DNA of 39,268 nucleotides, taken from NCBI GenBank assembly GCA_017436865.1, contig JAFSCH010000016.1, forward strand, positions 1 to 39,268, written 5' to 3'. A program made the translations under genes and the position numbers. The notes under the pieces are model-generated. The model searched no databases. It worked only from the letters and a program-made list of their open reading frames with translations, and was not told where the DNA came from. This DNA comes from Lachnospiraceae bacterium (GTDB lineage Bacteria; Bacillota; Clostridia; Lachnospirales; Lachnospiraceae). Within the stretch, counting starts at the first letter, position 1. Every line of letters begins with the position of its first letter. Positions 1 through 39,268 of this stretch are shown here, one piece after another.

Positions 1-49
1 TCTCACTCAAACATTAAGTATGTATACCTACTCAATTATTATAACAAGA

Positions 50-92
50 AACGGGCAGAAAATCAAGAAAATTCGCTGATTTTCTGCCCGTT
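50..92. terminator. Long hairpin, probable bidirectional terminator
   Basis: Stem AACGGGCAGAAAATCA at 50-65 pairs perfectly with 77-92 across an 11-nt loop. A short T-run follows on the plus strand and an A/T-rich tract lies on the other side. It probably ends transcription from a gene left of the window. No coding frame is evident from 1 to 325. Confidence 0.7.
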
Positions 93-227
93 TTGAGCAT
101 TTATTTTCGATTGAGTGTCAACTTCTACTGGAAGTTAAGATAGTAATTCATCCAGATTACGAAGTTAGTATAGCATATAGTAATACGCATTCTCAATACG
201 AAAAATGTAATATTACGAAAAAAATAG

Positions 228-256
228 TTGACAAATTACGCATTGCGTACCAGTAT
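228..256 (+). promoter_or_regulatory. Candidate promoter with palindromic operator upstream of xis
   Basis: A perfect -35 TTGACA lies at 228-233. A weak -10-like CAGTAT at 251-256 follows after 17 bp. The spacer holds the perfect palindrome TACGCA-T-TGCGTA (237-249). Related half sites (TACGAAA, ATTACGA, ATGCGTAATA) are scattered over 180-295, and ATGCGTAATA recurs at the end of the xis gene. This looks like an autoregulated promoter; the binding protein is unknown. Confidence 0.45.
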
Positions 257-325
257 GCAATTATTCGTTACGAAATGCGTAATAATACGAATAATCTATT
301 TATTCCACAGAAAGGAGACAAGAAT

Positions 326-520
326 ATGGAACAGAAGAGAATGCCAGTATATGTAGGTGTGGATGAAGTATGTAGAGATTGGGGGTGTAGTAGGTCAAAA
401 GGATATGCGATTATTAAACAGCTTTCGGAACAAATGAAAGCGGAGAATCCTAAGTTGCTTGTTATGAGCGGGAAAATTAATCGAGTGTATTACAACGAAG
501 CTTGTATGAAAAATGCGTAA
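326..520 (+). CDS. Excisionase-like small helix-turn-helix protein (element 1)
   Basis: A 64-aa basic protein with a MerR/excisionase-like winged helix (VDEVCRDWGCSRSKGYAIIK, about residues 11-30). It corresponds in size and position to the 61-aa protein at 22724 in element 2, which also directly precedes its integrase module. Family members bind the arms of the attachment site and bias the tyrosine integrase toward excision. I chose ATG 326 because AAAGGAGA lies just upstream; an in-frame upstream start at 275 has no ribosome site. An inverted-repeat-rich promoter precedes it. It could instead be a small transcriptional regulator. Confidence 0.7.
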   Translation: MEQKRMPVYVGVDEVCRDWGCSRSKGYAIIKQLSEQMKAENPKLLVMSGKINRVYYNEACMKNA

Positions 521-551
521 TACCATTTAATTAAGAAACGAGGAAACGTAG

Positions 552-707
552 ATGAGAAAGAGAAACGAGAATGTATATAAAAAAGCTCCTGCGGCAACAG
601 GAGCATATGACACATACGTAGTATGTACCAAAGATACATATATGTTAGCACGTGATGTGTCCTCTTTCAAGAGAGGAGATGAGAAAAATACCTGTTTTAA
701 AGAATAA
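552..707 (+). CDS. Small basic ORF overlapping the next gene
   Basis: A 51-aa frame (MRKRNENVYKK... ending CFKE) with a good site, GAGGAAACGTAG before ATG. It reads through a GC-rich hairpin (585-604) and overlaps the start of the replication-type gene by about 29 nt in another frame, which suggests translational coupling. I recognise no domain. It may be a leader peptide controlling the downstream gene rather than a functional protein. Confidence 0.35.
   Translation: MRKRNENVYKKAPAATGAYDTYVVCTKDTYMLARDVSSFKRGDEKNTCFKE
585..604 (+). promoter_or_regulatory. Small hairpin inside the leader ORF
   Basis: GCTCCTG (585-591) pairs perfectly with CAGGAGC (598-604) and an A-run precedes it. No T-run follows, so it is unlikely to be a terminator in the plus direction. 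On the minus strand it is followed by TTTTTT and could end antisense transcription. It may also act as an attenuator stem within the 51-aa leader frame. Confidence 0.3.
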
Positions 708-1497
708 AACACAAGGCAATTATGTGAATGTTTATAAGGGAATTGTATTTGATAAGGGACTCAGTCTAAAGGACAGAGGAATGTTATTGACACTTCTGTC
801 ATTACCGGATAATTGGGAATTTACCGTTGCAGGCTTGGGAAAGATACTACCTGATGGAAAGGCTGCGATTAACAGTTGCTTACGTAGTTTGCAAGGGATT
901 GGATATCTTACCAAGGAGCAGACGAGAGGTGAGCATGGTGTTTTTTCTGAAAATGTCATTGAGGTCCATGAAACGCCAATTTCACCGTTTACTGATTATC
1001 GGTTAACGGATAAACGGCTAGCCGATAACCCGATAGCCGGAAATCAGTCACAATATAATAATTATAAATATACTAATCAAGAATTAAATAATAATCTATC
1101 TATCAATCAAGAGAACGATTTAAATCAGATGGATGAGATTGATTTGTATACTCCTATCATTAAAGAAAATATAGGATATGAATATTTGCTTAGAGATAAC
1201 CCGATTAAGAAAGAAATCATCGAGGAAATAACGGATTTAATCATTGATACAGTAGCAATAAAAAGAAAATCAATTCGTATTGGTGGAGATAAATATCCTC
1301 ATGAGCTAGTTAAAAGCAAGTTTTTAAAGCTGGATATGACACATATTGAGTATGTGATGGATTGTCTGGAAAAGAATACGTCAAAGGTTAGGAATATAAA
1401 AAGTTATTTATTGACTGCTCTATATAATGCTTCAAATACGATGAAGAACTATTATCAAGCGGAAGTAAATCACGATATGTATGGAGGAGATGTGTAA
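679..1497 (+). CDS. Helix-turn-helix replication-initiator-type protein
   Basis: A 272-aa protein. Its N-terminal half is a winged helix typical of mobile-element replication proteins: GIVFDKGLSLKDRGML then LLSLPDNWEFTVAGLGKILP and a recognition helix near GKAAINSCLRSL (about residues 20-75). The middle (about 110-150) is low-complexity and N/Q-rich. The C-terminal part resembles the DnaD/DUF6017-like tail of phage replisome organisers. The start is uncertain: ATG 679 has a GAGAGG only 2 nt away, while ATG 655 and GTG 652 have no ribosome site, so coupling to the 51-aa frame is plausible. Its stop overlaps the integrase start by 1 nt (TAATG). Probable role: replication or maintenance of the excised circle. 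Confidence 0.6.
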   Translation: MRKIPVLKNKTQGNYVNVYKGIVFDKGLSLKDRGMLLTLLSLPDNWEFTVAGLGKILPDGKAAINSCLRSLQGIGYLTKEQTRGEHGVFSENVIEVHETPISPFTDYRLTDKRLADNPIAGNQSQYNNYKYTNQELNNNLSINQENDLNQMDEIDLYTPIIKENIGYEYLLRDNPIKKEIIEEITDLIIDTVAIKRKSIRIGGDKYPHELVKSKFLKLDMTHIEYVMDCLEKNTSKVRNIKSYLLTALYNASNTMKNYYQAEVNHDMYGGDV

Positions 1498-2444
1498 TGT
1501 CAGTAAGTAAAGATATAAGTCAAGGAACATGGACAGTATATGCCAGATATACCGATTGGCAGGGCAAAGTAAAGATACTTCACAAAAGAGGTTTTAAGAC
1601 TAAGCGAGAAGCTTTGGAGTATGAGAGAGAATATCTTTTAAAGAAATCAAAGGATGTAAATATGGGATTTGGTCAGTTTGTAGAGAGCTACTTGGAGGAT
1701 TTGAAACCAAGGCTCAAGTACAACACGTATCTGACTAAGGAGCATATTATTAGGACAAAGATATTGCCGTATTTCGAGGAAAAGGCACTGACAGATATTT
1801 GTACATCGGATATTATGCAGTGGCAGAATGAGATATTGCAGATGCGTGATGATGACGGTAAGGGATATTCACCTACATACTTAAAAACCATTTCTGCGCA
1901 GATGAGTGCTATCTTTATTCACGCTACCAGATATTATGATTTGAAGAACAATCCTTGTAAAAAGGTAGGAAACATGGGCAAGAAGAAAGCGAAGGAAATG
2001 CTGTTCTGGACGAGGGATGAGTTTTTACAGTTTATTGAAACTATGAAAAGTAAGCCAATGTCCTACTATGCATTCGAGTTGTTATTCTGGACCGGAATTC
2101 GTGAAGGAGAGTTGCTTGCGCTGACAAGGGAAGATGTGGATTTAGAGAAAAAGATTTTGCATATCAGAAAGTCCTATCAGCGATTAGAGAGAAAGGATGT
2201 TATCACAGAGCCAAAAACGGAGAAGAGTAATCGTGATATCAATTTACCGGATTTCCTGTGTGAAGAGTTAGAGGATTATTTTGGAATGTTGTACAAGTGC
2301 AATAACGATACTAGATTATTTGAGATTTCAAAACATTATTTACAGCATGAGATGAAAAGAGGATGTAAGGAATCCGGTGTAAAGAGAATCAGAATTCATG
2401 ATTTGCGACATTCTCATGTTTCACTATCACAGGGTTATTTCTAG
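1497..2444 (+). pseudogene. int: Tyrosine integrase of element 1, 5' part, interrupted by element 3
   Basis: The N-terminus has the AP2-like arm-binding domain (TWTVYARYTDWQGK, residues about 11-50), then the SAM-like core-binding domain, then the catalytic domain with arginine in FWTGIREGELLAL and the box HDLRH (301-305). Native sequence ends at codon 308. The last codons (SLSQGYF, then stop) come from element 3. The missing C-terminus, including GHES and the nucleophilic tyrosine in VTFTYSH, is at 13619-13810. Joined at CATGT, the two parts give a 369-aa protein, against 370 aa for the intact paralogue at 22926. As it stands the fragment lacks the nucleophile and should be inactive. Confidence 0.95.
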
Positions 2445-2445
2445 G
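2415..2445. other. attL of element 3
   Basis: CATGT (2415-2419) is followed by the element arm AGGGTTATTTCTAGG (2431-2445). That arm is an imperfect inverted copy (12 of 15) of CCTAGAATTATCCTT at the right end. Both arms lie equally far (29.5 bp) from the dinucleotide CA at the start of the 5-bp repeat, so CA is my guess for the crossover dinucleotide. Confidence 0.75.
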
Positions 2446-2450
2446 AAAGT

Positions 2451-4286
<1,836 letters not shown>

Positions 4287-4297
4287 TCAAAACAAAC

Positions 4298-4404
4298 AAC
4301 CAGCTTATCTGTGGTTCTATTGTACCACGAATAAGCTGGTTTGTGTAAAAATATTTATTGTCTCACTAATAGGAGAAATCCGAAAGAAAATCGGAACTGT
4401 TTTT
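4298..4404 (-). promoter_or_regulatory. Structured leader of the serine recombinase: conserved box A plus hairpin
   Basis: On the minus strand, a 44-nt box (4361-4404) contains AAAAACAGTTCCG, then ATTTCTCCTATT and GTGAG. It recurs, diverged in its centre, at 8306-8349 upstream of the mobilization genes. After it comes a long hairpin, AACCAGCTTAT (4298-4308) with 4331-4341 and an inner GTGGT/ACCAC stem, then the AAAGGAG ribosome site. The sequence TGGTACAAT inside the hairpin could be an extended -10. CTCCT in the box can pair with the AGGAG ribosome site. This looks like a regulatory leader; the mechanism is inference. Confidence 0.55.
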
Positions 4405-4423
4405 GTAGTTATTATACAATTTT

Positions 4424-4448
4424 AATTCCCCCGAATTCTGGGGGAATT
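4424..4448. terminator. Perfect short hairpin between radical SAM gene and recombinase leader
   Basis: AATTCCCCC (4424-4432) pairs perfectly with GGGGGAATT (4440-4448). It lies downstream of the radical SAM gene (minus strand) and upstream of the recombinase leader, so it may separate the two transcription units. The T-run is weak, so a protein-binding site is possible. A TATAAT on the minus strand (4412-4417) right after it may start the recombinase transcript. Confidence 0.45.
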
Positions 4449-4541
4449 AGGATAAATCTGATATAAGGATGGAACCACTTAATAAATTTGAGTAGTGCAA
4501 AAAGGAATATAAACATTCAAATCACAGTGTTTTTCGTAACT

Positions 4542-5372
4542 TTATTTGGTTTTGTTTATTTTGGCTTCAACCAATTCCTTGTGGTAAAAATAATTTATGT
4601 GGTTTATGGCACTTTGGACACAATATTTTTCTATGTCATTGGAAAGCTTTACCCAGTAATCCTTATTTCCCTTGATATAGATATTTTTGTAAATATCGTA
4701 GTAGTCAGGGTAGTTACTTGAAATATAATCTAAAATTGTACTTTTATAAGCACCTCTAAGATTAAGGTTTTCGAACCAATATTCGTCAATATAGTCTTTA
4801 CTCCGTTCGATAATTGCCTGCCAATCCGTCAGTTCAGGAAAAATAGGAGACATAAATAAAACTACACATATACCATTCTTGTGAAGTGTTTCCAATGTTT
4901 GTAATCGCTCAGCAATGCTGCTGGCGTTATCCATGTCCATTCTAAATTGTTCATCTAATGTATTAATCGACATAGATATTTTTAAATTCTTACATTGTTT
5001 CAATAAGTCAATATCCCGCAGTATTAAGTTTGACTTGGTTGAAATACTTAATTCACAGTCTATGGCTGTAAGTTGTTCTAAGATTTTTCTTGTTATTCCA
5101 TATTCTTTTTCATAAGGATTATAACAATCTGTTACAGAAGAAAGAAAGACACTCTTACCGGTTAATTGCTTCGGGTTAAGAGGCTTGTCGCATTTCTTTA
5201 TATCAATAAATGTTCCCCACGGCTCATCATGTCCAGTAAAACGTTTCATAAAACATGCATAACAATATTTACATCCATGAGGGCATCCGACGTAGGGATT
5301 TATAACATAGTCACTAGCAGGAAGATTTGACTTTGTTACATAGCTTTTTGTTTCTATAGTGGAGATTTTCAT
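4542..5372 (-). CDS. SPL-type radical SAM protein
   Basis: A 276-aa radical SAM enzyme of the spore-photoproduct-lyase-like group. The [4Fe-4S] cluster motif is NPYVGCPHGCKYCYACF, with C30, C34 and C37. The family-typical VFLSSVTDCYNPYE follows, then a partial TIM barrel (ELSISTKSN, LKISMSIN). The substrate is unknown; relatives on mobile elements are often of unknown function and need not repair DNA. I chose ATG 5372 because AAAGGA lies 7 nt upstream; the longer start at 5411 overlaps no ribosome site. It follows rhuM by 40 nt on the same strand, so the two are probably cotranscribed cargo of element 3. Confidence 0.75.
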   Translation of the reverse strand: MKISTIETKSYVTKSNLPASDYVINPYVGCPHGCKYCYACFMKRFTGHDEPWGTFIDIKKCDKPLNPKQLTGKSVFLSSVTDCYNPYEKEYGITRKILEQLTAIDCELSISTKSNLILRDIDLLKQCKNLKISMSINTLDEQFRMDMDNASSIAERLQTLETLHKNGICVVLFMSPIFPELTDWQAIIERSKDYIDEYWFENLNLRGAYKSTILDYISSNYPDYYDIYKNIYIKGNKDYWVKLSNDIEKYCVQSAINHINYFYHKELVEAKINKTK

Positions 5373-5412
5373 CTGATTATCCTTTCTAACATCAGTACTG
5401 TTGCATAACAAG

Positions 5413-6438
5413 CTATTTCTGAGCTTTTGACAAATCTTTTATTACCTTATCAAAATCAGATTCAATCGGTTGTGTCTTGTTGAAAATATCATATTCCTGA
5501 TATGCTTTTTCAACTGCCTGCTTGTGGGAAATACGTCCATTATCTTTCAAAATGTCATATCGGCGGAACTCAAGGAACTCATTGACACTTTTTGAAAATT
5601 CTTCCATTGTGAAAACATTCTCACGTTCAATTAAATCCTCTATATAATCAAAATAACCTGTAACCGCACGCTCCAATTGACGAATCTGTTTTTCGTCCAA
5701 ATAGTTTTTGGCAATCGGTGTATCTGATTTGAGAATACGACCATCGGGAGCGTTTTTCCATGTAGTCAGCCCCATATTTTCCTTTGTGTGGTCAGCCTGA
5801 TTATAAATGATTTCAGCCGCAGTCTTACCGGTAATGGCATAATGAAATTTATTCTGTATGGTAGCATAAAAACGATAGGTAATATCAGAATTTTTATCAT
5901 AATCAATGCTGCACTCTGCAAAAATATCCGTTATCTGTTGCCAGATTCTGCGTTCGCTGGCACGGATGGAGCGAACTCTTTCCAGCAATTCACGGAAGTA
6001 ATCTTTGCCAAATGCTGTCTTTCCCTGCTTCAGACGTTCGTCATCCATTGCAAAACCTTTAATCATATATTCTTTTAAAATATTTGTTGCCCAGATACGA
6101 AACTGTGTAGCCTGAATGGAATTTACCCTGTATCCTACAGAAATAATGGCATCTAGATTGTAATAATTGGTAGGAGAATATTGTGTATTATCCGCAGTTT
6201 TGCCATGCGGATTGGGTGTTGCAATTTTTGCAACAACCAAAGATTCATCCAATTCACCAGTTTCAAAAATTTTTGATAAGTGGCGGCTGATGCCGGATTT
6301 GTCAATACCGAATAATTCAGCCATGGCTTTTTGTGTCAGCCATATTGTTTCGTCTTTTATTAAGGCACTGACGGTCACATTATCATCTTCGGTCCTGTAC
6401 AGTACCATTTCCATCTGTTTTGTAATATCTGTATTCAT
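5413..6438 (-). CDS. rhuM: RhuM family protein
   Basis: A 341-aa protein matching the RhuM (virulence protein) family end to end. The N-terminal KilA-N/Bro-like HTH has IWLTQKAMAELFGIDKSGIS (about 30-50). The middle contains the family-typical NYYNLDAIISVGYRVNS and FRIWATNILKEYMIKGF. The C-terminal half resembles a Fic/DOC-type helical fold (YRFYATIQNKFHYAITGKTA). The first member came from a Salmonella pathogenicity island; the function is not established, and members are common on mobile elements beside restriction systems. ATG 6438 has GAAGG upstream. It heads the pair with the radical SAM gene. Confidence 0.85.
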   Translation of the reverse strand: MNTDITKQMEMVLYRTEDDNVTVSALIKDETIWLTQKAMAELFGIDKSGISRHLSKIFETGELDESLVVAKIATPNPHGKTADNTQYSPTNYYNLDAIISVGYRVNSIQATQFRIWATNILKEYMIKGFAMDDERLKQGKTAFGKDYFRELLERVRSIRASERRIWQQITDIFAECSIDYDKNSDITYRFYATIQNKFHYAITGKTAAEIIYNQADHTKENMGLTTWKNAPDGRILKSDTPIAKNYLDEKQIRQLERAVTGYFDYIEDLIERENVFTMEEFSKSVNEFLEFRRYDILKDNGRISHKQAVEKAYQEYDIFNKTQPIESDFDKVIKDLSKAQK

Positions 6439-6467
6439 ATAAAGCCTTCTTTCTTATAGCAGGTAAA

Positions 6468-7376
6468 TTAGTTATTGGTGTCCTTATCCTTCGCCCGACT
6501 CTTATACACATTATACTGGTTCTTACATTTTGCACTACAGAATACACTGTTTGGTCTTCCTGCTACAAATGCATTGCCGCAATGCTTACATACCTTCAGT
6601 GTGGACTTTTCATCTGTAATCATAAAGGAAAACATCATCTGCACACCCAGCAGCAGGGAGTGGAAGTCCCACACGATCGTCGGGCGGTCAAGCAGTTCTA
6701 TGTGGTAGGTTGGTGCAATTCCACCAAATGCCGCCATGCCCTGACGGTAGAGCTGCTTCTGCATATCATCCAGTATATCGAAGTCCTGATAGTACAGAAA
6801 GCTTGACATAAAGGTAAATGCCCAATCCTTGAATAAGATTACAAGCCAGTCATACCTTTCTGCATATTCCTTCTGGAAGCTCATAAGGACTGCCTGTGGC
6901 TTGTTTTTCATGGTCATAATCAGAGCAATCATTTCTATGTTGTCAGTACTCCATGAGGATTCCATTCCTCTTTTTCGGAAATCTATCTTATCAAAAGGAA
7001 AGAAGCAGGAGAGATAGTTTTCCGTGGTCATGCTTTCCTCTTTGATGAAATGGTTCTTTGGAAGATAGACAGCTTCATATGTGATAAATTCCGGTGTGGT
7101 AGGAAGTGCCGTCATAAATCCGAGCAGACCGTAACAGGTAACAAAATCCATAATGGCATCCTGCAGCTGTTCTTTTGTATTCTTTTTATCCATACACATA
7201 AGCCCCAAATTTACCGCCTTTAGTACCAACTGTTCCGAATCCTTTAGTGGATCATAAAGGGATGGTTGGGCATCTGGTGAAGGTGTGATATAGAGAGTAC
7301 CTGCCTTGTCTTCTTTCCATTTATATTTGTCATATCGTACCCAGTTGGAGCTGGTGTTCTTAAAAAGGTTAATCAT
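6468..7376 (-). CDS. DUF6076-like protein with C-terminal zinc finger
   Basis: A 302-aa protein. The first 250 residues have no motif I recognise. The end carries a C2C2 zinc finger, VCKHCGNAFVAGR then VFCSAKCKNQYNVY (about residues 263-290), resembling CGNR/DUF6076 zinc ribbons that bind nucleic acid. ATG 7376 is preceded by GGAGG at 5 nt; a TTG four codons earlier would lie inside that ribosome site. It is followed by rhuM with a 29-nt gap. Assignment to DUF6076 is from memory of the family and is moderate. Confidence 0.6.
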   Translation of the reverse strand: MINLFKNTSSNWVRYDKYKWKEDKAGTLYITPSPDAQPSLYDPLKDSEQLVLKAVNLGLMCMDKKNTKEQLQDAIMDFVTCYGLLGFMTALPTTPEFITYEAVYLPKNHFIKEESMTTENYLSCFFPFDKIDFRKRGMESSWSTDNIEMIALIMTMKNKPQAVLMSFQKEYAERYDWLVILFKDWAFTFMSSFLYYQDFDILDDMQKQLYRQGMAAFGGIAPTYHIELLDRPTIVWDFHSLLLGVQMMFSFMITDEKSTLKVCKHCGNAFVAGRPNSVFCSAKCKNQYNVYKSRAKDKDTNN

Positions 7377-7529
7377 AAAAACCTCCAATCTGTTCTTTCT
7401 ATTATGTAATCTGAATTATCAAAAAATATATTACTATCATACCAAGCAGATTCGGTATGGTCAAATGGTATTTGAAATAGTATGGAAAAAAAGATAAGTA
7501 CAGCTTTACAAATGGCATATATTGAACTG

Positions 7530-8261
7530 CTACAGTTTCTTTTTATCTGTAATCAGTGATTTATAGTTGGCATAAAATATCAATTCTTCCTTTGTCAGAG
7601 ATATTTGGTTATCAATCCTTTGTTGTAATACTTGGATAAAGTATTTTCGAAGCTTTCTTAACATGGTGTCACGTATTTTACGGATGTTTCTGTCCGTCTG
7701 TTTTCTGAAAGCTGCAATCATCTGACAGGAATATCCACGGACGGCAAGCTGATACAAAAGCTCTTTCTGAACATCTTTCAATGCAAAAATCGCTCTGGAA
7801 ATATCCTCATCTGTCACAAGCTCATGCATTTCAAAAGGGCAGTTAAAAACAGCATCCAGAAAATCACCTTTTTGAATCTGCTTTTGGTAAACATGCTGAA
7901 TGGGAGCAGGAATGACGATCTCATCCGGTGACATTTCCCATTCAAGAGGAACATCCGATCTTCCTATTTCATGGTAGCGTTCCTTACGTTCCCGATTGGC
8001 ATCCAGCCTGTTCCACCAGGTGATAACATTCTGAAAATCTTCTTCCGTTCTTGCGGCATCCTCCAGACGGGAAAGTGCTTCCCGTTCCAGTTCCCGTTTT
8101 AGCTTTTTCCTTGTTGATGTTTCCGGTATCTCCGGTGCAGCCGATTTAGTTTCTTTTTCAAGTTCTATTTCAAGGAGAGCGGTTTGTTCCTGTTCAAGGG
8201 CTTCCGCTAATTCGTTTTCCATTATATCTTCTTCAAAAAAATCAGATGTATCTTTCTTCAA
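7530..8261 (-). CDS. Sigma-70 region 4-like protein
   Basis: A 243-aa acidic protein. The N-terminal 90 residues are glutamate-rich and probably coiled coil. The C-terminal third is like sigma region 4: VQKELLYQLAVRGYSCQMIA, then RKQTDRNIRKIRDTMLRKLR (about residues 165-210), a helix-turn-helix with the R-N-I-R-K recognition helix. Such proteins are common on Clostridia mobilizable elements and may direct element promoters. The start is a TTG at 8261 after GGTGGTGGG; ATG further in (MENELAEAL) is an alternative. It is divergent from the mobilization operon, so the conserved leader box at 8306 lies between them. Confidence 0.6.
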   Translation of the reverse strand: MKKDTSDFFEEDIMENELAEALEQEQTALLEIELEKETKSAAPEIPETSTRKKLKRELEREALSRLEDAARTEEDFQNVITWWNRLDANRERKERYHEIGRSDVPLEWEMSPDEIVIPAPIQHVYQKQIQKGDFLDAVFNCPFEMHELVTDEDISRAIFALKDVQKELLYQLAVRGYSCQMIAAFRKQTDRNIRKIRDTMLRKLRKYFIQVLQQRIDNQISLTKEELIFYANYKSLITDKKKL

Positions 8262-8305
8262 CAGGAACCCACCACCCTTTCAAAAATTATTTTTCAAACT
8301 TTTCA

Positions 8306-8380
8306 AAAAACAGTTCCGTTTTCTGTCTGTATTTCTCCTATTGGTGAGGAAGTAATCTTATTTGCTAAAAATAGATTACT
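8306..8380 (+). promoter_or_regulatory. Structured leader of mobilization operon: conserved box B plus hairpin
   Basis: The box at 8306-8349 shares AAAAACAGTTCCG, TTTTCT and ATTTCTCCTATT with the recombinase leader (4361-4404, opposite strand). The equal 44-nt length with only the centre changed indicates common function. As in copy A, a hairpin follows: AGTAATCT (8351-8358) with AGATTACT (8373-8380). Then comes the AAAGGAG ribosome site of the small gene at 8408. Confidence 0.55.
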
Positions 8381-8407
8381 AAAATCAACAGAAAGGAGCT
8401 GGATTTT

Positions 8408-8518
8408 ATGAAGATTTGTGTTATCCACTGCCGCAATCCTACAGGTCTTAAATTGAATTATACCAAACAAATGTTCTTGCATCAAGTGGGAGGTGAATTT
8501 TTATGGAGCAGGCAGTAA
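8408..8518 (+). CDS. Small leader ORF coupled to tnpW-like gene
   Basis: A 36-aa frame beginning MKICVIHCRNPTG with a strong ribosome site (AGAAAGGAG, 9 nt before ATG). It ends 16 nt inside the next gene in another frame, and the next gene's ribosome site (GGGAGGTG) lies within it, so translation is probably coupled. I recognise no family. Confidence 0.45.
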   Translation: MKICVIHCRNPTGLKLNYTKQMFLHQVGGEFLWSRQ

Positions 8519-8718
8519 AAACAGAACAGGGGATGTCTTCTTTTACCAAAAAGATAGGGCAGACCACCTTCAGGGTAAATGTGTATTTTGCAGAAAATAC
8601 CACGGCTACTTTTGAAGATAAGCTTTTGCATCTAATGGAAAATGACATTGCGAAACGCAAGGTAAGTACACCGGATGCAGAAGAACAGACAAATACCAAT
8701 CATTATTTTTATGGCTGA
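8503..8718 (+). CDS. tnpW: TnpW-like transposon-encoded protein
   Basis: A 71-aa protein matching the TnpW family of Tn4451-type elements: FTKKIGQTTFRVNVYFAENT, then FEDKLLHLMENDIAKR. The family function is unknown. It overlaps the upstream 36-aa frame and is followed by the DUF3847 gene after 26 nt, so it belongs to the mobilization operon. GGGAGGTG upstream supports ATG 8503. Confidence 0.8.
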   Translation: MEQAVKTEQGMSSFTKKIGQTTFRVNVYFAENTTATFEDKLLHLMENDIAKRKVSTPDAEEQTNTNHYFYG

Positions 8719-8744
8719 TATATATCAGTAGGAAGGAGTTTTAT

Positions 8745-9083
8745 ATGGGTAAATCTACAAGAACCTACGAAGAAAGAATTCTGGAAAAGGATTCTAGAAT
8801 TGAGAAACTTGCACAGGAGTTAAAACATCTGGAGGCACAGAGGAAGCAGCTACAGAAACGCCAGAAGGAGGAAGAACGGAAAATCCGTACCCACCGTCTG
8901 ATAGAAATTGGTGCGGCTGTGGAGTCGGTGCTGGGAAGATGTATTGAGCTTGAGGAAATCCCTAAGCTGATTGCATTTTTAAATAAACAAGAGATAAATG
9001 GAAAGTTTTTCTCAAAGGCAATGCAGAAAAGTCCGGATACGGACATTATTAGGGAAGAGGTTGGGGAGTCAGGTGTTTCCTGA
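8745..9083 (+). CDS. DUF3847-type mobilization accessory protein
   Basis: A 112-aa protein with a charged N-terminal coiled coil (about residues 8-50; RIEKLAQELKHLEAQRKQLQ) and a compact C-terminal part (RLIEIGAAVESVLGR). It fits the DUF3847 family found directly before MobA/MobL relaxases on Tn4451-like elements. The arrangement here (DUF3847, oriT, relaxase) suggests a relaxosome accessory like MobC. The start has GGAAGGAG 7 nt upstream. Confidence 0.75.
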   Translation: MGKSTRTYEERILEKDSRIEKLAQELKHLEAQRKQLQKRQKEEERKIRTHRLIEIGAAVESVLGRCIELEEIPKLIAFLNKQEINGKFFSKAMQKSPDTDIIREEVGESGVS

Positions 9084-9118
9084 TTCCCTTCTTTCTTTAG
9101 ATAGAAGGGCGCACTTAT

Positions 9119-9250
9119 AGACAGGCAGAGCCTGTCTCTTGCGCGCGCTCTGCGAGGCAAATGTGAGAAGAATTTCTAAGCATGCCCAAAACGCAGGCAA
9201 AGAAGTTCTAAGTCTCACATAGGAAGAATGCCAAATGCAGGCATTCTTCC
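9119..9250 (+). other. Candidate oriT of element 3
   Basis: Three inverted repeats lie in the 206 bp between the DUF3847 gene and the relaxase. They are AGACAGGC (9119-9126) with 9130-9137, ATGTGAGA (9161-9168) with 9213-9220, and GGAAGAATGCC (9222-9232) with 9240-9250, all perfect. Two copies of AGAA(T/G)TTCTAAG (9169-9180, 9201-9212) sit inside the second. Position and structure fit an origin of transfer for the MobL relaxase; I cannot place the nick site. Confidence 0.55.
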
Positions 9251-9289
9251 ATATGGAATATGCACTTTTTACGAAGGAGGAAATGCACT

Positions 9290-10792
9290 ATGGCAATTTA
9301 TCATTGCAGTATCAAAATCATCGGCAGGAGCGATGGGAAATCGGCAGTTGCTTCTTCTGCCTACCGCTCCGGCGAAAAGCTCACGGATGACCGCACAGGT
9401 CTTATCCATGACTTTACGAAAAAGCGTGGTGTGGTATTTACAGAGGTTGCACTTCCGGCACATGCTCCGCCGGAATATGCTGACCGGAATGTATTATGGA
9501 ATGCGGTGGAAAAGGTAGAAAAGAAATCCAATGCACAGCTTGCAAGAGAGATAGAAGTGGCACTTCCAAAGGAGCTTTCAAGGGAATACCAAATTGAAAT
9601 TGTAAGAAGGTATGTGCAGGATAATTTTGTTTCTGTCGGCATGTGTGCCGACTGGGCATTGCATGACAAAGGCGATGGCAATCCCCATGCTCACATTATG
9701 CTGACCATGCGTGGTATCAAACCCGATGGCACATGGGCACAGAAGGAAAAGAAGATATATGCCCTTGATGAAGAAGGAAAACGCATCCCGCTCATTGACC
9801 CGGCTACCGGAGAACAGAAGCTCGGTAAACGGAATGAAAAGCTGTGGAAACGCATTACAGTGGAAACTAATGACTGGAATGACCGTGGTAATGCGGAAAC
9901 TTGGCGCAAGGTATGGGCAGATATCTGTAACGAATATCTGTCTGTAGAAAAACAGATTGACCACAGAAGTTACAAACGGCAGGAGCTGGATTTAGAGCCG
10001 ACCATCCACGAAGGGTATCGTGCCCGCAAGATGGAGAAGGCAGGCTTTGTTTCTAATCGGTGCGAATACAACCGCATAGTAAAAAAGCTGAATGAACTGA
10101 AAGGTAAATGGCTTCTTACGGTGAAGGAATTGCAGAAAACCATTATGGAGAGAGGAAGGATTTTATATGAACGAATTACAGGATACTTTAGAGGAAATCA
10201 TGGAGATTTTCAAATGTCAGGACAATATGCTGGATATTCTGGAAGACCAGCAGCATCAGTTGGAGCAGTTGAAATCGGTAAATCAGGAACAGCTGGAATT
10301 GCTGGAGAAATTAAATGCCGAGAACAGGAGGCTCTCAGCCGAAAATCGGAATCTGACCGTACAGAATCAGAAATTAGCAGCACAGAACAGACAATTGCAG
10401 GAATTATGCAAAGAATAAAAGAGAAAGCGAGGGATCGTGATGAACGAATTAGAAAACTTATGGAACGTAGACAGTCTTTTGAAGCTGTCGGAGGATTTAC
10501 AGGTAGAGAACGAGCAGTACCGCTCACTGCTGGCACAAAAGGAGAATCAGATACAGATGCATTTATCCGATGTGCAAAAGCTGAAATTGCAGATACGCTC
10601 CATGCAATCGACGATAGCAGAACAAGGGCAAGAGATTCAGAAGTTGAACGCTCATATCGCCAGATTAGCCGAGAGCGATTTGGTGTTAGTGGAGAACGAG
10701 AAAATGGCAGAAGCGAATCGGAGGTTGCAAGCAGAGAACGAGAAGGCTCAAACCACCTTCAAAGAAGCCGTAGCAAAGACAGAGGGCGCTAA
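9290..10792 (+). CDS. mobL: MobA/MobL family relaxase
   Basis: A 500-aa relaxase expected to nick oriT and pilot the strand through a helper conjugation apparatus. The N-terminus MAIYHCSIKIIGRSDGKSAV leads into AYRSGEKLTD, standard for MobA/MobL. The metal-binding HxH is in HDKGDGNPHAHIMLTMR (about residues 122-138). The last 200 residues are R/E/S-rich and low complexity, and two other reading frames are open across them (10167-10418 and 10440 onward). ATG 9290 has AAGGAGG 9 nt upstream; an in-frame ATG at 9260 lacks one. Oddly, the C-terminal DNA appears to be dual coding. Confidence 0.92.
   Translation: MAIYHCSIKIIGRSDGKSAVASSAYRSGEKLTDDRTGLIHDFTKKRGVVFTEVALPAHAPPEYADRNVLWNAVEKVEKKSNAQLAREIEVALPKELSREYQIEIVRRYVQDNFVSVGMCADWALHDKGDGNPHAHIMLTMRGIKPDGTWAQKEKKIYALDEEGKRIPLIDPATGEQKLGKRNEKLWKRITVETNDWNDRGNAETWRKVWADICNEYLSVEKQIDHRSYKRQELDLEPTIHEGYRARKMEKAGFVSNRCEYNRIVKKLNELKGKWLLTVKELQKTIMERGRILYERITGYFRGNHGDFQMSGQYAGYSGRPAASVGAVEIGKSGTAGIAGEIKCREQEALSRKSESDRTESEISSTEQTIAGIMQRIKEKARDRDERIRKLMERRQSFEAVGGFTGRERAVPLTAGTKGESDTDAFIRCAKAEIADTLHAIDDSRTRARDSEVERSYRQISRERFGVSGERENGRSESEVASREREGSNHLQRSRSKDRGR
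10167..10418 (+). CDS. Coiled-coil small protein nested inside the relaxase gene
   Basis: An 83-aa frame wholly inside the relaxase gene in another frame. It begins MNELQDTLEEIMEIFKCQDN and is almost all coiled coil, with heptads of L, Q, N and E (residues about 25-80). AGGAAGGA 6 nt before ATG is a strong ribosome site. The next frame, at 10440, starts with the same ATGAACGAATTA and is also coiled coil, so one may derive from the other. The heptad pattern and ribosome site argue that it is real; the overlap is the only reason for doubt. Confidence 0.6.
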   Translation: MNELQDTLEEIMEIFKCQDNMLDILEDQQHQLEQLKSVNQEQLELLEKLNAENRRLSAENRNLTVQNQKLAAQNRQLQELCKE

Positions 10793-11429
10793 GAGAATCC
10801 TTGCAAAGGCAAAGGTATTAAATGAGGATTTTGATAAGCGTGTTTATGAAAAAACCAGCCGTATAAAACGGAAGATGGAAGCAGATATGAAGGGAAAGTT
10901 ACAGACTGCTCTTCAAAAGCAGACCTTAGCATTAAGCATCTGGACATGGGTATTTTGTTTTATCTGTATGATACAGACATGGTATATCCTTTTTATGAAT
11001 AGCGATGTTGCCAAAACTATTCCTCAGTGGTTTATAAACCGCTGGGAGAATGGCTGCGATATAGCTGAACGAATTGCCGGATTGTATCAATGGTGTTATG
11101 CGTATCTTACGGATTATATGCATCCTTATGTTGTGATTGGTATTATGGTTCTTGCTTCTGTGGGGATTATTGCAATCAGTTTTGTACTACTTAGAAATGT
11201 GCTTGATTGGCTTAGCGAGAAGTGGCATGACCGTTGGCAGTATTATGAGGTTTATGGAGAAATACGTTTGAGAAAAGCGGTGTCAATTGCTTTATGTATT
11301 GTCAGCGTAACTTTTGCATTGATTGCAGGGAAGTATATTCCGCTAGATATCAATGTGGTAAGCTGGTGGATTGGATTTTCAGTTGGATTGAACCTTTTGT
11401 ATCATGGCTGTTGTAAAAATGGCTATTAG
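10440..11429 (+). CDS. DUF6040-like membrane protein with long N-terminal coiled coil
   Basis: A 329-aa protein. Residues about 10-125 form a coiled coil (QVENEQYRSLLAQKENQIQ; MAEANRRLQAENEKAQTTF). Then come four likely membrane helices: LALSIWTWVFCFICMIQTWY, VVIGIMVLASVGIIAISFVL, AVSIALCIVSVTFALIAG and WWIGFSVGLNLLYHGC. It matches my recollection of DUF6040, common beside MobL relaxases; a role tethering the relaxosome at the membrane is inference. The first 353 nt overlap the relaxase gene. GAGGG lies 6 nt before ATG 10440; the GTG one codon earlier is less likely. Confidence 0.7.
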   Translation: MNELENLWNVDSLLKLSEDLQVENEQYRSLLAQKENQIQMHLSDVQKLKLQIRSMQSTIAEQGQEIQKLNAHIARLAESDLVLVENEKMAEANRRLQAENEKAQTTFKEAVAKTEGAKRILAKAKVLNEDFDKRVYEKTSRIKRKMEADMKGKLQTALQKQTLALSIWTWVFCFICMIQTWYILFMNSDVAKTIPQWFINRWENGCDIAERIAGLYQWCYAYLTDYMHPYVVIGIMVLASVGIIAISFVLLRNVLDWLSEKWHDRWQYYEVYGEIRLRKAVSIALCIVSVTFALIAGKYIPLDINVVSWWIGFSVGLNLLYHGCCKNGY

Positions 11430-11440
11430 GCTGTAAAAAG

Positions 11441-11476
11441 TACTCCCACGGGCAGATGGAATCCGCTCGTGGGTGA
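11441..11476. terminator. Hairpin after the mobilization operon
   Basis: CTCCCACG and CGTGGGTGAG pair as a GC-rich stem around a 17-nt loop, between the converging DUF6040-like gene and PIN-nuclease gene. No strong T-run follows, so termination strength is uncertain. Confidence 0.4.
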
Positions 11477-11585
11477 GTGATATACAAAGGCTCAAACTGA
11501 AAGTTTGCGGGTTCTTTACATAGATAAAATATCCATTTTCAAAAAATGATTCATAAAGATTCCTCAAAATTATATATATGTAAAA

Positions 11586-12626
11586 TCATTTTTCTTTCAT
11601 TTTTAATTTATCCTTCACTGATTTAACTGTAGTAATCCTGTTTCCAGAACTTCTATCATTTTTTCGATTTTTGTATTTATCAAACCCTCTATCATGACTA
11701 ACAAACGTTACCTCCTGATTTCCCTTTTTTAGCAATTGACCAGCCTCAGCTTTAATTTGATTGTCAACCGCTTGGTCTCCTGGAGAAACTATTTTTGATG
11801 ATACATTAGGTCTATTTTGATATTTCCTGTCAAATTTGCGTTTTGCTCCCACTTGCGAAAAAATAGCTCTGACCGTTGTATTTTTTGTTGTATGTTCGAT
11901 GCCTTTTTGAGCTTCTTTAATATGATTATCACCATCAATAAATATTGTTTGTTTTCTTTGCGGTTGAAATTTCTTGCTATTTTTTTTCGTCTTATTGACT
12001 TTGTTTGAACCTTTTCTTTTTTCTTCTTTGGGTATGTTTGGTAATTTTACAGATACACTAGAAGAATTGTATGTATGTCCATATAGACGTCCATAATCTA
12101 TATTTGACGATGAATTCAGCTGAAAAGTTATTTTCTGTGTACTTCTATTAACAGAAGGTGAATAAGGATTTATAGATGATTTAGTCACTGTTTTTTTTAC
12201 CGTAATATCATGTACATACGCTGAATCCTTTAACATATCATCATATTTACCATTTATTATTTCTTCTAAGTCCTTTACTACATCTTCTTCAACAATTCCC
12301 CAGTTTTTTCCTAAATTATATTCTTCAATAAATTCTTCAATCTGCTTCCGCGAAGGCATTTCATCGAGACTACCAAATGATTCTTTTAATTTTACTAAAT
12401 ATTGTTTATATGAAGAGATAGATTTACTTTTACCTGTTATATTTTTAAGCATCAAAGAACTAATATCTTTCTTAACATCAAGAATAATTATCTGCCAGTC
12501 AATAAACAAATTATATTCATCAATAAAAGACTGAACTTCTTCGCTAGAAGGCATTTCCTTAATACCACTAAAAAATTCTTTCAGCCTTTTTTGGTATTCT
12601 ATATAATTATTTATTTTTTTCCCCAA
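11586..12626 (-). CDS. PIN/NYN-like nuclease with duplicated N-terminal module
   Basis: A 346-aa protein. Two copies of a helical unit of about 50 residues begin it: YIEYQKRLKEFFSG...EMPSSEEVQSFIDEYNL (about 8-55) and YKQYLVKLKESFGSL...EMPSRKQIEEFIEEYNL (about 72-120). A basic, serine-rich linker follows. The C-terminus is a PIN/NYN-type fold with acidic residues in TIFIDGDNHIKEA, SPGDQAVDNQIK and FVSHDRGFDKY (about 226-315), consistent with a metal-dependent RNase. The start is TTG 12626 with GGCAGGAG upstream. It is isolated from the mobilization genes, like cargo. Function may be toxin or phage defence; neither is shown. Confidence 0.6.
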   Translation of the reverse strand: MGKKINNYIEYQKRLKEFFSGIKEMPSSEEVQSFIDEYNLFIDWQIIILDVKKDISSLMLKNITGKSKSISSYKQYLVKLKESFGSLDEMPSRKQIEEFIEEYNLGKNWGIVEEDVVKDLEEIINGKYDDMLKDSAYVHDITVKKTVTKSSINPYSPSVNRSTQKITFQLNSSSNIDYGRLYGHTYNSSSVSVKLPNIPKEEKRKGSNKVNKTKKNSKKFQPQRKQTIFIDGDNHIKEAQKGIEHTTKNTTVRAIFSQVGAKRKFDRKYQNRPNVSSKIVSPGDQAVDNQIKAEAGQLLKKGNQEVTFVSHDRGFDKYKNRKNDRSSGNRITTVKSVKDKLKMKEK

Positions 12627-12666
12627 TATACTCTCCTGCCTTTCCCCTCAAAATCGGAATTTCATA

Positions 12667-13119
12667 CTATAACATATAATGCATAAAGTTGCCATTATGC
12701 TTAAATCCAAAATCAGTATATAACTTAACACCCATATCTGATGCTGTAATCTGAACAGTACCACAGCCATATTCCTTAGCTTCACTTACTACTCTTGAAA
12801 GTAACTCCTTCGCTATACCTTTTCTCCTGTAATTTGGATTAGTGAACATACTGGAAAGCAAACCTATTCTTCCAGAAGGGCATCCAAAATATGGTGGTTT
12901 CTCAACAAACGACATTCCACTTGTTCCTATAATCTTATCCTCGTCCATTGCGATCCATGAGACAAATGTACCATCTGCCATATGCCTTTTATAGTAATCT
13001 TCCAAATTAGGAACCAAGTCAATTTCTTCTGTAGCACCTTCTTCACGAAGCTGATTAATTCTCATTTGGATAAATGTATCTAATTCATTTTCTGTAAGTC
13101 GCTTATATATAATATCCAC
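12667..13119 (-). CDS. GNAT family N-acetyltransferase
   Basis: A 150-aa acetyltransferase. The acetyl-CoA loop is in YRRKGIAKELLSRVVSEAKE (about residues 98-117), preceded by LLSSMFTNPNY and followed by the GNAT beta-bulge and YTDFGF. The substrate cannot be told. The start is GTG 13119 with AAGGAGG upstream. It lies between the PIN-type nuclease and the DUF6061-like gene on the same strand, about 40 nt after the GNAT end comes the nuclease start, so both could share a transcript. Confidence 0.85.
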   Translation of the reverse strand: MDIIYKRLTENELDTFIQMRINQLREEGATEEIDLVPNLEDYYKRHMADGTFVSWIAMDEDKIIGTSGMSFVEKPPYFGCPSGRIGLLSSMFTNPNYRRKGIAKELLSRVVSEAKEYGCGTVQITASDMGVKLYTDFGFKHNGNFMHYML

Positions 13120-13249
13120 TCTTTCAAAACCTCCTTAGCTCTAAAAATAGGAATTTACCAATCCGACAAATTCAAATTTCACTTCCTATTGTACCACGCA
13201 CACTTCTTATATTCCACTTATAATTTTCTGAAAATATTGTAATGTAAAA

Positions 13250-13278
13250 GGTGGACTGCCATTACATAGCAATCCACC
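13250..13278 (-). terminator. Terminator of the DUF6061-like gene
   Basis: On the minus strand GGTGGATTGC pairs with GCAGTCCACC (one G-U), 9-nt loop, followed by TTTTAC. It lies 9 nt after the stop of the 79-aa gene. The rest of 13120-13286 holds only an extended -10-like TGGTACAAT (minus strand, near 13185) that could start the GNAT transcript. Confidence 0.6.
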
Positions 13279-13286
13279 CCATAAAA

Positions 13287-13526
13287 TCACCACACTTCCA
13301 AATTATCTTCCGCATCCACCCATGCCTGCATCTCGCTGTCCAACACCAACCGAGCATACTCTAAAGGATTGTCAATTGTAAGAACGTTCAATGCACACTG
13401 TGAATTAGGTGTGATTTTCAGACCATCTTCCGCTTTATTGCAGTCAATTCGTAAAAGCATATTATCAAAAGTGGTTATATCAATACAATTGCAGTATTGG
13501 TTATATGTAGCATATATCAGTTTCAT
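13287..13526 (-). CDS. Small DUF6061-like protein
   Basis: A 79-aa acidic protein: MKLIYATYNQYCNCIDI, then MLLRIDC and a NPLEYARLVLDSEMQAW tail. This pattern (short beta-rich start, then NxPxEYAxL) resembles the DUF6061 family of small proteins near the ends of Clostridia mobile elements. Function unknown. AAAGGAC upstream of ATG 13526 supports the start. It is the last gene before attR of element 3. Confidence 0.6.
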   Translation of the reverse strand: MKLIYATYNQYCNCIDITTFDNMLLRIDCNKAEDGLKITPNSQCALNVLTIDNPLEYARLVLDSEMQAWVDAEDNLEVW

Positions 13527-13589
13527 AGATTTTTCGTCCTTTCATCACTATTACAGATAAGCCGGTTGTATTGGTATATTGTTGTGTGT

Positions 13590-13623
13590 CCTAGAATTAT
13601 CCTTTAGAACGTCAAGCACATGT
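13590..13623. other. attR of element 3
   Basis: The arm CCTAGAATTATCCTT (13590-13604) precedes CATGT (13619-13623), which flows into the integrase remainder. In a circular intermediate the arm would face AGGGTTATTTCTAGG from the left end, giving a dyad of about 61 bp across the crossover point. Confidence 0.75.
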
Positions 13624-13810
13624 AGCATATTTGATTGAGCTTGGGTTCTCGCCAGTGGAGATTGCAGAGCGTATGGGACACGAAAGTATTTCTGTAACTT
13701 TTACATATTCTCATTTGTATCCATCTAAGCAGAAAAGTCTTGCAGACAAACTGAATGAGGATAGAGAAAAGGCACTGGAGCAGAAAAAGGAGGATGGCGA
13801 AGATGAGTAG
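13619..13810 (+). pseudogene. int: Tyrosine integrase of element 1, 3' part
   Basis: An open frame of 63 codons without its own start: HVAYLIELGFSPVEIAERMG, then HES and SVTFTYSHLYP, which supplies the second catalytic histidine and the nucleophilic tyrosine. It is the missing end of the integrase begun at 1497. It aligns along its length with the end of the intact integrase at 22926. Its stop overlaps the MobC-like start by 8 nt (ATGAGTAG), the same junction as in element 2. Confidence 0.95.
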
Positions 13811-14186
13811 AATTTATAAACGTAATAATTTGATTGAAGGTGTGGTTCCTAAAAAGAATAATGAACATGCTCGTAAAAGGAATGTGATTATCAATAATCG
13901 TGTGACACCGGGAGATAGGGATATTATTTATAAGCGAATCGAATTGTCCGGTTTGAAGGTGCAGGATTATATTACAGAATGTTGTAAATATGGAAAAGTA
14001 ACAACGGTAGGAAACGTAAAATCTTTTGACGCAATCAGAAAAGAAATGAAGGTGATTGATGAACACCTTTGTCAAGTGCAGAGAGCTGATGAATTGGATT
14101 TGCAGGTGTTGGAGTCGCTTCGGGCGATAGTGGAGATATTAAACGGATTTTATAAAGAGGAGGAAGAGAAACATGCAAGAGTATAA
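13803..14186 (+). CDS. MobC-like mobilization protein (element 1)
   Basis: A 127-aa protein with a ribbon-helix-helix-like core: RNVIINNRVTPGDRDIIYKR, then SGLKVQDYITECCKYGKVTT. It is homologous in pattern to the 132-aa protein at 24031 in element 2 (SFHISDHDRREID..., SGMLKKDYFVRSC). MobC-type proteins bind oriT and help the relaxase. The start ATG 13803 overlaps the integrase stop. The next gene, parM-like, starts 14 nt before this stop. Confidence 0.7.
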   Translation: MSRIYKRNNLIEGVVPKKNNEHARKRNVIINNRVTPGDRDIIYKRIELSGLKVQDYITECCKYGKVTTVGNVKSFDAIRKEMKVIDEHLCQVQRADELDLQVLESLRAIVEILNGFYKEEEEKHARV

Positions 14187-15102
14187 CTATAATGGGAAAT
14201 TGATAATCGGTGTAGACCATGGATATGGAAATATGAAAACAGCACACAGAGTATTTAAGACAGGGATTGATGAGTTGGCAGAAGTTCCGATTGTAAGTGA
14301 AAATTATCTGGTGTATGGCGGTAAGTATTATGTGATAGGCGAATCACATCTTACCTATCAGGGAGACAAAACAGAAACGGAAGATTTCTTCCTTTTGACA
14401 CTAGCTGCCATTGCGGAGGAACTGGCTTTTCGATGAAGAACACAAGCAAACATTTATCTGACGGTAGGTTTACCGCTTGCATGGGCGAAGAGTCAGGGAA
14501 AGACATTCAAAGAGTATTTGTTGCAGAAACAGGATTTGGTATTTGAATATCGTAAGCAGAGATATGAGATACATATTTGTGATGTAGCTATGTTTCCACA
14601 AGGGTTTGCGGCGATATGTCAGTGTGGAAGAATGGAAGGTTTTAACATGATCGTGGACATAGGAAATGGAACCATGAATATCATGCAGATTCATAATGGA
14701 AAACCATTAGAGAAAAGTCTTATCACGGAAAAGTATGGTGTGTCATGTTGTATCAAAGAGATTCAACATGAATTGACTAAAAACTATACAGATGAAGTTC
14801 CTGAGGAAATGATAGAGCCATTGTTACGAGGAAATAAGAGTAATTCATCTAAAAGAATTTTGGATGTGTCAGAGACGATTGCTACTAGATATGCTAATGA
14901 GATTATGAAGCGATTGGTGAGCTATGGATATAAAGAAGAACTTATGAACCTATATGTAATCGGTGGTGGTGGATGTCTGCTAAAAAATTATACGGATGTT
15001 GTGGATAAAGAAGGAGTTTTCTTCATTGATGATATCTGTGCAAATGCAAAAGGATATGAATATTTGGCAATGCAGAAGCTGAAAAGAGCAGAGAAAGGCT
15101 AA
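14173..15102 (+). pseudogene. ParM/StbA-like actin-type partition ATPase with internal stop
   Basis: Reads as one 309-codon frame apart from an in-frame TGA at 14434-14436 (codon 88). Actin-fold motifs are present on both sides: phosphate-1 in IIGVDHGYGNMKTA (about residues 12-25), phosphate-2 in MIVDIGNGTMNI and adenosine motif YVIGGGGCLLKN. The family forms filaments that segregate low-copy plasmids. A single C-to-T change of CGA would explain the stop. The fragments have the same frame, so this is nonsense, not frameshift. The start has GAGGAGG upstream. The stop overlaps the next gene (TAATG). Sequencing error or re-initiation are alternatives. Confidence 0.8.
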
Positions 15103-15464
15103 TGCTTATGAAGAAAACATATCGATGTACAAATGTGAAATTTTGTATGGAAGATGAAGTACAGCGGAGAGCGTGGGAGTATCTTCATAGTGGCGAATGT
15201 AAAGACGGTTCTTATGGGAAGATACTATCAGAAGCCTTAGTAGCGATGTTAGATAAAGAGAAATCGAGTTCTTTAAAGTTGGAGCATATAGAAAATACTA
15301 TTCCACAAGAAACAGCAAGACTTGTTTTAGAGGGAATTAAGGAACTCTTAAAAGAGACAGTTCCAACGAATGGAAGAGCCATGATTATGGATGAGACAAT
15401 GCAAAAGCAGGAGAACAAAATAACAGATGATATGATGGATTTTGCTTTTGCTATGGGTGAATAG
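15102..15464 (+). CDS. ParR-like small protein paired with ParM
   Basis: A 120-aa basic-then-acidic protein: TYRCTNVKFCMEDEVQRRAW near the start, a helical middle and an acidic methionine-rich end (ITDDMMDFAFAMG). Its start ATG overlaps the parM stop (TAATG). A small gene coupled behind parM usually encodes the DNA-binding adaptor ParR; I see no decisive motif, so the role rests on position. Confidence 0.5.
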   Translation: MLMKKTYRCTNVKFCMEDEVQRRAWEYLHSGECKDGSYGKILSEALVAMLDKEKSSSLKLEHIENTIPQETARLVLEGIKELLKETVPTNGRAMIMDETMQKQENKITDDMMDFAFAMGE

Positions 15465-15467
15465 GCG

Positions 15468-15681
15468 GTACCGATTGGGTACCAAGTAGAAAAGGGAACG
15501 CCTATGTTTGGTACCGTATCGGTACCAACACCCGTGAGAAAGACAGCGCCTGTGGAGTTGTCTTTCGTACCCATCTGCAAGGATGGGTTTGCATGCCGAA
15601 GGTGTGCAAGAGCCTCGCAGAGCGCCGACCTTTGATATGCAATGTCAAAGGTAATAAGGCGTTACTTCTGGAAGAAGTAAC
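15468..15681 (+). other. Candidate oriT of element 1: array of six inverted repeats
   Basis: The 327-bp gap before the relaxase is packed with stems. TTGGTACCG-TAT-CGGTACCAA is at 15508-15528, and GAAAGACA (15538-15545) pairs with 15559-15566. ACCCATC (15569-15575) pairs with 15582-15588, and CCTTTGA (15629-15635) with 15645-15651. GTTACTTCT-GGA-AGAAGTAAC is at 15661-15681, and a GGTACC pair is near 15467-15482. The last hairpin, adjacent to CAAGACCTTGGCG, is the best guess for the nick region. The tract is also visibly more GC-rich than its neighbours. Partition centromere (parC) function for ParR is possible for the left stems. Confidence 0.55.
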
Positions 15682-15791
15682 AAGACCTTGGCGAGAAAGT
15701 CGCAAGTGGCTGTATATGTATTCTTATTCTGGAATAGCCTTGATGAATATGAAGTATTTAGAGTAGTAGAAAGAAAGTAGGTGATATATGA

Positions 15792-16997
15792 TTGGGAGCC
15801 AAAACAATATCATTTCCTAAAGGAAGAGGACATTTAACACATAATAATCGAGAATTTATTAGTAAAAATGTGGCACCTGAACGTATTTCTTGGAATCGAA
15901 TCTATAAGCAGGAAACATTAGAAGATGCCTATGAAATATGTTTTGGACAAGCACTTCGAGAATATAATGAAAATCAGAAGCGTAAGGACCGAAGAAAAGA
16001 GAATTATTTAAAAGAGATTGAGAACTCTGGTAATAAAGAAAAGCCTTTTTATGAGAATGTAGTACAGATAGGAAAAATGACAGACACACCAGTAGTTGAT
16101 TCAGAGGGAAATCTTACTGAGGATGCCAAAGTGGCAATTGATGTCTTAGAACAGTATGCAAAGACCTTTCAGGAACGTAATCCGAACTTGTACATGTTTA
16201 ATTGTGTAATGCATTTGGATGAAGCAACACCACATTTACATATAGACTATATTCCGGTAGCTCACGGATATAAGACAGGATTGGAAACACGCAACAGCCT
16301 TACCAAAGCACTACAGCAGATGGGATTTCCTAAGGCTGTCAGCAAGAAAAAGAACGAAACCGTTGCATGGCAAGAACGTGAAAGAGCATATCTGACAGAG
16401 CTATGCAATGAACGAGGAATAGAGATAGAAGTGCTTGGTGTGAAAAGGGATAATCTTAGCCTGCCAGAGTATAAAGAGGTTATGAGAGTAGTAGATGCCT
16501 TGCAGGAAAAAGTAGCGGAGCTTCAAGTATTGGAGAATCAGGCAGAGGAACAATTAGGAAAAACAGAATTGAAATTATCAGCAAAGAAGGCTGTAGAAAA
16601 AGAGGTTAAAGCTGCTACATCAAAAGTCGCTAGTGAAGCAATTACAGTAAAAGGTATTTTAGATAAAACAGAATATGTAAAGGTTCCAAAGAAAGTATGG
16701 GATAAAATGCTGGAAGCATATGCGTGGGCGAGAGGAGTAGACGCAACGCAGGAAAAATATGTGGCTGAAATATCTAGGCTGAAATCCAAAGTGGAAGAAA
16801 CGAAGAAGGAGCTTGGAAGGTGTAAACAGTTTATGGAGGAAAAAGGACTGGTGCAGGCATTTAAAGAGTTCATAACACCGAAGAGCATGAAAAGGAAGAT
16901 GGAAGAGTATCAAAAGTTGGTGAAGGAAAGAGATAATGAAATAAGGCAGGTGGGGCTAGTAAGAAACAAAAATCATAAGCAACAGATGGAAATCTAG
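15792..16997 (+). CDS. Mob_Pre family relaxase (element 1)
   Basis: A 401-aa plasmid recombination/mobilization enzyme. The metal site is NCVMHLDEATPHLHIDYIPV (about residues 136-155), the HxDE...PHxH signature of Mob_Pre. The C-terminal half (about 225-390) is coiled coil rich in K and E. The start is a TTG at 15792 (TTG GGA GCC); the relaxase in element 2 begins ATG GGA GCT, which supports this choice, and GTAGGTG lies upstream. It sits directly after the hairpin array, as expected for a relaxase next to its oriT. Confidence 0.88.
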   Translation: MGAKTISFPKGRGHLTHNNREFISKNVAPERISWNRIYKQETLEDAYEICFGQALREYNENQKRKDRRKENYLKEIENSGNKEKPFYENVVQIGKMTDTPVVDSEGNLTEDAKVAIDVLEQYAKTFQERNPNLYMFNCVMHLDEATPHLHIDYIPVAHGYKTGLETRNSLTKALQQMGFPKAVSKKKNETVAWQERERAYLTELCNERGIEIEVLGVKRDNLSLPEYKEVMRVVDALQEKVAELQVLENQAEEQLGKTELKLSAKKAVEKEVKAATSKVASEAITVKGILDKTEYVKVPKKVWDKMLEAYAWARGVDATQEKYVAEISRLKSKVEETKKELGRCKQFMEEKGLVQAFKEFITPKSMKRKMEEYQKLVKERDNEIRQVGLVRNKNHKQQMEI

Positions 16998-17022
16998 AAA
17001 GCATCAGAAATGGTGCTTTTTG
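16998..17022 (+). terminator. Rho-independent terminator after element 1 relaxase
   Basis: AAAGCATCA (16998-17006) pairs with TGGTGCTTT (17011-17019) around a GAAA tetraloop, with one wobble, and runs into TTTTTG. It starts right after the relaxase stop. Confidence 0.85.
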
Positions 17023-17081
17023 TTATTAGGGAGAGTAATGTATTAAATAGATATTATGTATATTAGGGAAAGGATATTTTG

Positions 17082-17110
17082 TTGTAAACATATGAATAAA
17101 AGAATATAAT
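17082..17110 (+). promoter_or_regulatory. Promoter of the AIPR gene
   Basis: TTGTAA (17082-17087), a 17-bp spacer and TATAAT (17105-17110), followed 90 nt later by the AIPR start with GAGAAGGAG upstream. This gives the AIPR cargo its own promoter after the relaxase terminator. Confidence 0.6.
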
Positions 17111-17199
17111 TAAAGTAATATAAATGTATAACATAAGATTTTTATCATAATACAAAGTAGGTTATTGCTATGAAAAGTGGAGAAGGAGACATAAGATAA

Positions 17200-18894
17200 A
17201 TGGCAAAAAAATTATCCAATAATCAACTATTATTAAAAGAATGTATTCAGCAAGAGTATGAAGAAAATGGATTATATGATAAAGAAAGTTCGTATTTTGA
17301 ATTTTTTGCGGCATCTCAAGTTTTGAAAAATTATGATTTAAGTGATGATGAAGTTGCAAGTGGAATAATTGGTGGTGGTAATGATGGTGGTTGTGATGGA
17401 ATGTATGTATTTTTGAATAATGATTTATTGACACAAGACCAAGTTGAAAATCTAAGTGCACCTAAGGGATCTGTATTGAATTTGGTAGTTGTACAAGCAA
17501 AAAATACAACAGGATTTAGTGAAGATGCTATTATGAAGTGGAAGACTACATCAAATAATTTGCTTAGTATGTCGAGTGAGGAAAAAAGTTTTGTGGATCG
17601 TTATAATGAGCAAGTAAGAGAATCGTTTATGATGTTTAGAGATGCAATTACTAAATTAGTGCGTTCACAAATAAAAATTCAAATACATTATTATTATGTA
17701 ACGCTTGCAGATGAGAAGCACCCGAATATAGAGGAACAAGCAAATGAACTTAAAGAATTAGTTAAATCATTGTATCCAACAGCTATGGTAGCGGTGGATT
17801 TTGTTGGGGCTGATAAACTAATGGAACTTTACAATACAGATACAGAGGTATGCGTAAATTTAGAATTTGTAGAAAATCCAATTGCAAGGGGAAAAAATTC
17901 GGAGTTTATTTCTTTAATAAATTTGGGAACATATTATAAGTTTATCACAGATGATAATGATAAATTAAGGAGTAGTTTTTTTGAAGCAAATGTAAGAGAC
18001 TATCAAGGTAAAAATTCAGTAAACACATGTATTGCGAAAAGTTTAGCATCAGAGGATGGAGAAGATTTTTGGTGGTTAAATAACGGAATTACTATTTTGG
18101 CAGAAAAAGCATCACCTATAACTAATAAAGAATTGTTAATTACTAATCCAGAGATTGTAAATGGACTTCAAACATCTACCGAAATTTATAATTATTTTTC
18201 CGTGAATAAGGCACAAGTAGAAAATGAAAAAAGAAATGTATTGGTGCGTGTTATAGTACCTACGTCAGAAGAGTCGCGAGATAACATTATCTTTGCTACA
18301 AATAATCAGACTAATATACCAAAATCATCATTAAGAGTTACTGATACAATACATTTGCAGATTGAGATGTATTTTAAAAGTAGAGGATTATACTATGATA
18401 GGAGAAAAAATTACTATAAAAATCAAAAAAAGAAAGCAACAGATATTGTAGGAGTGTCTTTTTTGGCTCAATGTTTAATAAGTATATTTTTAAGAAAACC
18501 AGATTTTGCTCGAGCTAGACCATCTACTTTGCTGACAGATGACGATACTTATAAGAATTTGTATGAAACAAATGCGGACCTTGAGGTATATTATAAGACG
18601 GCATTGTTAGGTAAGAAAGTACAAACAAATCTTACAAAAACTTCAGATATGACATCAGCGGAGAGAAATGATGTTTTATATTATTTACTGTATGGAGTGG
18701 CAGCGAAGATTTTTGGAAAAAAGAATATTCAATTTTCAGATGTAAAAAATTTGGATTTATCTAGTGTGACTGATGAAGTGATAAATGATCTTAAGCTAAC
18801 AATTTATCACAAATATAAAGAATTAGGTGGTAATGGACGAGTTGCGAAAAGTGATACTTTTATAAATGAAATTGATATATTATTAGGATTATAA
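17200..18894 (+). CDS. AIPR family abortive-infection-type protein with PD-(D/E)XK-like N-terminus
   Basis: A 564-aa AIPR (abortive infection phage resistance) protein. The N-terminus looks like a restriction-endonuclease fold: E34, then GGNDGGCDGMYV (D66) and LVVVQAK with Q99 and K101. The AIPR core follows: DFWWLNNGITIL (289-300), IVNGLQTST (319-327), NVLVRVIV (346-353) and IIFATNNQTNIP (363-374). AIPR members were linked to phage abortive infection and often guard mobile elements. It has its own promoter and lies outside the mobilization block. It is strongly AT-rich compared with the backbone. Cleavage activity is predicted only. Confidence 0.85.
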   Translation: MAKKLSNNQLLLKECIQQEYEENGLYDKESSYFEFFAASQVLKNYDLSDDEVASGIIGGGNDGGCDGMYVFLNNDLLTQDQVENLSAPKGSVLNLVVVQAKNTTGFSEDAIMKWKTTSNNLLSMSSEEKSFVDRYNEQVRESFMMFRDAITKLVRSQIKIQIHYYYVTLADEKHPNIEEQANELKELVKSLYPTAMVAVDFVGADKLMELYNTDTEVCVNLEFVENPIARGKNSEFISLINLGTYYKFITDDNDKLRSSFFEANVRDYQGKNSVNTCIAKSLASEDGEDFWWLNNGITILAEKASPITNKELLITNPEIVNGLQTSTEIYNYFSVNKAQVENEKRNVLVRVIVPTSEESRDNIIFATNNQTNIPKSSLRVTDTIHLQIEMYFKSRGLYYDRRKNYYKNQKKKATDIVGVSFLAQCLISIFLRKPDFARARPSTLLTDDDTYKNLYETNADLEVYYKTALLGKKVQTNLTKTSDMTSAERNDVLYYLLYGVAAKIFGKKNIQFSDVKNLDLSSVTDEVINDLKLTIYHKYKELGGNGRVAKSDTFINEIDILLGL

Positions 18895-19070
18895 CTGTTC
18901 TAGGGTATTTTTTATAATATGTTTCAACTATAAAGGATGAAAAAAATGCAATAAATTGGGTAGTATATTTTTGAATCAAGTACATTTTATGTTTTCTGTC
19001 AAGATTGTTCTTGATAGAAGGAAGAGTATATCCAAGACACTATTCTAAAATGAAAAAAAGAGGCGACAAA

Positions 19071-20453
19071 ATGACAAGTGAATTAATGCGAGACTTGCTT
19101 ACAAAAGATGAAAAAATAACAGTAGAGTATAAAACCTGTCAGTATGGTATTCAAGAAGATGTGTATGAAACGGTGTGTTCCTTTTCTAATAGATATGGCG
19201 GATATATTATTATGGGTGTAGAGGATGAAGGAACACCAATAGGTATTAACCGGAATATGGTCAAGGATATGAAGAGAAATTTTGTGAATCAGCTCAATAA
19301 TCCTGATAAGATGTCACCAACATTATATCTTTCCATAGAGGAATTCGAGTATGAGGGAATGCAGCTCTTATGGGTATATGTGCCACCTACATCTACTGTT
19401 GAAAAATGTGGAAATAGAATTTACGACAGAAACGAAGATGGCGATATGGATATTACAGATTCACCAATTCAGTTGCAGAATATGTATAACAGAAAGAGTA
19501 ATACATATGCGGAACACAAGATATTCCCATATGTTACGGCGGAAGACTTACGCATGGATTTGATGGATAAGGTGAGAAATCTTGCAAAAAGTAAAAATCC
19601 GGATCATCCTTGGTTACAAATGTCTGATGAGGAAATATTGAAAAGTGCTGGGTTATGGGAAAAAGATTTTTCTTCTGGAATTCAAGGGTATAATCTGGCA
19701 GGCGTCCTATTATTTGGAAAGGATGAAGTGATACGTTCCTGCTGTCCAGGTTATATCACAGACGCATTATACAGAGTTGAAAATCTGGATAGATATGATG
19801 ACAGATTACAAGTAACAACAAATTTGATTGAGGCATACGAACTTTTGATGGAATTTGTGGCGAAACATACTTCAGATAAGTTTTGCTTGATTGACAATGT
19901 AAATACAAGTATTAGAGGCATTATTGCTAGAGAAGTAATTGCCAATATCCTTGTTCATAGAGATTACTCAAGTGCATTTCCGGCAAAGGTGATTATTGAA
20001 AAAGACTGGTTGAAAACAGAAAACTGGTGTATTCCAAGACGACATGGAAATATTATGAGTGATGAATTTACACCATATCCGAAGAATCCGTTGATTCAAC
20101 AATTTTTTGCAAATATTGGTAGAACAGATACCATTGGTTCTGGTGTTAGAAATCTATATAAATATACACCGATATATTCTGATGGTGGAAAACCAGAGTT
20201 GATAGAAGATGATGTGTTTAGAATAAGTATTCCTTTAGATAGAGCTGCAGCTGAAGAAGCAAGAGAGCAGAAAACTTTATCTGAAAGAGAACAAAAAATT
20301 TATAATATGATATGTGAAAATTTGCATTTATCGGTTGAACAGGTAATGGCAGAGCTTGATATATCAAGAGCAACGGTATTCAGAGATTATGCTAAAATTA
20401 AAAAAGTGACAGGTGCAGTATACGATAAAAAGACATCAACCTGGACTTTATAA
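19071..20453 (+). CDS. AlbA_2 (Schlafen-type) and GHKL-like protein with C-terminal winged helix (element 1)
   Basis: A 460-aa protein. An AlbA_2/Schlafen-type domain starts at about residue 10 (ITVEYKTCQ, then VCSFSNRYGGYIIMGVEDEG). A HATPase_c_4-like region lies at about 240-370 with REVIANILVHRDYS and TIGSGVRNLYKY. The end is a winged helix (SVEQVMAELDISRATVFRDY). It is annotated in the RecG-like transcriptional regulator class, whose function is unsettled. A paralogue follows the defence-like operon of element 2 at 36695. I chose ATG 19071 because AGAGGCGAC lies upstream; starts at 19050 and 19005 have none. Phased AGTCTCA repeats begin 16 nt after the stop. Confidence 0.75.
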   Translation: MTSELMRDLLTKDEKITVEYKTCQYGIQEDVYETVCSFSNRYGGYIIMGVEDEGTPIGINRNMVKDMKRNFVNQLNNPDKMSPTLYLSIEEFEYEGMQLLWVYVPPTSTVEKCGNRIYDRNEDGDMDITDSPIQLQNMYNRKSNTYAEHKIFPYVTAEDLRMDLMDKVRNLAKSKNPDHPWLQMSDEEILKSAGLWEKDFSSGIQGYNLAGVLLFGKDEVIRSCCPGYITDALYRVENLDRYDDRLQVTTNLIEAYELLMEFVAKHTSDKFCLIDNVNTSIRGIIAREVIANILVHRDYSSAFPAKVIIEKDWLKTENWCIPRRHGNIMSDEFTPYPKNPLIQQFFANIGRTDTIGSGVRNLYKYTPIYSDGGKPELIEDDVFRISIPLDRAAAEEAREQKTLSEREQKIYNMICENLHLSVEQVMAELDISRATVFRDYAKIKKVTGAVYDKKTSTWTL

Positions 20454-20468
20454 TGTGAAAATTGACTT

Positions 20469-20650
20469 AGTCTCATTCAGTCTCATTCAGTCTCAAGTTA
20501 GTCTCATGAGATTTGAGACTATGTGAGACTGAACAAAGTGGTAGAAATGCAGTAAAATCGGTATTTTTTGAAAAACATGATACCATTAGTCTCAAGTTAG
20601 TCTCAACTCAGTCTCATTTTTTAGGTGTATTATGAGACTAAGTTGAGACT
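20469..20650. repeat. Eleven AGTCTCA heptamers, phased every 10-11 bp
   Basis: Plus-orientation copies start at 20469, 20479, 20489, 20500, 20588, 20599 and 20610. Inverted copies (TGAGACT) start at 20514, 20524, 20633 and 20644. Within each cluster the spacing is 10 or 11 bp, one helical turn, and each direct cluster is closed by inverted copies, giving two large dyads. This suggests cooperative protein binding on one face of DNA or two RNA hairpins. Confidence 0.85.
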
Positions 20651-20720
20651 AGGGAAGATTTGATGGTTACGAGTATTCAATGATACAGTTTGGCTTATTA
20701 TAGAATGCGTTATTGTAAAA

Positions 20721-20857
20721 TTTAACTTGTCATTTTAACGCGTTGGTGACGAGTTGAAATGACGAATTAGAATGACAATATGTGAGAAAAACGCGAAAAA
20801 TAAGGCATTTTAACTTGTCATTTGTATGTTAGATGCCGAGTTAGATGACAAGTTAAA
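20721..20857. repeat. AACTTGTCA-type repeats before the gene at 20886
   Basis: TTTAACTTGTCATTT occurs at 20721-20735 and 20809-20823. Inverted relatives are ATGACAAGTTAAA (20845-20857) and GACGAGTTGAAATGAC (from 20748). The last inverted copy is 28 bp before the start of the next gene, so the array may control it. An AACGCG/CGCGAAA pair lies between the copies. Confidence 0.6.
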
Positions 20858-20885
20858 GGATTAAAATTGGCTAGGAGGGAGCAAT

Positions 20886-21476
20886 ATGAGCACATCATAC
20901 AGCATTTATCGATTTGTTAAGCCAATAAAGTGTGAATTGTCTAGAATAGATTATTTTTCAGAGTATGATTTCTTTTATCTTCATGATTCGGATGGAGAGC
21001 AGGCTACAGGATATATAAGACTATTTCGAAGCACAGATAAAGAAATTGCCAATATTATAAACAGTAAATTTGTTCATCCACTTGTTTTGCCAGAAAAGGT
21101 TACAGATTATGAAAAACTGTACCGAGAAATGGGATTTGATGAAAAAGCGATATCAGAAAAGAGAGTCCATCTAAAATCAAGCGATGGATTTAATATGGAA
21201 TATACTGATGGAGAACTGGTTAAACATGTGAAATATGATGAATTGCGATTTTATCAGATGATTGTTCAGACAGAGTGTATTGCTGTAAAAATGGAGTGTC
21301 TGTGGAATAGTGAAGATGTATATTCTTATATTGATAAGAAACGAGTTTGGGAATATATACCAGGCTTGCAAGATTATAGATTTGTGTCGGTAAGTAATAA
21401 TATTTTAGCTAAGGCAGAAATACCATTTCTGATATTTGAAAGAAATAGAGGGAAGTGCTTTATCGAAGCATATTAA
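20886..21476 (+). CDS. Unrecognised 196-aa protein
   Basis: No family recognised. The protein is soluble, with alternating acidic and aromatic stretches (YFSEYDFFYLHDSDGEQATG) and no signal peptide or membrane helix. CTAGGAGGGAG upstream makes the start clear. It is preceded by two repeat arrays and followed by a strong hairpin terminator, so it seems to be a single-gene unit. It is the last gene of element 1 before the candidate junction with element 2. Confidence 0.6.
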   Translation: MSTSYSIYRFVKPIKCELSRIDYFSEYDFFYLHDSDGEQATGYIRLFRSTDKEIANIINSKFVHPLVLPEKVTDYEKLYREMGFDEKAISEKRVHLKSSDGFNMEYTDGELVKHVKYDELRFYQMIVQTECIAVKMECLWNSEDVYSYIDKKRVWEYIPGLQDYRFVSVSNNILAKAEIPFLIFERNRGKCFIEAY

Positions 21477-21480
21477 TTTT

Positions 21481-21517
21481 ATCCCCCACCTTTTATGTGG
21501 TATATAAAGTGGGGGAT
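21481..21517. terminator. Terminator after the 196-aa gene
   Basis: ATCCCCCAC (21481-21489) pairs perfectly with GTGGGGGAT (21509-21517). It begins 5 nt after the stop codon. TTTT precedes it, so it may also work from the right. Confidence 0.7.
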
Positions 21518-21530
21518 ACCGGTTGCACCA

Positions 21531-21541
21531 TGGTTGCAAAA
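21531..21541. other. Candidate attL core of element 2
   Basis: TGGTTGCAAAA, exactly repeated at 38441-38451. The related GGTTGCA at 21520-21527 lies just left. The only other similar copy noticed is GGTTGCAAAAATCT at 25565, inside a hairpin. Confidence 0.5.
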
Positions 21542-21660
21542 ATCTTTAAAAACCCAAATAATCCATGGAATAATCGGAATATCTACACAATATCTAGTAC
21601 CAAAAGAAAAACAACCTTACAAAATACAGTACTCATTATAGAGTTCGAATAGTAAACACA

Positions 21661-21702
21661 GCTTCAGAAATGGCGAAAATAAGCCGTTTCTGGAGCTTTT
21701 TT
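21661..21702 (+). terminator. Strong terminator near the left end of element 2
   Basis: GCTTCAGAAATGGC (21661-21674) pairs with GCCGTTTCTGGAGC (21683-21696), with wobbles only, followed by TTTTTT. No obvious gene precedes it, so it may insulate the element from outside transcription. Confidence 0.75.
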
Positions 21703-21710
21703 CTTTTCGT

Positions 21711-21728
21711 TGATACCTCTATGATACC
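21711..21728. repeat. TGATACC arm-type repeats, left end of element 2
   Basis: Two TGATACC copies (21711-21717, 21722-21728), 11 bp apart. The 12-mer ATGATACCTGAA (21721-21732) is exactly repeated at 38269-38280 near the right end. Probably integrase arm-binding sites. Confidence 0.5.
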
Positions 21729-21732
21729 TGAA

Positions 21733-22700
21733 TGGGCAGTACCAAGTGTATTTTGGAATACTGCAAAAGGTGTTAGAGGTATTTTTATTTTTTAATTATC
21801 TTTATTTTTCAAAATTTCCCATTTTATTTTCAGGTAGGACTGATAGTACCCCTAAGTAGGACAATTACGCCCACGACAAATGTGGTGTGGGTATCTACAA
21901 TTATAACAGTGCAAAGCATGGTGCTGACAGAAATTAGTAAAAGTTTTATTTCGGGGATGATATTTTGTTGCTCTCGTCGGCTTCATATTGGAAGGAAACC
22001 CCGAATGATATTACGGGTTATTCTGTAAAACCCCGAATACCGTTCTATTCTAATTGCTGGAGATATAAGTTATCATTTTATTTGTAGGTGTGAGTGCTAC
22101 TCATAGTAGTAAATTACTCCTATGAGGGATAAAAAAGAATGGAAGTCAGCAGTAAAATCAAACCATACCATTACTTATGGGTAGGGTAATCATAACCGTT
22201 GGGTGCTAAGAAATGAATACGGATAATGACATAATAAATATGTGATTGGTGTTAAGCGGAAGAAATCTACTATTACGAGGATTATTCTACTATGGCGAGA
22301 TAAAAAGCTACTGGCAGCAGGTGTAAACTTAACACAAGTGATAAGCGGTTTAACAGTTGTGAAATGTTATTTTGCTGATAGTTTCGCTAAAATGACATTA
22401 AAACAACCTATGAGGATGGGCTATCCGTCCTGTGAGGTCATAAAACATTATCAGGAGTTGATTTACAATCAGACTGTGAATTTAGTCTTTATAAGACTAT
22501 TTGGTGTAAAAAGTTAGTCCTTAGAGGATGAACATGAAACTTACATATTAGTTATCATAATTACTGTGTTACGAATAAAAGTAAAAACACCAAAATCCGG
22601 TGTGAATTTCTGAAAATACACCAGCCCAGTCCATAGCCGGATTTGGAAAAATACGCTACCATATTTGCAACAGCAAATTTGATATACATACTGGTACAGC
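21733..22700. other. Gene-poor left end of element 2
   Basis: About 1 kb without a credible gene. A 91-codon frame (22242-22517) has no ribosome site and no recognisable sequence. The region holds GGGG/CCCCGAA repeats around 21952-22040. An almost perfect hairpin lies at 22100-22126 (CTCATAGTAGTAA against TTACTCCTATGAG). A small stem, ACACC/GGTGT, lies at 22587-22603. It may contain a degenerate gene, a structured RNA or integrase/excisionase binding sites; I cannot choose. Confidence 0.4.
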
Positions 22701-22723
22701 CGGGGAAAGGAGGTGAATGCTTT

Positions 22724-22909
22724 ATGGAGGAGAAGATTTTTTACAATGTTGAGGATGTTATGACAATGCTTATGATATCCAAATCCCATGCCTATAAGAT
22801 TATCCGTGAGTTGAATCAGGATTTGAAGGCTCAGGGATATATGACGATTACCGGAAAGGTAAGCTGTCAGTATTTTGATGAGAAGTTCTACGGTTTGCAG
22901 ACTGCTTAA
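22724..22909 (+). CDS. Excisionase-like small helix-turn-helix protein (element 2)
   Basis: A 61-aa protein, MEEKIFYNVEDVMTML then ISKSHAYKIIRELNQDLKAQ, an excisionase-type winged helix. It directly precedes the intact integrase (17-nt gap). I chose ATG 22724 because AAAGGAGGTG lies upstream; the longer in-frame start at 22643 has no ribosome site. Counterpart of the gene at 326. Confidence 0.75.
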   Translation: MEEKIFYNVEDVMTMLMISKSHAYKIIRELNQDLKAQGYMTITGKVSCQYFDEKFYGLQTA

Positions 22910-22925
22910 GAAGGGAGTGAGGTAA

Positions 22926-24038
22926 ATGGCTGCATACAAGGACGAGGAAAGAGGCACATGGTATGTCTCTTTCCACTACAATGACTGGACGGGTAAGAAT
23001 AAAAGAAAGCTGAAACGAGGCTTTAAAACCCGTAAGGAAGCGCTGGAGTGGGAGCAGAAGTTCCGGCTCCAGCAGGCTAACAGTCTGGATATGGATTTTG
23101 GGTCTTTCTATAAGATTTATGAGGATGATTTAAAACCGAAGCTGAAGCTTAACACATGGAAGACCAAGAACACCATATTTCAGAACAGAATCCTGCCATA
23201 TTTTAAGGATAAGAAGATGAATGAAATCAGTCCTGCTGACATTATTAAGTGGCAGAATGCTTTGATGAAACTGAAAAACCCTGATGGAAATAAGTTTAAG
23301 CCTACTTATCTGAAAACCATTCAGGCAGAGCTTTCGGCAATGTTTAACCACGCAGTAAGATTTTATAATCTTTCCGATAATCCCGTTAAAAAGGCAGGCA
23401 CCATCGGAAAGGGTAAATCCGATGAAATGGAGTTCTGGACGGAGGAGGAATATCTGAAGTTTATTGAACAGGTAAAGGATAAATCCGTTTCCTATTATGC
23501 ATTTCAGGTGTTGTACTGGTGCGGTTTAAGAAGTGGGGAACTGCTTGCGCTGACTGCTGCGGACATTGATGTGGAGGCTAAGGTACTTCATATTACAAAA
23601 TCTTATCAGAGAATTGACGGTGAGGATGTTATTACAGACCAAAAGACACCAAAGAGCAAGAGGGATATTGTGATGCCGGATTTTCTTGCAGAGGAACTTA
23701 GGGATTATATTAACAGTCTCTACGGATTTACAAGGAATAACAGAATATTTCTCATTACCAAATCTTATCTGCATAAGGAAATGACAAGAGGTGCGAAAAA
23801 GGCAGGAGTGAAGCGTATTACCATTCACGGACTTCGTCACTCGCACATTTCTTATCTGATTAACAGAGGGTTCTCGGCAGTTGCCATCGGTAACAGGGTA
23901 GGGCATGAGAGCCAGAGTATCACATTTCATTATGCCCACATGTTTCCGACGGAGCAACAGCAGATGGCAGATGTACTTAACCGTGAATTTTGTGAGAGAA
24001 CCGGTATTGCAGAGAAAGGAGCAGATGATTATGAGTAA
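22926..24038 (+). CDS. int: Tyrosine integrase of element 2
   Basis: A 370-aa intact tyrosine recombinase that should integrate and excise element 2. It has an AP2-like arm-binding domain (GTWYVSFHYNDWTGKNKR, about residues 10-50) and a core-binding helical domain (about 58-160). The catalytic domain has arginine in YWCGLRSGELLAL, HGLRHSH, then VGHES and the nucleophilic tyrosine in SITFHYAHMFP. It is a clear relative of the interrupted element 1 integrase and the best guide to that gene's original form. The stop overlaps the MobC start by 8 nt. GGGAGTGAGG upstream supports the start. Confidence 0.95.
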   Translation: MAAYKDEERGTWYVSFHYNDWTGKNKRKLKRGFKTRKEALEWEQKFRLQQANSLDMDFGSFYKIYEDDLKPKLKLNTWKTKNTIFQNRILPYFKDKKMNEISPADIIKWQNALMKLKNPDGNKFKPTYLKTIQAELSAMFNHAVRFYNLSDNPVKKAGTIGKGKSDEMEFWTEEEYLKFIEQVKDKSVSYYAFQVLYWCGLRSGELLALTAADIDVEAKVLHITKSYQRIDGEDVITDQKTPKSKRDIVMPDFLAEELRDYINSLYGFTRNNRIFLITKSYLHKEMTRGAKKAGVKRITIHGLRHSHISYLINRGFSAVAIGNRVGHESQSITFHYAHMFPTEQQQMADVLNREFCERTGIAEKGADDYE

Positions 24039-24429
24039 AACCCATAAAAATCCTACCATCAGTTTTCATATTTCTGACCATGACAGAAGGGAAATTGATG
24101 CAAGGGCAAAGGCAAGCGGAATGCTGAAAAAAGATTATTTTGTCCGTTCCTGTATTTACAACAGGGTTTGTGTTGTAGGTAAAAAGGAAACGGTGTATGA
24201 GCTTGTGAAATGTGTAAGGCAGATGCAGGAGGACATGCATAGGTTGGCAGAGGAAGTTTATTATGAAGGACGGATAAAAGGGAAAATGTCTCCTATTGAC
24301 GGAACTGAATATGACGAACTTGAGGAGCTGGCATTCGATTATGTGGCAATGTTAAATGCAGTCATTGCAGTGCTTGATGGGGCAAAATATCTGTGGGAAA
24401 GCACAGAAGAAAAACAGCCCGATGCATAA
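24031..24429 (+). CDS. MobC-like mobilization protein (element 2)
   Basis: A 132-aa protein with a ribbon-helix-helix-like N-terminus (TISFHISDHDRREIDARAKA, then SGMLKKDYFVRSCIYNR) and a helical, acidic C-terminus. Matches the plasmid mobilization MobC pattern and the gene at 13803. The start overlaps the integrase stop (ATGAGTAA), arguing for coupled translation. The longer upstream reading in the same frame lies inside the integrase gene and is not supported. Confidence 0.75.
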   Translation: MSKTHKNPTISFHISDHDRREIDARAKASGMLKKDYFVRSCIYNRVCVVGKKETVYELVKCVRQMQEDMHRLAEEVYYEGRIKGKMSPIDGTEYDELEELAFDYVAMLNAVIAVLDGAKYLWESTEEKQPDA

Positions 24430-24458
24430 GCAGGGGGCTGTAATCACATTAACAAAAG

Positions 24459-24534
24459 CGGAGCCTTTGTATATGTACTTCGCAACTACAGTATACCAAA
24501 AGGCTCCGTAAAAGAACAGTATTTTTTACGGAGG
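24459..24534 (+). promoter_or_regulatory. RepA leader with mutually exclusive hairpins
   Basis: CGGAGCCTTT (24459-24468) can pair with AAAGGCTCCG (24499-24508). The CTCCG of that second arm also starts CTCCGTAAAA (24504-24513), which pairs perfectly with TTTTACGGAG (24524-24533) and covers the ribosome site of repA. The two stems share bases, so only one can form fully. Read on the minus strand, the first hairpin ends in CTTTTGTT and could terminate an antisense RNA. This resembles plasmid copy-control leaders. Confidence 0.5.
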
Positions 24535-24540
24535 TTTCAG

Positions 24541-25512
24541 ATGGAAGAAGAGATAAAGTTAAAGATGATTCAGCTGTCTCAGGTGGAGGCACAGGAAATT
24601 AAATGGCTGTGGTATCCGTTTATACCTTATGGAAAGCTTACGATTATTCAGGGTGATCCGGGAGACGGCAAATCCACATTTATATTAAATATAGCAGCAA
24701 TGCTGTCAAAAGGTATGGGTTTTGATGGTGACATGGTGCAGGGTGAGCCTGTAAATGTTATCTATCAGACAGCAGAGGACGGACTTGCGGATACGGTTAA
24801 GCCAAGACTGGAGTCAGCAGGAGCTGACTGTACCAGAATATCCATTATAGATGAGAGTGAAAAGTCGGTATCCATGACTGATGACAGACTGGAGCAGGCG
24901 ATTATAAAGGAAAATGCAAAGCTTTTAATATTGGACCCCATACAGGCTTATCTTGGTGGCGGTACGGATATGAACAGGGCAAATGAAGCCAGGGATATGA
25001 CGAAGAAGCTTGGAAGTATCGCAGAGAGGACAGGCTGTGCCATTGTTCTTATCGGTCATATGAATAAAGGTTCCGGGGCAAAGGCTGCATACAGAGGTAT
25101 GGGTTCCATAGATTTCTTTGCGGTGGCAAGAAGTGTGCTTCTTGTAGGAAGAATTGAAGGTCAGCCCAATATGAGGGCCATCGTACAGATTAAGAATAAC
25201 CTTTCAGCATTCGGGCATCCGAAAGCATTTGAACTGACAGAGGAAGGTTTCAGATGGATTGGAGATTATGAGATTACTGCGGATGAGGTTTTAGGCGGAA
25301 TTGCGCCAAAAGCAAATAAACTTGATATGGCAAGGAAGTTTCTGCAGGAGCTTATGGGTCCAAGGGTCATGATTTCCAGCACGGAGATTCTTGAAATGGC
25401 AGCACAGGAGGGTATTTCAAAAAGAACTCTTGAAACTGCTAAAAAGGAGCTTGGAGTTAAGGCGAAAAGGATTGCCGGTAACTGGTACTGGGATTTGCAT
25501 AAAGATGAATAG
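24541..25512 (+). CDS. repA: RepA-type AAA ATPase (RecA-fold helicase)
   Basis: A 323-aa RecA-fold ATPase of the RepA/AAA_25 group. Walker A is GDPGDGKST (about residues 38-46), Walker B is KLLILDPIQAYLGGG (about 124-138), followed by the IVLIGHMNKGSGAK motif typical of RepA-like helicases. The end is a small winged helix (ISSTEILEMAAQEGISKRTL). Probably a replicative helicase or loader for the excised circle. Its ribosome site CGGAGG lies inside a hairpin that may control expression. Confidence 0.85.
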   Translation: MEEEIKLKMIQLSQVEAQEIKWLWYPFIPYGKLTIIQGDPGDGKSTFILNIAAMLSKGMGFDGDMVQGEPVNVIYQTAEDGLADTVKPRLESAGADCTRISIIDESEKSVSMTDDRLEQAIIKENAKLLILDPIQAYLGGGTDMNRANEARDMTKKLGSIAERTGCAIVLIGHMNKGSGAKAAYRGMGSIDFFAVARSVLLVGRIEGQPNMRAIVQIKNNLSAFGHPKAFELTEEGFRWIGDYEITADEVLGGIAPKANKLDMARKFLQELMGPRVMISSTEILEMAAQEGISKRTLETAKKELGVKAKRIAGNWYWDLHKDE

Positions 25513-25520
25513 TTTAACAT

Positions 25521-25597
25521 CGCAACATTGCAGGGTGTATGGATTTGCACTCTTAAGATTGCAAGGTTGCAAAAATCTGACACTCTGCGATGTTGCG
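25521..25597 (+). promoter_or_regulatory. Long inverted repeat between repA and tnpV
   Basis: CGCAACATTGCAGGGTGT (25521-25538) pairs with 25580-25597 at 16 of 18 positions. An inner AGATT/AATCT pair flanks GCAAGGTTGCAAA. No T-run follows. It may be an RNA stem in the tnpV leader or a protein-binding site. Confidence 0.5.
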
Positions 25598-25623
25598 GTC
25601 TTGAACCGGAAAGGAAGGATTTT

Positions 25624-25995
25624 ATGACAATATTTGAAGAACTTGGAATTGAATATATAGAGCGTGACGGATTATTTTATCCTGTTTTATCCGTAGAAAA
25701 TGAAGCGGATGTAAAAGTTTCCGTGGGAAAATACGGGCGTATGTGGATGGAATTTATGGAATGCAGTCATCCAGACAGATACCGCAATCTTGTGAGATTT
25801 GATAGAATGCATGAAAAGGCAGTGCAGGTGAATGAAGAATCATATGAACTGTTGGATTGCATTGAAAAAAAGTGGATGAAGAAACATAAGCCGGGTAATC
25901 AAAATTTATTTGAGGAGATGTACCGACTGCGTATGCAGGCACGAATGATGGCAGAGGAAGTGGTGCTTGCACAGGTAGTAAGGCAATATCATTAG
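25624..25995 (+). CDS. tnpV: TnpV family protein
   Basis: A 123-aa protein matching TnpV of Tn4451-type elements: MTIFEELGIEYIERDGLFYP, then VGKYGRMWMEFMECSHPDRY and a C-terminal RMQARMMAEEVVLAQVV. Function unknown; members lie in mobilization modules. I chose ATG 25624 because AAAGGAAGG lies 5 nt upstream. Confidence 0.8.
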   Translation: MTIFEELGIEYIERDGLFYPVLSVENEADVKVSVGKYGRMWMEFMECSHPDRYRNLVRFDRMHEKAVQVNEESYELLDCIEKKWMKKHKPGNQNLFEEMYRLRMQARMMAEEVVLAQVVRQYH

Positions 25996-26018
25996 CGGGG
26001 GCAAATGATTATGAAATA

Positions 26019-26209
26019 GGTGCGTCAAAAAGTGAAGCCAAAATGAAGAAAGTGTGTCAAAAAGTGGCGTCAAAATCAAAAAAGTGTGCCACTTTTGGCG
26101 CACCTGTAAGATAAGTAAAGTATATACAACCCTCGGAGAGCCCCCCGTTGTTTTGGCTTGCCAAAACTGCTAGAGGGTTATCATCTTTGACATAACAAAG
26201 ATGATAACC
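26019..26209 (+). other. Candidate oriT of element 2
   Basis: GGTGCGTCAAAAAGTG (26019-26034) is an inverted near-match of 26090-26104. Between them the unit GTCAAAA recurs three times (from 26024, 26056 and 26070). Downstream, GGTTATCATCTTTG (26176-26189) pairs perfectly with 26196-26209. The relaxase begins 42 nt later. Iterated repeats plus one perfect hairpin next to a relaxase fit an oriT. Confidence 0.6.
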
Positions 26210-26250
26210 GCATCTCCGAAAGAATTAATTACGGATAAAGGAGAAGACGG

Positions 26251-27570
26251 ATGGGAGCTGCATCATATACGGCACATGTCAGTAATGAAAAAAGTGCCAT
26301 AACAACGAAATCAAAATTAAAGTCAGTCGCCAACCATAATCTCAGAAAATATCGTTCATCTGATTATAGCAAAGATAACATAGTTTTGCTATACGGAACT
26401 GAAAATTTGTATAAGGATGTGCAGGAGGTTTACCATCGGGAGCTTGACGAAGCACTAAAGGTATACAATGAAAAACAGAAGCGTGCCGACAGGCGGATAG
26501 ATGATTATTTTGACCATGTATCGGGGCTTAATCAGGATATGGCGGTAGAGATTATTTTTCAGTGCGGCAATATGGGATTTTGGGAGGAACATGCAGGTAA
26601 GGAAGACAAGATGTATTATGTTTACAATTACACTTTAAAGAATCTGATGACACTTTTGCCCGGGTTTAAGGTGGCAAATGCGGTCATTCATTTTGACGAA
26701 GCCAGTCCCCATATGCATGTGGTAGGTGTGCCTGTTTACGAAGGTTACAAGAAGGGGCTTTCGAGACGGGTAGCCAAAAGAAATGTTTTTACGAAAGAGG
26801 TTTTGTCAGGTGTTCTTCAGGGAAAGCTTCGTGATATTGCGGAAGAATGCTTTTATTTTCATCTGAAAGAGCGGTTTGAGGAAAAACAGGAAGGCAGAAA
26901 TCAGGATTTGACGGTTCTGGAGTATAAGGTGGCAAAGGAAACAGAGAAGCTGGAGTCAGTTGCGTTGGACATTGGCAGAAAAGAGAATACACTTGCCGGA
27001 TTAAGGGATTTGGTGGAGCTTAATCAGGATATGCTTGATGAGACAAAGGAAGAACTGGAAGAAAAACAGCAGGAGGCAGAGAAAACAAGAAAGGTTTTGG
27101 AACAGATAAAAGGATTTGTGGGAATGTTACGGTTATTTGCTCCTACCATAGAGGAATATGCAATTGCTGTAGAAAAAGACGGGCGTATTGATGCCGGAAA
27201 CAGTTTCAGGAGCATTTTGTATGAGCTTGGAAAACTGCTTGAGCGACTTAAAGAACTGATAAAAGAAGGACTGTGCTGGTTTCCAAAACTGATGCGTTGG
27301 AAGACTTCTGTGGGAGAGGTTGCGCCGATATTTAAGGATACAGATAACGGCTACAGCTATTCTGTATGCGGTTATGTGAATGTGGAGACGATGGAACAGT
27401 ATTCCAAAGAGGCTGTGCAGCATGAGATAAAGGCGGATAAGAGAGTTGGTACTGTGGATACCCTTGAAGCTAATATTGAAGCCATGGAAAGGGATTTGGC
27501 TGAGATTATGAGGTGGAAAGGGGAACAGAAAAGGCTGTGGCAGGAGTATGAGGAGTGGAAGAGGAGGTAG
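26251..27570 (+). CDS. Mob_Pre family relaxase (element 2)
   Basis: A 439-aa relaxase. The N-terminus MGAASYTAHVSNEKSA is followed by the family core and the metal site NAVIHFDEASPHMHVVGVPV (about residues 144-163). Residues about 225-290 are coiled coil. The start ATG is preceded by AAAGGAGAAG. It is different in sequence from the element 1 relaxase but has the same organisation. The 225 bp after it hold no gene and lead to the regulator promoter. Confidence 0.88.
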   Translation: MGAASYTAHVSNEKSAITTKSKLKSVANHNLRKYRSSDYSKDNIVLLYGTENLYKDVQEVYHRELDEALKVYNEKQKRADRRIDDYFDHVSGLNQDMAVEIIFQCGNMGFWEEHAGKEDKMYYVYNYTLKNLMTLLPGFKVANAVIHFDEASPHMHVVGVPVYEGYKKGLSRRVAKRNVFTKEVLSGVLQGKLRDIAEECFYFHLKERFEEKQEGRNQDLTVLEYKVAKETEKLESVALDIGRKENTLAGLRDLVELNQDMLDETKEELEEKQQEAEKTRKVLEQIKGFVGMLRLFAPTIEEYAIAVEKDGRIDAGNSFRSILYELGKLLERLKELIKEGLCWFPKLMRWKTSVGEVAPIFKDTDNGYSYSVCGYVNVETMEQYSKEAVQHEIKADKRVGTVDTLEANIEAMERDLAEIMRWKGEQKRLWQEYEEWKRR

Positions 27571-27695
27571 GGATTATAAAGTTATAATATAGAGAGTTGG
27601 AATTGTGAAAAATATGGTGCATTTTACTGTGATTTTGGTGGGAGTTGCGGTAAGGTGTGCCATGATTTGTTTTGGATGGGATTACGAATAAACTG

Positions 27696-27745
27696 TTCGA
27701 GAAATCGAAAATAAAGTTGAAAAATCGAAGGTGTTTTGGTATAAT
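27696..27745 (+). promoter_or_regulatory. Promoter and operator of the cargo operon regulator
   Basis: TTGAAA (27717-27722), a 17-bp spacer and TATAAT (27740-27745) make a near-consensus promoter. TTCGA-GAAA-TCGAA (27696-27709) is a dyad just upstream, and AAATCGAA recurs at 27702 and 27722, 20 bp apart, overlapping the -35. This is a likely operator for the adjacent Cro/CI protein. Confidence 0.65.
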
Positions 27746-27795
27746 GTTATTTGGGAAATTGCGTTGATGAAGTTATATGTGATGGAGGATGTATT

Positions 27796-28011
27796 ATGGC
27801 AGAAGAACGCATTAAAGTTAATTATAAACCATTATGGAAAATGTTAATTGACAGGGATATATCCAAGGGAGATCTGAGAAGAAATACAAAGATTGCTGCA
27901 AGTACGTTTACAAAGATGACAAATAATGAAAATGTGTCTTTAGATGTATTAGTGCGTATATGTGTTGCGTTGGAATGCGGATTGGATGATATCGTAGAGA
28001 TTGAAAAGTAA
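27796..28011 (+). CDS. Cro/CI (XRE) family regulator of the defence-like operon
   Basis: A 71-aa single-domain HTH protein: KPLWKMLIDRDISKGDLRRN, then SVSL-type helix region STFTKMTNNENVSLDVLVRI and ICVALECGLDDIVEI, the standard XRE ending. I chose ATG 27796 because GATGGAGGAT lies upstream. It is 26 nt before the NurA-like gene with no terminator between, so it probably heads and represses the operon, as XRE proteins do for several restriction and defence loci. Confidence 0.85.
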   Translation: MAEERIKVNYKPLWKMLIDRDISKGDLRRNTKIAASTFTKMTNNENVSLDVLVRICVALECGLDDIVEIEK

Positions 28012-28037
28012 AATGATGTTGTGAAGGTGGTGGAAAT

Positions 28038-29201
28038 ATGCCAAAGATAATGGAGATAATAGCAAAGGAAACAAAGGGCACTAGCTATAATACATACAAG
28101 TATAGTTTTGATTCTATTGGATTGCCTTCAATTGTTTATGATGATGATTACTCTAAAATCATGAAGTGGCAAGATTGTGCAGAAACGGTCAAGCATGTTA
28201 AAACGGTTAATTTGAAACCACTTGCTGATATGATAGTTAATGAACCACCTCTGATTAATTATTTTTTGGATGGATCACGACATGTATTTAAAGTAGATGA
28301 TATAGCTTACAATAAACAAGTTTTTCCAGTGGTTGCCGGACAGATTGGAGTAGGCTGTTGTAAACGCATGAATAAAAAGATGTATCCAGAAGCTTTTTAT
28401 AGAGAATTGGTTTTGGCACTGCCTGATAAGAGCCATGCTGATGGTTGGGACGATGCAGCATATTATGCGGCAACTGTAAAAAAATTAAATGATAGTGAAG
28501 AATTGAGAAAATTGAATTTACGTTTTTCGGCAATTATTCCTTATCCAACATCTAAAGCTGGAGCACCGGAAGCTAAATTAGAGGATAGAGGAATAGGTGT
28601 AATTCAGGATTATATGATTGAATCCGAAAAGCGTATGGTAGCTGAATTAGTAAAGAAAAAATTATTGGGACAAGATAGTTATTTATTGAAGGATGGTTCG
28701 TTAGAATATAAAGTTATGAAATCGGGCAGAGAAGATCTACGAACATTGCAAAAAATTAAGCATAATTATAACTGGGTTATAGGTGTTTCAAAATCTTTTA
28801 ATCCGGAAAGTTGCTTGGACCATACGGGAAAACCAAATTCCAAATATATAACGGAGTTACCTGTTTTTCATAGAACATCAGTTGCAAGATTTGAGAATCG
28901 TGAGTTTTTGGGAGATGTACAATTTGGAGTATGGTACATAAGAATAAGAGATAAATCTAGAACACAAACGCCATTTGATGGTGTGGTAAAAGTGGAAAAA
29001 ATTATGATGGATGAAGAACTGGAAAAAGGTATTGACAGTGATGTTATTGACTTGATTTCAGCAAATATTATCAATGAGCGTAATCCTACTTGTTATGGAA
29101 CAGATAAAAGATGGGCAAACCATTTATATCCAGTATTTTTGACAGAATCATTTGTTAAAAGCAAATATATTAGTGCAGAGTTATTTTTACATTTATTCTA
29201 A
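28038..29201 (+). CDS. NurA-like nuclease
   Basis: A 387-aa protein with the NurA signature motifs. The first acidic motif is NYFLDGSRHV (D78), the second YLLKDGSLEYK (D219), then WVIGVSKSF (K252) and a C-terminal HLYPVFLTESFVKS. NurA is an RNase H-like 5'-3' nuclease that works with the HerA translocase in end resection in archaea and in some bacterial defence loci. The next gene is HerA-like after 14 nt, which strongly supports the call. Unknown here: extra sequence before residue 70. GAAGGTGGTGG precedes ATG. Confidence 0.75.
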   Translation: MPKIMEIIAKETKGTSYNTYKYSFDSIGLPSIVYDDDYSKIMKWQDCAETVKHVKTVNLKPLADMIVNEPPLINYFLDGSRHVFKVDDIAYNKQVFPVVAGQIGVGCCKRMNKKMYPEAFYRELVLALPDKSHADGWDDAAYYAATVKKLNDSEELRKLNLRFSAIIPYPTSKAGAPEAKLEDRGIGVIQDYMIESEKRMVAELVKKKLLGQDSYLLKDGSLEYKVMKSGREDLRTLQKIKHNYNWVIGVSKSFNPESCLDHTGKPNSKYITELPVFHRTSVARFENREFLGDVQFGVWYIRIRDKSRTQTPFDGVVKVEKIMMDEELEKGIDSDVIDLISANIINERNPTCYGTDKRWANHLYPVFLTESFVKSKYISAELFLHLF

Positions 29202-29215
29202 GGAGGCAATATACA

Positions 29216-30925
29216 ATGGCAAATAATTTGATTGGAAGAGTTTTAGCAACAGAAAAGAATCCTACAACGATTGATGATTTTACTTTTTGGACTGATCCGG
29301 AATTGATATTGAATCCTTTTGATATTGTAAAAGTTGCCCATGTTAATGATTCGTATTCATATGGGGTAATAGAAGATATTGCACATATAACAGATGCAAG
29401 TAGCTTTTTGACTAATTTTATTTCAAGTGATTTTGGTGACGTAGAAGTTGAGGAACCAACATTGCGTGTTGGAATGAATTATGTAAAAGCTAAGGTAATA
29501 TGTAACGAGAAGAATATTTATATTCCATTGCAAAACAATGCGAAAGTTATGTTAGCTACTGCAGAGGAAATTAATTATGCACTTGGATTAAAGGATATTC
29601 AGAATCCTTTAGTGTGTGGTTATTTAGAAATGTATGAAGGAACAAAGGACTGCGAAAAGGTTACTTTGCCAGTGAACTTAAATTCCAAATTTATTATAGG
29701 GCCGGAAGGAGCTCATTTAAATATATCAGGTATTTCAGGTTTAGCATCAAAGACATCATATGCTATGTTTTTGATGAAGGCAATTCAAGATAGCTACTTA
29801 AGTAAAACTGGGGAAGAGGCAGAAGAAGATAGCGTAGCTTTTGTTATGTTTAATGTAAAAGGAAAGGATTTACTTGCAATAGACCAGCCTAATGATTTTA
29901 TGGACGAAAAGAATCCTGAGAAAGCCAAAAAAGAGACTCTTGAACAATATGAAAAATTGGGATTATCAACAGAGCCATTTAAGAATGTACATTACTATTA
30001 TCCGTATTCTGTTGCTAAGACCAGACATTGGAATACTTATCTGACTGAAGAAGAGGTAAATGATAATATAAGAAAGAAAAAGGCAAAGAAATTCAAATAT
30101 ATTTATAAGTATGACAAAGAAAATTTGGATTTAATGTTTGCTAATATTGATGATTCCAATCAGACAATGGACTCAATCATAACTTATATTATGTCTGGAC
30201 AAGGTGATTTTGGCAGAATCAATGATTGGCAGGAGTTTTTAGAAGCAGTAAAGAAAAAGTGCGAAGCAGGTGCAAGTGGTTCAGATAAAGAAATACCTGT
30301 AGCGAGTTGGAGAAAATTTTATAGAATTATAAATAAAGGAATTACAGATAATAGGATATTTGCACGAGATGTTGTTGAAGAAAATGGTGAGACAAGAATC
30401 GGAGATGCAATGAAGTATATAAAAAAGAATGAGGTGCATGTAATAGATATTGCAAAATTATCTGAGGATAAACAGGCATTTGTGTTTGGCGATGCAATTA
30501 GAACTTTATATGATTTACAGTTGGGACAATACAGTGGCGATGAGGGAGTTAATCCTCCGTCCAGAATAGTTGTATTTATTGATGAGTTAAATAAATATGC
30601 GTCTAAAGAAGTACCTAAAAATTCACCTATATTAAAGCAGGTGTTGGATGTTGCAGAGAGAGGACGTTCTTTAGGTGTTGTATTATTTGCAGCAGAGCAG
30701 TTTAGAAGCGCAATTCATGATAGAGTTACAGGAAACTGTTCTACGCATGCATATGGAAGAACTAATTCCATTGAAGTATCAAAAGGGGATTATAAGAGTG
30801 TTCCTACCGTTTATAAGAATATGATGACTAGATTAAAGCAGGGTGAATATATTATTCAAAATCCTATATTTAGGTCGTTATTGAATATCAAATTCCCAAA
30901 ACCAGTTTATAAGCAATTCAAATGA
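29216..30925 (+). CDS. HerA-like ATPase
   Basis: A 569-aa HerA/FtsK-superfamily ATPase, expected to form a hexamer and move DNA for the NurA-like nuclease. The N-terminal HAS-barrel is at residues 1-95 (LIGRVLATEKNPTTIDDF). The P-loop is unusual, GISGLASKT (172-180), with serine where the usual glycine precedes lysine. Walker B is IVVFIDELNKY (D456, E457). RGRSLGVVLFAAEQ and GNCSTHAYGRTNSIE (506-520) are HerA-type. A charged insert (about 225-300) lies between P-loop and Walker B. AAGGAGG precedes ATG. Confidence 0.85.
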   Translation: MANNLIGRVLATEKNPTTIDDFTFWTDPELILNPFDIVKVAHVNDSYSYGVIEDIAHITDASSFLTNFISSDFGDVEVEEPTLRVGMNYVKAKVICNEKNIYIPLQNNAKVMLATAEEINYALGLKDIQNPLVCGYLEMYEGTKDCEKVTLPVNLNSKFIIGPEGAHLNISGISGLASKTSYAMFLMKAIQDSYLSKTGEEAEEDSVAFVMFNVKGKDLLAIDQPNDFMDEKNPEKAKKETLEQYEKLGLSTEPFKNVHYYYPYSVAKTRHWNTYLTEEEVNDNIRKKKAKKFKYIYKYDKENLDLMFANIDDSNQTMDSIITYIMSGQGDFGRINDWQEFLEAVKKKCEAGASGSDKEIPVASWRKFYRIINKGITDNRIFARDVVEENGETRIGDAMKYIKKNEVHVIDIAKLSEDKQAFVFGDAIRTLYDLQLGQYSGDEGVNPPSRIVVFIDELNKYASKEVPKNSPILKQVLDVAERGRSLGVVLFAAEQFRSAIHDRVTGNCSTHAYGRTNSIEVSKGDYKSVPTVYKNMMTRLKQGEYIIQNPIFRSLLNIKFPKPVYKQFK

Positions 30926-30940
30926 TGAGGTGAAAAACAT

Positions 30941-32497
30941 ATGGCGACTATAGGAAAAAATATATTAGATAATCTGACAACTGGTATGTATTCAGATTCA
31001 AGAGTGATTTATCGAGAGTATATACAGAATGCATGCGACCAAATTGATCTTGCTATTAAAATGGGCATTCTTGGGCAAAGAGAAGGGCAAGTTGATATTT
31101 TTATTGATAATTCCAAGAGATATATTAGTATTCTGGACAATGCGACTGGTGTTAAAGCAGAATCTTTTATTGAGGATTTGGGAGACATAGCTAACAGCAA
31201 CAAGCAAATAGGTCAGAATAAAGGTTTTAGAGGAATTGGACGTTTATGTGGTTTGGCATATTGTAAAACATTAAAGTTCAAGACGAGTTATTTGGGTGAA
31301 GATGTTGCGTCTATAATGACATGTGATGCTAAAAAAATGAGGGAGATGCTTGTAGAAAATAAGAAATATACGATTGATGAAATATGGGAAACAATTGTAG
31401 AGTATGATACTGCTCCGGAAGATGCTGAAAAACATTATTTTGAAGTGGAAATGCTGGAGATTAATCGCGAGAATACAGATTTATTAGATGAAAAGCGTAT
31501 TAAAGAATACTTGAATTTTGTAGCACCTGTACCATATAAAAATACATTTATTTTAAGAAGTAGCATATATGCGCATGCAAGAGAGCTTGGATGTCTAATC
31601 GACGAATATTGCGTTCAGATTAACGGACAGCAGATTTTTAAGGAATATACTACTAAAATTAAGGAGCAAAGCGGTGCTAATCTTAAGAACTATGATGACA
31701 TTTCTAAATTAGAATTTAAAGATTTTTATGATGAGGACGGCAATTTGCTTGCATGGATGTGGTATGGTCTTTCCAGATTTGAAAAATCTATTCCTGTGGT
31801 AAACCAGATGCGTGGATTACGTGTAAGAAGTAGTAATATTCAGATAGGAAATGATGATGTAGTTCAAGGATTATTTAAAGAAAAAAGAGGAAATTACTAT
31901 TTTGTTGGTGAGATTTTTGCGGAAGATGAAAAACTCATTCCTAATTCCCAGAGAGACTATTTTAATGAGAATGAAACTAGGGTAAGGTTTGAAGATGAGC
32001 TGAGGGCATATTTTTATGATGTGCTGCATCGATTATATTATGATGCCAACAGATTGAAAAATGCGTATAAAAAGCAAGAGGAATATGTTTCTAAAGTTGA
32101 TGAGTATAACAAAAAAACAAGTGAAAATGGATTTGTCAACGAAGAAGAAAAACAGAAGCTTAAATTTGCAATAGATAAGGCTGAAAAAGAAGTCGAAGAA
32201 GCTAAGAAACAAATTGATAAGTTTAAAGCGATTGATGAACAATCTCCCATTGCAGAAGTACAAAAGAGCATTGAAAGTAAGTTTGGTGCTGAAAAATTAC
32301 AACGGCAAGTTGATGAAAAAGAAGTTGTAAAGACTGAAGTGACAGATAAAAAGAAGCAGTATATAACTTCGTCTATGTCAAAGCTATCAAAAAGCGAAAG
32401 AAAGCTTGTAAGCAAGTTACTGACTATTATTAATGAAGTGGCTCCTAAAGATGTGGCTGAAAAAATTATAGATAAAATAAAGGAAGAGCTGAGATAA
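30941..32497 (+). CDS. GHKL (Hsp90/MORC-like) ATPase 1
   Basis: A 518-aa protein with a Bergerat-fold ATPase: N-box YREYIQNACDQID (E26, N30, D33), G1 box DNATG (66-70) and G2 box GFRGIGRLCG (95-104). A transducer-like middle domain follows (about 180-360). Residues about 360-440 are strongly coiled coil (KLKFAIDKAEKEVEEAKKQI), then a lysine-rich tail. It shares the G2 form G(F/Y)(R/K)GIGRLxG and the YC that follows with the second GHKL protein at 35201. GHKL ATPases dimerise and clamp on DNA or clients. Gap to herA 15 nt. Confidence 0.85.
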   Translation: MATIGKNILDNLTTGMYSDSRVIYREYIQNACDQIDLAIKMGILGQREGQVDIFIDNSKRYISILDNATGVKAESFIEDLGDIANSNKQIGQNKGFRGIGRLCGLAYCKTLKFKTSYLGEDVASIMTCDAKKMREMLVENKKYTIDEIWETIVEYDTAPEDAEKHYFEVEMLEINRENTDLLDEKRIKEYLNFVAPVPYKNTFILRSSIYAHARELGCLIDEYCVQINGQQIFKEYTTKIKEQSGANLKNYDDISKLEFKDFYDEDGNLLAWMWYGLSRFEKSIPVVNQMRGLRVRSSNIQIGNDDVVQGLFKEKRGNYYFVGEIFAEDEKLIPNSQRDYFNENETRVRFEDELRAYFYDVLHRLYYDANRLKNAYKKQEEYVSKVDEYNKKTSENGFVNEEEKQKLKFAIDKAEKEVEEAKKQIDKFKAIDEQSPIAEVQKSIESKFGAEKLQRQVDEKEVVKTEVTDKKKQYITSSMSKLSKSERKLVSKLLTIINEVAPKDVAEKIIDKIKEELR

Positions 32498-32498
32498 A

Positions 32499-34391
32499 AT
32501 GAACAGAAAAGTATTATTGATAGAACCGAATTATAAAAATAAGTATCCTCCAATGGGACTTATGAAAATTGCGACATATTATCGTATGAAGGGTGACGAT
32601 GTTAGGTTCTATAAAGGTGATATGAAATCTCTTGCTGTTGAACTGATTTGTGAGGATTTGATAGAACACTTGGAAATAGTATATCCGGAAGTTTTTTGGA
32701 AGGAATATTATCCGATATTATTTCAATTTATAAAAATTGGTAGATATTCAATTTTAGAAGAGTACGATATATTTGCTTCAGACGATGTATTAGATGTTAT
32801 TAAGGAATATAGAAAAAGGTATCGTGATAAGGAATACTTTACAAAGCCAAGGTTTGATAAAGTAGGAATAACTACTTTGTTTACATTTTATTGGGATATT
32901 ACTATTGATACAATAAATTTTGCTAAGCAGTTATGCAAAAAAACAGAAGATGTTATGGTTGGTGGAATAATGTCTACATTATTGCCTGACGAGGTTTATT
33001 CAGCGACAGGAATACATCCGTTTGAGGGCTTATTGGATAAGCCAGGAGCAATAGACCCAGGTGATACATTGATAATAGACCAGTTACCATTAGATTATTC
33101 AATTCTTGACGAGATTGATTATATATATCCAGCAAATAATGCGTATTTTGCATATATGACAAGAGGTTGTGTTAATAAATGTAAATTCTGTGCAGTTCCT
33201 AGATTGGAGCCGGAATATTGCGATTACATTAGCTTGAAGAAACAGATAGAAATTACGAATGAACGCTTTGGAACACAGCGAGATTTATTGTTGTTGGACA
33301 ATAATGTATTGGCATCAAAATGTTATGAAGATATTATTGAAGAAATTAAGGAGTGTGGTTTTGGTCAAGGGGCTACTTATAGTGCGCCTAATGAGTATGA
33401 TATAACAATTAAAAATTTGAAGGAGTCATACAATGATAGGGCGTATATAAGAAAAGCAGTAAAAATTTATATGGATATTATTGACAGACTTAAAGATGAT
33501 GAAGAAAAAACAAAGCTTTATATGAAGTTTGAAGAAAATCACTGTTTGTACCACTATACAGCAACTAAAGAAGCAATTTTGGAATTGGATGAGATTGTGC
33601 GTCCTTTATATGAAAAAACACACAAACCATCTAAGAAGAAAAGAATAGTGGATTTTAATCAGGGTATTGATTCAAGACTTATTACTCCTGAAAATATGAG
33701 TAAACTGGCAGAAGTCAATATATATCCGTTAAGAATCGCATTTGATCATTGGAAATTGCATGATATTTACGAAAAGTCAGTAAAGACAGCTGTGAATAGT
33801 GGTATTCGTAATTTATCCAATTATTTATTATATAATTTTGAAGATAAACCGGAGGAATTATATTATCGATTGGAGATGAATGTAAGATTATGTGAGGAAT
33901 TGGATGCAAGTATATATTCATTCCCAATGAAATATCATCCTATAAATGATCCAGATTTTTTCATGAACAGAGATTATATAGGAAAATATTGGAATAGAAA
34001 ATTCATCAGAGCCGTACAGGCGGTATTAAATTCTACTAAAGGCAAAATAGGTAGAGGAAAAGAATTTTTTGAAGAGGCATTTGGCAGTAATATAGATGAA
34101 TTTCATAAAATATTATGGATGCCAGAGACGTTCATTATTTATCGCCGACAGTATGATGCAAAGTTAAGGGAGAAATTGGCTGACAAATATAAAAATCATT
34201 CAGAAAAAGATTGTGATTTAGCAAATGAATGGTGGGACAAATTTAATGGTTTGCCATCTGAAAAGAAAGAGCGTGCAAAGGAGATTATTGCACTTAATAA
34301 GTTTAAAGATGGTGAATATCAATGTGATGATGCGGAAATAGAGGATGTTCTTTGGTATTATAAAACAACAAGGAATGATGCAGAAAAATAG
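32499..34391 (+). CDS. Radical SAM protein with B12-binding-like N-terminus
   Basis: A 630-aa radical SAM enzyme. The start, KVLLIEPNYKN...PPMGLMKIATYY, is like the Rossmann domain of B12-dependent radical SAM proteins, but the DxHxxG cobalamin motif is absent. The cluster motif is MTRGCVNKCKFCAVPRLEP with C224, C228 and C231. Large insertions lengthen the barrel (about 290-400). Substrate unknown: in this setting it could modify DNA, RNA, a nucleotide or a protein. It starts 1 nt after the GHKL stop, so translation is coupled. A radical SAM enzyme beside HerA, NurA and GHKL ATPases is unusual. Confidence 0.8.
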   Translation: MNRKVLLIEPNYKNKYPPMGLMKIATYYRMKGDDVRFYKGDMKSLAVELICEDLIEHLEIVYPEVFWKEYYPILFQFIKIGRYSILEEYDIFASDDVLDVIKEYRKRYRDKEYFTKPRFDKVGITTLFTFYWDITIDTINFAKQLCKKTEDVMVGGIMSTLLPDEVYSATGIHPFEGLLDKPGAIDPGDTLIIDQLPLDYSILDEIDYIYPANNAYFAYMTRGCVNKCKFCAVPRLEPEYCDYISLKKQIEITNERFGTQRDLLLLDNNVLASKCYEDIIEEIKECGFGQGATYSAPNEYDITIKNLKESYNDRAYIRKAVKIYMDIIDRLKDDEEKTKLYMKFEENHCLYHYTATKEAILELDEIVRPLYEKTHKPSKKKRIVDFNQGIDSRLITPENMSKLAEVNIYPLRIAFDHWKLHDIYEKSVKTAVNSGIRNLSNYLLYNFEDKPEELYYRLEMNVRLCEELDASIYSFPMKYHPINDPDFFMNRDYIGKYWNRKFIRAVQAVLNSTKGKIGRGKEFFEEAFGSNIDEFHKILWMPETFIIYRRQYDAKLREKLADKYKNHSEKDCDLANEWWDKFNGLPSEKKERAKEIIALNKFKDGEYQCDDAEIEDVLWYYKTTRNDAEK

Positions 34392-34409
34392 ACAAAAGAG
34401 GTGTGAGAA

Positions 34410-35189
34410 ATGGCATATGTGAATCCAGAACCTATCTTGGAGGATGTTATTACAGAAATTAATGAAGAAGCAGTATCTGATTATACACGAATGGATGAGG
34501 TGTACTTTGCATTTATTGATGTATTGGGATTTAAAAAGACATTCGATGATATTCGTATATCTAAGGAAGAGGACATGGCAGATAAGTATAGAGATGTATT
34601 TAATTACTATTTTGAATTAATGGGTGAAGCCAAATTTATGGAGAGAGGTAAAAGTACGGGATGCTATGCGGGTCAAACTTCAGATAGTTTATATTTTTAC
34701 ACAGATAGGTCGGACTTTCTTGTAGAATTTATGAAGATTTTTTCACATTTCAATTTGTATGCAATGTCTAAGGATGTATTTTTTAGAGGTGGTATAGCAA
34801 AAGGAAATTTGTATAAAAAAGAAAAGTATCAGTTTTATGGTAATAGCGTTATATATGCTTATTTGATGGAAAGCGTAATTTCAAAGTATCCGATTATAGT
34901 AGTTGATGAGAAAACGAATGAAGATATGAAAAAAATATCTGAGTACGAATCAATGATTGCTTGCGAAAAGGGGCGTTATTACATAAAACCATTCAAATTT
35001 TTGTATGAAGATGTTGCTTTAGATATTGTGAATCCGATCAAGCGAGAAATAGATGTTGATAAAATAAAACACAATATAGAAAATAATCGCAGTTTATTTG
35101 AATATGATGCAAAGAATTATGAGAAATATGTGTTTTTGAAAAAACAATTAGTTGCTTGTGATAATAACAATAACTCTGGGATAGAATAG
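34410..35189 (+). CDS. Class III nucleotide-cyclase-like protein
   Basis: A 259-aa protein whose core resembles class III cyclases: VYFAFIDVLGFKKTF (D37, matching the F-x-D-I-x-G-F metal motif), SDSLYFY (D92, second metal site), FFRGGIAKGNLY (125-136) and QFYGNSVIYAYLMES (141-155, like the YxGxxVNxAxRLE box), then YPIIVVDE. No transmembrane helix or sensor domain is visible. Cyclases act as alarm-signal makers in Pycsar defence, but catalytic competence and substrate cannot be told here. It may instead be a cyclase-fold scaffold. Gap 18 nt to the radical SAM gene; GAGGTG precedes ATG. Confidence 0.55.
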   Translation: MAYVNPEPILEDVITEINEEAVSDYTRMDEVYFAFIDVLGFKKTFDDIRISKEEDMADKYRDVFNYYFELMGEAKFMERGKSTGCYAGQTSDSLYFYTDRSDFLVEFMKIFSHFNLYAMSKDVFFRGGIAKGNLYKKEKYQFYGNSVIYAYLMESVISKYPIIVVDEKTNEDMKKISEYESMIACEKGRYYIKPFKFLYEDVALDIVNPIKREIDVDKIKHNIENNRSLFEYDAKNYEKYVFLKKQLVACDNNNNSGIE

Positions 35190-35200
35190 GAGGGAATAGA

Positions 35201-36652
35201 ATGTCTGAAAATAAAGTTGGAGCAGGAATATTGAATATAATAACAGAGTCTTTATATGACAATCCTATTGTGGTTTTTCGCGAGTATGTGCAAAATTCAA
35301 TGGACTCTATCTTAAAGAGTGGAGAAAATGCAGAGGAGTATGCTATTAAAATATGGAATTCAAAAAATGATTTATTTTTTCTTGATAATGGAATGGGGAT
35401 CGAAAAAGACGAATTTGAAAATGAAATGATAAAAATAGGGGCTTCATCAAAGAAGAAACGGAAAAATCTTGGATATAAAGGTATTGGTAGACTGTCGGGA
35501 GTTCCATATTGTAAGAAACTTGTTTTTATAAATATATCGGATTATTCGAGTAATAAAGTGCAAATCTATACTATAGATAGCGAATTATATGATAGGATTA
35601 AAAATGATGAAAATTATTCAGAGTTGACTTTTACTGAATTAATGAAAAAAATAGGAACTTATCAAGATGATGTGGATATAAGGAGTTTGGCACATATATA
35701 TTCTGAAGTGGAAAAATATGAGAGTCTATTAGAAATTACTAATTCAGGATTTATAGTTTTCATGCAGGAAATATCAATGGTCTTGGGGAATACCATAACA
35801 GATGACGGTTTTTTTCAAGAATTACAATGGCTATTACCAGTAGATTTTAGTGATGAATTATATCAATCTGACAAGAAGGAATTATTTGAAGATTTAACAG
35901 TTGAGTCGATTGAGGATGCTGTGCCTGCTAGACATTGCAATATATATTATAACGATGAACAAATCTTTAGACCAATAAAGAAAGAAATGCTTCGTGATTA
36001 TGTGTGCAAAAGTAATTTTAAGTATGCTGTGGGGTTTCATACATTTAAAGGGGATAAAATTGTAATCGATAAGAAAAATAGTTTTTCAGGCATAAGAATA
36101 TATATAGATAATATGTTATTGTGTGATGAGAACGAATTGCTACAAAGTTTGGATCACTATGGTTTGCTTGCGCATACATCAAATGGACAGTTACAATCTG
36201 TAAGAGGAATTGGTGCAATGATATATATTACGGATAAAGTTAATATATCAGCTAATGCAAGAAGAACTTTTATAGAGGTAACAGACAATGATTCTTTTGA
36301 ATTTTTAAGAATGCTTGCGGAATTTGTAAATAACATATATGACACGAGGTATGCTTTATCTAATTATGCTTCTGCAAGGAGTAAATATCAGGCTGGAGCT
36401 GAACAGTTGCAGCAGTTAAGGGAAAATGCGTTATACAATTTAAAAAAATTAGCGAAAGAGAATGTAGAACTAACAGCAGAAAGCGAAGAAACGGATATTG
36501 ATTTTGAAGCAATGAGTATAACAGATAAAAAGAAGCTAATAAAGAAAGCTATTTCAAATCAATTAGATAATAAACTAAAAGAATATATAAAGAGTTTAGA
36601 TAAATATGATTTGGAAAATGCATACAAGGATTTTTTAGATTGGATTAAATAG
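35201..36652 (+). CDS. GHKL (Hsp90/MORC-like) ATPase 2
   Basis: A 483-aa Bergerat-fold ATPase: N-box FREYVQNSMDSI (E28, N32, D35), G1 box DNGMG (62-66), G2 box GYKGIGRLSG (91-100) followed by VPYCKK. The middle region (about 190-340) and the SANARRTFIE segment look like an S5/transducer fold. The C-terminus is helical and acidic then basic. It is a diverged paralogue of the protein at 30941, in the same operon and separated from it by the radical SAM and cyclase-like genes; the two may heterodimerise. GGAGGG precedes ATG. Confidence 0.85.
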   Translation: MSENKVGAGILNIITESLYDNPIVVFREYVQNSMDSILKSGENAEEYAIKIWNSKNDLFFLDNGMGIEKDEFENEMIKIGASSKKKRKNLGYKGIGRLSGVPYCKKLVFINISDYSSNKVQIYTIDSELYDRIKNDENYSELTFTELMKKIGTYQDDVDIRSLAHIYSEVEKYESLLEITNSGFIVFMQEISMVLGNTITDDGFFQELQWLLPVDFSDELYQSDKKELFEDLTVESIEDAVPARHCNIYYNDEQIFRPIKKEMLRDYVCKSNFKYAVGFHTFKGDKIVIDKKNSFSGIRIYIDNMLLCDENELLQSLDHYGLLAHTSNGQLQSVRGIGAMIYITDKVNISANARRTFIEVTDNDSFEFLRMLAEFVNNIYDTRYALSNYASARSKYQAGAEQLQQLRENALYNLKKLAKENVELTAESEETDIDFEAMSITDKKKLIKKAISNQLDNKLKEYIKSLDKYDLENAYKDFLDWIK

Positions 36653-36694
36653 TCTATTGATAATAGGCTGTGTTTAGGAAGTGGGTGATGCATA

Positions 36695-38179
36695 ATGACA
36701 AAACAAGAAATGATAAATCTTATAAAAACACTTATTAAAACAGGTGAAAAAATTGATGTGGAGTTTAAGGAATCAAAGAATGATTTGAATAAAGATGTAT
36801 ATGAGTCGGTTTGTTCTTTTAATAATAGAGATGGTGGGTATATTATACTTGGTGTTGTAGATAAAACAAAAGAAATTTGCGGTGTGAACCCGGATAAAGT
36901 TGATAAGATGAAAAAGGATTTTACAACATCTATAAACAATGCAAATAAAATTAATCCACCCATATATTTGACACCGGAGGATGTAACTATAGATGATAAG
37001 GTTGTAATATTTATCAGAGTGCCAGAAGGAACACAGCTCCGCCGATTGAATGGTCGAATCTATGACAGGACATATGAAGGAGACATAGATATTACGGATA
37101 ATGCGGAACTGGTATACAAAATGTACGCCAGGAAGCAAAGCACCTATTTTGTAAATAAAGTTTATCCGAAGCTGGGACTGGAATTTTTGGATTTTGATGT
37201 TATCCGTCGAGCGAAGAAAATGGCAATGTCAAGAATGGATAATCACCCATGGTCGGACATGAGTGAAGAAGAAATCCTTAGAAGTTCCGGCTTGATATTG
37301 GCAGATCCGGAAACAGGTAAAGAAGGTATTACTTTGGCTGCTATATTGCTGTTTGGCAAAGACAGCACGATTATGTCCGTTCTGCCACAATATAAGACCG
37401 ATGCTATCTATCGTGTAAAAAATATGGATCGCTATGATGACAGAGAAGTGATTATCACAAACCTTGTAGATAGCTTTAGAAGATTGATGGACTTTGGTAA
37501 AAAGCATCTGAATGATGTGTTTGTGACAGAAGGTGATCAGAGCATCAGTGCCAGAGATAAAATTCTTAGAGAAGTGGTATCAAATATTCTGGCACACAGA
37601 GATTATGCAAATGCTTATACAGCTCAGTTTGTAATTGAAAGAGACAAGCTGTATACGAAAAACAGTAATCTTCCACATGGACACGGTGAATTGGAGCTTA
37701 ATAAATTTGAACCTTTTCCGAAAAATCCACCGATTTCAAAGGTGTTTAGAGAGATTGGATATGCAGATGAATTGGGTTCTGGTATGAGGAATACGAATAA
37801 GTATACCAAGCTGTATTCAGGTGGAGTGCCGAAGTTTGTTGAGGAGAATGTGTTTCAAATTGAAATTCCGATTAGTAATGTGCCGGAATTGAAGGTTGGT
37901 CCAACGGCGGCAGAAGTTATATTAGAAAAACAGAAAGTGAACAATGAAACAAGTTTTGAAACAAGTTTGAAACAAGTTTTGAAACAAAAAGAGTACGAAA
38001 AAATTGAAGGTGTAATAAAAAAACTAATAAGTGAAAAAGAAGTTACAATTCAGGAGGTTATGAAAATAACTGGAAAATCAAGAACTACTGCATGGAGATA
38101 TATGCAGAAATTAGTAGAGTGTGGAGTGGTAATGGCAGATGGACGAACAAACAATATTGTTTATCGTTTGGTAGATTGA
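36695..38179 (+). CDS. AlbA_2 (Schlafen-type) and GHKL-like protein with variable linker and winged helix (element 2)
   Basis: A 494-aa paralogue of the protein at 19071. AlbA_2 domain at the start (KIDVEFKESKN, then VCSFNNRDGGYIILGVVDK); central HATPase_c_4-like region (REVVSNILAHRDYANAYTAQ, ELGSGMRNTNKY); then a linker at about 417-431 coded by four GAAACAAGTTT(T) units; then a winged helix (TIQEVMKITGKSRTTAWRYM). It follows GHKL 2 by 42 nt with TTAGGAAGTGGG upstream, so it is probably the last gene of the operon. Codon use shifts from about 37030 toward higher GC, suggesting a composite origin. Confidence 0.78.
   Translation: MTKQEMINLIKTLIKTGEKIDVEFKESKNDLNKDVYESVCSFNNRDGGYIILGVVDKTKEICGVNPDKVDKMKKDFTTSINNANKINPPIYLTPEDVTIDDKVVIFIRVPEGTQLRRLNGRIYDRTYEGDIDITDNAELVYKMYARKQSTYFVNKVYPKLGLEFLDFDVIRRAKKMAMSRMDNHPWSDMSEEEILRSSGLILADPETGKEGITLAAILLFGKDSTIMSVLPQYKTDAIYRVKNMDRYDDREVIITNLVDSFRRLMDFGKKHLNDVFVTEGDQSISARDKILREVVSNILAHRDYANAYTAQFVIERDKLYTKNSNLPHGHGELELNKFEPFPKNPPISKVFREIGYADELGSGMRNTNKYTKLYSGGVPKFVEENVFQIEIPISNVPELKVGPTAAEVILEKQKVNNETSFETSLKQVLKQKEYEKIEGVIKKLISEKEVTIQEVMKITGKSRTTAWRYMQKLVECGVVMADGRTNNIVYRLVD
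37946..37990 (+). repeat. In-gene tandem repeat with 11- and 12-nt units
   Basis: GAAACAAGTTTT (37946-37957), GAAACAAGTTT (37958-37968), GAAACAAGTTTT (37969-37980), then GAAACAAAA. Because one unit is 11 nt, the reading frame moves across the repeat (ETSF, ETSL, then KQVLKQ). Gain or loss of an 11-nt unit would put the winged helix out of frame. Confidence 0.85.
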
Positions 38180-38245
38180 TTGGAGAAAATATAAAATTCC
38201 CCTTGCACATTCCCCTCATCCGAGTCATAATACCAGTGAGTACAT

Positions 38246-38276
38246 TGATACCCATTCGTGATACCCGAATGATACC
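38246..38276. repeat. TGATACC arm-type repeats, right end of element 2
   Basis: Three TGATACC copies start at 38246, 38259 and 38270. They match the pair at 21711 and 21722, including the shared ATGATACCTGAA. They lie about 165 bp from the candidate right core, mirroring the left end. The surrounding 38180-38440 holds no gene; an AAATAG/CTATTT stem lies near 38310-38332. Confidence 0.5.
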
Positions 38277-38440
38277 TGAAATTTTGAAAACTAAAAATAA
38301 TTAAGAGAAATAGACGAAAAGATGCTATTTCTGAAAGCAAAAACCTACCAAAACAGCTGAAATAAGTTGGTTAGTAGGGAGTTTGTTGAGTAGGAGTAAA
38401 ACGCTGGAAATGCCCGAAAACACTGGATTTACGGGAAGCG

Positions 38441-38451
38441 TGGTTGCAAAA
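38441..38451. other. Candidate attR core of element 2
   Basis: TGGTTGCAAAA, exact repeat of 21531-21541. To its right the sequence leads to a terminator and a housekeeping-like GNAT gene, consistent with a chromosomal border. Confidence 0.5.
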
Positions 38452-38500
38452 TAGTGTTATCAATTTGTTATCAGAATGATTTGAATATGTAGATAGGAAT

Positions 38501-38520
38501 GCCGCAGAGGAATCTGCGGC
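38501..38520. terminator. Terminator between element 2 and the chromosomal GNAT gene
   Basis: GCCGCAGA (38501-38508) pairs perfectly with TCTGCGGC (38513-38520), GGAA loop, followed by ATTTATTTT on the plus strand. It could also stop leftward transcription from the GNAT gene. Confidence 0.75.
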
Positions 38521-38582
38521 ATTTATTTTCTGCAAAAGTCAAGAAAAACTGAAATGTTCCTATGTTTTAAGAATTCGATTTG

Positions 38583-39023
38583 TCATTCAAACCATCTCAC
38601 TTTCAAAGCGAAATTTTTTGCATCACGATATCCAGCTTTTCCATAATATCTTTCATGCATTTCATCTTTTACTGCCTGCAGCTCCAAGCAGGACGCTCCG
38701 GCTTCTTTGACTCTTGCTTCCACTTCAGCTAAAAGAGCACTTCCATAGCCTTTGTTCTGGTGTTTATGGGCTATTAGAATTTCTTCTAATGTGTAACCAA
38801 CAATATCATCGTACTGCTTGTAATATCCCATAACAAAGCCACATACTTCGCCTTCGTCGTCTTTCATCATAAGCGAATAGGAGTCATCTATTTTCAATAC
38901 TTGTTGAATACGCCGTTTTACGGTTTCTTCTGTCCAGCAATCGCCTTCGTGGTTGTTGTAATATTCCATGTATAAAGGAATGACCGCATCGATATCCTTT
39001 ATATCCATTACTTCAAATCGCAT
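38583..39023 (-). CDS. GNAT family N-acetyltransferase (chromosomal flank)
   Basis: A 146-aa acetyltransferase with the acetyl-CoA loop HKHQNKGYGSALLAEVEARV (about residues 86-105), LEEILI before it, and the ending YYGKAGYRDAKNF. It fits stand-alone GNAT enzymes of unknown substrate. It is outside the candidate right end of element 2. Its start codon lies in a perfect inverted repeat (CAAATCGCATA at 39014-39024 with 39045-39055) and no good ribosome site is visible. Confidence 0.85.
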   Translation of the reverse strand: MRFEVMDIKDIDAVIPLYMEYYNNHEGDCWTEETVKRRIQQVLKIDDSYSLMMKDDEGEVCGFVMGYYKQYDDIVGYTLEEILIAHKHQNKGYGSALLAEVEARVKEAGASCLELQAVKDEMHERYYGKAGYRDAKNFALKVRWFE

Positions 39024-39122
39024 AAGGAAATTATCACTTCGTGATATGCGATTTGCGCGGCAAAGTGAACAAGTCCCTCTAGAGAGAGGGATTTAGGGAG
39101 ATGATGTGGACTTGTCCACTTT
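39014..39122. repeat. Adjacent inverted repeats upstream of the GNAT gene
   Basis: CAAATCGCATA (39014-39024) pairs with 39045-39055, enclosing a TATCAC-TTC-GTGATA stem. A second nested pair follows: AAAGTGAACAAGTCC (39062-39076) with 39108-39122 at 14 of 15, and CCCTCT/AGAGGG inside. This could be a small miniature element or a structured leader. Confidence 0.5.
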
Positions 39123-39190
39123 GTTCTCTTTATAGGAAAGTTCTCAAAAAGTCAGATATGATGTATAATAACCAAGAAATAAAAAATGAC

Positions 39191-39268
39191 ATGACAAAAG
39201 AGCGAAGGTGTGACTTCGCCATGACGTTGATTATGAAGTTTTTTGTTTTGTTGGTTGAACTGCACTAT
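39191..39268 (+). CDS. Possible partial ORF cut by the window end
   Basis: An open frame of 26 codons (MTKERRCDFAMTLIMK...) runs to the last base without stop. It includes a GCGAAG/CTTCGC hairpin near 39201-39218 and has no clear ribosome site, so it may be a non-coding leader. The rest of 39123-39190 shows no feature. Confidence 0.2.
   Translation, partial: MTKERRCDFAMTLIMKFFVLLVELHY

Follow-up and report, generated by a model that had tools for sequence, protein, structure and literature searches.

A conserved NurA-HerA-GHKL-radical SAM core in the cargo of a mobilizable element from a Lachnospiraceae bacterium: a putative defence against foreign DNA

In a stretch of 39,268 nucleotides from a Lachnospiraceae bacterium (contig JAFSCH010000016.1; hereafter the window), four adjacent genes encoding a NurA-like nuclease, the DNA motor HerA, a GHKL ATPase (GHKL-A) and a radical SAM protein (rSAM) form a conserved core that recurs across many bacteria and, judged from sequence, probably represents a hitherto undescribed means of defending against foreign DNA. 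The conserved unit is this core and not the eight-gene set in which it resides, while a gene for a cyclase-like protein and a second GHKL gene (GHKL-B) constitute a second module that is separable from the core. Our preferred explanation, to which we assign a probability of about 0.4, is that a mobilizable element carries both modules, with one rSAM protein common to the two, as machinery directed against foreign DNA.

The cargo operon and its carrier

Eight open reading frames, all co-directional on the forward strand, fill positions 27796-38179 with intergenic gaps of 26, 14, 15, 1, 18, 11 and 42 bp, so that the operon described in the initial annotation is borne out by the list of reading frames. 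A sigma-70-like promoter with an extended -10 element (27717..27745, forward strand; TTGAAA-17-TATAAT, TG before the -10, 11/12 matches) lies 50 bp upstream of the first gene. It is the top-scoring of 65 such sites, but the number of sites does not exceed that in shuffled sequence (61.3, sd 6.7). The first gene (27796..28011, forward) encodes an XRE/HTH_26 regulator (Pfam HTH_26, E 6e-18), for which a TTG start at 27751 is permitted in addition to the ATG at 27796. A terminator-like hairpin with a 12-bp stem is located at 38497..38524 (forward). HTH_26, HATPase_c_3 (in both GHKL proteins) and SLFN_AlbA_2 are the Pfam families matched above cut-off.

With regard to the NurA-HerA pair, the HerA part of the earlier assignment is firm and the NurA part weaker. 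HerA (29216..30925, forward) is firmly identified by profile through its homology to HerA of a solved NurA-HerA complex (PDB 7f6d, E 4e-116); its match in the Pfam scan was at chance level, and K179 and D456-E457 are invariant in 11/11 aligned sequences. For the putative NurA nuclease (28038..29201, forward), NurA of the same structure is the top match in the profile search at E 0.21, and Pfam matches were absent from all nine family members scanned. Database support for the name is thus weak; the NurA reading is supported by 26.5% identity (E 8e-22) to a Marinitoga virus 1 protein that is annotated as 'single-stranded exonuclease associated with Rad50/Mre11 complex' and adjoins an annotated HerA, and by the motifs D78-G79, D219-G220 and H362-L-Y-P, present in 70-72 of 72 relatives.

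The presence of two paralogous Hsp90/MORC-like ATPases was confirmed. GHKL-A (30941..32497, forward) and GHKL-B (35201..36652, forward) both match HATPase_c_3 (E 2e-7 and 3e-12, respectively) and share 34% identity in their N-terminal parts (GHKL-B residues 6-155). The N box, G1 and G2 motifs characteristic of GHKL ATPases are intact and retained in 71-72 of 72 GHKL-A relatives. Five genomes with weak GHKL-B matches lie outside the loci compared.

The rSAM protein (32499..34391, forward) is predicted to be a radical SAM enzyme of the B12-binding type. This assignment of fold and cofactor draws on Pfam matches below cut-off (B12-binding, E 2e-3; Radical_SAM, E 0.04, 14.5 versus 29.5 bits required), on phrog_9298 (E 2e-40) and on the cluster motif CX3CX2C, which occurs in 71/72 relatives, its residues C224, C228 and C231 being invariant in 36/36; the earlier identification is therefore upheld by motif and PHROG match but not by Pfam Radical_SAM.

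Class III nucleotidyl cyclases bind metal via two conserved aspartates and possess a transition-state Asn and Arg. In the class III cyclase-like protein (34410..35189, forward; Guanylate_cyc E 9e-4, below cut-off), D37 and D92 are invariant in 11/11 relatives, and the family profile retrieves seven PDB matches at E <= 1, every one an adenylate cyclase (E 0.011-0.077), but the usual Asn and Arg positions are replaced in a profile alignment to 4p2m. The last gene (36695..38179, forward) encodes an AlbA_2/Schlafen-type protein (SLFN_AlbA_2, E 1e-17) that is probably accessory.

Genes for a tyrosine integrase (22926..24038; named by eye, 52.5% identical to the reading frame at 1497), an AAA_25 ATPase (24541..25512, E 1e-30) and a Mob_Pre relaxase (26251..27570, E 4e-15), all on the forward strand, lie upstream of the operon. 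The view that the operon is cargo of a mobilizable element agrees with the relaxase preceding it, and in our explanation the carrier would be an integrative mobilizable element. Its ends are candidates: a TGATACC-type repeat at 21711..21732 matches 38259-38280 at 86%, and further TGATACC repeats occupy 38246..38281 (all forward). A clear empty site was found in none of 20 genomes of the genus, own genome included.

Conservation and distribution of the core

From a genome scan with rSAM that gave at least 448 relatives, the 80 top-ranked loci were retained, a set in which the window's own type is over-represented. NurA, HerA, GHKL-A and rSAM occur together in 62/80 of these loci; among those with at least 5 kb of upstream DNA the proportion was 57/63. 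Pairwise distances of the core proteins correlate at r 0.91-0.94, the best of 200 permutations reaching 0.28, which indicates co-inheritance; the correlation covers 72 of 93 offered loci with at least two duplicates and partly reflects shared descent of the hosts.

The remaining genes accompany cores rarely. Per 80 loci, cyclase-like relatives were found with cores in five cases, XRE relatives in nine and AlbA_2 relatives in four (HMM or BLAST); an XRE relative directly precedes NurA in eight of these 80 top-ranked relatives (BLAST), and the complete eight-gene set was seen in no other locus examined. The proposal that the eight genes form one system was rejected on these grounds, and XRE and AlbA_2 are regarded as optional additions. 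Homologues lying mostly apart had been named as evidence against the set; this does not apply to four of its eight genes, as the core homologues stay together, while the cyclase-like protein, GHKL-B, XRE and AlbA_2 are separable or optional. A GHKL gene follows the cyclase-like gene in the window and in loci L023, L036, L040, L053, L058, L081, L148 and L226. Five of the 80 top-ranked rSAM loci (at least 448 in the scan) contain a cyclase-like gene plus a second GHKL gene, and in L053, L226 and L148 the pair occurs with rSAM and without NurA-HerA.

Occurrence is sparse. In an even sample of the phylum (398 genomes including the window's own), rSAM was present in 7 of the 397 others, three times in the four-gene cassette and four times beside PbeC/PbeA-type genes; strong HerA relatives (E below 1e-50) occur in eight genomes besides the own one among 299 of the family. 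The whole core is encoded on three of the 80 IMG/VR viral contigs kept (L146, L147, L157), GHKL is absent among the reading frames displayed for 73 of these 80 viral rSAM loci, and a search of viral contigs with a single HerA sequence yielded zero matches. Other arrangements comprise rSAM alone (L086, L096), a GHKL-rSAM pair without NurA-HerA (L108, L110) and a locus with only a divergent GHKL on the opposite strand (L106).

Neighbourhoods vary widely, the commonest family among 522 clustered neighbour reading frames reaching nine loci. The 141 of 285 candidate neighbours scanned after removal of cluster duplicates and under a residue cap mix defence genes (AbiEii accounts for 2/141), mobile genes and many housekeeping genes; owing to these mixed classes and to counts that have no random-gene PADLOC baseline, neighbour content is not counted as proof. 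DndE-like, Csf3-like, HsdM/HsdS-like, ParA-like, ClpB-like, integrase and serine-recombinase genes were named by eye or position. Judged by the length of the contig and the position on it, several loci represent one genome twice (e.g., L027=L033, L028=L051, L029=L050, L236=L070, L237=L102). Identical rSAM proteins were found in the MAG pairs L046/L047 and L043/L044, and errors in binning are possible since L046 and L047 belong to different phyla.

Relation to known defence and DNA-modification systems

In agreement with the initial annotation, neither PADLOC nor the literature searched provided a described system that fits the whole set. Excerpts of PMC11291478 present DUF4297-HerA as an established antiphage complex with dsDNA-cleaving activity. 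SIR2-HerA and DUF4297-HerA resemble the window in having a HerA motor beside a partner enzyme, and a nuclease-motor assembly would be expected here as well; the partner in the window, however, is NurA-like, and GHKL and rSAM are added. The window's HerA is nearest to 7f6d and not to 8xau (E 5e-11). Membership in these systems was rejected, as HerA scores 15 bits against NCBIfam HerA_antiphage (cut-off 800; PADLOC HerA, E 9e-4) and neither a SIR2 nor a DUF4297 partner was detected by Pfam or NCBIfam among the eight proteins. PADLOC Aga_SIR2-PNTD1-PNTD2 matches the AlbA_2 protein at E 5e-7 in mid-profile (353-479 of 876). With Deinococcus and archaeal HerA-NurA the window shares the HerA subfamily and, tentatively, NurA-type motifs, whereas its operon additionally contains GHKL and rSAM and is patchy and mobile; Mre11/Rad50 are absent among the eight genes. 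Archaeal HerA-NurA degrades dsDNA, and an antiviral role has been suggested (excerpts of PMC12977600).

MADS membership was likewise rejected because, of mad1-mad8, only mad8 (HerA, E 3e-10) and mad1 (E 0.005, on the HTH of the AlbA_2 protein) were matched. GHKL-B resembles the ATPase region of Tiamat TmtA (E 2e-4) over 73 residues of a 1370-residue profile. The cyclase-like protein has cyclase-type homology and both metal aspartates in common with class III cyclases including Pycsar PycC, from which it differs in the replaced Asn and Arg and in its lack of a PADLOC match. Weak PADLOC matches concern ZorA and MkoC on GHKL-A (E 0.03-0.05), PDC-S70 on HerA (E 0.02) and, weakly or partially, Csa3, CARF, CasR, SoFic, PDC-S50 and SIR2-Ago on the AlbA_2 protein (E 5e-7 to 0.01).

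Other DNA-modification defence loci also harbour relatives of this rSAM protein; rSAM may therefore introduce a novel type of mark into DNA, and we read it as a probable nucleic-acid-modifying enzyme. In four genomes they occur at loci of the PbeABCD/CxC-DndE type, which are linked to phosphorothioation or methylation, adjoining PbeC (E 2e-188) and PbeA (E 4e-218); L259 additionally encodes a DndB/DpdB-like protein (Pfam, E 1e-10; PADLOC, E 4e-18), and GHKL is absent from two of the four loci. Viewed from the PbeC side, rSAM sits at the locus in 4/22 genomes with a PbeC-like gene, and a fifth contains a weak rSAM match, versus 7/397 overall. Five rSAM (one weak) and four PP-loop proteins with both in 0/22 might suggest mutual exclusion at PbeC-like loci, but about 0.9 co-occurrences are expected by chance and the pattern proves nothing. 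DndC was unmatched in the four rSAM-PbeC genomes, and no control genome exceeded the cut-off either. According to excerpts of PMC6459918, 165 PbeAC homologues have no modification component within 10 kb.

A DGQHR (DndB/DpdB-like) gene, of the kind found in Dpd and Dnd systems, forms operons with rSAM and GHKL on 5/5 alphaproteobacterial plasmids examined, of 12 found; the radical SAM protein replaces an enzyme there by position only. Further rSAM relatives recur beside annotated ParB-N proteins and in type IV CRISPR-like operons (L150, L151). In our reading, GHKL and rSAM make up a putative portable module that is combined with various effectors, in the window with the HerA-NurA nuclease motor. 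Phosphorothioation was rejected for the window because DndC (control genomes gave only sub-cut-off matches), DndB (2/14 controls exceed the cut-off) and a PbeC/DndD-type gene (none at E <= 1e-10) were all unmatched in its genome.

Mode of action and competing explanations

In the explanation that we prefer, rSAM together with a DNA-loading or -scanning GHKL would modify or inspect nucleic acid, either placing a mark on self-DNA or processing foreign DNA. A GHKL clamp on DNA without or with the mark would license HerA, and the hexameric translocase would feed DNA to NurA for destruction. The cyclase-like protein and GHKL-B might provide a second output through nucleotide signalling or sensing that uses the same rSAM, and XRE might repress the operon. 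In the model of the initial annotation, likewise an inference, GHKL would recognise DNA, rSAM or the cyclase would mark or signal, and HerA-NurA would degrade; its rSAM step gains weight from the relatives in PbeA/PbeC and DndB/DpdB-like loci. If this holds true, the bacterial HerA-NurA pair would obtain a defined system, Hsp90-like ATPases and radical SAM chemistry would be added to restriction-type immunity, and some PbeAC loci would have a candidate for their missing modification enzyme. More tentatively, rSAM, possibly a cobalamin-type enzyme making a novel DNA mark in a DndC/CysH-like position, could found a class of nucleic-acid-modification defence in which a GHKL-rSAM marking-and-licensing module plugs into NurA-HerA, PbeA/PbeC, DndB/DpdB, PIN or cyclase-like effectors, with relatives in type IV CRISPR-like operons.

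B12-binding-type radical SAM enzymes act on varied substrates, and that of rSAM could also be a protein, a small molecule or RNA. Alternatively, the core might be an abortive system built on HerA and a nuclease, with rSAM synthesizing a small molecule or acting on a partner protein or peptide and with DNA left unmarked, a reading that we consider unlikely. DUF4297-HerA works by abortive infection (excerpts of PMC11291478), and a peptide effector is the proposed target of the radical SAM protein of vWA-MoxR conflict systems (excerpts of PMC7159879); the recurrence of rSAM relatives with the DNA-tied DndB/DpdB-like, PbeA/PbeC and annotated ParB-N proteins argues against it. Rather improbable is a repair or recombination cassette in the style of Deinococcus and archaeal HerA-NurA, processing ends for element or host: it would suit the proximity to 7f6d and the more distant HerA relatives, which adjoin SbcD/SMC-type genes on plasmids, but neither the sparse occurrence of rSAM and HerA nor the rSAM that the core has in common with PbeA/PbeC loci. 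A tool of the mobile element itself, serving exclusion of rivals or transfer and not host defence, appears slightly more doubtful still; the operon sits behind a relaxase, and cellular and mobile systems have captured HerA/FtsK motors from each other (excerpts of PMC10853773), yet flanks match the window's integrase or relaxase in only 7/80 loci (BLAST with those two queries).

Chance assembly of unrelated cargo genes, to which the uniqueness of the full set might point, is very improbable overall and refuted for the core by its recurrence, although it could still partly account for the presence of XRE and AlbA_2. The AlbA_2 protein is 39% identical to an AlbA_2 protein encoded behind the neighbouring cargo.

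Operon layout and conserved core

Eight co-directional ORFs occupy positions 27796-38179 on the forward strand and encode an XRE regulator, a NurA-like protein, HerA, GHKL-A, a B12-binding-type radical SAM protein (rSAM), a cyclase-like protein, GHKL-B and an AlbA_2 protein. They are separated by 26, 14, 15, 1, 18, 11 and 42 bp, preceded by a near-consensus promoter (27717-27745) and followed by a terminator-like hairpin (38497-38524). The operon of the initial annotation is real and unusual, but its borders were drawn too wide, as the conserved unit comprises four genes, NurA-HerA-GHKL-A-rSAM, and not eight. The G+C content of XRE through GHKL-B (0.30-0.33; AlbA_2, 0.356) is low compared with that of the carrier integrase (22926-24038), AAA_25 ATPase (24541-25512) and Mob_Pre relaxase (26251-27570), at 0.42-0.44, which fits a cargo of another origin.

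Pfam supports HTH_26, HATPase_c_3 in both GHKL proteins and SLFN_AlbA_2, while matches for the cyclase-like and radical SAM proteins fall under the cut-off and NurA and HerA of the operon are missed, as are all nine NurA-family members. A profile built from 11 HerA relatives matched HerA of PDB entry 7f6d, the Deinococcus NurA-HerA complex, at E 4e-116, far more strongly than the second-best HerA, 8xau (E 5e-11), an antiphage HerA. The top PDB match of the NurA profile is NurA of the same 7f6d entry, albeit weak (E 0.21). All four core proteins retain their catalytic-type motif patterns in 70 to 72 of the 72 relatives. In the cyclase-like family both metal aspartates are kept (11/11 members), and adenylate cyclases account for all seven PDB matches of the family profile at E <= 1 (E 0.011-0.077). 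The usual cyclase Asn and Arg are substituted, so its members are putative cyclases.

HerA was matched in 15 of 299 family genomes, own genome included, at E <= 1e-3, and in eight besides it at E < 1e-50. NurA-HerA-GHKL-rSAM is present in six of these eight, split over two contigs in G054; in G163 the contig ends within HerA, and G225 carries NurA and a truncated HerA without GHKL or rSAM within the 12.4 kb examined. A scan of genome contigs with an rSAM alignment gave at least 448 relatives, and among the best 80 all four genes occur in 62, as consecutive same-strand ORFs in 56 (median spacing 11, 11.5 and -2.5 bp when the starts of the longest ORFs are used). Where at least 5 kb lie upstream, the core is complete in 57 of 63 loci, the exceptions being L053, L086, L096, L106, L108 and L110. 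Pairwise distance correlations among the core proteins, covering 72 of 93 loci with some duplicates included, reach 0.906-0.936 against a permuted maximum of 0.281. GHKL-B matched 13 of 391 genomes besides our own, and among the eight examined seven contain NurA, HerA, GHKL and rSAM, including L231 with its 447-aa ORF ahead of rSAM, and one contains cyclase-GHKL-B-rSAM. Titles of full-core loci, many of them MAGs, name Bacillota, Synergistota, Deferribacterota, Chloroflexota, Planctomycetota, Cloacimonadota and Gastranaerophilales; on a cut-off Bacteroidota contig (L066) GHKL-rSAM stands alone. That the four genes form one functional unit we regard as virtually certain.

In the Synergistota contigs L086 and L096 rSAM stands alone, preceded by a ClpB-like gene (by eye), and nests among full-core relatives on the rSAM tree; these contigs may have kept rSAM while losing the rest of the core. 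Locus L231 (175-12450) features a composite run of PLD-helicase, NurA, HerA, GHKL, a 447-aa ORF lacking a Pfam match, rSAM and a second GHKL.

In agreement with the initial annotation, the set matches no named defence system: PADLOC assigned none of its systems to the eight proteins, and no description was found in the open-access literature searched, so that the cassette appears undescribed there. The closest paper found mentions radical SAM twice, where DndC is discussed, and gives methylases as alternative partners for a DndDE core (PMC10853773); another describes a Pseudomonas defence hotspot flanked by a radical SAM protein (PMC10250203).

Other gene neighbourhoods of the radical SAM protein

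More striking than the cassette is the wider role of rSAM. Its profile (E <= 1e-10) matches seven genomes besides our own among 398 drawn evenly from the phylum. Three (L255, L256, L260) carry NurA-HerA-GHKL-rSAM; in the other four (L257, L258, L259, L261) rSAM adjoins an ABC-type ATPase of 657-690 aa, with a DndE-like ORF of 145-159 aa, named by position (no PADLOC match in three tested, no Pfam match in two tested), and a helicase-type ORF of ~700 aa nearby. PADLOC identified the ATPase as PbeC in all three cases tested (E 2e-188, 1e-174 and 3e-178; DndD scores lower) and the L259 helicase as PbeA (E 4e-218); L259 additionally encodes a DndB/DpdB-like protein. DndC (TIGR03183) had no match in the four rSAM-PbeC genomes, a single hit below cut-off falling on a different contig, in genome G679; no control genome exceeded the cut-off either, so the profile may lack sensitivity here. 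A protein search identified a PbeC-like gene, in some cases perhaps DndD, in 22 of the 398 genomes; rSAM occurs at the locus in four, with a weak fifth (L345, 55 bits), and a PP-loop motif protein in four others.

The cyclase-like gene adjoins the core in the window, L023, L036, L040 and L058, on the opposite strand and broken into two ORFs in the last, and adjoins rSAM in L081, where the contig starts inside rSAM. Because cyclase-like, GHKL and rSAM genes also stand together without NurA or HerA in the stretches examined of L053, L226 (contig end 272 bp from rSAM) and L148, the window operon looks like two systems united around one rSAM. Distant cyclase-like proteins lie amid genes resembling type I restriction-modification (hsdM/hsdS by eye) in L227 (5202-6035) and L230 (5647-6465). 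The family also includes 33 viral-contig loci (L262-L294), many near-identical; in two of 14 viewed (L263, L284) a ParA-like ATPase (by eye) directly precedes the gene.

Twelve alphaproteobacterial plasmid records match rSAM. All five examined show the order DGQHR-rSAM-GHKL, four with PIN-GHKL nearby and four with SNF2/ParB-type genes; the DndB/DpdB assignment for the plasmids refers to L140. Past the core, L236 (9706-11292) and L237 (10279-12001) carry large ORFs with weak similarity to the ParB-N protein of rhizobia (E 2e-5 and 1e-6, respectively). The ORF of L237 also has an AAA_15 region. These ORFs tie the NurA-HerA context to the DGQHR one. Among 80 viral rSAM loci analysed out of 408, three have the whole core, four more GHKL and one a DGQHR-like gene, with none of these in the viewed stretches of the remainder. 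In L150 and L151 rSAM comes after genes with matches to type IV CRISPR csf1 (E 7e-11 each; controls 0/14) and csf2 (E 2e-9 and 8e-9; controls 3/14), all below cut-off; type IV-B has a CysH-like gene for which a comparison with DndC has been drawn (PMC8175902). There the rSAM relatives (L150, 9959-11362; L151, 9905-11386) are followed by a ~410-aa ORF, B12/radical-SAM-like by eye.

Context labels interleave on the rSAM tree (124 rows), with 31 changes against a possible minimum of 5 and a shuffled mean of 46.5, in a tree that drew long-branch warnings and where partial contigs raise the count. GHKL lies within two genes of rSAM in 75/76 NurA-HerA, 6/6 cyclase, 5/6 DGQHR and 2/4 PbeC loci, and by definition in 0/44 loci without such a neighbour, in a tally with duplicates partly removed.

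In Marinitoga camini virus 1 (L006, 7878-11704) a short rSAM faces HerA and a NurA-like gene in convergent orientation, and the 16.8 kb examined contain no match to GHKL. On plasmids L003, L004 and L007 more distant HerA relatives lie beside exonuclease/SMC-type or large ORFs, and two of these plasmids have an annotated ImmA/IrrE peptidase.

Proposed mode of action

The nuclease-motor DUF4297-HerA has an established antiphage function (PMC11291478), and archaeal HerA-NurA reportedly degrades dsDNA, with a suggested antiviral role (PMC12977600). Protection by haloarchaeal DndCDEA-PbeABCD requires a DNA mark, and 165 PbeAC homologues have no modification component nearby (PMC6459918). Combining these findings, we propose that rSAM would modify nucleic acid, GHKL would act as loader and licenser, and HerA-NurA would destroy whatever fails the check. 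A defence role is probable and nucleic acid is a slightly favoured target of rSAM; the whole chain is tentative, with a probability of about 0.4.

Neighbouring elements

In the neighbouring element (17200-20453) a slot of the same type holds another cargo: downstream of an ORF 32% similar to the relaxase over 158 residues lie genes for an AIPR abortive-infection protein (E 1e-37) and for an AlbA_2 protein that shares 39% identity with the operon's own. At 1497-4274 one element may be inserted into another: an integrase-like ORF (315 aa; 52.5% identity with the integrase of 370 aa at 22926) ends beside an opposite-strand ORF resembling a large serine recombinase (names by eye). A small radical-SAM-like ORF (4542-5411, by eye) lies beside a RhuM-family protein (5413-6438; Pfam E 1e-103).
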